This document shows, piece after piece, positions 1-64,000 of a stretch of 64,000 nt of DNA. Within the stretch, counting starts at the first letter, position 1. Every line of letters begins with the position of its first letter. This DNA comes from Caldicellulosiruptor danielii (GTDB lineage Bacteria > Bacillota > Thermoanaerobacteria > Caldicellulosiruptorales > Caldicellulosiruptoraceae), in NCBI RefSeq assembly GCF_034343125.1, contig NZ_CP139957.1:2226001-2290000 (forward strand), read 5' to 3'. The notes under the pieces are model-generated. The model did no database searches, was not told where the DNA came from, and saw nothing but the letters and a program-made list of their open reading frames with translations. Position numbers and translations under genes: made by a program.

Positions 1-802
1 TTAAGTACTCAGGTCCATCTAAAATATATCCACTTGCATTCACATAATTCGCATTTGGATCTCCTATTACATTGCCTTGACCATCTACTGTTCCATCTGC
101 TGTCTTACATATTAGCTCTGCCTTACCATCTCCGTCAAAATCATACACCATAAACTGCGTATAGTGCGCTCCTGCTCTTATGTTCCTACCTAAATCTATC
201 CTCCATAACCTCGTTCCATCCATTTTAACCGCATCTAAAAATACATTACCCGTTACTCCACTCTGCGAATTATCCTTTGCATTTATCGGCTCCCATTTAA
301 CCACTATCTCATACTGCCCATCTCCATCTAAATCACCTACACTACAATCATTCGGTGTGTAGTCAGGCGAATATGGATTGACTGGCTTCTGAAGGGGTAT
401 TTCAATATAGTTGTGCGGTAAAACTGATATCTCTTGCGTCCTCTCAACTTCAACACCATTTATTACTGCTGTGATGTAATACTTAGAATTGAGTGTACCT
501 TGAGGGTCAACAAAATTGGTACTCATTGTGATAGGCTCTGAATTAATCTTCACACCATCCCTGTAGACATTAAATGAAATGTCAATTGGGTCTGTCCCTA
601 ACAATCTCCAACTAATATACACTCCACTGTCTGTCTTTATTGCTATTGGTGCTCTATCTATCTTCTCCATTTGCCTGCCTTTTATGATTACTACTTTACT
701 CTCTTGAGCCTTTGCAGTCAAACCTGTGATTGGAATAGCAAATGAGATAGCAAACACTAAAACAGTTAAAATAACTATTAATTTTTTGATACTTTTTTTC
801 AT
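1..802 (-). CDS. Rhamnogalacturonan lyase, PL11 type (N-terminal part; continues past the window start)
   Basis: A secreted polysaccharide lyase that should cleave the rhamnogalacturonan I backbone by beta-elimination outside the cell. The reading frame is open to base 1 and runs off the window, so only about 267 residues are seen. The start at 802 follows a GGAGG box and opens a signal peptide (MKKSIKKLIVILTVLVF, then a hydrophobic stretch to about residue 30 ending in AKA). A fibronectin-like region with VYRDGVKINSEP follows, then two calcium-binding-like repeats, DLDGDGQYEIVVKW and DFDGDGKAELICKTADGT, which are hallmarks of the PL11 (YesW/YesX/RglA) beta-propeller. It is the first of several pectin genes here and has its own consensus promoter. 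The family is confident; the exact substrate is inferred from the family. Confidence 0.85.
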   Translation of the reverse strand, partial: MKKSIKKLIVILTVLVFAISFAIPITGLTAKAQESKVVIIKGRQMEKIDRAPIAIKTDSGVYISWRLLGTDPIDISFNVYRDGVKINSEPITMSTNFVDPQGTLNSKYYITAVINGVEVERTQEISVLPHNYIEIPLQKPVNPYSPDYTPNDCSVGDLDGDGQYEIVVKWEPINAKDNSQSGVTGNVFLDAVKMDGTRLWRIDLGRNIRAGAHYTQFMVYDFDGDGKAELICKTADGTVDGQGNVIGDPNANYVNASGYILDGPEYL

Positions 803-1209
803 TTTGTTTGCCTCCTTTTTTGTTTTGTTTTATTTCGAAATAGTTACATTAATTCATTATATACTATTACATATTCTCACCTTCTCCTTGATTACTACTG
901 AAATTTAAATTAATCTCAAAATTATTACGTAAATAATCCTGCTTTCAAGTGAAATATTTTAGCACCGATGTGATATTTAGTGTTATTGATCATTACTTTT
1001 ATTCGTTTTTTATTATATATATTTTGTTTTTTCTTGTCAATACGTTATATAAAAATTAATAAAGGTGTATTTTTTCAGCCATGATAAATAAAAAATGTGG
1101 TAAAACAGAAATATAAACAAAATCAAAATAAAATGAGCGCTATATAACCATGGCATTCAAAGCAATCTAATAACAACAAATAACAACGGAAGATAGTTCT
1201 TAAACTTGG
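803..1209. other. Intergenic region: long leader of the lyase gene and edge of an insertion sequence
   Basis: Apart from the promoter at 1012-1040 and the ribosome site just above 802, I see no gene here. The part from about 1080 to 1209 probably contains the left end of the decayed IS1182-type element, but no clear terminal inverted repeat can be assigned. Confidence 0.5.
1012..1040 (-). promoter_or_regulatory. Sigma-A promoter of the PL11 lyase gene
   Basis: TTGACA (1040-1035) and TATAAT (1017-1012) are both perfect, with a 17-base spacer. Transcription would start near 1005, giving a roughly 200-base leader before the start codon at 802. The bases after the -35 box, AAGAAAAAACAAA, resemble those of the two ABC-transporter promoters in this window. 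Confidence 0.8.
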
Positions 1210-2705
1210 ATGATAGAACAAAGGAAGTTTGTTTTAAATTCATGGGCAAAAGACTTTGCTGAAATAATATTCCCAACAATCAATGAGAGATGGTTTTCTG
1301 TGTTGTACGGTGACAATCCCCCTTCTCGCCCTAACAGTCCTGCAAATGCAATAATTGTAGCCCTAATACTAAATCTCACAGACGACGAACTATTAGCGAG
1401 TATTCTATGTGATGTACGTTTCCAGTATGCACTTCACACTACAAGCTTTAAAAGTAAACCTTTCAGTGACAGGACTTTTAGGCGTTTTCGTGAAAGGTTA
1501 TATCTTTACAATCTGGAAACAGGAAGAGACCTTCTTCATGAAGAAATGGAAGCCATGGCAAATGTATTTGTAAAATACTTTGATATTGGTCCATCAGTAA
1601 AAAGGATGGACAGCATTATGGTATTATCCAGTTGCAAAAAATGTCCAGATTAGAAATACTATACACATGCGTAGCAAATATGGTCAAAGTAGTATACAAA
1701 ACAGGAGAATATGAGCACCTTAAAAACATGGAATATTATCTGGATGAGGACGACAGAAACAGAACAATTTACTATAGAAAAAACAAAGAAATAACAAAAA
1801 GGCTTCAAGAAATAATTGATGGTGTCTATACGTTTATAAAAGAATTAGGGAAAGCATATACTGAATTACCAGAATATGGGCTATTACAACGTGTACTAAA
1901 AGAGCAAACAGAAATAACAGAGGAAGGTAAGATAGTACCAGTAGAAAAAGAAAAAATAAGCCCTGATAGTCTCCAAAACCCAAGCGATCCATATGCGACA
2001 TATCGCAAAAAAGCAGTAAAAGACTATAAAGGCTACGTAGCTAACGTAGTAGAAACAATAGACAAAAAAGGTTCTACAATAACCAGCTATGACTACGATG
2101 TAAACACACACAGTGATAGCAGCTTTTGCAAAGAAACAATAGAAAAACTTGGAAAACAAAAATGGAATAACAATAATAGCAGATGGAGCTTACAGCAGTA
2201 TTGAAACATAGAACAAGCAGATAAAAACAACATCGAACTGATAACAACAGTTCTTATAGGTAAATTACCGGATGAAATACAAAGCGAATTTGAATTAATT
2301 GAAATAACTTGTGAAATATTCAAATGTCCAAGAGGAGAGAAGCCATACAAGACAAGATACTATGGAAAAACCAGAGTCTATAGAGCGTCCTTCGATAAAA
2401 AACATGTGAACATTGTCCCCTGAGAGAAAAATGTGGAGTAAAGCTACAGAAGAAATCAGCATATGTATTAATAACAGCAAAAACAATACAAAGAGCAAGC
2501 TATTTAAAAAAGATATCAATAGAAAAATACAGTTTACTTCAAAGATAAGAAATGGAGTGGAGGGTATTCCATCAATACTAAGACGTAAATATCATGTAGA
2601 TGTGATGCCTGTAAGGAGATTAGTGCAATCTATAATCTGTTTTTTTTGAAAATAGGAACTACAAATATAAATAAGTACTAAAAATAGCAGCTGAGATGAC
2701 TGCAA
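1210..2705 (+). pseudogene. Decayed IS1182-family (DUF772-type) transposase
   Basis: Transposase remnant in several frames. The N-terminal piece (1210-1653) has the family-type text MIEQRKFVLNSWAKDFAE and PFSDRTFRRFRERL; the middle piece continues as MSRLEILYTCVANMVK, then ADGAYSS, then the cysteine region CPLREKC; the C-terminal piece reads RNGVEGIPSILRRKYHVD. The frame breaks near 1637 (A6 where seven A are needed), near 2160-2200, near 2410 and near 2540-2650. A few residues also seem missing after VALIL in the N-terminal part. With this many breaks it cannot encode an active enzyme. It abuts the left end of the IS256-type element at 2711. Confidence 0.8.
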
Positions 2706-2710
2706 ATTCT

Positions 2711-4263
2711 GGGTCTGTAAATAATTTTGTGTATTTAAATTAAACCATCCTTCTTGGCAAGAGGTCAGCCAAAATAATTTTATTCCTTTTCTATTTTTTA
2801 GTATTACCATTTTAAAAGTTTTTATGCATAAATTTTTAAAATCTTGGACAAAATTTAATACTGGGTTATAAGTCTTGTTTTTGGTTTATTGTTTTAAACT
2901 GTTTCCATGGAAGCAGTTTAAAATGCGAACTGATGATTGCCATCTATCTTATATATTCTCTCAAACGGTCAGGATACATTATTAAAAGCTGATTTAATAT
3001 TACATTCCAATTTCTGTACCTTTGTGTCCACTTTCTTACAACGTTTTCTGTTGCAAGATAAAGTACCTTCTCTAATGCTATATCATTTGGAAATACTGAT
3101 TTTGTTTTTGTCACTTTCCTAAACTGTCTGTGAATTCCTTCTATGATGTTTGTGGTATAAATTATCTTTCTTATCTCTGGAGGAAACTTAAAAAACGATG
3201 TTAGTAGTTCCCAGTTGTTTTCCCAGCTTCTGAATGCATAAGGATACTGTTTCCCCCATTTCTCTTTTACCTGATAAAAATTGTCCAACGCTTCTTCTTC
3301 ATTAGTTGCCTGATACACTTTTTTAAAATCTTTTGAAAATTCTTTTATATGCTTGTACGAAACATACTTAAACGAATTGACTTGGCTGATGAATAATACA
3401 CCTTTGAATATCGCTTTTTGGGAACACTGCTTCTATTGCTTCCATCAAACCCATAAGACCATCAACACAAAATAACAGGACTCATTCTACTCCCCTTGTC
3501 TTTAAATCATTTAATACACCCAGCCAAAACTTAGAACTTTCACTTTCTCCTATCCATATTCCAAGAACATCTTTATAGCCTTCAATATTAATTTACCGAG
3601 TACAACATAAGCTACCTTATTTACAATCTTGCCTTCATTTCTATTTTGTAATGAATTGCGTCAATGAAAATGAACGGATATATCTTCTCTAAAGGTCTAT
3701 TTTGCCATTCTCTTATTTCTGGTATGATTTTTTCTGCAATTTTACTTACCATTTCTGCAGATACTTCTATACCATAGATATCTTTAATTTGTTCATGGAT
3801 GTCTCGCGTTGTCATTCCTACAGAAATACAGAGCTATGATTTTGTCTTAAATCTCTGAAATATCTCTTTTATACTTAGGAATTATCTTTGGTTCGAATTC
3901 ACCTTCTCTATCCCTTAGAATATCAAGTTCCATTTCACCCAACTTAGTTTTGACAGTTTTTTGACTGTAACCATTTCGAGAATTTGTTGTTTTTTTATTT
4001 CTGACATCATATTTTTCGTAGCCTAAACTTTCTTCAATCTCTACTTCTAAAAAACTTTGCAGCATATCTTTAAATAGGTCCTTCAAACTCTCATAAATGT
4101 CGCTTACACTCTGAATGTTATTTTTCTTATGAACTCAAGTAATTGCTCTTTCGTTGAAACATTTTCCATAACAAAAAACCTCCCTCTTGGATATTTTTGT
4201 TTATATTCTGATTCTTGCCAAGAAGGAGGTCTTTATACTTTATACAAAATTATTTAAACTCTC
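2711..4263 (-). mobile_element. Degenerate IS256-family insertion sequence
   Basis: The ends are imperfect inverted repeats. The left end begins GGGTCTGTAAATAATTTTG (from 2711) and the right end, read on the minus strand from 4263, begins GAGAGTTTAAATAATTTTG. Further in, both sides share CCTTCTTGGCAAGA (about 2748-2762 and, inverted, about 4212-4226). Between them lies a broken IS256 transposase. I see no matching target duplication in the 8 bases on either side, so the original insertion context has been lost or the ends have drifted. Confidence 0.75.
2944..4169 (-). pseudogene. IS256-family (mutator type) transposase, frameshifted
   Basis: A DDE transposase that would be about 400 residues if repaired. 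The start MENVSTKEQLLEF is at 4169; the frame shifts at once (A5 where six A are needed, near 4127), then continues as MKDLFKDMLQSFLEVEIEE and SRNGYSQKTVKTKLGEMELD. It is interrupted again near 3845, 3620-3640, 3480 and 3330. The central part reads MTTRDIHEQIKDIYGIEVSA and FIDAIHYK (first catalytic Asp); the end has IIYTTNIIEGIHRQFRKVTK, which carries the catalytic Glu (IEG). Several breaks mean no active enzyme. Confidence 0.85.
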
Positions 4264-4360
4264 TTATTTTTTTACTGTCTACTATGAGGGGAGCATATCT
4301 ATATTCTTTTTAGACAGCCTCATATATATTTTTGTTCTCTATTTTTTCATTTTAAATTTT

Positions 4361-5572
4361 TCATTCCACGAACATCTTAAATCTATTATAGTTTATCAAA
4401 TCAAAAGGCTCAGTCTTCTTGGTCCATGGCACTCCCATCTCGGAAAATAGCTTTTTGTTTTCAGCTGCTTCATCTATAATTTCTTTTATGTCTCTGATAT
4501 ACGTATATATTTTTCCATTTTCATTGCTAATCTCTAAATATTCATCTGGAATACCATAAACACCCCCTGACGATTCGAAAGCTCCATTTGAGGCCAATAC
4601 AAAATTGCGCGTTATTTCCAGTGGACAGTAAAGCTGTTTTCCTTCAAACAGATGCTCTACCATATTGATGTACATATTTACAAACAAATCTTCACGCCCA
4701 CCATCAAATTCTTCTGCAGAGCCATCAATATATTCTATTTTAAACCTATTTGCAAATGTCCAATAGGCCTTTGCTTTTTCAGCTTCTATCATGATATAGG
4801 GTGGCTCTTCTTCCCTGTTACACAGCGTTGAATAAAAATAGACCTCAATTCCCGTTTTTGTTATAATTCTCACACACGCTGTATCTTCCCCTTCAATCTT
4901 GTGCCCATGATAAATTTCTGCAGTAACTTTCTGAGGCACACCCCCATTTTCTTCTGAGGTCTCAGCAATAATTAGTTCATTGTTCAAAAGATGTGCAAGA
5001 GGATTGTTTATTGTTCCATCCAAGACATAGTTGCCATCAACAATTAACTTACCAGCCCATGCGTTTCTTTGATAATAGCTTTCATCCCTTTTCCAACGTC
5101 CAACACCAACAATTGATTTTATTTTACCAAGTCTGCCTTCTTTTATATACTCAAGCAGTCTTCTAAATGCTTTACCAGATGTATTTTGAAAGTTCACACT
5201 ACAAACCCTATTTGTTTTTTTCTTTGTCTCAATTATAGCGTCAATATCTTGAATTGTCACAGCAGGCGGCTTTTCAAGCAGAACATTAAAACCTCTTTCC
5301 ATTGCATCAATTGCCATTGGAGCATGTAAATGAATTGGCGTTGAGATGGCAACAAAATCTAAGTCTTTGTGGTTTTCAAGCATTGATCTATAATCCTGAT
5401 AATACTTAACACCTCGAGAAGTCAATCTATCTATCACTTCTTTATTCTTTTCATAGCTTGTTGCAACAATCGCTTTTAGGTCAACCATCTTCCCTTGTAG
5501 CTGTTCTATTGACCGCAAGTGTATACTTCCAAACCCACTAATTCCAATAAGACCAACCTTTGCAATGTTCAA
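4361..5572 (-). CDS. Gfo/Idh/MocA-family NAD(P)-dependent oxidoreductase
   Basis: A 403-residue cytoplasmic dehydrogenase of the glucose-fructose oxidoreductase / inositol dehydrogenase family. The N-terminal Rossmann fold shows the nucleotide loop GLIGISGFGSIH near residue 10, and the family EKP motif appears as LLEKPPAVT near residue 97. The C-terminal half is the usual beta-sheet substrate domain. It is the last gene of the cluster that begins with the binding protein at 12945 and sits 26 bases after the zinc dehydrogenase, so it probably oxidises or epimerises a sugar, uronate or cyclitol taken up by that transporter. The substrate cannot be read from sequence. A degraded insertion sequence lies directly downstream. 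Confidence 0.8.
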   Translation of the reverse strand: MNIAKVGLIGISGFGSIHLRSIEQLQGKMVDLKAIVATSYEKNKEVIDRLTSRGVKYYQDYRSMLENHKDLDFVAISTPIHLHAPMAIDAMERGFNVLLEKPPAVTIQDIDAIIETKKKTNRVCSVNFQNTSGKAFRRLLEYIKEGRLGKIKSIVGVGRWKRDESYYQRNAWAGKLIVDGNYVLDGTINNPLAHLLNNELIIAETSEENGGVPQKVTAEIYHGHKIEGEDTACVRIITKTGIEVYFYSTLCNREEEPPYIMIEAEKAKAYWTFANRFKIEYIDGSAEEFDGGREDLFVNMYINMVEHLFEGKQLYCPLEITRNFVLASNGAFESSGGVYGIPDEYLEISNENGKIYTYIRDIKEIIDEAAENKKLFSEMGVPWTKKTEPFDLINYNRFKMFVE

Positions 5573-5598
5573 AACTGTACGCCCCCTTTTGATTTATA

Positions 5599-6687
5599 TC
5601 AAGGCTTTAGAACAGATTTTATTGTATTTCTGTTTTCCATATCCTCAAGAGCTTTTGTCGCATCAGTCAACTTATAAATATTTGTAACCATTTTTTTGAA
5701 AAGTTCTTTATTTTGCAACACCACATTAACTGCCATATTCAAGTGTTTTGTATCGCTGACCCATACCCCTTGATATCTTAAGTTTTTCCTCACAATGTCA
5801 TAATAACAGTCAAGTGTAACACTGCCATTTGGGTCACCAAAACCAAGCGAAAGATAGCTGCCACCGTTTCGAACAAGCTTTATTCCTTCACTTACTGCTG
5901 ATGGATGACCCACAGCTTCAATTGCCAAATCAACTCCACGCCCATTTGTGATATCCATTATTATCTCCTGTCTTTGGCCAGCTGTAGTAGAATTTCTATC
6001 AAGCACATGCGTTGCACCAAATTCTTCACACATCTTAAGTCTTTCCTTGGTGCCACCAATCACAATTATATTTTTTACCCCTTTGAGCTTTGCAAAGATG
6101 ATTGCATAAAGCCCTATCGGACCTGGCCCTTGAATTAGGACACTGTCACCAAAATCAGGTGAGACAATGTCAAAAGCATGAGCACACGTTGCACCAGAAC
6201 ATGAGGCAGAGACTAAAATTTCTGGATCAACATTCTCTTTTATTTTTATAACTTTTGTATCTTTGTGAAGATAGATGTACTCTGAATAGCAGCCCCTCAA
6301 ATATGGTGGCTCTGCACAGCTAACACTTATACCATATGTCCACCTGTGCGGGCACAAGTAAGGTTCTTTTTTGACAGCACAAAAATAACACTTTCCACAC
6401 GTTACACCTCTATCCCAGATTATCAAATCTCCCTCTTTTATCCTTTCACCATTCACGTCAAACCAGCAACCAGAAATTGCATATACACGTCCAACACCTT
6501 CATGCCCTAAAATCATTGGAAGTTTTGTACGCGGGTCATTACCTCTGAACATATGCACATCAGAACCACAAACGCCTGCTGCTTCTATCTTTACTAAAAG
6601 CTCACCGTCAGTTGGAGCTGTTAACTCAAACTCCTTTGCTTTTAAAGGTTTGTTAAATTCTTCTAATACCATCGCATAAGCTTTCAT
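5599..6687 (-). CDS. Zinc-dependent medium-chain alcohol/polyol dehydrogenase
   Basis: A 362-residue MDR-superfamily dehydrogenase. Catalytic zinc ligands are visible as VCGSDVH (Cys, about residue 40) and GHEGVG (His-Glu, about 62). The structural zinc loop has its four cysteines in CGKCYFCAVKKEPYLC. The NAD site is GPGPIGLYA in the C-terminal Rossmann domain. Family members oxidise sorbitol, threonine, sugar alcohols or acyloins. Its ATG overlaps the TGA of the flavoprotein gene by 4 bases (ATGA), so the two are translationally coupled and very likely part of one pathway. It could equally be a threonine- or sorbitol-dehydrogenase-like enzyme; the specificity is open. Confidence 0.85.
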   Translation of the reverse strand: MKAYAMVLEEFNKPLKAKEFELTAPTDGELLVKIEAAGVCGSDVHMFRGNDPRTKLPMILGHEGVGRVYAISGCWFDVNGERIKEGDLIIWDRGVTCGKCYFCAVKKEPYLCPHRWTYGISVSCAEPPYLRGCYSEYIYLHKDTKVIKIKENVDPEILVSASCSGATCAHAFDIVSPDFGDSVLIQGPGPIGLYAIIFAKLKGVKNIIVIGGTKERLKMCEEFGATHVLDRNSTTAGQRQEIIMDITNGRGVDLAIEAVGHPSAVSEGIKLVRNGGSYLSLGFGDPNGSVTLDCYYDIVRKNLRYQGVWVSDTKHLNMAVNVVLQNKELFKKMVTNIYKLTDATKALEDMENRNTIKSVLKP

Positions 6688-8489
6688 CTTTGTGTTCCTC
6701 CTAAGGTTTCAGGGCTTACCGGTTGCATTGGAAAAACTTCAATTTGATTTGCCTCTTTATTTAGTCTGCACACATGGTATACATTGTACCTTTCATTTCT
6801 TGGTTTGGGCCACAAATCGCTTAAATTTTCGAACATCAAGTGTGGACCTCTGCTCTCATCTCTTAACATGTAGCTCTTTACCACCGCTTCTGCACACAGA
6901 AGCATATTTTTGTATTCCAAAAGGTATTCATACTCAACGGGTTTAATGTTTCTTGTCTTTAATTCTTCGATTTTTGTAAGCGCTTTTTTAAGTCCAGATT
7001 GATACCGTACAACACTTGCATACAAGTCCATAACATCATTTAGCTCCGAGATGGCTTTTTCTAAATCAATGCCATCTGCAGCTACATAGCTTTTATAGCT
7101 TTCAAACAAATTATTTGCCTGGCAAACTGCAGCCTCTTCATCGATTGAATTACTCAAAGCAAATTCAAAGCTGCTCTCCCCCGCTATTTTGCCAAACACC
7201 TGAGTATCCAAAAGTGCATTTCCACCTGGTCTGTTTGCTCCATGCTGTCCGCCTGCACACTCGCCACAGGCAAATAAACCTTGAACAATTGTATTTGCTT
7301 TTTCTCTAATTTTTACACCACCTTGAAAATGCTGAATTGACGGAGCAATTTCTAACATTTGTGTTTTGAGGTCAATTCCCCTTTTCAAAAACCACTCAAC
7401 TGTCTGTGGATTTATTTCGCAAAGTCTTTCATATGGAGTTTTTCTACTCCCAACCTGATTTTTGACCTCTTTATAATACCTTTGTCTTAAATCCTCTCTT
7501 AGATGTTCAAACTCAAATCCTTTAGGATTTTGAGTAAAGTCCAAAAACACCTTTCCACCCCGTGCAATTTCTCTGAACACTGCAATGTCTATCAGACACG
7601 TCTTGTGCTCGTAGCTTATCGGCCAAGTTGCACCTTTTTCAAATACATCATTGTATGTGATAGGATAGTTTAATAAAAACTCTTCACATTTTTCATTTAC
7701 AAACCTGGGGACACATCTCATTATACTTCCTGAACAAGCAAGCTTTGTTTGAGGTGATGAAAGACCTATCTGGATAAACTCCATATTTACAAGCTGTGCT
7801 CCTGCACGAAGCGCCATTGCATAACCATCACCTGTCATACGCGGCGGAAAGACATTGCTTTTATAAATACTTCCTGCACCGCCTGTCGCCAAAACAACTG
7901 CTTTTGCAAGTATTATAATATTTTGATTTCCTTTAAAACCAATTGCTCCACAAATTCTGTTATTCATGACAATCAAATCAGCTATCATCACGTCTTCTAA
8001 AACTTCAATATCCTTAATTTCACCAAGCTTTCGAATCAAAGCCCTCTCTATTTGAACAGCCGTATCAGGTCCTGTATAACATGCACGCGCATATATAGAG
8101 CCGTCTGTGACAAATTGAGCTGGTATGCCATTTTCTTTTACAAAGGGAACACCAAGATTATCTAAATAAAAATAAGCATCAGCAGAGTTTTTTGCTAAAA
8201 TCTCAGCCAAGTCATAATCAGAAACAAATCCGCCAATCTCATAGATATCCTTTGCATGGTACTTCCAGTTATCTTCACCCTGGGGCTCTGTAGTAGGTAA
8301 CGTCACATGAAATGCCATTCTATCAGAATATGCCAAAGCTGTTGTACCACAGCCACCCAACCTTCCTTTTACTGCAAGTATCACTTTCACATTTTTTTTA
8401 CTCTCATAAGCTTTTTCACATGCCGCAATGGCAGCTCTTAAACCTGCCCCACCGCCGCCCACGACTAAAATGTCAGCTTTGTAAATCAT
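6684..8489 (-). CDS. FAD-dependent fumarate-reductase / L-aspartate-oxidase-like flavoprotein
   Basis: A 601-residue flavoprotein of the succinate dehydrogenase/fumarate reductase A family. It shows the FAD dinucleotide loop VVGGGGAGLRAAIAA at residues 9-23, VVLATGGAGSIY near 200, and the conserved capping/FAD segment HGANRPGGNALLD near 425. The helical C-terminal domain of the family follows. The HTxAAQGG-type covalent-FAD histidine motif of respiratory fumarate reductases is not seen, and no FrdB or membrane anchor is present nearby, so a soluble role is likely. Its neighbours are a PreA-like FMN/iron-sulfur protein upstream (3-base gap) and a zinc dehydrogenase downstream (4-base overlap). 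It may reduce or oxidise a C-C bond in a sugar-derived acid; that is inference. Confidence 0.8.
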   Translation of the reverse strand: MIYKADILVVGGGGAGLRAAIAACEKAYESKKNVKVILAVKGRLGGCGTTALAYSDRMAFHVTLPTTEPQGEDNWKYHAKDIYEIGGFVSDYDLAEILAKNSADAYFYLDNLGVPFVKENGIPAQFVTDGSIYARACYTGPDTAVQIERALIRKLGEIKDIEVLEDVMIADLIVMNNRICGAIGFKGNQNIIILAKAVVLATGGAGSIYKSNVFPPRMTGDGYAMALRAGAQLVNMEFIQIGLSSPQTKLACSGSIMRCVPRFVNEKCEEFLLNYPITYNDVFEKGATWPISYEHKTCLIDIAVFREIARGGKVFLDFTQNPKGFEFEHLREDLRQRYYKEVKNQVGSRKTPYERLCEINPQTVEWFLKRGIDLKTQMLEIAPSIQHFQGGVKIREKANTIVQGLFACGECAGGQHGANRPGGNALLDTQVFGKIAGESSFEFALSNSIDEEAAVCQANNLFESYKSYVAADGIDLEKAISELNDVMDLYASVVRYQSGLKKALTKIEELKTRNIKPVEYEYLLEYKNMLLCAEAVVKSYMLRDESRGPHLMFENLSDLWPKPRNERYNVYHVCRLNKEANQIEVFPMQPVSPETLGGTQR

Positions 8490-8492
8490 CCT

Positions 8493-9638
8493 TTATTCTT
8501 CTCCTCTCCTTACCATTGAAATTGCCTTGACTGGGCAAAGCTCTGCACACAGTCCACAGCCATCACAATTTTGATTTACTTTAAATTTTCCATCATCCTT
8601 TTTAATTGCATCATATATGCAAACTGTGAAGCACTTGCCGCATCCTGTGCATTTGTCTTTGTCAATCCTTGCAACTGCCCAGTGTGTTCTGTCAACAGAT
8701 TCCATGTCAAGAATTTTGCTACATACTTTTCCTTTAAAATCATCAATTGTGTTGTATCCTTTTCTCTCCATGTACTCTTCTAAATACTTGTTTATCTTGT
8801 TTATAACCCCATAGCCGTTTATAATTACAGTTGTACATACCTGCACAGCCGAAGCCCCAGCTAATATGTATTTGACAACATCTTCACCGTTCATAGCTCC
8901 ACCACTTGCGCTGATACTACACTTTACTTTTGGCGAAACTGCACTTATCCATCTCAAACCATACATAATCGCCCACGGACCGCCATGCCCTGCATACCCG
9001 CCGTGCAAAATTGGTGCTTCTTTTTCTATATCAATGTCAAGCCCAGTAAATCTATTAAACATAACAAGCCCATCTGCTCCTGCTTGATCAAGTCTTAAGG
9101 CATCAGACCCGGGATTTGTAGATTGAGGAGTCATTTTTGGTATCACGGGTATTTTTACATTGTTTTTAACAAGCTTTGTTGTGCGAACCATCTCTTCTAT
9201 AACATCCATTCCAGACATTATATGAACCCCATGCGGGCAAGATAGATTTAGCTCTATCGCATCAGCCCCCGCCTGCTCCATAAGTTTACTATATTCAAGC
9301 CAAGCATCATCTGTATAGCAGTTTATACTTGCAATGACAGGAATGCTCAGTTTTTGTTTTGCTTTGAATATAAATTCAGCATACTCTTGTGGATTTAATT
9401 CACTTGCCTGTTCATATGAGTAAAGCGTAAATGTGTTTTCATGCTTGACTATTTTAAACCTTGGAGTAGGTGCAATTCTGCACACTTCCTTTTGAAAAAG
9501 ACTCTTTGTCACAACAGCACCAGCACCGTTTTCTTCGCATCTTTGAAGCCTCTCCACAGTCCCTGTTATTCCTGCAGATGCGACAATTACGGGTGATCTT
9601 AGTCTTAGTTTACTATATGTAACTGATAAGTCTGGCAT
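8493..9638 (-). CDS. PreA-like FMN / 2x[4Fe-4S] dihydroorotate-dehydrogenase-family protein
   Basis: A 381-residue protein with an FMN-binding TIM barrel like class 1 dihydroorotate dehydrogenase and the PreA subunit of dihydropyrimidine dehydrogenase. It has ELNLSCPHG near residue 150, and a C-terminal ferredoxin domain with two clusters, CTGCGKCFTVC and CDGCGLCAELCP, from about residue 330. The start at 9638 follows AGGAGA. PreA normally pairs with PreT for pyrimidine reduction, but no pyrimidine gene is nearby. Here it is joined to a fumarate-reductase-like flavoprotein, suggesting the ferredoxin domain passes electrons between the flavins of the two proteins. The name PreA would overstate what is known. 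Confidence 0.75.
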   Translation of the reverse strand: MPDLSVTYSKLRLRSPVIVASAGITGTVERLQRCEENGAGAVVTKSLFQKEVCRIAPTPRFKIVKHENTFTLYSYEQASELNPQEYAEFIFKAKQKLSIPVIASINCYTDDAWLEYSKLMEQAGADAIELNLSCPHGVHIMSGMDVIEEMVRTTKLVKNNVKIPVIPKMTPQSTNPGSDALRLDQAGADGLVMFNRFTGLDIDIEKEAPILHGGYAGHGGPWAIMYGLRWISAVSPKVKCSISASGGAMNGEDVVKYILAGASAVQVCTTVIINGYGVINKINKYLEEYMERKGYNTIDDFKGKVCSKILDMESVDRTHWAVARIDKDKCTGCGKCFTVCIYDAIKKDDGKFKVNQNCDGCGLCAELCPVKAISMVRRGEE

Positions 9639-9763
9639 TGTTATCTCTCCTTTTGAAAAATTTTTGAAAAACCAACAATTAGGTTACTGCTTACAACACT
9701 AAAATCACCATTAAAAAGTAGAAGTGTACCCTTTTCGTTTCCATATATTTCTTATACTTTTTT

Positions 9764-10606
9764 TTAACCTTTTAACCCTGTAGTAACAATTCCTTCAACT
9801 AGATAACGTTGGAAGAATATAAATATTATAAACGAAGGAACAAGTGATAAAGTAGCCATAGCAAATGCTGCTCCCCAATTTGATACTGCTGTCGGATCAG
9901 AAAACATCCTCAAACCCAAAGAAACAGTATATAGCTCTGGTTTGCTGAGATAAAGCAAAGGTCCTAAAAAGTCATCCCATCGCCATAAAAATGAAAATAT
10001 TGCTGATGTAATTAAAGCAGGTGAAATCAATGGCAAAATAATTCTGGTAAAAATAGAATATTTACTGCAACCATCTATCTTTGCTGCTTCATCTAATTCA
10101 TTAGGAATACCTCTTATGAATTGAATCATTAAAAATATAAAAAACGGTTGACCCAAAAAGGCTGGAACAAGTAGCGGTTTAAACGTATTTACCCACCCTA
10201 ATTTTTGAAACATAATATATTGAGGAATCATAACTACCTGATATGGCAAAAGCATGGTTAAAATCATACATCCGAACCAAAATCCTTTACCTTTGAATTT
10301 ACATCTTGCAAAACCATATGCAACAATGGCTGAAGAAATTACAGCACCAATTGTCCCAATCACAGTCACAATAAATGAATTTTTAAAAAAAACTGAGAAT
10401 GGATATCCTGCAAAACCTTTCCACCCATCAACATAATTTTTAAAGAGCCATCTCTTAGGTAATAACTCATGAGCATTTAAGAAAATTTCACTATTATCCT
10501 TAAATGAGCTAAAAAACATCCAGAGAAGAGGATAAAGCATTATGTACCCAAATAAAAGTGTTATGAGATGAAATAGAAACGTTCTTATCACCCTTGCTCT
10601 TCTCAT
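9764..10606 (-). CDS. Carbohydrate ABC transporter permease (MalG-like, CUT1)
   Basis: A 280-residue inner-membrane permease with about six hydrophobic segments. The EAA loop that docks the ATPase is seen as LDEAAKIDGCSKYSIF followed by ILPLISP, near residues 180-200. It is the second permease of the binding protein-permease-permease set at 9764-12945 and lies 2 bases after its partner. No ATPase gene is present, as is common for CUT1 systems that share one MsmK-type ATPase. The downstream redox genes suggest that the imported compound is their substrate or precursor. Confidence 0.9.
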   Translation of the reverse strand: MRRARVIRTFLFHLITLLFGYIMLYPLLWMFFSSFKDNSEIFLNAHELLPKRWLFKNYVDGWKGFAGYPFSVFFKNSFIVTVIGTIGAVISSAIVAYGFARCKFKGKGFWFGCMILTMLLPYQVVMIPQYIMFQKLGWVNTFKPLLVPAFLGQPFFIFLMIQFIRGIPNELDEAAKIDGCSKYSIFTRIILPLISPALITSAIFSFLWRWDDFLGPLLYLSKPELYTVSLGLRMFSDPTAVSNWGAAFAMATLSLVPSFIIFIFFQRYLVEGIVTTGLKG

Positions 10607-10608
10607 TA

Positions 10609-11544
10609 TTACTCACCTTCTTTCGATTCATAATAGACCCAAAATGTAGAAGACTTAAATATTAAAGCTGTGAGTATTCCTATGATAATAAGCATCACCC
10701 ATGACATCGCACAGCTGTAACCCATATCATAGAACTGAAATGCTCGTCTGTAAAGATAAATAGCATAAAAAAGTGTACTATTTACAGGTCCTCCGTTGGT
10801 AATAATAAATCCTTGAGTAAAAGTCATAAAACTACCTATCATCTGCATTATCAAGTTGAAAAATATTATCGGTGTAAGCATTGGTAAAGTTATCTTAATG
10901 AACTTTTGCCAACTATTTGCTCCATCAATAATAGCTGCTTCGTAATAGCTTTCAGGTATTTGCTTTAAACCTGCCAAAAATATTAACATAGGTGAACCAA
11001 ATTGCCAAACTGCAAGCAATATCAATGTCCAGATTGCAGTTTTTGGATTCCCTATCCATGAAATATTTGAATCGATTCCAAGCAATTTTAATATAGAATT
11101 TATAACGCCATCACTTGTAAATAGCCTTTGCCAAAGCACAGCAACTGCAACACTTCCTCCCATCATTGATGGGATATAATATACAGCTCTGTAAAAAGGA
11201 GTTAATTTGCTTTTATAAGATAGCCAAAGCGCAAGAAGTAAAGCAAAAGCTAATTTCAATGGAACTGTTACAAATACATAGAAAAATGTCACTGACATTG
11301 ATTCCCAAAATAAAGGATCTTCCTTGAACATTTGAATATAATTTCTTAAACCAACAAATTTAGGCGGTGATAATAAATCATATTGAGTAAATGAAAGGTA
11401 AAATGTAGCCACAATTGGAATCAAGGTAAATACAAAAAAACCTACCAGCCATGGTAAAATAAAAACATACCCTGCTATATTTTCAGAATTTATAATCCTA
11501 TCAACCCTACTTTGCAAAGATATTTTATAGGTTACTTTTGACAT
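10609..11544 (-). CDS. Carbohydrate ABC transporter permease (MalF-like, CUT1)
   Basis: The first permease of the transporter, about 311 residues, with a hydrophobic N-terminal helix (VFILPWLVGFFVFTLIPIV) and the EAA loop YEAAIIDGANSWQKF followed by ITLPMLTP. I chose ATG 11544 (MSKVTYKISL), which follows AAGGAGG by 12 bases, over a longer frame reaching 11595 that would overlap the hairpin in front of the gene. It forms a heterodimeric channel with the MalG-like partner immediately downstream. Confidence 0.88.
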   Translation of the reverse strand: MSKVTYKISLQSRVDRIINSENIAGYVFILPWLVGFFVFTLIPIVATFYLSFTQYDLLSPPKFVGLRNYIQMFKEDPLFWESMSVTFFYVFVTVPLKLAFALLLALWLSYKSKLTPFYRAVYYIPSMMGGSVAVAVLWQRLFTSDGVINSILKLLGIDSNISWIGNPKTAIWTLILLAVWQFGSPMLIFLAGLKQIPESYYEAAIIDGANSWQKFIKITLPMLTPIIFFNLIMQMIGSFMTFTQGFIITNGGPVNSTLFYAIYLYRRAFQFYDMGYSCAMSWVMLIIIGILTALIFKSSTFWVYYESKEGE

Positions 11545-11580
11545 TAAAATATTTCGCCTCCTTATATACAGGAATTTAAA

Positions 11581-11615
11581 CGAGGGGCTGTCCACCCTTC
11601 CTGGATAGCCCCTCG
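11581..11615 (-). terminator. Strong hairpin between the binding-protein gene and its permeases
   Basis: CGAGGGGCTGTCCA pairs with TGGATAGCCCCTCG around a 7-base loop. On the coding (minus) strand only a short TTTAAATT follows, so it is more likely a partial terminator or 3' end stabiliser, as is known for malE-type operons, than a full stop. The plus strand has a T6 run after it. Confidence 0.7.
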
Positions 11616-11640
11616 TTTTTTAAATGACTCTGTTTTCTTA

Positions 11641-12945
11641 CTATTTTTTATTTCTCATAAGTATTTGGTTTGCCTTTTGTATAAACATCTTGGCAGCTAC
11701 TTCCGGCTTTATCTGTCCATACAAGACTTGATCATACAAATCTTTAAATAGCTGACCAACTTCAGTTCCTCCTGGTGGATCGGGTGGATCAATAGGTGAG
11801 CAATTTTTCTCAGCAAGAGCTATATAGTCAAATGTCTGTCTTACTGCTGGTTCTACTGCATTTTTAATACCTTCTCTAACTTTAGATGAAATAGGTACGC
11901 CTCGCTCTGCTAACAAGATTTTGTTTGCCTCTACACTATTCGTAAAGAAATTTATAACTTTTGCTGCTTCATTTTTATATTTTGATGTTGCTGCAACAGA
12001 GAAAAATTGAGACGGTTTTAAATACAATCCTGGCCTTTTCCCACCCTTAGGAGGTAATGCTAACGCCAATGGTCTTTTTGCTGCGTTTGCTGTTGCAACA
12101 AACATATTACTCCAAGTCCAGCCAATCCATGTCTTCCCTTTAACAAATAAACTGTCCTCAATTGTAGAAGTTGCTGAAACTTCATCTGGTCTTGCTGTAT
12201 ATCCACCTTTTAAGAGTTCCAAATTGATATTAAATACATCAACAATAAATTTTTCTTGAGTAAATCCTAAACTTGTCCCATCGGGCTTATATAAGCTCTT
12301 ACCTTGCTGCCTTACATAGTATTCAAGTAGGAATTTTGGATCAGCTGTTAATGCCAAGTCTGCTCTAATTTTGGTTTTTTGATAAACTTTTTTAATAATC
12401 TCCTTGTAGTCATTCCAACTCCAGTTGCCATCTTCAGGTATCTTCACACCCGCTTTTTTAGCCACAGTAGGGTCATAAATAATTGCCAAAGCGTTAGTTC
12501 CTAAACTTATAGCATAAATCTTTCCACCGATTGATCCACTTTTTATACTTGCATCACTTACATCTTTCAAATTCAATATTCCATTTTTCGTATGAGGTGT
12601 CAAATCTGCTAATAAACCTTTTTGAACATATTGAGCTAAATACATGTAGTCCATCTGAATAATGTCAGGCAAATTCTTCGCTGCTGCTTGAGTTGTAAGT
12701 TTATCCCAGTATCCAGACCAGCTACCAAATTCAGTGACAAAACTTACCTTACGATTAACTTTTGCTCGATATAATTCAAGCACTTTTTGAGTCCTGTCAT
12801 GACGTGTTTGGCTCCCCCACCAAGCAATCCTCAATTTTATTGACTGAGAAGACCCAAGAGCAGTTTGTGAAGTCTTTATCTGAGTGGTTAAAACGCATGA
12901 AAGCAAAAACAAAACAGCAAAGAGAATTGACAAAAACTTTTTCAC
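11641..12945 (-). CDS. Extracellular sugar-binding lipoprotein (SBP family 1) of a CUT1 ABC transporter
   Basis: A 434-residue solute-binding protein. A GTG start at 12945 follows GGGAGGG. Residues 1-30 form a signal peptide with a possible lipobox LLSC near residue 16 (Leu at -2 is not ideal), so it is probably membrane-anchored outside the cell. Family text includes LRIAWWGSQTRHDRTQKVLE at the mature N terminus and DIIQMDYMYLAQYVQKGLLA. It starts the operon of two permeases and four redox enzymes and is driven by the promoter at 13255-13283. The ligand is not readable; pectin-derived oligosaccharides are likely from context. Confidence 0.88.
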   Translation of the reverse strand: MKKFLSILFAVLFLLSCVLTTQIKTSQTALGSSQSIKLRIAWWGSQTRHDRTQKVLELYRAKVNRKVSFVTEFGSWSGYWDKLTTQAAAKNLPDIIQMDYMYLAQYVQKGLLADLTPHTKNGILNLKDVSDASIKSGSIGGKIYAISLGTNALAIIYDPTVAKKAGVKIPEDGNWSWNDYKEIIKKVYQKTKIRADLALTADPKFLLEYYVRQQGKSLYKPDGTSLGFTQEKFIVDVFNINLELLKGGYTARPDEVSATSTIEDSLFVKGKTWIGWTWSNMFVATANAAKRPLALALPPKGGKRPGLYLKPSQFFSVAATSKYKNEAAKVINFFTNSVEANKILLAERGVPISSKVREGIKNAVEPAVRQTFDYIALAEKNCSPIDPPDPPGGTEVGQLFKDLYDQVLYGQIKPEVAAKMFIQKANQILMRNKK

Positions 12946-13380
12946 TGAACTTCCCTCCCTTTATGTTTTTTGTAGTAATATTTACAATTGCTCTTTTAAG
13001 AGCATTTTTGCCATAACACTCCAAAAGAAGAAAATATTTTGTCTTTCTCAATTTACATTTTTTGATTCGACTACCAAATTTATAAAATATCTTTTAAATC
13101 TTGTATTTACCATTACTAACTTCTTTCTAATAGATACTGAACTTATCATCAATATAAATTTCATTTAATTGTTATTTTTTTGCTTTGTTTTGTCTATACA
13201 TTCACTTTTCTTGTGTTTGTTATTAAAAATATTGTTTTATTAAATCACAATTTTATTTTATCAGTTTGTTTTTGTTGTGTCAATATGTATATTTTTTAAT
13301 TCTTTAAAATGATAAACCACAAACTCAATTCAATCAAATTGTTGTAAAACTTTTAGAAAATTCTGTACATAAAAAGCTAC
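12946..13380 (-). promoter_or_regulatory. 435-base leader and control region of the first transporter operon
   Basis: No gene is seen. It holds the ribosome site for 12945, the promoter at 13255-13283 and an A-rich leader of about 300 bases. Read on the minus strand, the leader contains further AACAAA-type runs (around 13180-13215), which could be extra operator sites. The end of the GH2 gene at 13381 shows no clear terminator, so readthrough from upstream is possible. Confidence 0.5.
13255..13283 (-). promoter_or_regulatory. Promoter of the transporter/redox operon (shared-motif promoter 1)
   Basis: TTGACA at 13283-13278 and TAAAAT at 13260-13255 with a 17-base spacer. The spacer begins CAACAAAAACAAA, identical to the promoter at 21638-21666, and both are followed by AAAAT. 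Confidence 0.8.
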
Positions 13381-15168
13381 TCATTTATTTTCTTTCATAC
13401 TTTCCCATCTTTTCTTTAGTAAAAATGCTGCCATTTTGGGCTGTCTTTGCCTTGTAAAGATTCCTTTTCTGTTGCCCATAATCCTTCGAACCTCTTGTTT
13501 TGTCGCAAAGTCCGCAAAGTTCCATATGTGTTCGCCTATTACAAAATTCAGCCTGTCAAACACCCTATGATACCTCTCAAGCATCTCACATTGATACTCC
13601 TCAGAAAACATCATGGGCGGACTTGAATGAAATCCTGCTATTGTATCTGCCCCATACTCTGTTACTATTACTGGTTTTTGATAAAGTTCAAACCACCTTT
13701 TCAGTTCCTTTTCAAGCTGGAACTCTATCAAATCCAGTCTGCCAGGATCAGAATACCATGAATAGTACCTGTTTACACATATAACATCAACAAGGCCTGC
13801 TACTTTTGTCTCATCTGGAAATGAAGATTCAACCAATGTCACTGGTCTTGTTTTATCAAGCTTTCTTACCTCGTTTATTACTCTTTTGAAATATTCATAT
13901 GCACCATCTTCATATGTCGCAGCCTCATTTGCTACACTCCACATAATCACACATGGATGGTTTTTGTCTCTTGCAATAAGCCGTCTTATAACTTCTAAGT
14001 GATGTTCTAATGTGTTTTGGTTCACTCTTTCAGGGATAAACACTTTTTCATTTTTGTTAAAGAAATTCATGCCAACAGCTGGTGCCTCGTCAATTACCAA
14101 AAAACCATACTCGTCTGCCAAGTTTAAAATCTCTTCTGCATAAGGATAATGTGATGTTCTGAATGAATTTGCTCCTATCCACTTCAGAAGGTTGAAATCT
14201 TTCACAGCTATCACAGGGTCGTATCCCTTGCCCCTAATATCACTGTCTTCATGCTTTGCCAAGCCTTTAAGATACACTGGCTTACCATTTAGGTAAAGTC
14301 TTTTCCCTTTTACTTCAACAGTTCTTATTCCTACAGGAAGATAATATTCATCTATAGCTTTACCATCATGTACTAAAGTCACATTTAGTTTGTAAAGATA
14401 TGGATTTGAAGGCTCCCAAAATATTGCATTTTCAACCTTTATCATACCCTCTGGTCCTTCGACCTTGGCTATTTGTCCTCCATCTCTATTATATAAAGTT
14501 GCTTCTATTTGACATTCATTCTTCTTTTCACCATCTACTACCACCTTAAAGCAAACTATCCCCTTTTTGCCATCAATTTGTGTCTTCACTCTAATATCCT
14601 CAATATATGTTTTGGAAGTGGTGTAGAGCAAAACTGGTCTGTGAATACCTGAATAGTTGAAAAAGTCAAAAAGATACTCCTGAGTTTTATACCCATCTGG
14701 ATGCATTGAGTCTTTGTATTCCCTTATAAATCCTGGTGGAAGACAGCTCCAGTCCAAGATGTTGTTGACAACAATTGTAAGTCTATTCTCACAGCCAATT
14801 TGGGCAAATTTATTAATCTCAACTTCAAAAGGCAAAAACCCACCTTTGTTTTGAGCTATTTCCTTGCCATTTAAAAATAATTTTGCGTGATGAGTAGCAC
14901 TTCCAACTCTCAAAACTATTCTTTTGCCCTTCCAGCTCTCTGGTATGTAAAATGTCCTTTCATACCATACATCACCTATATGGTCTCTTATACTCTCATC
15001 TTGGGTTATGTCGTTATAGCTTGACGGCACAGGCATCAAAATAGCATCTTCAAGAGGTCTTTCAAACCACCTCTGTTCATATCCTTTGTTCTCTTTATCA
15101 ACCTTAAACCTCCATATGCCACAAAGGTCCTTTATCTCTCTTGTTCTTGTCTCACGTGGATAAAGCAT
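13381..15168 (-). CDS. Glycoside hydrolase family 2, beta-glucuronidase type
   Basis: A 595-residue GH2 enzyme without a signal peptide, so cytoplasmic. Domain order is jelly-roll (about 1-180), immunoglobulin-like (180-280), then TIM barrel. The acid/base glutamate sits in MWSVANEAAT near residue 410 and the nucleophile in VIVTEYGADT near 505; the barrel opens with HEDSDIRGKG, as in UidA-type beta-glucuronidases. The length matches UidA (about 600). It lies 171 bases after the exo-rhamnogalacturonan-lyase-like gene and would remove glucuronosyl or galactosyl ends from imported oligosaccharides. Beta-galacturonidase activity cannot be excluded. The start at 15168 follows AAGGGAGG. Confidence 0.85.
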   Translation of the reverse strand: MLYPRETRTREIKDLCGIWRFKVDKENKGYEQRWFERPLEDAILMPVPSSYNDITQDESIRDHIGDVWYERTFYIPESWKGKRIVLRVGSATHHAKLFLNGKEIAQNKGGFLPFEVEINKFAQIGCENRLTIVVNNILDWSCLPPGFIREYKDSMHPDGYKTQEYLFDFFNYSGIHRPVLLYTTSKTYIEDIRVKTQIDGKKGIVCFKVVVDGEKKNECQIEATLYNRDGGQIAKVEGPEGMIKVENAIFWEPSNPYLYKLNVTLVHDGKAIDEYYLPVGIRTVEVKGKRLYLNGKPVYLKGLAKHEDSDIRGKGYDPVIAVKDFNLLKWIGANSFRTSHYPYAEEILNLADEYGFLVIDEAPAVGMNFFNKNEKVFIPERVNQNTLEHHLEVIRRLIARDKNHPCVIMWSVANEAATYEDGAYEYFKRVINEVRKLDKTRPVTLVESSFPDETKVAGLVDVICVNRYYSWYSDPGRLDLIEFQLEKELKRWFELYQKPVIVTEYGADTIAGFHSSPPMMFSEEYQCEMLERYHRVFDRLNFVIGEHIWNFADFATKQEVRRIMGNRKGIFTRQRQPKMAAFLLKKRWESMKENK

Positions 15169-15339
15169 TATTTATACTACCTCCCTTAAATTCTTCACTT
15201 TTCAATTTTTACAAACAGTCAAGAAAAGGACTGGAAACTATTTCTCAGTTTAAAATCTATACTAAGTCACTTTTTTCTCATTACTCATTTCCCACTATTA
15301 TAGCTTTGCAGCTTGCCTTGAACCAAAATCCAAAAAACC

Positions 15340-17937
15340 TCACATCTCATCTCCAATAAACTCAAGTGCAAGCATTGCATTTATCGACCACTGTGAAGCT
15401 ATGTTTGTTGAAATAAAAGGAACTTCAACAACAGGCGCAGGTACAGTTGCCAATTGTAAATTGATACCTCCATCACAAATAAATTTCAGCCAGGGATTTT
15501 TGTTATAGTCTAAAAACATCTGCCAGATTTCTCTTTTCAATTCAGGAATATTCTTCTTCATTGCTGCAAAGGCAGCCATCCCAATATTGAGCATATTCAA
15601 CTTAAATCCAAAGCTCGGAACGCCCCAACTTTTTAAAATCTCATCTTTGTTTTCTTTAAATTCGGTATAAAAAAGCCCCTGCTGAGCACACAATTCTTCC
15701 AATTCTTTATCTTCAAAATTCTTAGCTATTTCAAACCAAACAAGTGTATTTCCGAAACAAAATACAAAATTTGACCCCCCAGTATATTCAATAGGTTTTA
15801 ACTGGGTTTTTTCAGGGTCATAGTCAAATACACCGCCCGAAATAAATGCTGCTGGGTTTTTCTTTAAAAAATCCAGTATTTTTATTATCTTTTGTTTATA
15901 AATCTCTTCCTGGCACCTTTCCCATCTTACAAACCAGTTGGCACAAAAGGTCATAACATCTGGCCCAACTCTTATATGGACTCTATTTTCAGGATCAATT
16001 GTAAAATACGCACGCATAGGGTCCATATGCATAATTTGCTTGTCAACATCTTTTACATCATCCATGAGCTGTCCTATTCTTTCATCAGCGGTGAGATAAT
16101 AGTAATACCTGTGAAGGTATGCCATACTAATTCTCACTTCTTTGCAACCACATCCCCAATGAACAACATTGTGTCTTGAGCCCAGTCCTTTGTATTCTCC
16201 AAGGTGATACACGTCCACTTCTGATGTATGTCTTGTCATTGCCTCAGCCATTTTAAATATGTCAAAACGTCCTGTTCTTAAAAACATAAGCCAAAGCCAA
16301 ATATTTGGTACAAGCTCTGTGTTCTGCCAAGCATATCCACCAATATCATATTTCCACATGTGTCTTACTATATCATAGCTATGCATAAAATCACCATAGA
16401 CCCAAAAACCATACCACTTTCTTCTCTCAACTTCATTCAGATAAAAATCAACAATAGCTGTCAGTATTCTTTCAATCTTTTCTTTTTTAGGATTGCTATT
16501 ATCTGGTAAATTTAATCCTTCAAAAACCTTTGTTTCTTTATACCTTTCAGGGCCACATACAAGAAGAGGAGAAAACCCTTGCATTTTTGCATATTCCAAA
16601 AGCTGCTCGCTTGTCGGAGGATAATCAAAACAGTACAGCCACAGCTCGTTTGTATTAGCTATACCATACGGAGTACTTCTATACTCATCAAACCCTTCAT
16701 ATGAAGAAGATGTGTATGTACCAAAATCATAGTGTCTCAAATCCATAACTTCACCATAAGGTGGCCAAAGCCAAACTATTAAACTTGCTTCAGGAGAAGT
16801 TAAATCTTTTATCTCAAATCCTGAAGGATATTTTTGCCAAAAATCCTTTAAAGATACTGCAAGCCCACCATTCTCATCGCCAACATACGCAAACCCCATA
16901 GATCTTCTGCCTTCTGTTGCTTTTATAAAACTGCACTGGCAAGATGTACGTTTTTTAATAACATAGTGCTCGGAGGAATCTTGAAAAAGAACAAATTCAT
17001 CCCACTCTGGAGTATTGTTAATCTCCCTAATATAATGGTGGTCCTCGTCAATATCAAAATCTACCGGTTGTCCATTGACCTGATTTTGAAACATTGTTTT
17101 GTATCTCTCTTTTCGGTCTACATCTATCAAATTTTTTGGTGACTCACAAAAAAGTCCACTATCCCCACCAAATCTTACAAATCTATTGTACAGAGGAGAG
17201 TGCAAAGGAAGACTAAATTTTAAGCCCAATCCTTTTATAAAATCTTGGTGGGGATTTCCGTTGTAAATAAATGTGTGAACAAGTTTAATTTTATCTGCAT
17301 TTGCATAGAAATATAATCTCAACTCAAAAGGTAGCCATCCTTGTTGGAGCAAAGAACCGTCAAATGTCATCCTGGTATTCCGTAAATGTCTTCCCCACAC
17401 TTTTATAACACATCTCAAAGGTCCGTGAGAATCTACTTTTGCACCTAATATTTGTGGAATGTATTCTTCTTCAACTTTAGTCCTATATCCTGTAAAATTA
17501 GAAGTTTTTTCTGTAGTAAGAATTTGGGTGAAATTAGAGCAAATAATCTTTTGTCCTACTTTTAAATATTCAATAATCTTGTTTCCATTCTTATTTATTT
17601 TGCACTCAAGCTTGCCAGTTGTGATGTAAATATACTCTTTGTCTTCATAAACTTCAACCATTGTTTCGAATTTTGCTGCAGCAGTTTCTTCAATACATAC
17701 AAAGACCTCATCAGGTAAATTGGTACCAAAGAAAGCAGCATGTCCACTTACTTTTATTGAACCATCACCCCAGTAAGAAAGTGGCCAGTTTTGAGTTGGA
17801 ATAATACTTCCATCCTTGCTTCTTACAATAACATTTTCTATACTCCATAGCTGTGCTTTTTTCCATGGAATACAAAAGGTTGTACCAATATTGCCTACCT
17901 GCGGTTTTATAAGCCATTTTAGCTTTATTTCTTGCAT
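15340..17937 (-). CDS. YetA/PL26-like exo-rhamnogalacturonan lyase family protein
   Basis: An 865-residue protein without a signal peptide. Its size and text (LKWLIKPQVGNIGTTFCIPW at the N terminus, WPLSYWGDGSIKVSGHAAFF, a long central beta region and a helical C-terminal half) match what I know of Bacillus YetA and the PcRGLX exo-rhamnogalacturonan lyase fold. It follows an Lpl-type binding protein, and in B. subtilis yetA lies downstream of lplABCD, which supports the assignment. The likely role is exolytic cleavage of imported rhamnogalacturonan fragments. The family match is by recognition, and catalytic residues were not verified. A terminator-like hairpin precedes it, so expression may be lower than that of the binding protein. 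Confidence 0.65.
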   Translation of the reverse strand: MQEIKLKWLIKPQVGNIGTTFCIPWKKAQLWSIENVIVRSKDGSIIPTQNWPLSYWGDGSIKVSGHAAFFGTNLPDEVFVCIEETAAAKFETMVEVYEDKEYIYITTGKLECKINKNGNKIIEYLKVGQKIICSNFTQILTTEKTSNFTGYRTKVEEEYIPQILGAKVDSHGPLRCVIKVWGRHLRNTRMTFDGSLLQQGWLPFELRLYFYANADKIKLVHTFIYNGNPHQDFIKGLGLKFSLPLHSPLYNRFVRFGGDSGLFCESPKNLIDVDRKERYKTMFQNQVNGQPVDFDIDEDHHYIREINNTPEWDEFVLFQDSSEHYVIKKRTSCQCSFIKATEGRRSMGFAYVGDENGGLAVSLKDFWQKYPSGFEIKDLTSPEASLIVWLWPPYGEVMDLRHYDFGTYTSSSYEGFDEYRSTPYGIANTNELWLYCFDYPPTSEQLLEYAKMQGFSPLLVCGPERYKETKVFEGLNLPDNSNPKKEKIERILTAIVDFYLNEVERRKWYGFWVYGDFMHSYDIVRHMWKYDIGGYAWQNTELVPNIWLWLMFLRTGRFDIFKMAEAMTRHTSEVDVYHLGEYKGLGSRHNVVHWGCGCKEVRISMAYLHRYYYYLTADERIGQLMDDVKDVDKQIMHMDPMRAYFTIDPENRVHIRVGPDVMTFCANWFVRWERCQEEIYKQKIIKILDFLKKNPAAFISGGVFDYDPEKTQLKPIEYTGGSNFVFCFGNTLVWFEIAKNFEDKELEELCAQQGLFYTEFKENKDEILKSWGVPSFGFKLNMLNIGMAAFAAMKKNIPELKREIWQMFLDYNKNPWLKFICDGGINLQLATVPAPVVEVPFISTNIASQWSINAMLALEFIGDEM

Positions 17938-17974
17938 TTTTTAAACCTCCAAAATTAAAATCAAGTATTATTTT

Positions 17975-18020
17975 TAAAAAAAATCTCGTGCGAAATATCA
18001 GAAATATTTCGCACGAGATT
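17975..18020 (-). terminator. Intrinsic terminator/attenuator after the Lpl-type binding protein
   Basis: AATCTCGTGCGAAATAT pairs with ATATTTCGCACGAGATT over 17 bases, followed on the minus strand by a T8 run. It sits inside an apparent operon, so it probably ends most transcripts after the binding-protein gene and lets some through to the lyase gene. Confidence 0.85.
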
Positions 18021-18042
18021 AAATATTTATTTGCCAAGTATA

Positions 18043-19608
18043 TTAGTTGAGAATCTTATACAAGTCATCCTTATATGGAATATTCTTTTTATACTTGCGA
18101 TATAACGCATTTACTTCTTTTATGATCTGATCTCCACCCTGTTTTCTCCAGTTGTCAAGAACTTTCTTGAATCCCTGGTCGTTGAGCTGACCAGTAATAT
18201 ACTTAACTCGTGCATCCTCAATCATATTATCAAGTGTGACACCGCGTTTGATATAGGTATCTGACATACCTATCAACGCTTCTGCTGGGTTTGGAACAAG
18301 AATATTGAGTTTTTCATTCAAAGCTTGCATATCTGCTTGCAACTGTAAAAGCGGAGTCATATATCTTGGTGTTCCACCGTTTGCAGGATAAAAATGCAAA
18401 ACTTGGTTGAGTCCACTTATTTCCCTTGACAAATCTGCTGGCAAGTTTGGAATAGGATCTATTTTACCATCTACAAGCTTATAGTGTCTGTTTGGCAGTC
18501 CATAACCAAACAAGTCCTGCATTGTTCTGTCGCCAAACTTATCTAATATCGACATTACTTTCTTGAATGTATTCATGTCTTTTACACTTGTTTTTGAAAC
18601 CATCAGATACCCCGCATAACCAGAAGTCGGTAAATTTCTTAGACCATATTTACCTTTTACAGACACAACAATGTCCATTATATCTGTATCCTTTGCATCT
18701 TTTGGGATGATACCATTGTTCTTGAGGCCATTGTAAATTCTGTTTGCAGAGTCTATAACGTCAATCTTTACTCCGCCTTTACCCTGTGAGTAATAATCTT
18801 CCCATCTTGCACCTGGAACACTTGGGAAGTCATGGTTAAACAGCTTTTCTTGATACATCTTTCTCCAGAATTTCAAATTTTCAAGATATGCATTTGTTAA
18901 GAAAGATGGCACTAACTGTCCGTTTTTGTTCAAACCCCATCCATTAGGTCCACCAAACCATGTGAGAGTTATATAGAATGGTCCATTGTAGTTGCAAACA
19001 ATCATTCCATATGTGTCATTCTTTCCATCTTTATCTGGATCATTGTAGGTAAACTTCTTTAACATGTTGTACAAATCATCAATTGTTTCAAGTTTAGTGA
19101 TGCCAACATTTTTAGCCCAGTCTTTTCTGTATACAATTCCATTTCTTCCTAAGGTTCTTGAACGTGGAATACCATAAATTTTACCCTCAATAGAAGAGTT
19201 CCAAAGAACTATATCCGGAATTGCTTTCAAATTCTTATATTGCTTTATATACGGTCCAAGTTCCCAGAACGCTCCTGCCTTGCAAGCACCAATTATAGAT
19301 GCAGTTTTCCCTGGTACATAAACCACCATTGGAAGATTTCCGCTTGCTAACATAATGTTTAATTTGTCATTGTAACCATCTGCAGGTACCCATGTAAATT
19401 CAAGGTCGGTTTTTAAGTACTGTTCAGCTTTTAAGATAACAGGACTATTTGAGGGTGCTGGCTCTGTACCAAAATACTGAGCCATGATTGTAAGTTTAAA
19501 TGAATATTTTGATTTTGAAGCGCCCAAAACCCCTATTGATGTTAACAACAAACCTACTATACAAATGCTAACTACAAATAACCTCAAAACCTTCTTTGTT
19601 TTACTCAT
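18043..19608 (-). CDS. LplA-like extracellular solute-binding protein
   Basis: A 521-residue binding protein with a signal peptide (KVLRLFVVSICIVGLLLTSIG, cleavage probably near residue 30; no cysteine, so not an obvious lipoprotein). The family-type segment FTWVPADGYNDKLNIMLASG follows at about residue 75 and YYSQGKGGVKIDVID lies in the middle. LplA-type proteins are longer than classic sugar-binding proteins, as here. Together with the LplB- and LplC-like permeases upstream it forms a CUT1 importer. Known Lpl systems relate to pectin/rhamnogalacturonan oligosaccharides. The start at 19608 follows GGGAGGG. Confidence 0.82.
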   Translation of the reverse strand: MSKTKKVLRLFVVSICIVGLLLTSIGVLGASKSKYSFKLTIMAQYFGTEPAPSNSPVILKAEQYLKTDLEFTWVPADGYNDKLNIMLASGNLPMVVYVPGKTASIIGACKAGAFWELGPYIKQYKNLKAIPDIVLWNSSIEGKIYGIPRSRTLGRNGIVYRKDWAKNVGITKLETIDDLYNMLKKFTYNDPDKDGKNDTYGMIVCNYNGPFYITLTWFGGPNGWGLNKNGQLVPSFLTNAYLENLKFWRKMYQEKLFNHDFPSVPGARWEDYYSQGKGGVKIDVIDSANRIYNGLKNNGIIPKDAKDTDIMDIVVSVKGKYGLRNLPTSGYAGYLMVSKTSVKDMNTFKKVMSILDKFGDRTMQDLFGYGLPNRHYKLVDGKIDPIPNLPADLSREISGLNQVLHFYPANGGTPRYMTPLLQLQADMQALNEKLNILVPNPAEALIGMSDTYIKRGVTLDNMIEDARVKYITGQLNDQGFKKVLDNWRKQGGDQIIKEVNALYRKYKKNIPYKDDLYKILN

Positions 19609-19696
19609 AAAAGTATTCCCTCCCGCTTTTCGTTTTTGAAAAATAAATTTTTTAATTATTTACCCGTTAAATAGTATCTCATTTTACATCTTCACA

Positions 19697-20584
19697 TCAC
19701 TCCTTCAACGAACCGATGAACATTCCCTTTATGAAGTACTTTTGAAGCCATGGATACAAAAGCATTATCGGCAAAGTAGCCACAACTATTATCGCCATTT
19801 TTAGCGACTCCTGTGGGGGTTGGAAATTAGGATCAAATTGTGTTAAGTCTGAAGCAAGTGTGGTTGACAGCATTACTATTTGCCTCAAAATTAGCTGCAC
19901 AGGCCATTTCTCAGCATCGTTTATATACAAAAGCGCTCCAAACCATGAATTCCAATGCCCTACTCCATAGAAAAGTGCAAACGTAGCGATTATTGGTTTT
20001 GAAAGAGGAAGTATTATTTTCCACAATACCTGAGCTTCTGTACAACCGTCAATTCTCGCAGCATCTTCTAAATCTTGAGGCATTTCCTGGAAAAAGTTTT
20101 TGACAACAAAGAAGTTAAAGGGGCTAATTGCACCTGGCAGCCATAGTGCCCAATAAGAATTTAATAGACCCAAGCTTTTTACCAGCAAATATGTAGGAAT
20201 CATTCCTCCACCAAAAAGCATTGTAAATATTACACCATTTAAGACAATGCTTCTGCCTATAAAGTGCTTCTTTGAGAGAGCATATGCCATTGTAAATGTG
20301 AAAAACAGATTTACCAATGTACCTCCTACCGTGATAATCACACTGTTGAGCATACTGCGAAGAAAATAGTTTGAAGCAAAAATAAATTTATAAGTAAGAA
20401 GAGTAGGATTATGAGGAATTATAAAGAATGTTCTGGTTTTTATTTCCGAATCTGGCGCAAACGATGCAGCCAAAACGTATAGGAAAGGTAAAACGGTTAT
20501 TATTGCCCATATTCCAAGGAATACATGATTAAAAACGTCAAAAATTGTACTTGCTACTGTCTTATTTTGTTTCATTTTTGCCAC
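19697..20584 (-). CDS. LplC-like ABC transporter permease
   Basis: A 295-residue permease with six predicted membrane segments and the EAA loop LEDAARIDGCTEAQVLW followed by IILPLSKP near residues 185-205. The ending MFIGSLKE is typical of LplC/YtcP-type permeases. It is located 23 bases after the LplB-like partner. The pair imports oligosaccharides delivered by the binding protein downstream; no ATPase gene is present in the window. Confidence 0.88.
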   Translation of the reverse strand: MAKMKQNKTVASTIFDVFNHVFLGIWAIITVLPFLYVLAASFAPDSEIKTRTFFIIPHNPTLLTYKFIFASNYFLRSMLNSVIITVGGTLVNLFFTFTMAYALSKKHFIGRSIVLNGVIFTMLFGGGMIPTYLLVKSLGLLNSYWALWLPGAISPFNFFVVKNFFQEMPQDLEDAARIDGCTEAQVLWKIILPLSKPIIATFALFYGVGHWNSWFGALLYINDAEKWPVQLILRQIVMLSTTLASDLTQFDPNFQPPQESLKMAIIVVATLPIMLLYPWLQKYFIKGMFIGSLKE

Positions 20585-20607
20585 CCCACAAATTCTCGAA
20601 ATAAAGA

Positions 20608-21522
20608 TTAGAACAGTGAAGTTTCAGTAAATTTCTTAGACAGATAGTTCGAAACCTGAATTAAAATCAATCCAACAACAGATTTAAAAAGACCAACTGC
20701 TGTACTGTAACTGTACGCTCCTTGGGTTACACCCACCTGATAAACATACGTGTCAAATACTTCTGCCACCGACCTGTTAATAGGATTTTTCATTAAAAAT
20801 ATCTGCTCAAAACCTGTATCAAGAAGATGCCCCAATCTCAAAATGAAAAGTATGATTACCGTACTCATAATTGAAGGAATAGTGATGTGCCACGTCTGCT
20901 GCCACCTTGTTGCCCCATCCACAATAGCAGCCTCGTATAAAGTTGGGTCAACATTTGATAGTGCTGCCAAGAAAATTATTGTTCCCCATCCTGCTTCTTT
21001 CCATATACTCTGAATTATTATAAGTGGTCTGAACCATCTTGGATCTGTCAAAAATTCAATCTTTTTACCTGTTAGGCTATACAGAATATTGTTTATAACC
21101 CCAGTCTCACTTGAGAGGAGGACGTATGTAATACTTGCTATTACCACCATTGAAACAAAGTGAGGAACATAAACACATGTCTGAACAATTCTCTTATAAA
21201 CCTGATTTCTCACTTCGTTGATTAGAAGTGCCAAAATAATTGGCACAGGGAAATAGAAAAGTAAATTGTAAAACGAAATTAACAGTGTATTTCTAAACAG
21301 CATCGGAAAATCAGGGTCGGTGAAAAGTGTTTTAAAATGCTCAAAACCTACCCACGGACTTTTCCAGAACCCCAAAAACGGATTAAAGTCTTGAAAGGCA
21401 ACTACTATACCAAACATTGGAATGTACCTAAAAATGATGAAGTACAAAATACCCGGTAAAGCCAAGATATACAACCATTTGTCTTTTTTCAGTCTTTTCC
21501 ATATTGAAGTGGTAGCAGTCAT
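20608..21522 (-). CDS. LplB-like ABC transporter permease
   Basis: A 304-residue permease with LplB-type text, YILALPGILYFIIFRYIPMF and GIVVAFQDFNPFLG, and the EAA loop YEAAIVDGATRWQQTW. I chose ATG 21522 (MTATTSIWK) because GGGAGA precedes it, whereas the longer frame to 21576 would need a TTG start. It is the first gene after the shared-type promoter at 21638-21666, giving a leader of about 110 bases. Confidence 0.88.
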   Translation of the reverse strand: MTATTSIWKRLKKDKWLYILALPGILYFIIFRYIPMFGIVVAFQDFNPFLGFWKSPWVGFEHFKTLFTDPDFPMLFRNTLLISFYNLLFYFPVPIILALLINEVRNQVYKRIVQTCVYVPHFVSMVVIASITYVLLSSETGVINNILYSLTGKKIEFLTDPRWFRPLIIIQSIWKEAGWGTIIFLAALSNVDPTLYEAAIVDGATRWQQTWHITIPSIMSTVIILFILRLGHLLDTGFEQIFLMKNPINRSVAEVFDTYVYQVGVTQGAYSYSTAVGLFKSVVGLILIQVSNYLSKKFTETSLF

Positions 21523-21637
21523 TAAAGTGTTCTCTCCCTTCTTTTTTGATCCCTTGAGAATATTGTTTTTCGTCAAATTTTAATTATTTTTGTCGGTATT
21601 ATTATTGAGATTTGAGTCTTGTTTTTGGTTTGATTTT

Positions 21638-21666
21638 ATTTTAACACTTTGTTTTTGTTGTGTCAA
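21638..21666 (-). promoter_or_regulatory. Promoter of the Lpl-type transporter operon (shared-motif promoter 2)
   Basis: TTGACA at 21666-21661 and TAAAAT at 21643-21638, with the 17-base spacer CAACAAAAACAAAGTGT. It differs from the promoter at 13255-13283 at only two positions over 34 bases from the -35 box onward. An insertion sequence begins about 28 bases upstream of the -35 box. Confidence 0.82.
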
Positions 21667-21693
21667 TACCTATTTTTTATTTTATCTCGAATA

Positions 21694-22943
21694 GGTGTGA
21701 AGATATTTACCACAGCGAAAGAATGTGCGAAAATAGTGAGGAGAAGGTCATAAAAAGAATAGAGGCTGCCTCCATCCTGTTTGATATAATTAAAAAGTGT
21801 AATCTCCCATTCAAAAGAAACATCAAAAAACTACCAGGATGGGAGGGCAGCCTACTATGAATATTATATCATACCATGAGCTAAGAAAAATATCTCCTGA
21901 AAAAGCAAGAGAATTAATCCGAAAAGTGTTTGAAGTAAATAACAAAAACGTATCAAAAACTGCTAAAATATTAGGTGTATCAAGACACACTGTAAGAAGA
22001 GCAATTTACGGTCCACTTGAGGATAAGTCCAGAAGGCCTAAAACTTGTCCCAAAAAACTTTCTTCTGAACTTGAAAATCTCATCATCCAAGAGGCTAAAA
22101 GAACAGGCTTCAGATACAGACGTCTTTCACTTTACTTGTTCAGAAAATACGGGGTCAAAATAAGCGAAAACACTATAAAATCAATTCTCAGAAGAAATGC
22201 TGTACCGAGAAAAACAAGGAAGACAAAAAAGGGAGAGAGAAGCTTGTATGATTATGAAACTCTCATTCCTTTTTCTGAATTTCAACTTGATACAAAGTAT
22301 CTTTTAGATAAAGATAGTCTCCCAAAAGAAGTATATGAACACATTAAAAAATACAACCTACCATGTTATGAGTGGAACATGATAGATGTTGCAACAAGAA
22401 CAAGATTTACAGCTTACTCCTATGAACTTTCATCTGCTTTTGGCTTTATGTTCATATCTTTAGTTGCATTATGGTTAAGAACTCATAATGTCAGAAACCA
22501 AATAAGAATAAGATTAGACAATGGAACAGAATTTTGTGGAGGAAGCGAAAGAAAACTAAGGGAGTGGAATGAGATGCTGTCATTTCTGGGAGTAGAGCTA
22601 AATCCTATTCCACCAAAAGCTAAACACTTGATGGGTATAATTGAAAATTCACACAGAGCAGATGATGAGTATTTCGCAATAGATTCATGCGGAAAGATGC
22701 AAAACAAAAGATGAATTTATTCAAAGAGCCCAAAGATGGCAGGATACATGGAATTTCTTCAGACCTCATAATGGTAAAGGAATGAATGGGAGGACACCAT
22801 TTGAAAAATTTAAAGACTCTAAAACTTTGGTCTCCTCCCATGTATTTCAGTTTCCTACTTTACTTCTTGATGATATTATGAAAAAGGTAGGTACTTTCTA
22901 TTCTCTGTTCTGTAATAAATTAGGTGGTAAATATGTCTTCACC
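21694..22943 (+). mobile_element. Insertion sequence with rve-type (IS481/IS3-like) transposase
   Basis: Imperfect inverted ends: left GGTGTGAAGATATTTACCAC (21694-21713); right, read inverted from 22943, GGTGAAGACATATTTACCAC. It carries one transposase gene, broken by a frameshift. The flanks carry a direct repeat of about 26 bases, CCTATTTTTTATTTTAT plus GAATAG (21669-21694 and 22949-22975), which may be an unusually long target duplication. Confidence 0.7.
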
Positions 22944-23003
22944 ACGTGCCTATTTTTTATTTTATTTTTGAATAGCTGCAAAGAGTTTTTATTCTTAAAA
23001 TGA
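21857..23003 (+). pseudogene. rve-type transposase, one frameshift near the 3' end
   Basis: An N-terminal helix-turn-helix (KTAKILGVSRHTVRRAIYG, near residue 40), a second winged region, then an integrase core with the DDE triad: Asp in FQLDTKYL, Asp in IRLDNGTEF and Glu in MGIIENSHR. The frame is open from 21857 (ATG after GGGAGGG) to about 22680, where it shifts; the remainder (KDEFIQRAQRWQDTWNFFRP, NGRTPFEKF) continues in another frame. The open frame then runs through the right inverted end to 23003. Unlike the A-run breaks elsewhere, this break is not in a homopolymer. Confidence 0.8.
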
Positions 23004-23006
23004 ATT

Positions 23007-23036
23007 AAAAAAGTGATTTAGCCAAAATGCTAAATT
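23007..23036 (-). terminator. Terminator of the GH106-like gene
   Basis: The stem of GATTTAGC and GCTAAATTC, with a 6-base loop, overlaps the stop codon and is followed on the minus strand by T6. Confidence 0.75.
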
Positions 23037-25570
23037 CATTCGAAAGAAACAATAGCAACTGGAGGTAAAAGTCCAGATTGGACCATTTCAAGGTCAAATT
23101 TTAGAGAAATAGAAAGATAGAAGTTCTTCTCAGCCTCTTTTCTCAATTTTTCCAATTTTTCTTGTGTTCCGAGTAGACCTGCTGCAAGAGTATTTTGAAC
23201 TTCTATCACAAGTTCATTCCTTCCAGTTTTTATTGCTTCTGTTATATCCCACATAAAAGGTGAAAAAGCTCTTGCACCAAGATATTTTTGATTCAACCAG
23301 ACCTTTGCAGAGTACTTTACATTGGGACAGTAAAGGAAAAGACGTTTATTTTTAAAAGAGCTATCATGAGAAAATACAAATGTTTTTCTATAAACCACAT
23401 TGCCAGAATAGTCACCAAAGCCTAAGCTTTGCCAATCTTTTAAATCAGAGTGTAAAACAAAATCTTTACCAAAATGAATTTCCCAGTCATGGTTTAATTC
23501 CAAGATTGCTCTTGGCAAGCTTTTAAGCAGATCTGTTTTTTGAACACTATCTACATACTCATCACTTGCTATTAAGACTAAAGTCTGATATGGATGCATG
23601 TAGAGTTCTAATTGTATGTTTTTCCCATTATTCTTGACATTTGAGACTATTAAAAATTTATTATGCGTTTGATCCCATATGTATACATTTTTTTTGGAAA
23701 AATTCAATATTATCTTACCCAAAAATGGATTTGATGAATCATTGAAAAGAAAAATCAGATGATTGTCCTCTATTCTTTTATGAAGAATTTTGATATCATT
23801 ACTGTCTACAACGATAATATCTTTTTCAACCATCTTTGATAGCTGCTCGATATTGTTAACCACCACACCTAATTCTTTTTCTGTAAAATAGAAAAGCGAT
23901 GTAAAGGTTTTATTATAAACAAACAAAGGAAAATCTTCGAAGAAAAAAATCTTTCCTCCATTACGCGAAAAAAGCTTTAAAAATCTGAACATCTCTTGTG
24001 GCAAATATTTTATAGGCGGAAGAACAACAATGTTATATTCCTTCTTGCTGTTGACATATATTCTATGGTTTTTAATTTCAAGATATTCTAAAAGAGAATG
24101 ATCAAAAAAATCAAAATCAATCTGGCTTCCTAAAAGTGCATTGCCAATTTCTATCGCCTTTAATGCAGATACACTCTCACTTGCCCACAGATCTGGTGTA
24201 GGAAAGTAAACCAAAACCTTTGTACAAGGGGTGCTTACATAAAGAAGGTATGAAACGGTGTTAATATATTTTATTACCTCTGGAAAGAAATAACTTTGCG
24301 GATGGTTATGAAGATACCTGAAGATTGAGGTTAAAAATAGATTTATGTCCATTGCAAACTGGTAATCAACTACCCATTTGATTTGCTCAACTGATATACC
24401 TTGTCCATATACTGCAAAACTCTCTGAGAAAGTTTGAGGAATGTTTTTAATATGAGAAACTGAAGAAGCGTATTTAGGGAATACTGCCTTTTTGTCATAC
24501 CAGATTTGTCTCCAAATTACATCAATTGCTGGAATATGGACATATTTCATATGAGAAAAGAACTGTCCTTCAGATTTGATTAGCTGATCCATCATATCTT
24601 CATGATTTAGATGCACTACAAATTTGAGGCCATTTGTTTCGCACCAGTTATAGATTTGCTTAAAGAAAGTGTTTGTAAAAATATTGCTCCATACATCCCA
24701 ATAATCTGCTTTTACTCTTTTTATCTCTTCATCTAATTGTTCTTTAAAGAAATCCGGTATGTACTTTTTAACATCGTATCCTTTTTCATTGTAAAATATA
24801 TCAAATATATTGTCAGTATATGGTAGTCCAGAAATTGAATAATCAGGCTCATCAGCAAAAAATCCAATTATTGTCTTTCCAAATTCTTCTCCTATATAAG
24901 CTTTGTATTTTTCATACACCTCATTTATGAATAGGTTGACAGCCTCATAATCAAGATAATCACAAAGTGAATATGTAGTATCTTTAGCACCTGTTGGATG
25001 ATGAACGTATCTTGTTGGAGATGTTCTGTATGCAGAAGATATTACTTTTATTTGCCAAGTCGAATGATAGGGCAAGTACAAAAATCCAGTACTAAATTCA
25101 AGTTTTTCAAAAGTGAAGTATTTATTTTGGTTAATGTCTTTGGCCAAAATCCCAATTGTACCAGAGTGAGGTTCAACTTTGCATAAATTACCTTCAATAA
25201 AAAACTCCTTCTCAACAACAATAGCTTTCATCCTTTTGTGAGGATACTTATTATTAAAAGTCTCACCAGCAAAGCCACTTGGATATGATCCCTCATCGGC
25301 AATCCATACTTTAATACCTCTTTTTTTAGCTTGGAAAACTGCAAACTTTACCATCTCAAACCAGCCATTTGTTAAATATTTGGGCGAAACATTATGACCT
25401 GCTGCAATTAATACTTGCTTTAAGCCAAGACTTGAAATATAATCAAGCTCAGCATTTATTCTGTTTTCGGTCATCTCATCAGAAAAAATCCACCAATGAA
25501 TAATACTGGCATCAGTTGGAGTGTTGTTAATTTTTTCAAAAAGAGAACTTAATTTGATACTTTTATTCAT
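23036..25570 (-). CDS. GH106-like glycoside hydrolase (candidate alpha-L-rhamnosidase)
   Basis: An 844-residue protein without a signal peptide, so cytoplasmic. The N-terminal TIM-barrel region has WWIFSDEMTENRINAELDYI near residue 26 and KVWIADEGSYPSGFAGE near 92, which resemble the GH106 rhamnosidase group. A C-terminal beta-jelly-roll (VVYRKTFVF, VWLNQKYLGARAFSPFMWDI, about residues 720-820) is of the sugar-binding type seen in GH2 and GH106 enzymes. It would remove rhamnose from imported rhamnogalacturonan oligosaccharides. It has its own promoter and terminator. The exact family is uncertain; it may belong to an unclassified relative of GH106. Confidence 0.6.
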   Translation of the reverse strand: MNKSIKLSSLFEKINNTPTDASIIHWWIFSDEMTENRINAELDYISSLGLKQVLIAAGHNVSPKYLTNGWFEMVKFAVFQAKKRGIKVWIADEGSYPSGFAGETFNNKYPHKRMKAIVVEKEFFIEGNLCKVEPHSGTIGILAKDINQNKYFTFEKLEFSTGFLYLPYHSTWQIKVISSAYRTSPTRYVHHPTGAKDTTYSLCDYLDYEAVNLFINEVYEKYKAYIGEEFGKTIIGFFADEPDYSISGLPYTDNIFDIFYNEKGYDVKKYIPDFFKEQLDEEIKRVKADYWDVWSNIFTNTFFKQIYNWCETNGLKFVVHLNHEDMMDQLIKSEGQFFSHMKYVHIPAIDVIWRQIWYDKKAVFPKYASSVSHIKNIPQTFSESFAVYGQGISVEQIKWVVDYQFAMDINLFLTSIFRYLHNHPQSYFFPEVIKYINTVSYLLYVSTPCTKVLVYFPTPDLWASESVSALKAIEIGNALLGSQIDFDFFDHSLLEYLEIKNHRIYVNSKKEYNIVVLPPIKYLPQEMFRFLKLFSRNGGKIFFFEDFPLFVYNKTFTSLFYFTEKELGVVVNNIEQLSKMVEKDIIVVDSNDIKILHKRIEDNHLIFLFNDSSNPFLGKIILNFSKKNVYIWDQTHNKFLIVSNVKNNGKNIQLELYMHPYQTLVLIASDEYVDSVQKTDLLKSLPRAILELNHDWEIHFGKDFVLHSDLKDWQSLGFGDYSGNVVYRKTFVFSHDSSFKNKRLFLYCPNVKYSAKVWLNQKYLGARAFSPFMWDITEAIKTGRNELVIEVQNTLAAGLLGTQEKLEKLRKEAEKNFYLSISLKFDLEMVQSGLLPPVAIVSFE

Positions 25571-25624
25571 TGTATGTTTCTCCTTTCACATTTATTAGAT
25601 TGATTTTTGCTTTGTTTAATAAAA

Positions 25625-25653
25625 ATTTTACACAAAAAAATTTCAAATATCAA
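25625..25653 (-). promoter_or_regulatory. Promoter of the GH106-like gene
   Basis: TTGATA (25653-25648) and TAAAAT (25630-25625) with a 17-base spacer; the leader is about 50 bases. The spacer does not contain the CAACAAAAACAAA core of the transporter promoters, although ACAAAGCAAAAA occurs in the leader. Confidence 0.65.
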
Positions 25654-25672
25654 TAAATATTAAATAAAACCA

Positions 25673-25720
25673 CAAAAAAATAAAACCTCCTTCTACTTTG
25701 CCTCTATAGAAGGAGGTTTT
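25673..25720 (-). terminator. Terminator of the rpsF-ssb-rpsR operon
   Basis: A 14-base stem (AAAACCTCCTTCTA with TAGAAGGAGGTTTT), then a T7 run on the minus strand just after rpsR. Confidence 0.9.
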
Positions 25721-25746
25721 ATCTGTATTCTTTTTATAAAAAGCCC

Positions 25747-26025
25747 TTATTCAACTATAAACGGCAAAAGTGCCAATATCCTTGCTCTTTTGATTGCCCT
25801 TGTGAGCTGTCTTTGATGTCTTGCACAGTTGCCAGTTGTTCTTCTTGGCATTATTTTGCCTCTTTCTGTGAGAAATTTCTTTAGTCTATTCACATCTTTG
25901 TAATCTATCTCATATATTCTCTCAACACAGAATGAACAAACTCTCTTTTTCTTTTTCTGCCTTGAGCTAACTCTTTCCACTGTTTGAGTAGCTTGAGCTT
26001 GCTGCTGATTTTGATTGTTGCTCAA
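25747..26025 (-). CDS. rpsR: Ribosomal protein bS18
   Basis: A 92-residue 30S subunit protein that binds next to bS6 on the platform. The core is plain: [20 protein letters not shown] and the family signature [20 protein letters not shown]. It carries a glutamine/alanine-rich N-terminal extension of about 20 residues before the basic run RQKKKKR. It is the last gene of rpsF-ssb-rpsR, the standard bacterial order, and is followed by a strong terminator. Confidence 0.97.
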
Positions 26026-26061
26026 ACCTTTTCCCTCCTTTCTCTTAAATTTCCACTTTAT

Positions 26062-26547
26062 CTAAAATGGCAGGTCGTCTTCTATACCCTCATCAACATC
26101 ATTATTTCTTGATGGAATTTTTACATCTTCTTCAAAAAAGTTCTCAAGTTCACTTTCAATTGTTTCATCATTTAAGTCAGGCAAAATAATATCTTCTTTT
26201 ACCTCTGCTTCGCTGTCAACCGGCACATCCTTAGGTTTTGGTTCTGCAAAGTAAATCTCTTCGGCCACAACCTCGGTGATGTAGTGACGCCTATTTGCCT
26301 CATCATCCCACGTGCGAAGCTGAAGCCTTCCTATTACCACAACTTGTCTTCCTTTTTTGAGATAGTTTTTTGAAAACTCGGCAAGCCTGCTCCATGCAAC
26401 AATAGGTATAAAATCGGCATCCTGGTCATTTTCGCGTTTAAAACGTCTGTTGACAGCAAGCGTGAAGTTTGCAACGGGGGTATTGTTAGCGGTTAATCTA
26501 AACTCAGGGTCGCGTGTCAAGCGCCCCATCAAAATAACTTTATTCAA
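26062..26547 (-). CDS. ssb: Single-stranded DNA-binding protein
   Basis: A 161-residue SSB. The OB fold occupies residues 1-105, starting MNKVILMGRLTRDPEFRLT. An acidic linker follows, and the tail ends in the partner-recruiting tip DDLPF. It protects single-stranded DNA in replication and repair. It sits between rpsF and rpsR, 17 bases after rpsF, as in most Firmicutes. Confidence 0.97.
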   Translation of the reverse strand: MNKVILMGRLTRDPEFRLTANNTPVANFTLAVNRRFKRENDQDADFIPIVAWSRLAEFSKNYLKKGRQVVVIGRLQLRTWDDEANRRHYITEVVAEEIYFAEPKPKDVPVDSEAEVKEDIILPDLNDETIESELENFFEEDVKIPSRNNDVDEGIEDDLPF

Positions 26548-26564
26548 AAAAGCCGCCCCCCTCT

Positions 26565-26855
26565 TTACTTCTCAAGCTTAACAATCAAAAACCTGATAAC
26601 CCCATCTGTGATTCTGTAAACCCTCTCAAGCTCGCGAGGGAACTCAGGCTTGCTTATAAATTGCATCAGCACATAATACCCTTCTGCGTGCTTGTCAATC
26701 TTGTACGCAAGCCTTCTTTTTCCCCACTCTTCAACATTTAAAAGCTGTCCATTGCTTGAGATTAGGTTTTTGAACTTTTCGACAAGAGCTGCTCTTGCCT
26801 CATCGTCAAGTGTGGGGCTTATAATAAATACTGTTTCATACTTTCTCTCAACCAC
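26565..26855 (-). CDS. rpsF: Ribosomal protein bS6
   Basis: A 96-residue bS6, starting VVERKYETVFIISPTLDDE. I chose GTG 26855, which lies 8 bases after AGGGAGG; the frame is open upstream to 26963, but that part (MYFVIKYCVLWEEK) does not match the family. bS6 pairs with bS18 in the 30S platform. The region above the start is structured and may be an autoregulatory leader. Confidence 0.96.
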   Translation of the reverse strand: MVERKYETVFIISPTLDDEARAALVEKFKNLISSNGQLLNVEEWGKRRLAYKIDKHAEGYYVLMQFISKPEFPRELERVYRITDGVIRFLIVKLEK

Positions 26856-26940
26856 GGCTTTCACCTCCCTTTTAGACTTAAAGGCCCCCAAAGCTCTTTT
26901 TGGGAGCAAGGGAAGAGTAATTTTTTCTTCCCACAACACG
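26856..26940 (-). promoter_or_regulatory. Structured leader of rpsF (possible S6:S18 control element)
   Basis: On the minus strand there are two stem-loops: GGGAAGA/TCTTCCC, then GCTCCC/GGGGGC. Autogenous leaders that bind S6:S18 are known upstream of rpsF in many bacteria. I cannot confirm the conserved bulged motif here. Confidence 0.35.
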
Positions 26941-26944
26941 CAGT

Positions 26945-26974
26945 ATTTTATCACAAAATACATCTCAAAGTAAA
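26945..26974 (-). promoter_or_regulatory. Candidate promoter of the rpsF operon
   Basis: TTTACT (26974-26969), an 18-base spacer and TAAAAT (26950-26945) preceded by TGA (extended -10 form). It lies in the short gap after the aldo/keto reductase gene. Confidence 0.55.
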
Positions 26975-26984
26975 TAATTTATTT

Positions 26985-28115
26985 TTATTTTGAAAAATAA
27001 GCTGCAACCTCTTTCAAAAGTTCTCTAATTGGCAGATTTTGTGGACATTTTGTTTCACATACGCCACATTCTATGCAGTTTTCAGCTCTCTCTTTTTCCT
27101 TCTTTAAATAGTCATTCTTCATCTCTTCAAACATGTTATACATGCCAGCCTGATTGTAAATGCTAAAATTCCATGGAATATCAACACCCTGTGGACATGG
27201 CATACAGTATTTGCACTCTGTACAGTTAACTCTTCTAAGTTCATTGTACTTTTGTGCAACCTTTTCAACAAGCTCAAGTTCTTCAGTCGTAAGAGAGCCA
27301 ACCTCATATTTGCTTGCATATTCGATATTTTGCTTTACCTGCTCCAATGTGCTCATACCACTTAAAACAACTGAGACTTCTTTCTGATTCCAAAGCCATG
27401 CCAAAGCCCACTCAACAGGGGTTCTTTTGACAGCTGCCTCATCCCAAAGCTGTCTTATCTCTTGAGGTGGCTCTTTTGCAAGTCTTCCACCCAAAAGCGG
27501 CTCCATGATGACAACTGCTAAACCTTTTGACGCAGCATACTTTAAACCTTCTTCTCCTGCTTGATAATTTCTGTTCAGAATATTATACTGAATCTGGCAG
27601 AATGTCCAGTTGTAGCTATCTACTATTTCTTTGAATGTAGCTAAATCATCATGGAATGAAAATCCTATATACTTTATTTTGCCTTCATAAAGAACTTTTT
27701 CTACCCATTTGAAAATGTCCATCTCTTTTAGCTTTTTCCAGTGGTTTTTGTTAAGAGCATGCAAAAGATAAAAGTCAATATAGCTTGTATCAAGTCTTTT
27801 TAGTTGCTCATCTAAAATTCTCTCAGCATCATCAAGATTATTTACCTGCCAAACAGGAAGTTTTGTAGCAATCCTGACCCTTTCTCTGTATCCCCCTTTC
27901 AAAGCTTTGCCAACAACAACCTCACTGTTTCCGCCGTGGTATACATACGCCGTGTCAATGTAATTGATTCCATTGTCGATTGCAAAATGTAGCATCTCAA
28001 TAGCTTTGTCCTCATCAATTTTAGAATAATCACTATCAAGTATGGGAAATCTCATTGCGCCAAAACCAAGTGCTGAGACCATAAAGTCGGTTTTGCCAAA
28101 GGGTCTGTATTTCAT
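26985..28115 (-). CDS. Aldo/keto reductase with C-terminal 4Fe-4S domain
   Basis: A 376-residue NAD(P)H-dependent aldehyde/ketone reductase. The (beta/alpha)8 barrel begins MKYRPFGKTDFMVSALGFGA, with the catalytic Asp and Tyr in NYIDTAYVYHG. Near the C terminus come CTECKYCMPCPQGVDIP (about residue 295) and CIECGVCETKCPQNLPI (about 350), a ferredoxin-type extension found in a subgroup common in anaerobes. It appears monocistronic. The physiological substrate is unknown. Confidence 0.9.
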   Translation of the reverse strand: MKYRPFGKTDFMVSALGFGAMRFPILDSDYSKIDEDKAIEMLHFAIDNGINYIDTAYVYHGGNSEVVVGKALKGGYRERVRIATKLPVWQVNNLDDAERILDEQLKRLDTSYIDFYLLHALNKNHWKKLKEMDIFKWVEKVLYEGKIKYIGFSFHDDLATFKEIVDSYNWTFCQIQYNILNRNYQAGEEGLKYAASKGLAVVIMEPLLGGRLAKEPPQEIRQLWDEAAVKRTPVEWALAWLWNQKEVSVVLSGMSTLEQVKQNIEYASKYEVGSLTTEELELVEKVAQKYNELRRVNCTECKYCMPCPQGVDIPWNFSIYNQAGMYNMFEEMKNDYLKKEKERAENCIECGVCETKCPQNLPIRELLKEVAAYFSK

Positions 28116-28195
28116 TTAAAAACCCCTCCAGTGTATGGTTTATTTAAAAATGTGTACGTTTATATTTTACCTTATTTTAAAAAGATTATAAACAC

Positions 28196-28227
28196 AAAAA
28201 AGCTGCAGAAAATTCTCTGCAGCTTTT
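28196..28227 (-). terminator. Terminator of the leu operon
   Basis: The stem of AAAAGCTGCAGA and TCTGCAGCTTTT overlaps the leuB stop codon and is followed on the minus strand by a T-run. Confidence 0.85.
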
Positions 28228-29293
28228 AGATATTTTCACAAATAATTTTTCCCATTTGCTTTGTTCCAACAAGTTTGCAATTTTCTGTGTAGATATCTCT
28301 TGTTCTATACCCTTCTTTGAGAGCAATCTTCACAGCATTTTCTATTGCCTTTGCAGCATCTTCCATATTAAAACTATATCTTAGCATCATCGCAGCAGAC
28401 AAAATTGTTGCAATAGGATTTGCCAAATCCTGCCCTGCAATGTCTGGTGCTGTGCCGTGAATTGGCTCGTAAAGTCCTATCTTGCCTTCGCCTAAGGAAG
28501 CTGAGGCAAGCATCCCGATCGAGCCTACAATCATTGATGCTTCATCTGATAAAATATCCCCAAACATGTTAGAAGTAAGTATTACATCAAATTGTGATGG
28601 GTCTTTTACAAGCTGCATAGAAGCATTGTCAACATACATGTGAGAAAGTTCCACATCCGGATAATTTTTTGCAACCTCCTCAACAGTTTCTCTCCAGAGC
28701 CTTGAAGACTCTAATATGTTTGCCTTGTCAACAGAAGTTACTTTTTTCTTTCTCTTTCTGGCAGCTTCGAACGCAACCTTTGCAATTCTTCTAACTTCAC
28801 TTTTTGAATACACCTCTGTGTCATAAGCCGCTTCATCGCCATCTTTTACTTCCCTTCCTTTTGGACCAAAGTACATGCCACCAATTAGCTCCCTGACAAC
28901 CAGAATATCGATGCCCCTGTCTACAATCTCCTTTTTGAGTGGTGATGAGTCTTTTAGCTCATCATACAGCACAGCAGGACGCAGGTTTGCATAAACTTTT
29001 AGTCCTCCTCTGAGCTTCAAAAGAGCTTGTTCAGGTCTCAAATTTCCAGGAAGACCATCCCACTTTGGTCCTCCAACAGCACCCAATAGTGTTGCCTCAC
29101 ATTTTTTAACAAGTTCTAAATCCTCATCTCTAATTGGAACACCATACTTATCAATTGCACATCCGCCAGCGTCAATAAAAATATACTCAAATCTAACTCC
29201 AAACTTTGAAGAGACCTTATCAAGAACAAGAAGTGCTTGCTCTATTACCTCAGGACCAATTCCATCGCCGGGAATTACTGCTATTCTATGCAT
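28226..29293 (-). CDS. leuB: 3-isopropylmalate dehydrogenase
   Basis: A 355-residue NAD-dependent oxidative decarboxylase, the third step of leucine synthesis. It starts [20 protein letters not shown] and carries the metal/substrate signature in [20 protein letters not shown] near residue 245; [16 protein letters not shown] is also present. It overlaps leuD by 8 bases, and the operon order is leuC-leuD-leuB. No leuA is seen in the window. Confidence 0.96.
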
Positions 29294-29786
29294 CTTTCTT
29301 CAGCTCTCCTTTTACAAATTCTATAAGCCCGCCCGCTTTCATGATATTTTGCATAAACTCAGGGAATGGTTTTGCCTTAAACTCTTTGTTTTTTGTAAGA
29401 TTTCTTATACTACCTGTTGCAAGGTCAACCTCAACCTCATCACCAGTTTCTATTCCATCTACTGCCTCTTCACATTCAACAATTGGAAGACCAATATTTA
29501 CGGCATTTCTGTAAAATATCCTTGCAAACGACTTTGCCACAACACATGAAACTCCACACGCTTTTATTGCAATTGGCGCATGCTCTCTTGATGAACCACA
29601 GCCAAAGTTTCTGCCTGCAACCAAAATGTCACCCTTTTGAACTTTATTTACAAACTCCTTGTCCAAATCTTCTAAGCAGCGTTTTGCAAGCTCATTTGGG
29701 TCAGATGTATTTAAATATCTTGCAGGAATAATAACGTCTGTATCGATATTATCATAATACTTGTGAGCTTTTCCTTTAAAAATCAT
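29286..29786 (-). CDS. leuD: 3-isopropylmalate dehydratase, small subunit
   Basis: A 166-residue swivelling-domain subunit of isopropylmalate isomerase. The family motif [18 protein letters not shown] is near residue 60 and [15 protein letters not shown] near 12. It begins immediately after the leuC stop codon, so the subunits are coupled in translation. The short length fits the LeuD/homoaconitase-small group of anaerobes. Confidence 0.95.
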
Positions 29787-31076
29787 CTATTCTTCATCTC
29801 CCTTCATGCCAAGCTCTTCAGGTGATCCGATATATCCTAAAACAGCTGATGCTGCTGCAATGGCAGGCGATGACAGATAAACCTCACTATTTGGGTGACC
29901 CATTCTGCCAACAAAGTTTCTATTTGTTGTGGCAAGAGCTTTCTCACCATCTGCTAAAATTCCCATGTGTCCCCCAAGACAAGGCCCACATGTTGGAGTT
30001 GAAACAACACACCCTGCATCAATGAAGATTTCAATAAGCCCCTCTTTTAAAGCCTGTTTGTAGATATTCTGTGTCGCAGGGAATATGATGCACCTAAGAC
30101 CTTTTTTGACCTTTCTTCCTTTTAAAATCTTTGCTGCAATTCTCAAATCTTCAATTCTACCATTTGTACATGAGCCAATCACAACTTGGTCTATATAAAT
30201 CTTTTCTGTTATCTCATCTATGGTCTTTGTATTCTCAGGAAGATGTGGGAATGCAACTGTTGGTCTAATTTTGGTAATGTCAATCTCGTAAACCTCTGAA
30301 TACTCTGCATCTTCATCTGCTTTGAAGATTTTGTAAGGTTTTGTTGAATGCTGCTTTACATACTCAATTGTTTTCTCATCAACCTCAAATATACCATTTT
30401 TTGCTCCTGCCTCAATTGCCATGTTAGCAATTGTAAACCTGTCATCCATAGACAAAGATTTTAATCCCTCACCTGTATACTCCATTGATTTATAAAGAGC
30501 ACCATCGACACCTATCATACCAATAATGTGAAGAATAATATCTTTGCCTGACGTCCAGCCAGTTTTCTTACCGTAGAGCACAAACTTGATAGCTTCTGGA
30601 ACTTTGAACCAACACTTTCCTGTTGCCATTGCACATGCCATGTCAGTAGAACCAATTCCTGTTGAAAAGCTCCCCAGGGCACCGTATGTGCATGTGTGAG
30701 AGTCTGCCCCTATTACCAAATCACCCGGCACAACCAAGCCTTTTTCAGGCAAAAGTGCATGTTCAATACCCATCTCACCAACTTCAAAATAATTTGTAAT
30801 CTCATACTTTTTAGCAAACTCGCGAACCATCTTGCACTGCTGAGCAGACTTTATATCCTTATTAGGTGTGAAATGATCTGGAACTATTGCGATTTTGTCC
30901 TTGTCAAAAACCTTATCAACACCTATTTTTTCAAATTCTTTTATTGCCACAGGTGTTGTGACATCATTTCCTAAAACTAAGTCAACATTTGCAAATATCA
31001 AATCGCCTGGCTCAACATATTCTTTGCCTGCGTGGTATGCCAAAATCTTTTGGGACATTGTCATTGGCTTTGACAT
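29787..31076 (-). CDS. leuC: 3-isopropylmalate dehydratase, large subunit
   Basis: A 429-residue aconitase-family subunit that carries the 4Fe-4S cluster. The cluster cysteines are seen in [10 protein letters not shown] (about residue 300) and [10 protein letters not shown] (about 360); [11 protein letters not shown] is the substrate-side motif. It isomerises 2-isopropylmalate. The length fits the shorter LeuC group found in archaea and clostridia. A leader of about 90 bases separates it from the upstream receiver-domain gene; no T-box is evident. Confidence 0.95.
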
Positions 31077-31165
31077 ATCTAATTATCACCTCTGCATTTT
31101 GTTTTTCTATAATTATAAACATCGCTAAAATCATTTTCATCATAAAAATTTGTTTTCTTTGCTTA

Positions 31166-32206
31166 TTAATTAATGTTTTTTTCAACATAGTCAAAAGCAC
31201 ATTCGACTTGTATATCAATATTTTTCCCCTTTTGCATGTCAATTTTCAGAGTTCCTTTTAACACAGTTGCAAAAGGAGTGAGTGAAAGTAAATATAAAAG
31301 TAGTTTTTCTTCTATTTTTGTCGGTATCGAAATTATAGTAACTAATTTATTATCAACACAATCAATACTCATAGTGGCAAAAGCATCCAGATCAAATTGA
31401 ATTATAATCATCATAATCTCAATTAATGTAAACAGTAATACACTGTAATATCCTTCAAAAGTATATTCTTTAGCTCCATCTTTTACTTCTATTTTAATAC
31501 TGCTACTTCCCTCAAATCTTTCTTCAATAGTTTTACTTAAATCTCTCACTAATCTATCCACGTTAAATTTTATCGGATAGATTGGCAGCATCGAAATGAA
31601 ATTTGAAATGGTTCTTTTCATATTTTCAAGTAAAAAGACAACAATATCTTTCTTTCTATCCGCCTTTAAAAGCTGAATAATATATGAATCCTGATAAGAA
31701 ACAATTTCCCTTAAAATGTCAAAGTTTTGCCTTAACCCCTTAAACTTTTTCTCGGTGGCTTTTAAAACATTGACATACATCTCATTTCTTTTTTCAAGAG
31801 TTTTTGTTAACCGTTCTTTCTCTTCTTGGATTATGTAGTATTCTAATGCTTGATTTATCACTACTTTGAGTTCTTCTTCTACATTCCATGGCTTTGTGAT
31901 AAATCTAAAGATTCCTCCTTGATTGATGGCAGCCAAAACTTGAGGAAGCTGCGTAAATCCTGATAATACAACTCTAACTATTTTAGGATATTTTTGTTTT
32001 ACAATTTTGAGTAGTGTAAGACCATCCATTTCTGGCATTTTCATGTCAGCAACTATAACTTGAACATTTTCCTTTTCTAATATCTTCAATGCTTCTTCAC
32101 CGCTTTTTGCAAAAAGGCACCTATATTCCTCATCAATCAACGCCCTTTTTAAAGCACTCAATATGTTTTCTTCATCATCAACAAATAATACTGTGTACTT
32201 CTTCAT
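31166..32206 (-). CDS. Response regulator with C-terminal kinase-remnant-like domain
   Basis: About 346 residues. The N-terminal receiver domain is complete: YTVLFVDDEENILSALKRAL, phospho-Asp in VIVADMKMPEMDG (about residue 54), Thr/Ser-type LSGF and Lys in FITKPWN. A coiled-coil-like stretch (about 130-165) follows, then a domain of about 180 residues that I do not recognise with confidence; its layout resembles the dimerisation and ATPase parts of a histidine kinase without the usual N, G1 and G2 boxes. ATG 32206 is preferred (after AGGAG) over a TTG at 32215. It is 24 bases downstream of the REC-HDOD gene. Confidence 0.75.
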   Translation of the reverse strand: MKKYTVLFVDDEENILSALKRALIDEEYRCLFAKSGEEALKILEKENVQVIVADMKMPEMDGLTLLKIVKQKYPKIVRVVLSGFTQLPQVLAAINQGGIFRFITKPWNVEEELKVVINQALEYYIIQEEKERLTKTLEKRNEMYVNVLKATEKKFKGLRQNFDILREIVSYQDSYIIQLLKADRKKDIVVFLLENMKRTISNFISMLPIYPIKFNVDRLVRDLSKTIEERFEGSSSIKIEVKDGAKEYTFEGYYSVLLFTLIEIMMIIIQFDLDAFATMSIDCVDNKLVTIISIPTKIEEKLLLYLLSLTPFATVLKGTLKIDMQKGKNIDIQVECAFDYVEKNIN

Positions 32207-32230
32207 TTTTCTCAAGCTCCTATCCTCAAA

Positions 32231-33415
32231 TTATTCTTTTTTATAGTTATTATTTAAAAACCATGCTTTAATTTCCTGACAAATATACTCATCAAGATTT
32301 AAATATTTGATAGAGTAAAGAGGATACTCTTGCAAACTATGAATTCCTAAAATATCCCATGCGCAATAACATGCAATATTAACAGCACAAACCAACTCTT
32401 TGTGAATAATCCTCTCATCATAGGGCTGGTGGTGAAAAAGAGCAGCTTCTACTACAGGATAAGGTATATCCCACCAATTTAATAATACTGCTCCTAACTC
32501 TGGATGGGAAATGCCAAACAATTCAAGTTCAAATTTTTGATGGTCAATTGGTCCCTTTTCTTCTTTTATGACAGAAAGATACTCTATGTATTTTTTAGGA
32601 TATGTTTTAAGCAAAATCAATTGTCCAATTCCATGAAGTAAACCCGCAGAGGCGTAAGAGTCATGTACTCTTTTTTTCATAATATTGTCATACAGGTAAT
32701 AAAATACATTATTTGCAATATTAGCATGTTGCCATAACAATGATTTGCTACTTCCATCTTGCAAACACTCGAAAATAGTTGTATTCAAAATTATATTCCT
32801 AACATTTACTAATCCCAAATAGACTACAGCTTGTTTTACAGAGGCAGTTTTTAAATTGTAAAAAGCTGAATTGGCAACCTGTAATATTTTGGAGGAGATT
32901 GCAGGGTCTTCTTCAATAGCACTTATAATATTATCTATACCTAATTCATCTTCTATCGCCTTTGTAATTTTGAGATATAAGTTCTTCAATGTAGGAATAT
33001 AATCAATGTTGTTTACTATTTCTAAACACTTTTTAGCTTTCATTAAATCTTCTAACTCAAATATATTTTTAATTATTTGTTTAAGTCTTTCATTATCCCA
33101 TGGTTTTAGAATATAAAGCTTTGCTATGTTTGTTTGAAGAGCCCTAAAAACGAGATTTTCGTCAGCATATCCACTTAAAATTATACGAATAGTACCAGGA
33201 TATTTTTGTTTAACTGTTTTTAGCAGTTCAAACCCGGAAATGTTTGGCATCCTCATGTCAGCTATTATTAAATTTATGTAATTTTCTTCCATAATTTTTA
33301 ATGCTTCTTCAGCACTTTGGGCAAAATATAATTCATAGTCTTCATCTAAAAACGCTCTATTAAGAGCTTTTAAAATACTTACCTCATCATCAACAAATAG
33401 GATTGATTTTGACAT
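32231..33415 (-). CDS. Response regulator with HDOD output domain
   Basis: A 394-residue protein with a receiver domain at 1-120 (phospho-Asp in LIIADMRMPNISG, Lys in YILKPWD) followed by an HDOD domain from about residue 140: AIEEDPAISSKILQVANSAF, then LGLVNVRNIILNT and HHQPYDERI. HDOD proteins are HD-like domains that lack the catalytic HD pair and act in signalling, often near cyclic-di-GMP or chemotaxis genes. The neighbours are a kinase, another receiver protein and CheW. Confidence 0.88.
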   Translation of the reverse strand: MSKSILFVDDEVSILKALNRAFLDEDYELYFAQSAEEALKIMEENYINLIIADMRMPNISGFELLKTVKQKYPGTIRIILSGYADENLVFRALQTNIAKLYILKPWDNERLKQIIKNIFELEDLMKAKKCLEIVNNIDYIPTLKNLYLKITKAIEDELGIDNIISAIEEDPAISSKILQVANSAFYNLKTASVKQAVVYLGLVNVRNIILNTTIFECLQDGSSKSLLWQHANIANNVFYYLYDNIMKKRVHDSYASAGLLHGIGQLILLKTYPKKYIEYLSVIKEEKGPIDHQKFELELFGISHPELGAVLLNWWDIPYPVVEAALFHHQPYDERIIHKELVCAVNIACYCAWDILGIHSLQEYPLYSIKYLNLDEYICQEIKAWFLNNNYKKE

Positions 33416-33433
33416 CGTTTATCCCACCACTTT

Positions 33434-34752
33434 TCAAAGTTGATTTTCCAATAATTTTGACCTTATAGGAAGTTTAAACACAAAAGTAGCACCACTCCCC
33501 TCTTCACTTTCAGCCCAGATATCTCCCCCATGTTTGTTAACAATAATGTCATATGAGATGCTAAGCCCAAGCCCTGTCCCTTTTCCAACATCCTTTGTGG
33601 TAAAGAAGGGTTCAAAATCTTCTTCAAGTATATCCTTTTTATACCAGGTCCATCGTCTTTTATAGAACAATATACAAAGTCTGAATCCTCCCATGTTTTT
33701 ATCCAGATATGACCTTTTTGTGTTCTATTTGGCTGTGATTTTATAGCCTGAGCAGCATTGATTAAAATATTTAGTATCACTTGACCTATTTCACCGCGGT
33801 TACAGTAAATTTGTCTTATTTCCCCATATTCTTTTATAACCTCAATATCATATTTTAGTTCGTTTCTTGCAATTAAAAGAGTTTCCTCTATAATATCATT
33901 TAAATCTTCATAGCTTGCCTGACCATCCAAACCACTTCGTGCAAACCTCTTTAAAGTCTGAACAATGTGTGCAACTCTCCTCAGTCCGTCCATTGTCTCA
34001 CTTAAAAGCTGGTCTATATCTTCCATGATAAAATCAAATTTAAGTTGCCTTTTAAATTCACCAATCTTCTTGCAATTCTCAATAATACCTTCCATATCTA
34101 TTTGATTACCATTACAGATATTTTTACTAACTTTATCGTACTCCTCTATTAACTTTTTGAATTTTTCAATGTATTTTCCTAATGTTTCAATATTAGTTAT
34201 TACAAATCCTAATGGATTGTTAATTTCATGAGCGATACCTGCGGCTAATTGACCAATTGCAGACATTTTTTCGTTTTGGATTAAAACATCTTGAGTTTCT
34301 TTTAGCTTTTTTGTCAGTTCTATTAATTCCTTATTTTTCTCTTGTAAATCGTTTAAAGCAGATTTGTAGAGATACTGATAGTTTCTGAGTCTGACAGCAG
34401 CTCTTAGTCGATAGGTTAGCTCTACCTGATTAATTGGCTTTCTTATAAAATCATTTGCACCCAAGGAAAAGCTTTCTTTTATAACTTCATCATCGTCAAG
34501 CGATGTCATAACAATCACATAAATATCTCCATACTCTTTTGTCCTTCTTACAAATTTTAAAACATCAAATCCACTTATACCTGGAAGAACAATATCTAAA
34601 AATACTATATCAATATCATTTTTATCAATTAATTCAATTGCCTTCTCACCGGTATCAACTGTCCAAATTTCCCAGTTCATTTCCATTGAATTTATGATCT
34701 CGTTAATTTGTCTGCAAATAAGTGGGGAATCATCAACAATCAATATTCTCAT
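33434..34752 (-). pseudogene. REC-histidine kinase hybrid, single frameshift in the ATPase domain
   Basis: The N-terminal receiver domain (MRILIVDDSPLICRQINEII, phospho-Asp in VFLDIVLPGISG) is followed by a coiled coil, an H box GIAHEINNPLG (His about residue 180) and an N box LINAAQAIK. At KDDGPGIK the frame shifts (A5 at 33636-33640 where six A are needed) and resumes as [20 protein letters not shown] and [20 protein letters not shown]. The intact protein would have about 438 residues. The kinase probably phosphorylates the two receiver proteins downstream. Either the gene is inactivated or the base is missing only in the assembly. Confidence 0.8.
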
Positions 34753-34781
34753 GATATAAAATTCACCACCTATCAATCTAT

Positions 34782-34816
34782 AAAAAAATTAGAGTAAGGA
34801 TATTATTCCTTACTCT
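34782..34816 (-). terminator. Terminator of the secA-prfB-cheW transcript
   Basis: AGAGTAAGGA pairs with TCCTTACTCT around TATTAT; the minus strand continues AATTTTTTTA. It lies between cheW and the hybrid kinase gene. Confidence 0.85.
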
Positions 34817-34841
34817 ATATATACCCAATTTAATCATCGAT

Positions 34842-35288
34842 TTAATTGTTAATATATTTTCCAATCTCTTCTTCCTCATCCATTGTAAGTACATTTTTCA
34901 GGTCAAGTATGATAATCATGTCATCGCCAACTCTCGCAATTGAGTCAATAAACTTGCGTTTGATACCTTTTATGCTCTCGTTTGCTTTCTCAATCTTGTC
35001 ATCTTCAATTTTGAGTATCTCAGAAACATCGTCCACCAAAAACCCGAGCTGGAATTTAGAAAGCTCAACAATAATAATCTTCTGCATCTCTGCTTTTGAG
35101 TCAATCTCAAGCCGCTTTGCAAGGTTGTAAACAGGAACAGATGTGCCTCTTACATCAATGATGCCTTCTACATATTGTGGTGCACTTGGAAGTTTTACAA
35201 TCTTTGTAGGCTTTATAATCTCAACAATCTCAAGTATGTCAACCCCAAAGCTGTAGCTACCTACATTGAAAATAACATATTGCTTCAT
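34842..35288 (-). CDS. CheW-type chemotaxis coupling protein
   Basis: A 148-residue CheW-like domain protein. Typical text: YVIFNVGSYSFGVDILEIVE, EGIIDVRGTSVPVYNLAKRL and FLVDDVSEILKI. CheW links receptors to CheA. Its ATG overlaps the prfB TGA by 4 bases, so it is coupled to release factor 2, an unusual partner. No cheA or receptor gene is in the window, although receiver proteins follow downstream and a CheX-like gene occurs at 63310. Confidence 0.93.
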   Translation of the reverse strand: MKQYVIFNVGSYSFGVDILEIVEIIKPTKIVKLPSAPQYVEGIIDVRGTSVPVYNLAKRLEIDSKAEMQKIIIVELSKFQLGFLVDDVSEILKIEDDKIEKANESIKGIKRKFIDSIARVGDDMIIILDLKNVLTMDEEEEIGKYINN

Positions 35289-36404
35289 GCCACTTCCTCC
35301 TCATTTCTAAACTTCTTCAAGTACGCATTGATAAAGACATCTATCTCACCGTCCATTACTGCCTCAACATTGCCAACCTCTGCATCTGTCCTGTGGTCCT
35401 TGACCAGGGTGTAGGGACAAAATACATACGACCTGATCTGGTTACCCCAGCCAATCTCTGTTTGTTCGCCCTTGAGCTTTTGAAGCTTCTCCCTTCGCTC
35501 TTTCTCTTTGAGCTCCAAAAGTTTTGCTTTTAAAATCCTGAGAGCAATCTCCCTGTTTTTGTGCTGTGAGCGCTCATTCTGGCAAGTGACCACAATCCCC
35601 GTTGGAATGTGTTTTATTCTCACAGCCGACTCTGTTTTATTTACATGCTGGCCACCTGCACCCGAGGCTCTGAATGTGTCAATCTCCAAATCCTCTTCTT
35701 TTATCTCAATGTCTGCATCGTCTTCTACCTCAGGCAGAACCTCAACCGCTGCAAAGGATGTATGACGCCTGCCTGCTGCATCAAAAGGCGAAATCCTCAC
35801 AAGTCTGTGAACTCCTTTTTCAGCTTTCAAATAACCATAGGCATTCTCACCAACTATGCGAATGGTGACATTTTTTATACCTGCTTCTTCACCAGGTAGA
35901 ATGTCCAAAGTTTCAACTTTGTAACCTTTTTTTGCTGCCCAGCGTGTGTACATTCTAAGTAGCATCTCTGCCCAGTCCTGAGCTTCTGTGCCACCTGCAC
36001 CTGCATGAATTGAGAGTATTGCATTATTTTTGTCATATGGACCATTTAAAAGGACCTCTATCTTGAAATCCTCTATTTTCCTCTCAAGATCCAAAAGCTC
36101 TTTTTCAAGCTCTTCTGTCATCTCATGGTTTCCTTCATCCAAGCTCAGCTCTGTCAGTACTTTTAAATCTTCCCACTGTGAATATAGTTTTTGGAACCTC
36201 TCTATTTTGTCTTTTAGCCTTTTTATTTTCTGCAAAACTTTTTGAGAGTTCTCTAAATCCTGCCAAAAATCAGGACTTGAAGTTTCATTTTCCAACGATT
36301 TTAGTTCACTTTCCAGTCTATCGATGTCAAAGAGAAACCCTCATTTCCTTGAGGTCTTCTTCTGCTTTTTCAAGCCTCTGCAAAATTTCTTCAAGCATAA
36401 GCAT
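35285..36404 (-). CDS. prfB: Peptide chain release factor 2, with programmed +1 frameshift
   Basis: RF2 ends translation at UGA and UAA. Translation starts at ATG 36404 after AGGGGAG, runs 25 codons (MLMLEEILQRL...MRVSL) to an in-frame CTT TGA C at 36332-36326, and then must slip +1 to read CTT GAC ATC. An SD-like AGGG lies just before the shift, as in the classic autoregulated prfB site. The rest shows the peptide anticodon region ISPFDAAGRRHTSF and the catalytic GGQ in ASGAGGQHVNKTESAVRI. This frameshift is genuine regulation, unlike the A-run breaks elsewhere. Confidence 0.96.
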
Positions 36405-36445
36405 ATTTTCAGACCACTCCCCTCAATAATGATGATTTTAAAGAA

Positions 36446-38991
36446 TCAAACTGCTCCGCAGCACTTTTTGTATTTTTTGCCGCTGCCACATGGACACGGG
36501 TCGTTTCTTCCCACTTTCTGAGTTTTTACAACAGGTTTTCTCACAGGTGTGTCTGAAGGTGCATTTTCATACATCTCTTTAACAACTCTTTCTCTTTGAG
36601 GCAAGTTTTCAACATTTGCGTGAAGTATAATCTTTATTGTATCCTCCTGGATTCTTTTTACCATCTCATCAAACATTTCAAACGCTTCAAATCTGAACTC
36701 AATTATAGGGTCTTTTTGGCCAATTGCTCGAAGTGAGATACCTTCTCTCAGCTGGTCAACAGCATCAATATGATCCATCCAATGCATATCAACAACTCTC
36801 AAGAGCACAACCCTTTCAAGCTCGCGCATAAGTTCGCCAACTTCTTGTTCTTTCTTCAAATATTTCTCTTTTGCAATTGAGATTAACTTTTCTTTTAGCT
36901 CATCCTTTGTCATGTTCTTCGCATCTTGCTCAGAAAGCTCATTGTCCAAGAATATGAACTTGAGGTCCTGTATCAGTCCTTTTATATCCCAATCATCAGG
37001 ATATGGACTTTCGCCTGTGTACACTTTTATCTTGTAATCAACAAGCTCATCTATCATATTCAAAATAGAGTCCCTTAAATTCTCGCCCTCTAAGACTTTT
37101 CTTCTCTGTGAATATATTATCTCCCTTTGCTTGTTTAAAACATCGTCAAACTGTAAAAGGTGTTTTCGTATTTCAAAGTTTCGGGCCTCTACCCTCTTTT
37201 GTGCCTTTTCAATGGCATCAGATAATAGCTTGTGTTCAATTGGCTGGTCATCGGGAAGTCCTAATGATTCAACAAGTCTTTTGATTCTCTCAGAACCAAA
37301 AAGTCTCATCAAATCATCTTCTAACGAGACGTAAAACCTTGACTCACCAGGATCACCCTGACGGCCGGCTCTTCCTCGAAGCTGATTGTCTATTCGCCTG
37401 CTCTCATGCCTCTCTGTGCCAATCACTTTGAGGCCACCAAGTTCTGCAACACCTTCACCCAAAACAATGTCAGTACCACGGCCTGCCATATTTGTTGCAA
37501 TTGTCACAGCACCTTTTTGCCCAGCCTTTGCAATTATCATAGCCTCTTTTTCATGGTGTTTTGCGTTTAAAACCTCATGTTTTATACCATGTTTTTTGAG
37601 CATCTCGCTCAGCATCTCAGACTTCTCAATTGACACTGTGCCAACCAAAACAGGCTGACCTTTCTTGTGTGTCTCCACAATCTCTTGAACAATTGCCTCA
37701 AACTTTGCCTTTTCTGTCTTGTAAACCTTGTCTGGATGGTCAATTCTTATCATTGGTTTATGTGTAGGAATTTCTATGACATCAAGCTTGTAGATCTCTC
37801 TAAACTCCTGCTCTTCAGTTTTTGCAGTACCTGTCATACCAGCAAGCTTTTTGTATAGTCTAAAATAATTCTGGAATGTGATGGTTGCCAAGGTCTTGCT
37901 TTCTCTTTCTATTCTTACGCCTTCCTTTGCCTCAATTGCCTGGTGAAGCCCCTCCGAAAACCTTCGTCCATACATCAATCTTCCTGTAAACTCATCAACG
38001 ATGATTACCTGACCATCTTTTACAACATAGTCTCTGTCTCTTTTCATAAGCCCATGAGCCTTTAGCGCCTGGATAATGTGATGGTGAAGGGTTGCATTTT
38101 CCGGGTCAGCCAAGTTTGTAACACCAAAATATTTCTCAGCTTTCTTGATACCCTCTTCTGTGAGCGAAACTGTGTGTCTTTTCTCGTTTACTATATAGTC
38201 ATAGCCGGTGGTATCTGGCATTTGTTTGTCATCATCACTGTTATAATAAAGAGGTTTTAATCTTCTTACAAAGTTGTCTGCTCTTTTGTAAAGGTCTGTA
38301 GACTTTTCAGCAGGTCCTGATATGATAAGAGGCGTCCTTGCCTCGTCTATCAAGATTGAGTCAACCTCATCGATTATTGCATAGTTTAGCTCTCTTTGCA
38401 CAAGCTCTTCTTTGTAAATTGCCATGTTGTCTCGCAAGTAATCAAACCCAAACTCGTTGTTTGTACCATAGGTGATATCACAGTTGTATGCTTTTTTCTT
38501 TCTTCATGTGTCAGTCCATGGACAATAACACCAACAGAAAGTCCCAAGAAATTGTAAATAGGTCCCATCCATTCAGCGTCTCTTTTTGCCAAGTAATCAT
38601 TAACAGTTACTATATGAACACCCTTGCCCTCTAAAGCGTTCAAGTACGCAGGCAAAGTTGCCACAAGGGTTTTACCTTCACCAGTTTTCATCTCTGCAAT
38701 CCTGCCCTGATGCAAAACTATTCCGCCAATTAACTGTACCCTGAAATGGCGCATCTTTAAAGTCCGCCAAGCAGCCTCTCGCACAGCTGCAAATGCTTCG
38801 GGCAGGATATCGTCTAAAGTCTCGCCATTTTTTAGCCTCTGTTTGAAAATATCTGTCTTTTGCCTTAGCTCTGCATCTGTTAATCTCTCATATTCCAGCG
38901 CAAGTGATTCTATCTTATCAACTATTGGCAATATTTTCTTAATCTCTCTTTCGCTGTAGCTTCCTATTAGCTTTTCAATTATTTTTATCAT
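36446..38991 (-). CDS. secA: Preprotein translocase ATPase SecA (apparent frameshift at 38492-38497)
   Basis: SecA drives protein export through SecYEG. The start at 38991 ([19 protein letters not shown]) follows GAGGGTGG. The Walker A region is [20 protein letters not shown], followed by [14 protein letters not shown]. At EERKK the frame breaks: six A where seven are needed. It then continues as [20 protein letters not shown] and [15 protein letters not shown], helicase motifs [13 protein letters not shown] and [13 protein letters not shown], and the zinc tail [17 protein letters not shown]. Repaired length is about 848 residues, normal for the family. Because SecA is essential, an assembly error or a slippage site is more likely than a true null. 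Confidence 0.93.
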
Positions 38992-39039
38992 GTTTCCACC
39001 CTCGATTTTTTCAAAAATTTTTGGACAGTTCAAATATTT

Positions 39040-39068
39040 ATTTTATCACTTCTTGAAGTTATATTCAA
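39040..39068 (-). promoter_or_regulatory. Promoter of secA
   Basis: TTGAAT (39068-39063), a 17-base spacer and TAAAAT (39045-39040), placed just after the hpf terminator. Confidence 0.7.
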
Positions 39069-39070
39069 AC

Positions 39071-39106
39071 AAAAATCCGCTCAAGACAAATCCTCGTCTT
39101 GAGCGG
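39071..39106 (-). terminator. Terminator of hpf
   Basis: An 11-base stem (CCGCTCAAGAC with GTCTTGAGCGG), then T5 on the minus strand. It separates hpf from secA. Confidence 0.88.
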
Positions 39107-39146
39107 GGGCAGTGATGCTTAAAAATTTTCTTTTGTTAAAAATCTT

Positions 39147-39695
39147 TTAATATTCAGGCTCAATTAAACCATACGCGCCGTCGTTTCTTTTATACACCAC
39201 ATTCACCTTATCTGTGTCCTGATTCAAAAATACAAAGAAGTTATGACCAAGCAAATTCATCTGCAAAATAGCCTCTTCCACACTCATTGGCTTTATAGGA
39301 AACCTCTTTGTCTTGGCAATTCTAAACTCACCATTTTCTTCTGCAGCTTCCTTCTCAGGCTCTTCTAATTCAAATGTCATGTATCGCAAAGACTCTGCAT
39401 CTTTTGCCCTTTTTGCTATTTTTGTTTTGAACTTTCGAATTTGCCTTTCCAAAGTGTCAACAACCAAATCTATGGCACTGTACATATCGTTGCTTCTCTC
39501 TTCAGCTCTCAAAATCATTCCATGGAATGGTATTGTCACTTCGACTATGTGTGAAATCTTCTCAACACTCAAAGTTACATGAACATCTGTGTTAAGCTTG
39601 ATATACCTCTCAAGTTTTGAAAGTTTCTTTTCAATCCTTTCTTTTAGTGCATCTGTTACTTCAATGTTCTTACCACTGATGATAAAGTTCATCAT
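39147..39695 (-). CDS. hpf: Ribosome hibernation promoting factor, long form
   Basis: About 182 residues. The N-terminal S30AE domain (MNFIISGKNIEVTDALKERI) binds the 30S decoding region. The C-terminal dimerisation domain (FPIKPMSVEEAILQMNLLGH, then VNVVYKRNDGAYGLIEP) joins two ribosomes into 100S dimers during starvation. ATG 39695 follows AAAGGATGG better than 39704. A cluster of DnaA boxes lies 60-170 bases upstream. Confidence 0.94.
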   Translation of the reverse strand: MMNFIISGKNIEVTDALKERIEKKLSKLERYIKLNTDVHVTLSVEKISHIVEVTIPFHGMILRAEERSNDMYSAIDLVVDTLERQIRKFKTKIAKRAKDAESLRYMTFELEEPEKEAAEENGEFRIAKTKRFPIKPMSVEEAILQMNLLGHNFFVFLNQDTDKVNVVYKRNDGAYGLIEPEY

Positions 39696-39760
39696 ATTGA
39701 CCATCCTTTCTATGTAGAAGGTTTTGTTTTTGATATTATATATATACCACCAATTTCGAC

Positions 39761-39867
39761 TTATTTACACAAAAATTTTTCCACAAAACTATCCACAATT
39801 CACAATAGCCAAATATCCATTCTGTTAAAAGTTGAGCTGTGGATAATGTGGATAACTCTGTGGATAT
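39761..39867. promoter_or_regulatory. Cluster of DnaA boxes
   Basis: Two perfect boxes TGTGGATAA lie end to end at 39838-39846 and 39847-39855 (TTATCCACA on the minus strand). TGTGGATAT is at 39859-39867, CTATCCACA at 39789-39797 and TTTTCCACA at 39777-39785; a weaker TTATTTACA is at 39761-39769. Five good sites thus fall in 91 bases in convergent orientation, beside an AT-rich stretch (39730-39750). No dnaA or dnaN is in the window. It may be an origin part, a DnaA-titrating locus, or DnaA control of hpf. Confidence 0.7.
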
Positions 39868-39921
39868 GTTGTTTTCTAAGCTTCTCTGGGTGTTGAAAAG
39901 TTACTTTCTATTTTTAGGTAA

Positions 39922-39964
39922 ACAAAAAGGGCACACACATCTTCTTTAATTTGCATGTGCCCTT
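39922..39964 (-). terminator. Terminator of the DUF362 gene
   Basis: A stem of AAGGGCACA..., closed by ...TGTGCCCTT, with a 12-base loop; on the minus strand TTTTTG follows. Confidence 0.85.
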
Positions 39965-39980
39965 AAATCAGAACATTTTT

Positions 39981-41063
39981 CTATAAATTCTGTTTCAAAA
40001 ACTCAACAATCTCGTTTGACTTTGGTGGACACCCCTGTTTGCACACATCAAAAGCTTTTGTGCAGCTCCCAATTCCTATTCCATCCATAGCTTTTCCCTT
40101 ATAGCCTTGGCCAATGTACAGTTTTTTTGAAAGTTTTTTCAAAAGCCCTTGCTCATCCAGTCTCATAAGGCTACTTATCAAATTCGCATAGCAGACTGAA
40201 CATGCATCTTTTTCTTCAATATACTTTGCGTATTTTGAAACAATAGATGACCTTTTTGAAAATCCAGTTGGTTTTTTGTCAGGATTTATTTCTATGAGAT
40301 TATACTCACCTGCTTTTCCAACACCCAATTTTTCTGCCAAGCTTATGTATTCAATGTCATATGGGTTGTATCCCAGATGCTCGGCGGCAAAACTGTCTAT
40401 CAAAACCGGGTCAAAGCCAAGGGCTATGAAATCCTTCTCAACAGGATTTCCTCCCTCTTCAAAGTCAGGGTCTGGCATAATACTGTCTACCACTACAAGA
40501 TGCGTTTTTATTGCTTTGTTCAAGTATGCAATCGGTTTGTGAAGACCAAGTGTGTGAAACCTTCTCTTTTCACTGTCAGGAATAAGCCCTTTGAGATTTT
40601 TTAAAGCGCAAGTAAGTTGTGTCTGGCAGTGCCCTTTCAAAAGCGGAACGTTTATTAAAAAGTCGTAGCTATAGACCTGGCTACAAACGTTCAGCTCAAA
40701 CCCATCAACATTTACCTTCAAAGGTCTATCGTCTTTTGTGTCAATGAGCTTTACACCATACTTTTTTGCAATCTCCGTATACCCGCAAACTTCAAACGCC
40801 CTTTTTGTGGAAGCGCCAAGCCATGCACCCTCTAAAATTGCAATGTTTTCAAACCCATTTTCTCTCAAGTACTCTATGATTCCTTCAACAATATGTGGAT
40901 TTGTTGTAGCACCTGAGGTGTACGGTTTTGCAACAACCAAGTTGGGTTTTATAGCAATTTTGCTCTTTACAGGAACATATCTTTTCACATCGGCATACTC
41001 AAGAAGCTGTTTTGTCATAGATTTAGCATCTTTACCGTAGATAATGTAAATGTTGTTGTTCAT
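39981..41063 (-). CDS. DUF362 domain-containing protein
   Basis: About 360 residues. DUF362 proteins have no settled function; some are linked to iron-sulfur or redox maturation. Visible text: KIAIKPNLVVAKPYTSGATT near residue 35, NVPLLKGHCQTQLTCALKNL and a C-terminal part with several cysteines (CSVCYANL, GSCTKAFDVCKQGCPP). ATG 41063 follows GGAAGG; a longer GTG start at 41081 would overlap the dnaX stop. It is the last gene of the run from rnr and dnaX. Confidence 0.85.
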   Translation of the reverse strand: MNNNIYIIYGKDAKSMTKQLLEYADVKRYVPVKSKIAIKPNLVVAKPYTSGATTNPHIVEGIIEYLRENGFENIAILEGAWLGASTKRAFEVCGYTEIAKKYGVKLIDTKDDRPLKVNVDGFELNVCSQVYSYDFLINVPLLKGHCQTQLTCALKNLKGLIPDSEKRRFHTLGLHKPIAYLNKAIKTHLVVVDSIMPDPDFEEGGNPVEKDFIALGFDPVLIDSFAAEHLGYNPYDIEYISLAEKLGVGKAGEYNLIEINPDKKPTGFSKRSSIVSKYAKYIEEKDACSVCYANLISSLMRLDEQGLLKKLSKKLYIGQGYKGKAMDGIGIGSCTKAFDVCKQGCPPKSNEIVEFLKQNL

Positions 41064-41077
41064 ATTCTTCCTTCCTT

Positions 41078-42685
41078 TCACTCCTTTATAGTAATCTCTG
41101 TGTCAGGAAAGATGCCCTTGAGTTTGTTTATTATCTCCTGGTCAGACACAGCATCTTCTTTCAAAGTCTTTTCTTTTTCAACTTCAACAGAGACTTCACC
41201 TTCATAACCTACAATTCTTTTCAAAACTGATTTAAAATACTCCATATTTCTGCTCAAAACATCTGCAAACACACCATCTTCTTGCTTAAAACATACCTTC
41301 ACACCATTTTCAAACCTCAAGCTGGCATTTTGAAGAACATGTGAAAGTCCCGGCTTTTCTTCCTTGATGGCCTCTTTTATTTCCTGCCACCTGCTCAAAA
41401 TCTCAGACCATGAAAAAGAAGAGCTGCTACCAGTAGCTCCTTCACTTTTGTCAGTTGCATACACGGTCTTTTGCTCTTGTTTTGTGGACAAAGTTTTATT
41501 ATCTGGTTTTACGGCTTCAAAAGCCTTGGGATTTTCAGCAAGCTGAGAAAGCTTTGTCTCAAGTTTTCGTACTCTCTCAAATAGTGCTTCAAATGAGGTG
41601 TCAAACTGGCTATCGCAAAGCTTTATAGTGTTTATTTCAAGCAAAACCTTTGGAAACCTTGTCCAGCGTACCTGGTTGGCAGTGTCAATAAGCATCTTTA
41701 TAATCGATACAAGCCTGTTTGAGTCAACAAGGTTTGAAATGTTCATGACAAAATCTTTATCACTTTCGATCATATCAATCAAAACATCTTTTGCACCAAG
41801 TCGCAAAATCAGTGCACTTCTCAAAAGCTTCACAGCCTCTTCTAAAAAGGTATTGACATCCATTCCTTCATCCCAAAGCCTGTTTACAATCTTGAGCCCT
41901 TTGTTTGAATCATTTTCTACAACAGCAGCAATAAATTCTTTTACTATCTCGGTTGATGTAACCCCTAAAAGGTTTGCAACAAACTTGTAGGTTATATATT
42001 CGTCAGATGTATTTATGCATCTTTCCAATATGGTCAAAGCATCCCTCAGAGCCCCTTCTGCTTTTTGCGAAATCAAATACAGGGCATTATCGTCAATTGA
42101 AATGTTTTCCATCTGAACAATCTTTTTGAGTCTTTCGTATATGTCCTTTACAGAAATCCTTTTAAAATCAAACCTCTGACACCTGGACAAGATAGTTGCA
42201 GGCACTTTCTGAATATCTGTGGTTGCCAGAATAAAAAGTGCATGGGATGGGGGCTCTTCAAGGGTCTTTAAAAGCGCGTTGAAAGCCCCTGTTGAAAGCA
42301 TGTGAACCTCGTCTATTATATACACTTTCTTTTTGCAAACAGAAGGTGGGTATCTGACCTCGTCCCTGATTTGCCTCACGTCATTGACACTGGTGTTTGA
42401 CGCAGCGTCAATCTCCAAAACGTCAAGTGTTTTTTCGTCCAAGATGCTCCTGCAAACCTCACATTCGTTGCAAGGATTTCCACCCTTGGGATTCAAACAG
42501 TTCACAGCTCTTGACATTATCTTTGCAGTTGTTGTTTTGCCAGTACCTCTCGGACCACAAAAGATGTACGCGTGTGCTACTTTGTCCTGTTTTATCTGGT
42601 TTTTTAATGTTTTTGTTATATGCTCCTGGGCAACAACATCTTCAAACACTTTGGGCCTGTATTTCCTATAAAGTGCTATGTGCAT
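41078..42685 (-). CDS. dnaX: DNA polymerase III subunits gamma/tau
   Basis: About 535 residues; the ATPase of the clamp loader. Walker A is GPRGTGKTTTAKI near residue 45, the zinc module cysteines are in CLNPKGGNPCNECEVC, Walker B is IDEVHMLS and the sensor/arginine finger is LSRCQRFDF. The C-terminal part is the tau-like extension that binds the polymerase. ATG 42685 (MHIALYRKYRPKVF) follows AAGGGTGG and is preferred to GTG codons just before it. I saw no obvious programmed slippage site for a short gamma form. Confidence 0.95.
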   Translation of the reverse strand: MHIALYRKYRPKVFEDVVAQEHITKTLKNQIKQDKVAHAYIFCGPRGTGKTTTAKIMSRAVNCLNPKGGNPCNECEVCRSILDEKTLDVLEIDAASNTSVNDVRQIRDEVRYPPSVCKKKVYIIDEVHMLSTGAFNALLKTLEEPPSHALFILATTDIQKVPATILSRCQRFDFKRISVKDIYERLKKIVQMENISIDDNALYLISQKAEGALRDALTILERCINTSDEYITYKFVANLLGVTSTEIVKEFIAAVVENDSNKGLKIVNRLWDEGMDVNTFLEEAVKLLRSALILRLGAKDVLIDMIESDKDFVMNISNLVDSNRLVSIIKMLIDTANQVRWTRFPKVLLEINTIKLCDSQFDTSFEALFERVRKLETKLSQLAENPKAFEAVKPDNKTLSTKQEQKTVYATDKSEGATGSSSSFSWSEILSRWQEIKEAIKEEKPGLSHVLQNASLRFENGVKVCFKQEDGVFADVLSRNMEYFKSVLKRIVGYEGEVSVEVEKEKTLKEDAVSDQEIINKLKGIFPDTEITIKE

Positions 42686-42700
42686 GTGCACCACCCTTCA

Positions 42701-44851
42701 TCACATTTTAAGTTTTTCTACCACTGCAAACTCTATTTGTCTGAGTGGCACATTAGCATCAATAAGCATTACTTTAACCCTGTCACCAATTTTGTATACC
42801 TTTTTTGACTTTTCACCTATCAGCTGATAAGTCTTTTCATTGAAGACATAATAATCATCCTCTAAAGAACTGATCCTTACCAAGCCTTCAATTGTGTTCT
42901 CAAGCTCAACAAAAAATCCAAATGGTGTGACATTCGAAATAATTCCTTCAAAAACCTGACCAATCTTGTCCTGCATAAACTCAACCTTCTTGAGGTCAAC
43001 TGTTTCACGTTCTGCTTCTTCTGCAACTCTTTCTCTCTGGGATGTCCACTTTGCAATCTCTGGCATTTTGAGTTTGAGCCTTTGAATCTTTTTCTCTGTC
43101 ATTTTACCCTTTAAGACATCCTTCATAATCCTGTGTATCACAAGGTCAGGATATCTTCTTATTGGAGAGGTAAAGTGACAGTAGTACTCCGTAGAAAGGC
43201 CAAAGTGGCCAAGATTTTCTTCACAGTACCTCGCTTTTTTAAGAGATCTCAAACACAGTGTATGAATAACCCTCTCTTCTGGTGTGCCACGGCTTTGCTC
43301 TAAAACTGCCTGCAAAGCTTTGGGATGTACCTTGTTCGAAATACCTTTCAGAACATATCCCATGTTATATATAAACTCTGCAAACTGGTAAATTTTTTCA
43401 ATATCAGGTTTTTCATGAACCCTGTACAAAAACGGAACATTTAACCAGTAAAAATGATTTGCAACTGTCTCGTTGCAAATCAGCATAAACTCTTCAATTA
43501 TTTTATTAGAGATTGTAAGCTCATATCGGATAACGTCTATGGGTTTGCCGTTTTTGTCAAGTATGACTTTTGTTTCGTCAAAATCAAAGTCCAAAGCCCC
43601 TCTTTTCATTCTCTTTTCTCGCAGGGTAAGTGCAAGCTCGCGCATTAACTCCAAATCTTCTCTTATGTGCTCATATCTTTTCAAAAGCTCTTTGTCCTCT
43701 TCTTTTAAAATCTTGGTGACATTGGTATATGTCATTCTCTCTTTGCTTCTGATGACACTTTCAAAAATGTCATGTTTTACAACATTTCCTTGCTTGTCAA
43801 TTTCCATCAATACAGAAAATGTCAACCTGTCAACATTGGGGTTGAGCGAACAGATACCATTCGAAAGCTTAAACGGAAGCATTGGAATGACTCTGTCAAC
43901 AAGATACACAGATGTTCCGCGTCTGTAGGCTTCCTTGTCAAGATGTGTGTTTGGCTTTACATAGTGGCTGACATCTGCAATGTGAACACCCAAAAGATAG
44001 TTTCCATTTGGGAGTTTTTTGATAGATACTGCATCATCAAAATCTTTTGCATCCTCACCATCGATTGTAAAGATTGTTAAGTTGCGCAGGTCAACCCTTC
44101 CCTCTATATCCTCATCTGTCACTTCATCTGGAATATTCTCAACTTCTTTTAGTACCTCTTTTGGAAATTCCTCGTCAAGCTCATATTTCTTGATTATTGA
44201 GAGAATGTCAACACCTTTGGCATTTTCATACCCCAAAATCTCAATAATTTTTCCTTCAGGGTTTCTTCTTTTTTCAGGATACCTTGTAATTTCAACAACA
44301 ACCTTCTGGCCCGTTTTAGCCTTGTTCTTCCCACTTTTAGGAATATAGATATCGTATGTTATCCTCTGGTCATCTGGAATGACAAAACCAAAATTTTTAC
44401 TATCTTCATATCTTCCAACAACTTTTGTAATACCTCTTTGCAAAATCCTCTCAACAAACCCTTCTGCTTTTTTACCCTCAACAGGCGGAAGAGAAAGGGC
44501 TTTTACAAGCACCCTGTCGCCATGCATTGCCCCGTTCATGTTCTCAGGTGAGATATAAATGTCGGGTACATTTGGGTTATCAGGAATCAAAAAGCCATAG
44601 CCGCGCGGGTTTACCTCAAGCACTCCTGCAAACAGGTTCATTTCCTCGGCAAGACCAAATCTGCCACGTTTTGTTCTTACAATCTTTCCTTCCTGTTCAA
44701 GCTCATCAAGAATCTTTCTCAGTAGCTTTTCATCATTTTCCTGCCAATTCAAAATCTCTAAAATTTCAGAAAATGTCATAGGATGATAGCTTTCTTCCTG
44801 GAAAAGATTTAAAACCTCATGTTTTTTCTCTTCAAACTTTGCCTTTTTCAC
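42701..44851 (-). CDS. rnr: Ribonuclease R
   Basis: A 716-residue 3'-5' exoribonuclease that degrades structured RNA. The order is an N-terminal winged helix (MTFSEILEILNWQENDEKLL), cold-shock OB domains (VNPRGYGFLIPDNPNVPDIY), the RNB catalytic domain (TIDGEDAKDFDDAVSIKK and GVHIADVSHYV hold the metal-binding Asp residues) and a C-terminal S1 domain (GQVFEGIISNVTPFGFFVEL). The start is GTG 44851. It lies downstream of the HD hydrolase; secG-rnr neighbourhoods are common in Firmicutes. Confidence 0.95.
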   Translation of the reverse strand: MKKAKFEEKKHEVLNLFQEESYHPMTFSEILEILNWQENDEKLLRKILDELEQEGKIVRTKRGRFGLAEEMNLFAGVLEVNPRGYGFLIPDNPNVPDIYISPENMNGAMHGDRVLVKALSLPPVEGKKAEGFVERILQRGITKVVGRYEDSKNFGFVIPDDQRITYDIYIPKSGKNKAKTGQKVVVEITRYPEKRRNPEGKIIEILGYENAKGVDILSIIKKYELDEEFPKEVLKEVENIPDEVTDEDIEGRVDLRNLTIFTIDGEDAKDFDDAVSIKKLPNGNYLLGVHIADVSHYVKPNTHLDKEAYRRGTSVYLVDRVIPMLPFKLSNGICSLNPNVDRLTFSVLMEIDKQGNVVKHDIFESVIRSKERMTYTNVTKILKEEDKELLKRYEHIREDLELMRELALTLREKRMKRGALDFDFDETKVILDKNGKPIDVIRYELTISNKIIEEFMLICNETVANHFYWLNVPFLYRVHEKPDIEKIYQFAEFIYNMGYVLKGISNKVHPKALQAVLEQSRGTPEERVIHTLCLRSLKKARYCEENLGHFGLSTEYYCHFTSPIRRYPDLVIHRIMKDVLKGKMTEKKIQRLKLKMPEIAKWTSQRERVAEEAERETVDLKKVEFMQDKIGQVFEGIISNVTPFGFFVELENTIEGLVRISSLEDDYYVFNEKTYQLIGEKSKKVYKIGDRVKVMLIDANVPLRQIEFAVVEKLKM

Positions 44852-44881
44852 AGGCTTCTCACATCCTTTTGTCTTCTAATT

Positions 44882-45439
44882 TTATAGACCAAGCTCATTA
44901 GATATTTTCTGCATTGCAGAAAGAGATATTCTAAAAAACTCTTCAAGCTCAAGCCCAAGCTCAGAACATGCCTTCATCTGCTCTCTGTTTGCACCCTTTG
45001 CAAAGCTCTTTTCATTGAATCTGTTTAGCAGAAATGGTACTGTCACGTCCGAAAGTTTTTTTGAAGGCAAAATCAGCGCACCTGCAACAATGAAACCAGA
45101 TGTTGGGTCAACACAGTAAAGTGCCTTGTCCAAAAGAGAAAGTCTTGGAAGACCATGTCTATCATTGTGAACCTTTACAGCGTATACAATATCCTTGTCA
45201 AACCCTAAATCCTCCAAAATTTTTGCACCAACCAAGCTGTGTGCCCCCGGGTCATTCTTTGTATCCTCATAATCTATATCGTGGACAAGTCCGCAAATCC
45301 CCCACTTGTCCATGTCCTGTTCAAAATAACATGCAAGGTCGCGCATGATAGCCTCGCAAGCCAAGCAGTGTTTCAGTAAATTTTGGGTTTTTATTCTCTT
45401 TTTGATTTCTTCAAGTGCAACTTCACGTGTAATGTTCAT
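44882..45439 (-). CDS. HD-domain (HDIG-type) phosphohydrolase
   Basis: About 185 residues. The metal-binding His-Asp doublet is in CGLVHDIDYEDT near residue 55, with HSLVGAKILEDLGF and VKVHNDRHG as the later metal ligands. Small HD proteins of this kind act on nucleotides, but the substrate is not known. I chose ATG 45439, which follows AAGGAGG; the longer frame to 45490 runs into the secG terminator. It is followed 30 bases later by rnr. Confidence 0.88.
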   Translation of the reverse strand: MNITREVALEEIKKRIKTQNLLKHCLACEAIMRDLACYFEQDMDKWGICGLVHDIDYEDTKNDPGAHSLVGAKILEDLGFDKDIVYAVKVHNDRHGLPRLSLLDKALYCVDPTSGFIVAGALILPSKKLSDVTVPFLLNRFNEKSFAKGANREQMKACSELGLELEEFFRISLSAMQKISNELGL

Positions 45440-45501
45440 TTTAAAACCTTCCTCCTTTTTATTTAGCGTTCTGTGAGATATTGCGTACACTCACAGTTAA
45501 A

Positions 45502-45536
45502 ATAAAAACCCAAGGTTGACATTCAACCTCAGGTTT
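45502..45536 (-). terminator. Terminator overlapping the secG stop
   Basis: AAAACC..AGGTTGA pairs with TCAACCT..GGTTTT; the minus strand continues TTTTTATTTT. Confidence 0.8.
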
Positions 45537-45772
45537 TACTTTATTACAAAGAATAAAACTATTGATACAACAAAGAAAGCTGCTGCAATTATCCATGTGT
45601 ATCTTCCAAGCATAGCATCAAGTGTTCTTCCCTTGTACTTTCCAAAAAACGTCTCAGCACCACCTGCAATTGACCCAGAAAGTCCTGCGCTCTTGCCTGA
45701 TTGCAAAAGCACAACAGCTATGAGGGCAATTGCTAAAAGAAGCTCTAAAACGGTTAGAATTATCTTTGCCAT
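45536..45772 (-). CDS. secG: Preprotein translocase subunit SecG
   Basis: A 78-residue membrane protein with two transmembrane helices ([18 protein letters not shown] and [18 protein letters not shown]) around the family loop [19 protein letters not shown]. It aids SecA cycling at SecYE. It is probably co-transcribed with the 54-residue ORF just upstream and ends in its own terminator. Confidence 0.95.
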
Positions 45773-45815
45773 CTCTTTTTAAAACCTCCTAAAAACTTAG
45801 TATCGACTACAAAAA

Positions 45816-45980
45816 TTACAGGTCAACTTCCCTGCACTTTGTCTCAACAAGCTTGATAGCACCCTCTTTGTCCTCACCCAAAAGCAAATCACACATCTCT
45901 TTTGCCTTGGCGTTTGTGAGAAAGATATCTTCTACTTTTCTTCCATCTTTGTATTCAATCTTAACATAGAAGACTTTCAT
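45816..45980 (-). CDS. Small conserved-looking protein of 54 residues, function unknown
   Basis: The ORF opens MKVFYVKIEYKDGRKVEDIF and ends KCREVDL. It has a very strong AAGGAGG 11 bases before the ATG and a good promoter above it (46027-46054). It lies 43 bases before secG in the same orientation. The composition is soluble, mixed charge, with no membrane segment and two cysteines. I do not recognise a family. The clean start, promoter and spacing suggest a real gene that length cut-offs would miss. Confidence 0.75.
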   Translation of the reverse strand: MKVFYVKIEYKDGRKVEDIFLTNAKAKEMCDLLLGEDKEGAIKLVETKCREVDL

Positions 45981-46026
45981 CTGCTTTTTGCCTCCTTAAT
46001 AAAAAGCCCATAAAAACCATATTAAA

Positions 46027-46054
46027 ATTATATCACAAGAAAGTAAAATTTCAA
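46027..46054 (-). promoter_or_regulatory. Promoter of the small ORF-secG transcript
   Basis: TTGAAA (46054-46049), a 16-base spacer and TATAAT (46032-46027) preceded by TGA (extended -10). Confidence 0.75.
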
Positions 46055-46067
46055 TCAAAATTAAGCC

Positions 46068-46904
46068 TTATTCAAAATACTCCCCAACAAAAACCTCTTC
46101 AGCAGGGCCGGTCATGAAGACTGTACCATCTTCCTGCCACTCTATTTCAAGAGTTCCAAAATAAAGGTGGACATTTGCTTTTCTTTCGGCAAACCCATTT
46201 AAGTTTGCTGCTATCACAGATGCACAAGATCCAGTGCCGCAGGCAAATGTTGCACCTGCTCCTCTTTCCCATGTTCTTACCTTTATATTATTCTTATCAA
46301 TCACCTGAACAAAATTGACATTCGTCTTTCTTGGAAAATCCTTATGCTTTTCTATTTTTGGTCCCAAGCTATAGATATCAACCTTTTCAATATCATCAAC
46401 AAACAAAATAGTGTGCGGAACACCCATCAAAAGAGATGTAATTCTATATTCATTTCCATCTACTAAAATAGATGTATTTATAGCATCACTTTCTGGGTCA
46501 CCTTGCATTGGTATATCTTTTCTTTTAAAGCTGGGTTTTCCCATATTCACTTTAACTTTATCAACAAGTCCATATTCGTTTACAAAAAGCTCAGGCTCAA
46601 TTATACCTGCCAATGTTTCAACTCTGAATTTAGTAGCTTTTACAATTCCTCTTTCATATACATATTTTGCAAAACACCTGATACCATTTCCACACATCTC
46701 AGCTTCAGACCCGTCAGAGTTGATAATCCTCATTCTGATGTCAGCAACATCTGAATTTAATACAAGTAGCAGACCATCTGCACCAACTCCAATGTGTCGA
46801 TGGCACATCCTCTTTGCAAGAGAGTTGTAATCTATATCCTCTTTGCCTCTTGCATCTATTACAATAAAGTCATTGCCAAGCCCGTGCATCTTTGAAAAAA
46901 GCAT
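46068..46904 (-). CDS. dapF: Diaminopimelate epimerase
   Basis: A 278-residue cofactor-free racemase that converts LL- to meso-diaminopimelate for lysine and cell-wall synthesis. The two active-site cysteines are in MCGNGIRCFAKYVYERG (about residue 73) and ATFACGTGSC (about 220). It starts MLFSKMHGLGNDFIVIDARG. It is 31 bases downstream of the UPF0210 gene. Confidence 0.96.
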   Translation of the reverse strand: MLFSKMHGLGNDFIVIDARGKEDIDYNSLAKRMCHRHIGVGADGLLLVLNSDVADIRMRIINSDGSEAEMCGNGIRCFAKYVYERGIVKATKFRVETLAGIIEPELFVNEYGLVDKVKVNMGKPSFKRKDIPMQGDPESDAINTSILVDGNEYRITSLLMGVPHTILFVDDIEKVDIYSLGPKIEKHKDFPRKTNVNFVQVIDKNNIKVRTWERGAGATFACGTGSCASVIAANLNGFAERKANVHLYFGTLEIEWQEDGTVFMTGPAEEVFVGEYFE

Positions 46905-46935
46905 TGACTTGTCAACCCCCTGTCTACATTAAATT

Positions 46936-48293
46936 TCAATTTCTCAGTGAAATAATAGGTGGTGGGACTCTTCCACCTCTATGAATAAGCTTTTGTGGCG
47001 AAAATCTATTCATCTTCATCACCTTTGCTCTTCCCAAAAGCCCACCAAAGTTGACCTCATCGCCTTCTTTTTTGCCATAAGCAGGAATAATTCTTACAGC
47101 TGTTGTCTTGTTGTTATAAACACCAATTGCTATCTCATCTGCAATAAGACCAGATATAACTTCAGCTTCTACATCACCCGGCACAACAATCATGTCAAGC
47201 CCAACAGAACACACACTTGTCATTGCTTCAAGTTTTTCTAAAGAGAGTGCCCCTGCCTCTACTCCCTTTACCATTCCAGAGTCCTCAGAAACAGGAATGA
47301 AAGCACCTGAAAGTCCACCTGTGAAACTTGCCGCCATAGCGCCACCTTTTTTCACAGCATCGTTCAAAAGTGCTAAAGCAAATGTGGTGCCATACCCGCC
47401 AACTTTTTCGACACCTATTTCTTCAAGTATTTCGGCAATACTATCACCAACCTTTGGAGTTGGAGCTAAAGACAAATCAACAATGCCCATTGGGATGTTT
47501 AGCCTTTCTGATGCATATTTTAAAACAAGCTGACCAGCCCTTGTTATTTTAAATGCCATCTTTTTTATTGTCTCATAGACCTCGTCAATTGAAGCATCTT
47601 TTTTTCTTCTAAAGCCCTTTTCACAACACCAGGACCTGAAATTCCAACATTTATTGCGCTATCTCCTTCGCAAGCACCATGAAAAGCCCCTGCCATAAAA
47701 GGATTGTCATCTGGTGCGTTTGCAAACACAACAAATCTTGCGCATCCGAAACTGTTTTTGTCCTTTGTTTTTTGTGCAATATCTTTTATTATAAACCCAA
47801 GATGGGCAATCACATCAAGGTTAATACCCGACCTTGTTGTGCCAACGTCAACCGAAGAACACAGCCTCTCTGTTGATGCCAACGCATCTGGGATAGAAGA
47901 TATAAATTTCTTTGTATTTTCATCATAGCTTTTGTGAACAGCAGCAGAGTAACCACCTATCAAGTCAACCTCAAGTTCTTTAGCAATCTCATCAATGGCT
48001 ACTGCTACCTTTATGAGATCTTCATATGAATAAGAAAAAGTCAAAAGAGAGATAGGTGTTAGCGCAACCCTTCTGTTGACAATTGGAAGTCCAAACATAT
48101 CTTCAATCTCATTTGCCACATTTTTGAGATTCCCCGCATATTTTATAATCTTTTTTCTCATGCTATCAATAAACCTCTGGGGAATGTCAGAGCTACAATC
48201 AAAAAGGCTTATCCCAACTGTGATTGTTCGAATATCCAAATTGCTCTGCTTTACCATATTAATTGTTTCAATTATCTCCTGTGATGTAAACAT
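46936..48293 (-). CDS. UPF0210 (PFL-like, DUF711) protein, apparent single frameshift
   Basis: A protein of about 452 residues in two frames. The first frame starts [20 protein letters not shown] and reaches [16 protein letters not shown]. There an A7 run (47599-47605) takes the place of the eight A needed, and the sequence resumes as [20 protein letters not shown] and [20 protein letters not shown]. Repaired length equals the family norm. UPF0210 genes are regularly paired with a small ACT-domain (UPF0237) gene, as here, but their function is unproven. The single homopolymer break suggests the gene is whole in the organism. Confidence 0.88.
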
Positions 48294-48325
48294 TCTGCTT
48301 TCAACTCCTCAAAAAAGTAAAATTG

Positions 48326-48595
48326 CTATATTCTGTTTAGACTATTGAAAAGGTCTTCGTGCTGCATATTTACATCAACACCTATTTCCTGCCCTTTTTT
48401 TATGAGAAGGTTTTTCAGTTCAGAAAACTTCAGTTTGCATCCTTGTAGGTCAACAAGCATTATCATAGTAAAAAATCCCTGCATAATTGTCTGGCTTATA
48501 TCAAGAATATTTACATTGTTCTGGGCAAGTAAGCTTGAGATTGCCGCAATTATACCAACTTTATCCTTACCAACAACTGTTATTATTGCTCTCAT
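48326..48595 (-). CDS. ACT-domain protein, UPF0237 family
   Basis: An 89-residue protein that is a single ACT domain: MRAIITVVGKDKVGIIAAIS, then VNILDISQTIMQGFFTMIML. ACT domains bind amino acids. ATG 48595 follows GGAGG; the longer frame would overlap the PfkB gene. It always travels with UPF0210, which lies 32 bases downstream, so the two probably form a sensor-effector pair. Confidence 0.93.
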   Translation of the reverse strand: MRAIITVVGKDKVGIIAAISSLLAQNNVNILDISQTIMQGFFTMIMLVDLQGCKLKFSELKNLLIKKGQEIGVDVNMQHEDLFNSLNRI

Positions 48596-48639
48596 GTTTC
48601 TTTTCCTCCAAAAGTTTTTATAATAAAGATTCTTGAATT

Positions 48640-49563
48640 TCAAAGCCATTCTAAAACTTGATTGTACTCAGGAATTGCAGGAATAGCACCTTTTTTGGTT
48701 GCACACAAAGCCCCTGCTATGTTTGCCTTTCTTACAATTTTAATAATTTCATCTTCTGAAAGATTTTCAATTGGCAAAGATTTTGAAATTTCATATAAAA
48801 CCATGCCGACAAAACAGTCTCCACATCCAGTTGTGTCAACCACATCAACCTTTATTGTATCAACAAAATATGACTTTCCCCTAAAGAAAGCCATGCTACC
48901 CTTTTCGCCAAATGTCACAAGAAAAATCTTCACCTTGTCTTTTATTCTATTATAAAAGTCATCTACACTCTTTTCATATAACAAAACCTCTTCCTCAGAC
49001 ATCTTAAGAATATCAACAAAACCATTTTCAACAGGTTCAATCATGGTATCCAAAGCCATTTTTTGGCTATCCCACAGACTACTTCTGTAATTTGGGTCAT
49101 ACGAGATTGTGCTGCCACTTTGTCTTGCAATCTTTAGAAGCTCCAAGGTAGTTTTTTTGTTTTGTTCGTATGTCATTGAAAGAGAACCAAAATGAAATAT
49201 ATCAGCTGACCTTACGATATTCATATCAATATCTTCTACTTTTAGGTAAACATCCGCACCATATTTTCTTGAGAACGAAAAAGACCTCTCACCACTGCTA
49301 TCAAGCTTTACAAACGCAAGTGTTGTGAAATATTCATCTGTCATTTTAACATTTGACACATCAACACCACAGGCAGAAAGGCTATCTAAAATCATTTTGC
49401 CAAACATGTCATTCCCAACTTGCGAGATTAAATAAGACTTCCCGCCAAACTTCGCAATAGCCGCTGCGACATTTGCCGGTGCACCGCCCGGATTTGCTTC
49501 AAACAGGTTATCTTTTACATTTAAAAAATCTATCAGAACTTCACCAAAGCAGACAATTTTCAA
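48640..49563 (-). CDS. PfkB-family sugar kinase (fructokinase-like)
   Basis: A 307-residue ribokinase-fold kinase. N-terminal signature: FGEVLIDF and GGAPANVAAAIAKFGGKSYL. The C-terminal catalytic and anion-hole motif is VVDTTGCGDCFVGMVL with the base Asp at DCF, where most kinases read DTTGAGDAF. The likely substrate is fructose or a related ketose. The start is TTG 49563 after GGGAGG. It is divergent from the Fic gene. Confidence 0.88.
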   Translation of the reverse strand: MKIVCFGEVLIDFLNVKDNLFEANPGGAPANVAAAIAKFGGKSYLISQVGNDMFGKMILDSLSACGVDVSNVKMTDEYFTTLAFVKLDSSGERSFSFSRKYGADVYLKVEDIDMNIVRSADIFHFGSLSMTYEQNKKTTLELLKIARQSGSTISYDPNYRSSLWDSQKMALDTMIEPVENGFVDILKMSEEEVLLYEKSVDDFYNRIKDKVKIFLVTFGEKGSMAFFRGKSYFVDTIKVDVVDTTGCGDCFVGMVLYEISKSLPIENLSEDEIIKIVRKANIAGALCATKKGAIPAIPEYNQVLEWL

Positions 49564-49685
49564 ATTGTAGATTCCTCCCTTATGTTAATTAAATGATAAC
49601 ATTATTATAAAACATTTGCTTCTCGAAAGTGAAGAAAATAAGGTAGAATATTAATATAACTTATTAAATATGAAGAGGGATAATA

Positions 49686-50447
49686 ATGTATAATATTCGT
49701 GAAGATGTAATGGCTTTCCTCAACGTTTTGAGCCAAAAGAAAGAAAAATTAGATTCACTTCGACCTTTACCTGAAAACTCCGTGAAAAGCCTCAAAGAAA
49801 AACTTATTCTTGATTGGACTTATCATTCAAATGCAATAGAAGGTAATACATTGACAATATATGAAACAAAAGTGGTTATAGAAAATGGTATAACAGTTGC
49901 TGGTAAAACGTTAAAAGAACATTTAGAAGTCATTAACCATAAAGAAGCAATTTTGTATTTAGAAGAACTTGTGAAAAACAATACTTCTCTTTCAGAATGG
50001 GTGATAAAATCTATACACAGGCTAATCTTGAAAGGAATTGATGATAAAAACGCTGGCGTATATAGAAAAGAAAATGTTTATATCTCAGGTGCAAGTTTCA
50101 CACCACCTGATTATATACAAGTTCCAATTCTTATGACAAAGTTAGTAGAAAAAATAAACAATTACAATATTCATCCAATTGTTATAGCTTCGGTACTTCA
50201 TGTTGACTTTGTAAAAATACATCCTTTTGTCGACGGGAACGGACGCACAGCAAGACTTTTGATGAACTTAGAGCTTATGAAAAGCGGATATCCTATCGCA
50301 ATAATACCAAAAGAAATACGGGCATATTATTATCAAACCTTAGATAAAGCCTGCACCCAGGAAGACTATAACGATTTCATAATTTTGGTATGTGAAAGAG
50401 TAAACAACACCTTTGACCTGTATTTTGGACTTTTGGGTAAGGTTTAA
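49686..50447 (+). CDS. Fic-domain AMP-transferase, self-inhibited class
   Basis: A 253-residue protein. The active-site motif HPFVDGNGRTARLL is near residue 180 and transfers AMP (or another nucleotide group) to target hydroxyls. An N-terminal inhibitory helix with the motif SNAIEGNTLT near residue 50 fits (S/T)xxxE(G/N), the form in which the inhibitory helix precedes the Fic core. It starts at 49686 after AGAGGG. It is one of very few plus-strand genes here and stands alone. The target cannot be inferred. Confidence 0.93.
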   Translation: MYNIREDVMAFLNVLSQKKEKLDSLRPLPENSVKSLKEKLILDWTYHSNAIEGNTLTIYETKVVIENGITVAGKTLKEHLEVINHKEAILYLEELVKNNTSLSEWVIKSIHRLILKGIDDKNAGVYRKENVYISGASFTPPDYIQVPILMTKLVEKINNYNIHPIVIASVLHVDFVKIHPFVDGNGRTARLLMNLELMKSGYPIAIIPKEIRAYYYQTLDKACTQEDYNDFIILVCERVNNTFDLYFGLLGKV

Positions 50448-50460
50448 AGACATTTGAATA

Positions 50461-50495
50461 AAAAAAGTGGTGCACAGTAACCTCTACTGTGCACC
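50461..50495. terminator. Bidirectional terminator between Fic and speD
   Basis: An 11-base perfect stem (GGTGCACAGTA with TACTGTGCACC). The minus strand ends in ACTTTTTTT, the plus strand in an AT-rich tail. Confidence 0.85.
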
Positions 50496-50686
50496 GAAAA
50501 TATTTTTATTTAAGTAAAGGGGGTCTTTCTGTTAAATATTTTTCCCTTTTTGTATTCTTTCATACATCAAAAATCCCAAAATGTAACATAATTTAAAAGA
50601 CATATCCTCCTTATAGAATTCCCTGTTCCACATCCCTTCAAAACTTTAACACTACCTTCTATACCATCAACAAAAAGGAGGTACTA
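50496..50686 (-). other. 3' region between speD and the terminator
   Basis: A 190-base transcribed spacer. The only ORF with a ribosome-site-like sequence is a 23-codon frame at 50532-50603 (MSFKLCYILGFLMYERIQKG...), but its spacing to AAGGAGG is only 2 bases. I see nothing else. Confidence 0.4.
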
Positions 50687-51061
50687 TTACAGGTTTGCTA
50701 CCTTGACAGGTTGTTCGAACAAACCTCTTTTTACCTCTGTAGTTGTCATGTGGCTTGCTTTGAGCATCTCTGTGATGTAGTTGCAAGCTTGCCATGGGTC
50801 AACCCTCTCACCACATGTGAACACATCTACAGCTGCATACCCAAGTTCTGGCCATGTATGAATTGTCAAATGTGACTCTGAAATTACCACAACCCCGCTC
50901 ACACCCTGTGGTGAAAACTTGTGGAATGCTACCTCTCTTACCTCTGCACCTGCTTTGAGCGCTGACTCAACCATTATCTTCTCAATTAACTCGCGATTGT
51001 TGAGCACTTCTTTGTCACACCCATACAGCTCTGCGATAATGTGCCTGCCCAATGCGTGCAT
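50687..51061 (-). CDS. speD: S-adenosylmethionine decarboxylase proenzyme
   Basis: 124 residues. It makes the aminopropyl donor for spermidine. The self-cleavage site that forms the pyruvoyl group is in [20 protein letters not shown] (Ser of SESH), with the later catalytic Cys in [15 protein letters not shown] 51061 ([15 protein letters not shown]) follows AAGGAGG by 8 bases and gives the usual length for the short bacterial class; the longer frame to 51097 is disfavoured. Confidence 0.95.
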
Positions 51062-51109
51062 CTTCTCTACCTCCTTCTTGGAATTTACTCTTTTCAAGTA
51101 ACAGAATTT

Positions 51110-51137
51110 ATTTTAGCAAAATTTTTTTAAAAGTCAA
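51110..51137 (-). promoter_or_regulatory. Promoter of speD
   Basis: TTGACT (51137-51132), a 16-base spacer and TAAAAT (51115-51110) with an extended -10 TGC. Confidence 0.75.
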
Positions 51138-51245
51138 TATATTTTTTTAAAAAATATCATTTTCCTTTAAATTTTTAAATTAGCCCTCATTTTCTTATTA
51201 AATTCTTTGTTTTTCTCTTTCTTATGCTATTATATGCGTGAAAAC

Positions 51246-52046
51246 TTAAAAATGGACATTGAATACTTTTTCGATTGCTTCAGCAAATCCGCTATCATCG
51301 CTCTTTGACACAACAAAGTCAGAAGCCTTCTTTAAAGCTTCAACTGCATTGTCAACCGCAATTCCTATCCCTGCATATTCAATCATTGAAATATCATTGT
51401 CACCATCACCAATTGCCATAACTTCTTCTCTTTTTAAACCATAGTACTCTGTCAAAAACTTCAGAGCATTACCTTTTGACACGTTTATATCTGTAAATTC
51501 CAAAAAGAAGGGCTTTGAAAACATTATGTTAAACTTCTTTGAAAAATCCTTGGGAAGCCTTTCTTTTAAAGCTTTTAGTCTCTCATGCTCCTCAAAAAAC
51601 AAAACCTTTGTAACAGGCCTGTCTATAAATTCAAGAAGGTTTTCAACCTTGTGGGGCTCAAGTTTTGTAAGGTTCTTGTAATACTCTGTCTTTTCGTTCA
51701 TCACTTCAACATACCATATATTTTCAATGTAAATGTGAACATGAATGCCTTCATCTTTGGCAAGCATTACAAGTTCTTTTGCATCCTCTGGCTTAATTTC
51801 ACAGCCATAAAGCTTTTTGTCATTTTTCGGGTTATAAACAAGTGCGCCCTGGTAAGTTATCATTGGGTAAAAATTTTGAAGGTCATATGCTACCTTTTTC
51901 ACAGACGGATAAGGTCTTCCTGATGCTAATATCAAAATTACGCCGTTCTGTTTTAAAAACTCAATGGCCTTGAGATTTTTTTCAGTGATTGTCAAATCCT
52001 TTGAGAAAAGTGTATCGTCAAGGTCTGTTGCAACAAGCTTTATCAT
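51246..52046 (-). CDS. HAD-superfamily Cof-type hydrolase
   Basis: About 266 residues. HAD motif I is DLDDTLFSKD at the N terminus, and motifs III/IV appear in NVSKGNALKFL and IGDGDNDISMIEYAG. The C2-type cap lies between. Such enzymes dephosphorylate sugar phosphates or flavin precursors, and the substrate here is unknown. ATG 52046 (MIKLVATDL) follows AAGGAGA and is preferred to an upstream start with no family match. Confidence 0.9.
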   Translation of the reverse strand: MIKLVATDLDDTLFSKDLTITEKNLKAIEFLKQNGVILILASGRPYPSVKKVAYDLQNFYPMITYQGALVYNPKNDKKLYGCEIKPEDAKELVMLAKDEGIHVHIYIENIWYVEVMNEKTEYYKNLTKLEPHKVENLLEFIDRPVTKVLFFEEHERLKALKERLPKDFSKKFNIMFSKPFFLEFTDINVSKGNALKFLTEYYGLKREEVMAIGDGDNDISMIEYAGIGIAVDNAVEALKKASDFVVSKSDDSGFAEAIEKVFNVHF

Positions 52047-52169
52047 CTCTATGCTTTCTCCTTTCTCTTTCTTGAACATAAAATATAAAAAACGGTTTGG
52101 ACATTGAAACCTAAAATAATATGCCCAGGTATCAATATCCAAACCACTGACATTTTTAAAAGCTATTGC

Positions 52170-53444
52170 TTACTTTTGATGAACAAATATCACATTTCCT
52201 GTCATAAGTTTTGGATAAAAGTAAGTAGACTTTTGAGGCATCTTTTCGCCGCTCAAAGACACTTCTTTCAGTTCTTCGACAAGTGTTGGGTTTAGAATAA
52301 ATCCATATTTAGCTCCATTATTTACAATTTCAATCAATTCCCTCTCCGACTTTGTGTATTTTATATTTCTCTGATGCAATATATCTTCATCTGTAATTTC
52401 CAGTATCTTATTTAAAATGAGTTTCTGCAGAACAACAACATCAAGGTTTTTGTAAGCCCTACTTCCTTCTACATCTTTTAAAGCATTTTCGGGGTCTTTT
52501 AGTGTTATTAAATAAAAGTTTTTGTTGTATGTGTACACTAAAAACGCATATTTCTTTTTCTCTTCTAACTTTCTCTTCAGAACCTCGTACTCTCCAGTTT
52601 CAATGTCAAAATAGATTTTTAATTTTTCCATGAAAATATCTTCTTCAACGCTTGAGGAAATAACAATCCTGTGTGTTGGCAAAATCACAATTCCCTCATC
52701 TTCTATGGCAGTGAGTGTTATCATTATGTAGTTATAATCTGCATCTTCTCTTGCGCCTTCCTTTTGCTGCATCTCTTTTTTGAACTCAAGGGCAGTTTCA
52801 TACCTGTGATGACCATCTGCTATGAATATCTTCTTGTCTTTAAATAGCTTTTCTAAATTATCTATGATATCCCTATCGGAGACAACCCACATTTTTTCAT
52901 ATGTGCCAATACCATTGTAAGCAACATCTTCTTTTCTTGATTTAATTAGGTCCAAAATGCTCTTTACATCCTTCGTCTTGTCCTCATAAAGCCCAAATAT
53001 GCTGCTTATATTTGCTCTTGTGTACCTCAAAAGCTCAAGCCTTTCCTGTTTTGGCTTTGAAAGTGTAAACTCGTGAGGAATTACAATCCCCTTTTCAAAC
53101 TCGACAATTTCTAAAAGTACAATTAGACCTGTTCTTTTATACTTCTTTCCCTCAACTTCAAACTCCTGTTCAATGATATATACACTCTCCTGTGGGTCAA
53201 ACTTCAATATACCATTTTGAATCCAGCTATTTAGATACTCTTTTGCACGTGTAAACTTGTTATTAGCTTCATTATCACCTTTAAACTCTTTTCCAAACTC
53301 CACTCTTATGATGTTATATTCGCTTCTGTTATAAAGCTCTTCTCTCTCAGCCTCAGAAATTATGTCATAAGGCGGACAGATACACCTGTCAAGCTCAACT
53401 TCAGAAGAGTATCTCAGACCTCTAAAACCCTTGATGTTTGCCAT
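52170..53444 (-). CDS. DUF1015 family protein
   Basis: A 424-residue protein opening MANIKGFRGLRYSSEVELDR, then CPPYDIISEAEREELYNRSE, and later FIADGHHRYETALEF, all typical of DUF1015. Its molecular function is not established. It commonly sits beside serA and a class V aminotransferase, as here, which suggests a role linked to serine metabolism. It follows serA by 57 bases. Confidence 0.92.
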   Translation of the reverse strand: MANIKGFRGLRYSSEVELDRCICPPYDIISEAEREELYNRSEYNIIRVEFGKEFKGDNEANNKFTRAKEYLNSWIQNGILKFDPQESVYIIEQEFEVEGKKYKRTGLIVLLEIVEFEKGIVIPHEFTLSKPKQERLELLRYTRANISSIFGLYEDKTKDVKSILDLIKSRKEDVAYNGIGTYEKMWVVSDRDIIDNLEKLFKDKKIFIADGHHRYETALEFKKEMQQKEGAREDADYNYIMITLTAIEDEGIVILPTHRIVISSSVEEDIFMEKLKIYFDIETGEYEVLKRKLEEKKKYAFLVYTYNKNFYLITLKDPENALKDVEGSRAYKNLDVVVLQKLILNKILEITDEDILHQRNIKYTKSERELIEIVNNGAKYGFILNPTLVEELKEVSLSGEKMPQKSTYFYPKLMTGNVIFVHQK

Positions 53445-53501
53445 ATTATACCATAACCCTTTCTATTTTGTAATTTTGTATGGCTTTTTAATGTGCAAAT
53501 C

Positions 53502-55097
53502 TTACAGCTTTGCCATTGTGACTCTCAAAATTCCATCTGTGTTTTTAAGTTTTTCCACAGCCTCATCAGGCAAAGCACCGTCAACCTCGCATACCATAAC
53601 AGCTTTTTCACCTTTTTTGTTGCGAGAAACCTGCATTGTAGCAATGTTAATACCATACTCCCCAACAATGGTACCAATTTTGCCAATCATGCCTGGTTTA
53701 TCTATGTTTTGGATAAGGAGCATGTATTTTTCTGGCTTGAAATCAACCTTGTAGCCAAAGAAATCTATGATTCTACCCTCGTTGTTGTAAACTGTTCCAG
53801 AAAGCTCTAAAACTTTCTCGCTGGTGGTAAACCTTGCGGTTATCATATTCTTGAACTTTCCACTCTCTTCTTTTTTGCTTTCAATCACTTCAATTCCCTG
53901 TTCTTTTGCCAAAAGCTGTGAATTTACATAGTTGACAGTATCCTGTACCGAAAATTCAAGATAACCTTTCAAAAGCGCACGTGTTAGCCATGTTGTTGCT
54001 TTCTCATCTATCTGGCCGCTGTACACAATTTCTATCTTATTAGCAAAAGCTCTCTCCGCTTGAATAAAAATCTTGCCCATTGCCTCAGCAAGCTCTAAAT
54101 ATGGCATAATCTCTTCAAGCTTTTCCTTTTCAAATGCGGGAAGATTGACAGCATTTTTAGCAATACCGCCTTTTAAAACCGCCGCAACCTCTTTTGCAAC
54201 AGACACAGCAACATTTACCTGTGCTTCCTGTGTCGAAGCTCCGAGATGAGGTGTGATTACCACATTGTCAAGCTCTAAAAGCGGGTTATAGAAGTCTTGT
54301 TTTTCAAGCTCAAAATTAGGTTCTTTTTCAAGGACGTCAAGTGCCGCTGCTGCGACTATGCCCTCTTTTATCGCATTGTAAAGGTGGTTTTCGTTTATAA
54401 CACCGCCGCGCGCACAGTTCACAATCCTGACACCTTTTTTCATCTTTTTAAACTCTTTCTCCGAAATGAGGTTGTACGTCTCTTTTGTCTTTGGTGTGTG
54501 GATGGTAATCAGGTCTGACTCTTTTAAAAGAGTGTCAAAGTCAACCTTTTCAACCCCGTATTTTCTGAACTTTTCGTCAGAAACGTATGGGTCGTATGCA
54601 ATAACTCTCATCCCGCAAGCTTTGAGACGCTCTGCAACAAGTGCTCCAATCTTGCCAAACCCGATTATTCCCGCTGTCTTTTCGTAAAGCTCAACACCTT
54701 TGAACTTGTTTCGTCTGAAATCACCCTGTTTACAAGACATGTACGCCTGTGGGATGTACCTGAATATACTAAATATAAGACCAATTGTGAGCTCGGCAGC
54801 TGCCATAATATTGCCATCTGGAGCATTGACAACAATAATCCCCTGTTTTGTTGCTGCCTCTACATCCACATTGTCAATACCAACACCGGCTCTTGCAATA
54901 ACTTTCAAGTTCTTACCGCACTTTATCATCTCTTCGTTTACTTTTGTTGCGCTTCTGACAATCAGAGCATCATACTCGCCAATTATATTGCAAATCTCCC
55001 CATGCGAAAGCCCAAGCCTTTCATCAACCTCAATTCCTTCATTTTTCAAAATCTCTATACCCTCTTTTGCAATTCTCTCAGTCACCAAAACCTTCAT
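53502..55097 (-). CDS. serA: D-3-phosphoglycerate dehydrogenase
   Basis: A 531-residue long-form SerA, the first step of serine synthesis. The NAD loop is GIIGFGKIGALVAERL; the catalytic Arg is in NCARGGVI, Glu in LDVLEKEP and His in TPHLGAST. An intervening domain and a C-terminal ACT domain (MLLIQNIDKPGMIGKIGTIV) follow, probably for serine feedback. It begins 4 bases after the aminotransferase gene. Confidence 0.96.
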   Translation of the reverse strand: MKVLVTERIAKEGIEILKNEGIEVDERLGLSHGEICNIIGEYDALIVRSATKVNEEMIKCGKNLKVIARAGVGIDNVDVEAATKQGIIVVNAPDGNIMAAAELTIGLIFSIFRYIPQAYMSCKQGDFRRNKFKGVELYEKTAGIIGFGKIGALVAERLKACGMRVIAYDPYVSDEKFRKYGVEKVDFDTLLKESDLITIHTPKTKETYNLISEKEFKKMKKGVRIVNCARGGVINENHLYNAIKEGIVAAAALDVLEKEPNFELEKQDFYNPLLELDNVVITPHLGASTQEAQVNVAVSVAKEVAAVLKGGIAKNAVNLPAFEKEKLEEIMPYLELAEAMGKIFIQAERAFANKIEIVYSGQIDEKATTWLTRALLKGYLEFSVQDTVNYVNSQLLAKEQGIEVIESKKEESGKFKNMITARFTTSEKVLELSGTVYNNEGRIIDFFGYKVDFKPEKYMLLIQNIDKPGMIGKIGTIVGEYGINIATMQVSRNKKGEKAVMVCEVDGALPDEAVEKLKNTDGILRVTMAKL

Positions 55098-55101
55098 TTG
55101 T

Positions 55102-56262
55102 CTACCTTACCTCCTTAGCAATTTCCTGAAGCACAGCTTTTGTAGCTTCTCCAACATCAAAGTTTCTATATCCTACTTCTAAGAGTGCGAGCTCAAAGCA
55201 CTCGATGGTCTTCAGAAGGTCAAACTCATCAACATATCCCATATGACCAATTCTTATAATCTTTCCTTTTAAAGTAGCCTGCCCTCCTGTTACCATTATA
55301 TCATATTTCTGATTCATTATCTTTCTTACCTTTTCTATATCCACACCCTCTGGTGACTTAATTGCAGTAATAACTGCAGATGAGTATTCTTTCTTGGGCA
55401 GAAGCTCTAAATTGAGCTTTTCAGCTGCAAGTTGGGTAAGATGTGCAAGTCTTGTGTGTCTTTTGAAGTTGTTCTCAAGTCCAAAGTCCAGAATAAGTTT
55501 TAGGCCAACATCAACAGCCCTGATTAAGGTAACTGCAGGTGTGAAGGGAGTGTCTTGGCTCTCTTTTAGAAGGTTGTCCTGATACTTTTTAAAGTCCCAG
55601 TAAAATTTTCTCAGTTGAGACTTTTTGTAAAACTCCCATGCTTTCTCTGATACAGAGACAAAAGCAAGTCCTGGAGGAGACATCAAAGCTTTCTGAGAGC
55701 CTGTAACAACAACGTCAACGCCCCACTCATCAGTCTTCAAATCAATTGCACCAAGTGAGCTTACCGCATCCACAATTAAAATCTTGTCTGTATTTTTAAG
55801 ATACCTTGCAAGCTTTTCAATAGGATTTGTAACACCTGTTGATGTCTCATTGTGTGTTATAAACACGCCTTTTATGTCCTTGTTAGCTTCAATAATTTCA
55901 ATTACCTCATCAATATTTGCAACATCTCCATAAGGATACTTCTTTTCAATTACATTTAGACCAAACGTCTTGCATATATTTATAAATCTATCCCCAAAAA
56001 CACCAACTGAAACAACCAAAACAATGTCGCCTTCAGAAAAGAAATTGACAGCGCTTGCTTCCATTGCACCTGTCCCAGACGCTGCAAATGTAAGCACATT
56101 GTTCTTTGTCTGGAACACCTTCTTCAAGTTTTCATTTACTCTTGAAAAGATTTCACCAAACTCTTTTGTGCGATGGTGAATAATCTGCTGTGACATGGCA
56201 GCAATAACCTCAGGTGGAAGCGGAGTTGGACCAGGTGTCATCAAAAGCTTTGGTTTTCTCAT
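55102..56262 (-). CDS. Class V aminotransferase (serine-pyruvate / phosphoserine type)
   Basis: A 386-residue PLP enzyme. N-terminal motif: LMTPGPTPLPPEVIAAM. The PLP lysine is in TGSQKALMSPPGLAFV near residue 190 and the partner Asp in LIVDAVSSLGAIDL. It resembles the alanine-glyoxylate / serine-pyruvate group that replaces SerC in several thermophiles. Coupling to serA suggests it makes phosphoserine or serine; that is inference from the operon. Confidence 0.9.
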   Translation of the reverse strand: MRKPKLLMTPGPTPLPPEVIAAMSQQIIHHRTKEFGEIFSRVNENLKKVFQTKNNVLTFAASGTGAMEASAVNFFSEGDIVLVVSVGVFGDRFINICKTFGLNVIEKKYPYGDVANIDEVIEIIEANKDIKGVFITHNETSTGVTNPIEKLARYLKNTDKILIVDAVSSLGAIDLKTDEWGVDVVVTGSQKALMSPPGLAFVSVSEKAWEFYKKSQLRKFYWDFKKYQDNLLKESQDTPFTPAVTLIRAVDVGLKLILDFGLENNFKRHTRLAHLTQLAAEKLNLELLPKKEYSSAVITAIKSPEGVDIEKVRKIMNQKYDIMVTGGQATLKGKIIRIGHMGYVDEFDLLKTIECFELALLEVGYRNFDVGEATKAVLQEIAKEVR

Positions 56263-56308
56263 ATCTAAACTCTACCCCTTTCAAGCAATCTCAATGTGTT
56301 TTAAGTTG

Positions 56309-56337
56309 ATTATATCTAATGTATCAGACAATGTCAA
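56309..56337 (-). promoter_or_regulatory. Promoter of the aminotransferase-serA-DUF1015 operon
   Basis: Perfect TTGACA (56337-56332) and TATAAT (56314-56309) with a 17-base spacer. Confidence 0.82.
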
Positions 56338-56435
56338 TAATTTGACAATCTTATTATTATACATTTTATACACATGAAAATAAAATATCTTTGTCTATTT
56401 AAAACAACTCTTCACAGCAAAACTTGTATTATAAA

Positions 56436-56464
56436 CAAAAAGCCGGTAAGACAACCGGCCAAAA
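56436..56464 (-). terminator. Terminator of the CD1247-like gene
   Basis: GCCGGT pairs with ACCGGC around a short loop; the minus strand continues TTTTTG. Confidence 0.85.
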
Positions 56465-56482
56465 CCTTCTTTTGCAGAATCC

Positions 56483-56950
56483 CTATTTATCTTTTTTGTT
56501 CTCGTAGTCCTCTTCTTCATATTCTTCATCGTACTCTTCATCATCAATCTCGCTTTCGAGCTCATCAAGATAAATCACTTCGTTGCAGTTCGGACATTCA
56601 ATCTCGTCTTCGTTTAAGTACTCATCTTCTTCTAAGTAAAATGTCACCTTGCAGTTTGGACAGGTCACTTCTACTAAGTCCTCGTCATCTTCCTCGTCAT
56701 AGTAGTCATCATAGTCCTCATCATAGTTTTCATATACCTCGTCTTCTAACTTTTCCAAATCTTCATCTATTGAGTCTACAACATCTTCAAGCTCTGCCTG
56801 CTTGACATCAAGCTCGTTTATTGCATCTGCAAATTCGTCAAGTACATCAATGATGCTCAGAAGAAGCCTGCCTTCTTTTGAATCCTCATTTATGCCCAGA
56901 CCCTCTGCAAGTCCTCTCAAATACGCAACCTTTTCATATAAATTTTCCAT
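56483..56950 (-). CDS. CD1247-like acidic protein with zinc ribbon
   Basis: A 155-residue protein. Residues 1-65 are a helical domain (MENLYEKVAYLRGLAEGLGI) of the type called CD1247 N-terminal in clostridia. A very acidic run (DEDYDDYYDEEDDED) follows, then two CxxC pairs (TCPNCKVTFYL and ECPNCNEVIYL) forming a probable zinc ribbon, and an acidic tail. The function is unknown. The acidic segments resemble RNA-polymerase delta-type or nucleic-acid-mimic tails, but that is only resemblance. Confidence 0.8.
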   Translation of the reverse strand: MENLYEKVAYLRGLAEGLGINEDSKEGRLLLSIIDVLDEFADAINELDVKQAELEDVVDSIDEDLEKLEDEVYENYDEDYDDYYDEEDDEDLVEVTCPNCKVTFYLEEDEYLNEDEIECPNCNEVIYLDELESEIDDEEYDEEYEEEDYENKKDK

Positions 56951-57053
56951 TAAAGTATCCTCCTACAATACAAAATAACCTTGTCTATACATAATATTTA
57001 CCCATAAAAATCACTTTATACACGCAGCATATAATTGAAAAATGCCAAATTAA

Positions 57054-57611
57054 TTACACCCTTGACAGATACTCCTCTGTTGATGTGTCAATCTTGATTT
57101 TATCGCCAACATTGATGAAAAGCGGAACCTGAATTACAGCACCTGTTTCAACTTTTGCAGGCTTGGTTGCACCTGTCTGAGTATCACCTTTAAAGCCCGG
57201 TTCTGTGTCAATTACCTCAAGTTCAACAAATCTTGGCGGTTCGACACCAAACACGCTACCATTGTGCGAAAGCACAGTCACTGTCATGTTCTCTTTAACA
57301 AATTTCAGAGCATCGCCAACCATCTCTTGACTTAGCGCAATTTGCTCGTATGTCTGTGTGTCCATGAAATAGTAAAGCTCACCGTCATTGTAAAGATACT
57401 GCATCTCTCTTCTTTCAATGTGAGCAAGAGGCATTCTTTCATCAGGTCTGAATGTCTTTTCAATTACAGCACCTGTCTTTATATTTTTAAGTTTTGTTCT
57501 AACAAAAGCTGCGCCCTTGCCTGGTTTTACGTGCAAAAATTCAATTACCTGAAATATTTGACCATCATACTCTATTGTTAATCCTCTTCGAAAATCGCCT
57601 GCCTCAACCAT
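57054..57611 (-). CDS. efp: Elongation factor P
   Basis: A 185-residue factor that rescues ribosomes stalled on proline runs. Domain 1 starts [20 protein letters not shown]; the tip loop that carries the functional Lys is [15 protein letters not shown] near residue 32. Domains II and III end with [20 protein letters not shown]. It lies 68 bases downstream of rng. The modification partner genes are not seen nearby. Confidence 0.96.
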
Positions 57612-57679
57612 CAGCTTCCCTCCGATTTAAAATTTTGCTCTTCTATTTTATCAAAAAAAACATATTTTTTTCAACCAAA

Positions 57680-59395
57680 TTAAAACTCTTTCACATCTTC
57701 TTTGTCAACTTCACACACATCCAAAATCTTTCCTTTTGAAAGTGTTCCATACACCTTCTCAACTTTCGCATAGATGTACTTGCCAACAAGATCAGCTGCA
57801 TCATCAAGCTCAATCTTATTCTGATTCACATACCCAACCGCATTTTTTGGATTGAATCTGTCTTCCTCTTCAACAAAAGCTAAAACCTCGTCCCCCTCAC
57901 AAAGCCATCCACACAGTGCCATGTAATGGTCCTCATCCTTGACTGGGCATATAGTAAACTTATTTATATGAATGTTTGAAGACGCTTTAACATAAATCTT
58001 CTTTTTATACTTTTCTTCAAGCTCTTTTATCCTGTCAATTTCACCCTTTCTTAAAATCTCACATACTTTTGTGTGTATCTCAACAAAGAACTTGTCTTCT
58101 ACCTTGTTTTTGCAATACCACTCAATCTCTTTTAAAACTTTAAATGCAATGCTCTCCGGAGATAAAATCTTGCCTGTGCCCTCACAGTAAGGACAGCTTG
58201 ACTGCATCACGCACGAAAGTCGTTGCCTTACCTTTTTTCTTGTCATCTCAACAAGCCCAAGAGGTGTTATGTCAACAACCACTGTTTTTGTCTTGTCTCT
58301 CCTGAGAGCCTCTTTCAAAGCTTCTAAAACTATCTTCTGATGCTCTGGATTTTTCATGTCGATAAAGTCAATTATAATTATTCCACCAATGTCTCTGAGC
58401 CTCAGCTGCCTTGCAATCTCCTGTGCAGCTTCAAGGTTTGTCTTTAAAATTGTTTCTGCAACATCAGTCTTGCCAACATACTTTCCTGTGTTGACGTCAA
58501 TAACAGTTAAAGCCTCTGTCTCGTCTATTACTATATATCCACCACTTTTTAACCATACTCTTTTAGAGAGAGCTTTTGTTAGCTTTTGTTCTATCTGGAA
58601 ATATTCGAATATATTTGTTGCAAGGTTAAAATACTCAACTTTACTCTTGAGGCTTGGAGCATAAGAGGATAAAAACTCTATTATCTTGTTATATTTTTTC
58701 CTATCATTTATCACAAATCTGTCAACCTGGTTGGTGAACATGTCTCTGACAGCTTTGAACACAAGGTCATAGTCTTTGTAAAGAAGCACAGGTGCGCTCT
58801 GGCAACTCTTCTGTTTTATTTTTTTCCACATATTCTTCAAAAACTCAAGTTCGCTTTTTAAAACCTCTTCGCTTTTACATTCCGCTGCAGTTCTGACAAT
58901 CAGTCCCATTCCTTCTGGTCTTATCCTGCATGCTATCTCTTTGAGTCTTACTCTTTCCTCCTCACTCTCAATTCTCTTTGAAACGCCAACATATTCTGTG
59001 CTCGGCAAAAGAACCAGGTATCTTCCCGGCAATGTTATATTTGTGGTAACCCTCGGTCCTTTCTGGTCATACCCTTCCTTTATTACCTGTACAACTATCT
59101 CCTGACCACACCTCAAGGCAAGTGGGTTTGTTTTTATCTCGTAATACTCGTCAGTATCACCAAACTCAAGCCTGTTCACATCTCCAAGGTACAAAAAAGC
59201 GTTTTTCTCCTGACCAATATTGACAAAAGCAGCATCCATGCCAGGCAGGATGTTTTCAACAACGCCTTTGTAGATATTTCCTACTATACTTTGGTTGTCT
59301 TCCCTCTCGATATAAATCTCGACAAGTTCTTTGTCTTCCAAAACAGCAACCCGGGTTTGGTTAAAACTTACATCCACTATAATCTCACTTTGCAT
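57680..59395 (-). CDS. rng: Ribonuclease G/E
   Basis: A 571-residue endonuclease. The N-terminal S1 domain is seen in VGNIYKGVVENILPGMDAAF. The metal-binding catalytic residues are in IIIDFIDMKN and VVDITPLGLVEMTRKK. The zinc-link for dimerisation is CPYCEGTG. It processes rRNA and mRNA. Its ATG overlaps the previous stop by one base, forming a tight three-gene unit with the two radical-SAM-associated genes. Confidence 0.95.
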   Translation of the reverse strand: MQSEIIVDVSFNQTRVAVLEDKELVEIYIEREDNQSIVGNIYKGVVENILPGMDAAFVNIGQEKNAFLYLGDVNRLEFGDTDEYYEIKTNPLALRCGQEIVVQVIKEGYDQKGPRVTTNITLPGRYLVLLPSTEYVGVSKRIESEEERVRLKEIACRIRPEGMGLIVRTAAECKSEEVLKSELEFLKNMWKKIKQKSCQSAPVLLYKDYDLVFKAVRDMFTNQVDRFVINDRKKYNKIIEFLSSYAPSLKSKVEYFNLATNIFEYFQIEQKLTKALSKRVWLKSGGYIVIDETEALTVIDVNTGKYVGKTDVAETILKTNLEAAQEIARQLRLRDIGGIIIIDFIDMKNPEHQKIVLEALKEALRRDKTKTVVVDITPLGLVEMTRKKVRQRLSCVMQSSCPYCEGTGKILSPESIAFKVLKEIEWYCKNKVEDKFFVEIHTKVCEILRKGEIDRIKELEEKYKKKIYVKASSNIHINKFTICPVKDEDHYMALCGWLCEGDEVLAFVEEEDRFNPKNAVGYVNQNKIELDDAADLVGKYIYAKVEKVYGTLSKGKILDVCEVDKEDVKEF

Positions 59396-60030
59396 TATAT
59401 CACCCTTTTATAGTTAACTTTTACCCTTTCAACCCTCACAATCCTACACTCAATATTATACTCCTGAGAAAATTCTCTTAATATATCTTCTGGTTTTATA
59501 TAACTTCCATTCACAACATTTATATGAAAACTTATTTTTATATCCCCATCCACTTTTTCGCATTCATAGCTCAAAAGAAAATCAAAAATCTTTTTGACTG
59601 TGACCTTTCCTTCCTTCTCCTTTTTTATAGTTGGACTTTTTTTCATGAACTCATCAAAATACTTGCAAAATTCTTCCTTAGCTTCAACAAAACATTGATA
59701 ATACATATCTCTTACTTGTATTTTATCAGTAGCTAACTCAACTTTCAACACTTTTAATCCTTCAGGCAAGATTCTGTTGAAATTTTCAATAATATCCTCG
59801 CCAAGTTCCTGCTCGCATTCAACCTCAAATATCTCTTCTTCAGAACAAAGTCCTACCGGCATTGGAAGAATAAAAACTATCTTTGGATGAGGGTTGAATC
59901 CCTGTGTGAACTTAAGCTTTATATCCAACCTTCTGAATAATCTTTCAAAAAGTCTTGTCATGTCAAGATGGGATATAAACGCTGAAGGAAAATCACGCGA
60001 AAAGTAAAACCTGTACCTATTTGCCAACAC
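59395..60030 (-). CDS. DUF2344 / TIGR03936-type radical-SAM-associated protein
   Basis: A 211-residue protein starting MLANRYRFYFSRDFPSAFIS, with the family segment KFTQGFNPHPKIVFILPMPV near residue 40. It is normally found either fused to or beside the B12-binding radical SAM protein encoded just upstream, with which it overlaps by 14 bases. The pair is regularly linked to rng. Its function is not established; a tRNA- or RNA-modification role is often guessed. Confidence 0.9.
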   Translation of the reverse strand: MLANRYRFYFSRDFPSAFISHLDMTRLFERLFRRLDIKLKFTQGFNPHPKIVFILPMPVGLCSEEEIFEVECEQELGEDIIENFNRILPEGLKVLKVELATDKIQVRDMYYQCFVEAKEEFCKYFDEFMKKSPTIKKEKEGKVTVKKIFDFLLSYECEKVDGDIKISFHINVVNGSYIKPEDILREFSQEYNIECRIVRVERVKVNYKRVI

Positions 60031-61858
60031 AAATTCCCCCTCGAAAAGAAGCTACGCCGCAACCTGTGCATTTTTCAAAACACGAACTTGTGGTTTTTGC
60101 TTCATATGCCAAAAGACATTCTTTCTTCAAAAACTCTTTAGTCACACCTGTGTCAATAATGTCCCATGGTAAAATCTCGTCAAAACTTCTTTTTCGATCA
60201 GAGTAAAACCTCCAGTCGACATTTTCTTGTTTAAATGCATTTTCCCACTTTGAAAAGTCAAAAAACTCGCCCCATTCATCAAACTGACAGCCAAGCTCAA
60301 CTGCTTTTTTAATTACCCTTGAAAGTCTTCTGTCTCCCCGCGAAAGTACCGCTTCAAGCTTGCTAAGATAAAAGTCATGCCAGCTATACTCAACATCCTT
60401 TACCTTTTTGAGATTCTCCTTCAAAAGTTGCATCTTTCTTTGCATATTTTCAATGCTATCCTGCGCCTCCCACTGGAAGGGCGTGTGTGGTTTGGGCACA
60501 AAAAAGGATGTGGACACTGTTATTCTGATTCTCTTTTTGAACTTAAGCTCTTTGTAAATCTCCCTTATATTTTTTGCTATTGTATATATCCCGAGAACAT
60601 CTTCATCTTCTTCAAGAGGAAGGCCAAGCATGAAATAAAGTTTTATATTCTGAAACCCTCTTTCAAACGCAAGTCTGACTGTAGAGTATATATCTTCTTC
60701 TTTTATATTTTTGTTTATAACATCTCTGAGCCTCTGCGTTCCCGCCTCGGGAGCAAATGTCAGTGTAGGTTTTCTTATCTTTTCAACCTCTTTTAAAAGG
60801 TCTAAAGAGGTTGAGTCAAGTCTCAAAGACGGAAGAGAAATGTTTATCTTTTTGTTCTCTGCAAATTTCAAGATTTCCCTTGCAAGCTCATCTATATTCG
60901 GATAATCGCTTGTGCTTAGGGACACAAGCGATATTTCATTGCAACCACAATTTTCAACAAGTTCCTTTGCATACTGCAAAACCTTTTTGCTACTTCTGAA
61001 CCTGACCGGTCTGTATATCACCCCTGCCTGGCAAAACCTGCATCCTCTTGCGCATCCCCTGAAAATTTCCAATGTTATTCTGTCATGTACAACTTCTATA
61101 AGAGGGGTTATCATCTTTGTTGGAAAATAGCTTGTATCTAAATCTTTCACAATTCTCTTTCTCACCTTTGGCGGAACATTTTCTGATACAGGTGATATAG
61201 ATTTTATTGTTCCATTGGGGTTATACTCTACATTGTAAAGTAAAGGAACGTAACATCCTTCAATACCTGCACATTCATATAAGAACTCTTCTTTTGTCAT
61301 GCAGGAAAATTTGTATTTTTTATAAAGGTCAATAATCTCCAAAATGACCTCTTCACCCTCACCAATCACAAACACATCCACAAACTCCCAAAGCGGTTCT
61401 GGATTATACGTGCATGGACCTCCTGCAATCACAATTGGCATACCTTTTCCCCTTTTTTGACTTTCAAGGGGAAGATTTGATAGTTCAAGCATTTTAAGCA
61501 CATTTGTATAGCTCATTTCATATGAGAGCGAAAAACCTATTATGTCAAACTGGTAAAGCTCAGTAAATGTCTCAAGCGAAAAAAGCTTTATTCCCTCTTT
61601 TTGCATCTTCTGTTGCATATCAACCCATGGCATAAAAGCTCTTTCGCAGTAAACATCTTCTCTTTCGTTCAAAAGATGATACAAAATCTTAAGTCCCAAG
61701 TTAGACATGCCAATCTCATAGATGTCTGGAAAGCAGAATGCAAACCTAACATCCACCTTTTCAGGGTCTTTTTTTACCATGTTTATCTCGTTTCCAATGT
61801 ATCTTCCCGGTTTTTCAACATCATAGAGCAGTTTAAATACCTTGTCCTTTACAACCAC
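60017..61858 (-). CDS. B12-binding-domain radical SAM protein (TIGR03960 type)
   Basis: A 613-residue protein. A B12-binding-like N-terminal domain has FPDIYEIGMSNLGLKILYHL near residue 44. The radical-SAM cluster cysteines are in FRGCARGCRFCQAGVIYRPV near residue 275. A cysteine-rich tail (SSCFEKCTGCGVASFRGGIC) may hold a second cluster. It forms an operon with the DUF2344 partner and rng. The substrate is unknown. Confidence 0.92.
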   Translation of the reverse strand: MVVKDKVFKLLYDVEKPGRYIGNEINMVKKDPEKVDVRFAFCFPDIYEIGMSNLGLKILYHLLNEREDVYCERAFMPWVDMQQKMQKEGIKLFSLETFTELYQFDIIGFSLSYEMSYTNVLKMLELSNLPLESQKRGKGMPIVIAGGPCTYNPEPLWEFVDVFVIGEGEEVILEIIDLYKKYKFSCMTKEEFLYECAGIEGCYVPLLYNVEYNPNGTIKSISPVSENVPPKVRKRIVKDLDTSYFPTKMITPLIEVVHDRITLEIFRGCARGCRFCQAGVIYRPVRFRSSKKVLQYAKELVENCGCNEISLVSLSTSDYPNIDELAREILKFAENKKINISLPSLRLDSTSLDLLKEVEKIRKPTLTFAPEAGTQRLRDVINKNIKEEDIYSTVRLAFERGFQNIKLYFMLGLPLEEDEDVLGIYTIAKNIREIYKELKFKKRIRITVSTSFFVPKPHTPFQWEAQDSIENMQRKMQLLKENLKKVKDVEYSWHDFYLSKLEAVLSRGDRRLSRVIKKAVELGCQFDEWGEFFDFSKWENAFKQENVDWRFYSDRKRSFDEILPWDIIDTGVTKEFLKKECLLAYEAKTTSSCFEKCTGCGVASFRGGICVGK

Positions 61859-61881
61859 TTCTGTTTTTCACCTCTTTTTGC

Positions 61882-61916
61882 AAAAAATATAATAAGCTAC
61901 AGGCTACCCTGTAGCT
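61882..61916 (-). terminator. Terminator-like hairpin after the DegV gene
   Basis: AGCTACAGG pairs with CCTGTAGCT around CTAC; the minus strand continues TTATTATATTTTTT. Confidence 0.65.
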
Positions 61917-61942
61917 GAAAAATTTTAAAACCTCAAATTTTA

Positions 61943-62785
61943 TTATTCCTCAAAGAATATAAATGCAACCGTGCCAGGTCCGACATATGTACCAATAACA
62001 CTTCCAATTTGAGTAACAATAAGTTCGCCCGGTTTGAGTTCTTTATTTATCATCTCTATATAATCTACAGCTTCATCTAAAACACCTGCATAGCAAAATC
62101 CACAAACCTGACCTTTGAGGTCAAGCCCTTTGTTCTTGACCTCTTCTATTATTCTCGGTAATGCTCTTTTCATACCTCTTACCTTATCCAAAGGTTCAAC
62201 AACTCCATCTACAATATGAAGAATAGGTTTAATATTCAAGATACTTCCTATGGTAGCCTTTGCAGGCGAAATTCTGCCACCTTTCTTGAGATATTCAAGG
62301 GTCTCAACAGCAAAAAGATGTCTTATAGTAGCTGTCTTTTTTGTAATTCTCTCTGCTATCTCTTTTGCGCTCTTACCTTCATCTGCTAACCTTTTTGCTA
62401 AAATTGCCAAAATTCCAGTTCCAATTGACGCTGATTTACCATCAACAACAAAAATCTTGCTGCTGTCAAGCATATCCCTCGCCAAACATGCAGAATTAAA
62501 TGTCCCTGACAGCTTTGATGAAAGATGGATTGATACAACCTCGTTACCATTCTCAATCTCTTCTTTGAACACATTCACAAAATCTTCAGGGCTTGGCTGA
62601 GAAGTTCGCGGGAGCTCAGTCGATTGAGAAAGCTTTTGGTAAAAAGTTACAGGGTCAAGCTCAGCCCAGTCCTTGTACACCTCTTCTCCAAAATACACGT
62701 TCAGCGGTACCATTTTGATACCAAACCTCTTGAGCATCTGAGGACTCAAATCGCAGGTTGAGTCTGTAACTATCGTGACACCCAT
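61943..62785 (-). CDS. DegV-family fatty-acid-binding protein
   Basis: About 280 residues. It starts MGVTIVTDSTCDLSPQMLKR and carries PRTSQPSPEDF and SIHLSSKLSGTFNSA, the fatty-acid-contact motifs of DegV/FakB proteins. FakB proteins present fatty acids to the kinase FakA, but no fakA gene is nearby. ATG 62785 follows AAAGGAGG; a longer frame to 62812 is less likely. Confidence 0.92.
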   Translation of the reverse strand: MGVTIVTDSTCDLSPQMLKRFGIKMVPLNVYFGEEVYKDWAELDPVTFYQKLSQSTELPRTSQPSPEDFVNVFKEEIENGNEVVSIHLSSKLSGTFNSACLARDMLDSSKIFVVDGKSASIGTGILAILAKRLADEGKSAKEIAERITKKTATIRHLFAVETLEYLKKGGRISPAKATIGSILNIKPILHIVDGVVEPLDKVRGMKRALPRIIEEVKNKGLDLKGQVCGFCYAGVLDEAVDYIEMINKELKPGELIVTQIGSVIGTYVGPGTVAFIFFEE

Positions 62786-62814
62786 CCACAAAATCCTCCT
62801 TTTGTTTTCCAATA

Positions 62815-63279
62815 CTATATCAAGTTTGGAAAACCAAGCTGTCTTAGTGCCTCGTAAAGAACAATAGCAACCGAATTTGAAAGATTTAAAGACCTCACAT
62901 CGCTTATCATAGGTATTCTGTATGTCCTGTGTATGTTCTGTTCAATCAACCACTGAGGAAGACCGGCTGTCTCTTTTCCGAACATAAGATAACAGTTGTC
63001 TTCATAAGGTGCCTGGGTATAATATTGTTTGCCTTTGGTAGAAAAATAGAAAATATTTGCTCCTCTGTTCTTTTCAAAAAAGTCGTTTAAATCTTTATAT
63101 ATTTTTACGTCTAAATACTGCCAGTAGTCAAGACCTGCCCTTTTTAAGTACTTGTCTTCCAAGGAAAAACCCAGAGGTTCTATTAAATGGAGCTTGCTTC
63201 CTGTGCAAGCGCATGTTCTTGCAATATTTCCTGTATTGTATGGAATTTCAGGTTCATGAAGTACTATGTTTATTGGCAT
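62815..63279 (-). CDS. trmL: tRNA (cytidine(34)-2'-O)-methyltransferase
   Basis: A 154-residue SPOUT methyltransferase. It starts MPINIVLHEPEIPYNTGNIA, with motif 2 FGKETAGLPQWLIE and motif 3 IPMISDVRSLNLSNSVAIVL forming the knotted SAM site. It methylates the wobble position of leucine tRNAs. It is in a run with the DegV and CheX genes. Confidence 0.93.
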   Translation of the reverse strand: MPINIVLHEPEIPYNTGNIARTCACTGSKLHLIEPLGFSLEDKYLKRAGLDYWQYLDVKIYKDLNDFFEKNRGANIFYFSTKGKQYYTQAPYEDNCYLMFGKETAGLPQWLIEQNIHRTYRIPMISDVRSLNLSNSVAIVLYEALRQLGFPNLI

Positions 63280-63309
63280 GCTGTGTTGAACAAATCCCCC
63301 TTTTTCTAT

Positions 63310-63792
63310 TTAGTTTTCCATGAACGCAACATCCATATCAATTTTATCACCGTTGTCAAGCAAAAGTGGCACACATATATTTATCATCTTTGATGTACTG
63401 AGGACCATGTTCTCGCCCATTAAAATTGAAGGGGGTGTTATCTCAACCTTTAGTCCTTTTTGCGAAAACAGTGTTGAGGTATTTCCCATAATCATGTTTG
63501 CCATCTCGCCTATAGCACTTTTTGCAATCTCATCAAATTCTGATACAGGAAAACCTCCCATCATCATTGACGCAATGTTTTTTGCCGTTTCAATTGACAT
63601 GCAAAAGTTGACCTGCCCCTTAAGATTTCCTGTCATACCAATTATAACAACAACTTGGTCAACTCGATATGTCGGCTCTTTAATGTATACCTTTCCAAGC
63701 TTAAAATCAATGTTTGCTACCTGTTTTAATACCTGCTGACTTGCCTGGATAAAAGGATTGATATACTCAACATTTACACTTGCCATTGCCAT
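63310..63792 (-). CDS. CheX-like (CheC family) phosphatase
   Basis: About 160 residues. Family text: YINPFIQASQQVLKQVANID at the N terminus, and the active-site helix with Glu and Asn in EIAKSAIGEMANMIMGNTST (ExxxN pattern) near residue 100. CheX removes phosphate from CheY-like receivers. ATG 63792 follows AGGGTGA. No cheY is adjacent; the receiver-domain proteins at 31-35 kb are possible targets. Confidence 0.88.
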   Translation of the reverse strand: MAMASVNVEYINPFIQASQQVLKQVANIDFKLGKVYIKEPTYRVDQVVVIIGMTGNLKGQVNFCMSIETAKNIASMMMGGFPVSEFDEIAKSAIGEMANMIMGNTSTLFSQKGLKVEITPPSILMGENMVLSTSKMINICVPLLLDNGDKIDMDVAFMEN

Positions 63793-63847
63793 TTGCCTTG
63801 TCACCCTGCCGCTTTATTTGGCAGAATACAAGACTTTCCCCCTTTCA

Positions 63848-64000
63848 TCACCTTAGTATTTTTTCAAACAAAAATGACCTTTTAATTTTTATAGCCTTTG
63901 CAGGACAAAGTTCGTGACAGCAGTAACACCTGATACATTTCTTTAAATCTACATATGCTTTTCTGCTCTTCATCTCAATAGCCTGAGCAGGACAAGCGTT
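63848..64000 (-). CDS. C-terminal end of a 4Fe-4S (2x) protein, possibly DUF362 type (starts beyond the window)
   Basis: Fifty codons before the TGA at 63848. The end reads NACPAQAIEMKSRKAYVDLK and then CIRCYCCHELCPAKAI, a ferredoxin-type CxxCxxCxxxCP cluster motif, followed by a short basic tail. In clostridia this ending is typical of DUF362-ferredoxin fusion proteins. The start lies beyond base 64000, so the identity rests on the tail alone. Confidence 0.7.
   Translation of the reverse strand, partial: NACPAQAIEMKSRKAYVDLKKCIRCYCCHELCPAKAIKIKRSFLFEKILR

Follow-up and report, generated by a model that had tools for sequence, protein, structure and literature searches.

Uronic acids are major sugars of the plant cell wall. 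The known routes from hexuronates to 2-keto-3-deoxygluconate (KDG) use an isomerase, an NAD-linked reductase and a dehydratase, and the review that describes them makes no mention of FAD or ferredoxin (PMC6353982). The main text of a reconstruction of carbohydrate use in Caldicellulosiruptor reports that the genus lacks the galacturonate steps that follow UxaC, and this main text mentions neither fumarate nor dihydroorotate (PMC8579813).

Three described flavoprotein systems are comparable with the genes treated here. PreTA and mammalian DPD have an FMN TIM barrel that carries the NxSCP cysteine, followed at the C terminus by a 2x[4Fe-4S] domain, and their FAD and FMN are joined by Fe-S clusters. 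The flavoproteins of fumarate reductase and succinate dehydrogenase (FrdA, SdhA), together with NadB, belong to the FAD_binding_2 and Succ_DH_flav_C fold family. The closest chemical analogy is offered by the BaiCD Fe-S flavoenzymes of bile-acid 7-dehydroxylation, OYE-family FMN/Fe-S proteins that act after an alcohol oxidation in the course of a reductive dehydroxylation.

The window, a stretch of 64,000 nucleotides from Caldicellulosiruptor danielii, contains relatives of such proteins in a run of seven genes:

4361..5572, minus strand: Gfo/Idh/MocA oxidoreductase (gfo), last gene of the four-enzyme block; PF01408, 6.8e-21; syntenic orthologues 60-93%
5599..6687, minus strand: zinc-dependent medium-chain dehydrogenase (znADH); PF08240/PF00107
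6684..8489, minus strand: FrdA-like FAD protein (frdA); PF00890, PF02910; alignment with E. coli FrdA and NadB
8493..9638, minus strand: PreA-like FMN protein with C-terminal 2x[4Fe-4S] (preA), first gene of the block; PF01180 and Fer4
9639..9763, minus strand: 125-base gap between transporter genes and enzyme genes; alignment of seven upstream regions
9764..10606, minus strand: CUT1-type permease, a neighbour and not a conserved member; PF00528, position varies
10609..11595, minus strand: CUT1-type permease, a neighbour and not a conserved member; PF00528, position varies
11641..12945, minus strand: solute-binding protein, a neighbour and not a conserved member; PF13416, position varies

All seven ORFs are present, and the names given to them in a first-pass annotation agree with Pfam and NCBIfam. 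The small gaps and the overlap that it described were found at several junctions, but at two of the six the spacing is wider than it stated (45, 2, 125, 3, -4 and 26 bases in transcription order). As it had also claimed, the ORF listing of the run contains no gene for PreT or FrdB.

The order and strand of preA-frdA-znADH-gfo are kept in 7 of the 12 genomes of the genus. The same arrangement recurs in genomes G016, G020 (two copies), G029 and G031, and G021 retains three of the genes as far as the end of its contig. Altogether the synteny spans three families, the genus's own and two others. The four-enzyme set is more than a chance grouping, and the synteny bears out the earlier view of the enzymes as one conserved unit; they were not found scattered in close relatives, the outcome which that view had named as fatal to it.

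The transporter genes behave differently from the enzyme genes. In 3 of the 7 block genomes of the genus (the window's own, G001 and G004) the solute-binding protein and two permeases are upstream of preA; they are downstream of gfo in G007, and absent from the 20-kb stretch compared in G002, G003 and G009. Alignment of the seven upstream regions divided the sequence preceding preA into two unrelated classes that match the placement of the transporter, the 125-base gap sequence not being conserved where no transporter is upstream, and this weakens the idea of a single transcript. At distant loci TRAP, Liv, CUT2 or other transporters are present instead. That all seven genes form a single operon serving an imported sugar or cyclitol of its own, as first suggested, is therefore very unlikely, even if the shared strand, the small gaps and the lack of any reported terminator-like site in the gap (9639-9763) speak for it; we reject it on the synteny and the preA-upstream alignment. 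The CUT1 transporter accordingly drops out of the pathway unit: the four enzymes do occur together in other genomes, but not with a fixed transporter placement. Promoter-like matches in the region numbered 51, as chance would predict (50.1 expected).

Around the run lie genes for the use of rhamnogalacturonan-I (RG-I):

2..802, minus strand: PL11 rhamnogalacturonan lyase, N-terminal part, running off the window start; PF18370, PF21348
13381..15168, minus strand: GH2 beta-glucuronidase; NF007538, 840 bits (cut-off 544)
15340..17937, minus strand: PcRGLX-type rhamnogalacturonan exo-lyase (PL26-like); PF21345, PF21346, PF19501
18043..21576, minus strand: solute-binding protein and two permeases, RglFGH-type; position and neighbour
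23036..25570, minus strand: GH106-family (alpha-L-rhamnosidase) protein; PF17132

By position and neighbour, the genes at 18043..21576 correspond to the RglFGH rhamnogalacturonide transporter, and the window has the same kind of neighbours, exo-lyase plus ABC transporter, as the C. bescii RglFGH/RglX system described in PMC8579813. With linked lyases, such a transporter and rhamnosidase-family genes, the region has the composition of an RG-I utilisation island. The PL26-type exo-lyase and the GH106-like gene occur in exactly the 7 of 12 genus genomes that have the block, and a PL11 lyase directly follows gfo in G001, with a similar ORF in G003 and G009. This coincidence, together with the adjoining PL11 lyases and RglFGH-type transporter, assigns the block to the island. 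The GH106-like protein was also considered as a general marker of the block and was discarded, since a survey of 398 genomes often found it where the block is missing; its link to the block is local.

In distant Bacillota, frdA and znADH form the most widely conserved pair (znADH orthologues adjoining frdA at 46-60%), and this core recurs with either a PreA-like or an OYE-type partner. In 7 of 13 genera a KDPG aldolase gene is found no more than 15 kb from frdA (binomial 3e-10 to 3e-8 with an assumed chance of 1.5-3% each); there are one to two copies per genome, and in 5 of 8 cases the copy concerned is the only one. These loci usually hold KDG kinase too. A compact and seemingly self-contained cluster in G420 reads kdgK-eda-frdA-znADH-cupin-TRAP-LacI-OYE, and locus L066 carries UxaA/UxaB-like genes. 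The single KDPG aldolase gene of the window's own genome is about 310 kb away, so the link to KDG is there made by analogy. Of the substrates proposed earlier, a uronate agrees with this sugar-acid setting of rhamnogalacturonan lyases and beta-glucuronidase here, and of KDG kinase, KDPG aldolase and UxaA/UxaB-like genes in relatives. A cyclitol is disfavoured, the IolG/IolM models scoring far below their cut-offs and the linked genes being of sugar-acid type.

Some neighbours could instead point to O-methylated uronates such as 4-O-methylglucuronate from side chains of RG-I or arabinogalactan, which would be oxidised, lose methanol or methyl, be reduced and then enter the normal hexuronate route. 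In 6 of the 7 genus loci a beta-glucuronidase gene lies upstream of the block, which fits this, as does an MtaA/CmuA-type methyltransferase gene found with znADH and frdA, mostly directly beside znADH, at L065, L066, L069, L070 and L078. On the other hand, no corrinoid protein was recognised at these five loci, neither the window nor the genus has a methyltransferase gene beside the block, and the assumption is superfluous for lyase-linked loci; we consider it quite unlikely.

The PreA-like protein has the DHOD-like FMN barrel with catalytic Cys and the 2x[4Fe-4S] domain of a PreA (PF01180, Fer4), and Cys134 (NLSCPH) and the eight cluster cysteines are invariant. It scores 224 bits against a PreA cut-off of 335, and the Asn-Thr of the pyrimidine site in DPD is replaced by Asn-Arg with an invariant Arg. 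No pyrimidine genes were found near it, and its putative FAD partner, in contrast to PreTA, is FrdA-like. This FrdA-like protein retains the HGANR arginine of FrdA; however, of the catalytic and carboxylate-binding residues H232, R287, H355 and R390 (literature numbering of FrdA) the family keeps only R390, and the covalent-FAD His is missing. FrdB, C and D are all missing here, and the FrdB domain PF13085 was detected in 0 of 12 genus genomes (control matches in 11 of 14 genomes). The best NCBIfam score of the FrdA-like protein was 325 (cut-off 718). AlphaFold2 models (mean pLDDT 55 for the FrdA-like and 45 for the PreA-like protein) were not used.

A contig search gave a single, irrelevant relative, and tblastn against plasmids only distant FrdA or PreA relatives. 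The Cetobacterium PreA relative from the latter search is placed among purine/pyrimidine genes.

As third partner, frdA clusters contain a PreA-like or an OYE-type FMN/Fe-S protein, in no case the two together, and close relatives differ in which one they have. This exchange suggests that the FMN and FAD proteins may work as a single electron-transfer unit. Of the proteins treated here, only the OYE-type one of distant relatives matches BaiCD in family and comes near it (80 bits, cut-off 825); the PreA-like protein of the window is not close, and the substrates are unrelated. Some PreA-like genes have no frdA with them (G391) or are part of a fusion with a PreT-like half. Of the three PreA-type loci that lie outside the window's class, two have a frame-split frdA. 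In G404 and G194, frdA and znADH stand without either FMN partner, so this protein may be dispensable. Together with L030, where the block follows rhaB-rhaA-rhaM-aldolase, these two genomes would suit separate enzymes with separate substrates, or a ferredoxin-linked redox valve accompanying uronate or rhamnose breakdown, for example as a sink for electrons from rhamnose-derived lactaldehyde. The either-or use of the two Fe-S/FMN partners argues against this, as does the failure to recognise rhamnose catabolic genes beside most distant loci, and we regard it as unlikely.

The reading that we tentatively prefer, at somewhat less than an even chance, is an anaerobic catabolic module that takes a uronic-acid-like sugar acid towards KDG; product, step order and substrate are inferred. 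In this genus of thermophilic plant degraders the substrate would be a sugar acid set free from RG-I and so, probably, an acidic sugar of pectin. An NAD-linked dehydrogenase, the zinc enzyme or the Gfo/Idh protein, would probably first form a keto sugar acid. The FMN protein and its FrdA-like counterpart with FAD would next work as a pair on C=C bonds adjoining a carbonyl or carboxylate. Electrons would pass between FMN and FAD through the [4Fe-4S] clusters of the former protein, as modelled on PreTA and DPD, so that these clusters would take over the part of FrdB and PreT. Overall, a substituent would be lost and a reduction would yield a 2-keto-3-deoxy acid, and KDG could then be split by KDG kinase and KDPG aldolase, likely the same end point as that of the Uxa/Uxu isomerase and Kdu routes, which serve the same kind of substrates.

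For this module speak the synteny over three families, the island with its matching genomes, the KDG-related genes of distant relatives (G420 and L066 included), the mutually exclusive partners, the lost FrdA residues and the lack of FrdB in the genus. Against it we count the remote KDPG aldolase, G404 and G194, the PreA-like genes without frdA or fused to a PreT-like half, and the frame-split frdA. A bolder version appears rather unlikely, namely that hexuronates or O-methyl-hexuronates are degraded by a new pathway whose FAD-[4Fe-4S]-FMN relay removes a hydroxyl or methoxyl reductively, so that KDG arises with no need of the classical isomerase, reductase and dehydratase, two unrelated FMN/Fe-S proteins being interchangeable in the relay.

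No described pathway with this four-enzyme set was found in the literature searched, in line with the first-pass annotation, and the literature on methylglucuronate demethylation and flavoprotein uronate enzymes yielded nothing on this gene set; the chemical route does not seem to have been described so far. With PreA-like and OYE-type proteins exchanged next to a single kind of FrdA-like protein, the module would add a new case of partner swapping among flavoproteins. Linked to rhamnogalacturonan here and to KDG elsewhere, the flavin module is a candidate for part of the gap after UxaC in the genus or, alternatively, for the use of an unusual uronate, e.g. 4-O-methylglucuronate.

The seven open reading frames of the run were confirmed, and the family names that the first-pass annotation had given them agree with the domain-family assignments.

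Window 9764-12945, minus strand: binding protein and two permeases (SBP-permease-permease, CUT1-type transporter)
Window 4361-9638, minus strand: preA-frdA-znADH-gfo block (PreA-like FMN/Fe-S protein, FrdA-like FAD protein, zinc dehydrogenase, Gfo/Idh oxidoreductase)
Window 2-802, minus strand: PL11 gene

The junctions along the run measure 45, 2, 125, 3, -4 and 26 bases. The 125-base gap between transporter and enzyme genes has no reported terminator-like site, and promoter-like matches in the region were at chance level.

The genus is represented by 12 genomes, that of the window being a single contig of 2.82 Mb. Orthologues of the FrdA-like protein occur in six further genus genomes (87-91% identity); a second family contributes three genomes (about 70%; G020 with two copies) and a third family two (about 62%). 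The gene order preA-frdA-znADH-gfo is retained in the loci of all three groups, the order in G021 covering only the first genes as its contig stops short of gfo; preA of G029 is split into two frames. The transporter genes, on the other hand, adjoin the block on its 5' side in just three of the seven genus genomes that carry it: those of the window, G001 and G004. They are found 3' of gfo in G007, and are absent from the 20-kb stretch in G002, G003 and G009. Furthermore, the sequences upstream of preA fall into two classes unrelated to each other. Since the enzyme order is kept while the transporter position varies and preA has two upstream classes, the four-enzyme block is the unit and the transporter only a neighbour. 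The earlier idea of a single pathway for an imported sugar, uronate or cyclitol is partly right; neither a place for the transporter in it nor a cyclitol as substrate is supported.

A short inverted repeat (AAGGAGTGG...CCACTCCTT), possibly a terminator or regulatory hairpin, precedes preA in L022, L025, L026 and L027, loci where the transporter is not upstream, and is perfect in L022.

Seven of the 12 genus genomes carry all three of the block, an exo-lyase of PL26 type and a GH106-like protein of 1042 aa; the other five lack all three. Because the genes share one region and could move as a group, this co-occurrence represents linkage and should not be counted as 12 independent observations. 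In G001 the gene directly 3' of gfo encodes a PL11 lyase with S-layer domains, and an ORF of like length and start takes its place in G003 and G009. A beta-glucuronidase gene is found 5' of the block in six of the seven genus loci, interrupted in G003 and G007. In two genomes (L022:4677-6664, L025:13726-15713) one and the same insertion of two genes, probably an IS21-like element, splits it, at a different position in each. Transposase fragments (DUF772 and others; window 1210-3318) between gfo and the PL11 gene indicate that the downstream side of the island was broken by insertions in the window strain. Outside the window, the GH106-like gene of this strain (G000:C1:2216603-2219731) has one in-frame TGA and may be a pseudogene; copies of other genomes are intact. 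In L030 (G020) the block lies 3' of rhaB-rhaA-rhaM-aldolase, with a uronate isomerase nearby. A previous study described RglX and RglFGH as rhamnogalacturonide exo-lyase and transporter, and the galacturonate steps beyond UxaC as missing in Caldicellulosiruptor (Rodionov et al. 2021, PMC8579813); 'fumarate' and 'dihydroorotate' have no match in its main text.

A profile search of 398 Bacillota genomes returned FrdA-like proteins in 19 genomes beyond the window's class (E < 1e-60). In most strong matches a zinc dehydrogenase orthologue (46-60%) adjoins frdA, and genes for 2-keto-3-deoxygluconate (KDG) kinase and KDPG aldolase recur nearby. KDPG aldolase (PF01081) has 1-2 copies per genome, and for 7 of 13 genera a copy was located no more than 15 kb from frdA (G031, G068, G132, G148, G208, G366, G404, G407); the binomial P of 3e-10 to 3e-8, given an assumed chance of 1.5-3% each, is overstated because genera are related. 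The sole copy in the window's genome is far from the block. G420 has a compact cluster, kdgK-eda-frdA-znADH-cupin-DctM-DctQ-DctP-LacI-OYE. L066 contains UxaA-like and UxaB-like genes, and L068 and L136 contain IlvD-type dehydratases. Transporter types at distant loci (TRAP, Liv, CUT2, TTT, CUT1; read from ORFs except the TRAP proteins of L137) vary, so a transporter is not a defining part of the module. Distant or related FrdA-like genes that have CoA-transferase, MaoC or crotonase, FAH-family and SDR genes as neighbours (L034, L067, L080, L082) hint at a broader family of FrdA-like enzymes for sugar acids.

The third module member is PreA-like in the window type, L072, L075 and L081. Its alternative is a member of the OYE family, some 450 aa long, in which Cys 412, 415, 418 and 430 are invariant. 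No locus has both. PreA-type genomes lack an OYE orthologue, their best match scoring 115 bits versus 590-862 in OYE-type genomes, which gave no PreA-like match at 1e-90; G404 and G194 have frdA and neither partner. In the FrdA tree PreA-type G366 clusters with OYE-type G208 and partner-less G404 (support 1.0), although frdA of G366, like that of G068, is split between frames and calls for care. A related PreA domain is fused to a PreT-like half and 4Fe-4S domains in three proteins of 850-865 aa, showing that the PreA subfamily is not bound to FrdA.

L097:4895-7459: PreA-PreT-like fusion
L098:8596-11148: PreA-PreT-like fusion
L099:5854-8448: PreA-PreT-like fusion

These share DPD-like parts (a close PreA-like barrel, a PreT-like NAD(P)H/FAD half and Fe-S domains) in a different order.

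Alignment to E. coli FrdA and NadB shows the HGANR Arg kept in the FrdA-like family but the covalent-FAD His, QYHPT His, GPRD Arg and HYTMGG His lost, so that it is unlikely to be a fumarate reductase. FrdB is absent from all 12 genus genomes. In the PreA-like family the NLSCPH Cys is retained, as are all eight cysteines of the clusters, and INT of E. coli PreA is replaced by FNR, whose invariant Arg may contact an acidic substrate.

Conversion of hexuronate to KDG removes one oxygen and adds two electrons, classically by isomerisation, reduction and dehydration. The families of both flavoproteins usually act on C=C bonds adjoining a carbonyl or carboxylate. With a dehydrogenase and two such flavoproteins, a route from uronate to KDG by oxidation, elimination and reduction is a plausible hypothesis, in which the FMN protein's Fe-S clusters would wire it to the FAD protein. 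In G420 the cupin beside znADH scores 50 bits against the DMSP-lyase cupin model (cut-off 27) and might carry out the elimination step at that locus; no cupin adjoins the block in the window. With MtaA/CmuA-type methyltransferase genes present at five loci, the substrate may be a methylated one. The module, apparently undescribed as judged from open-access full text, is real, conserved and found in a sugar-acid setting.
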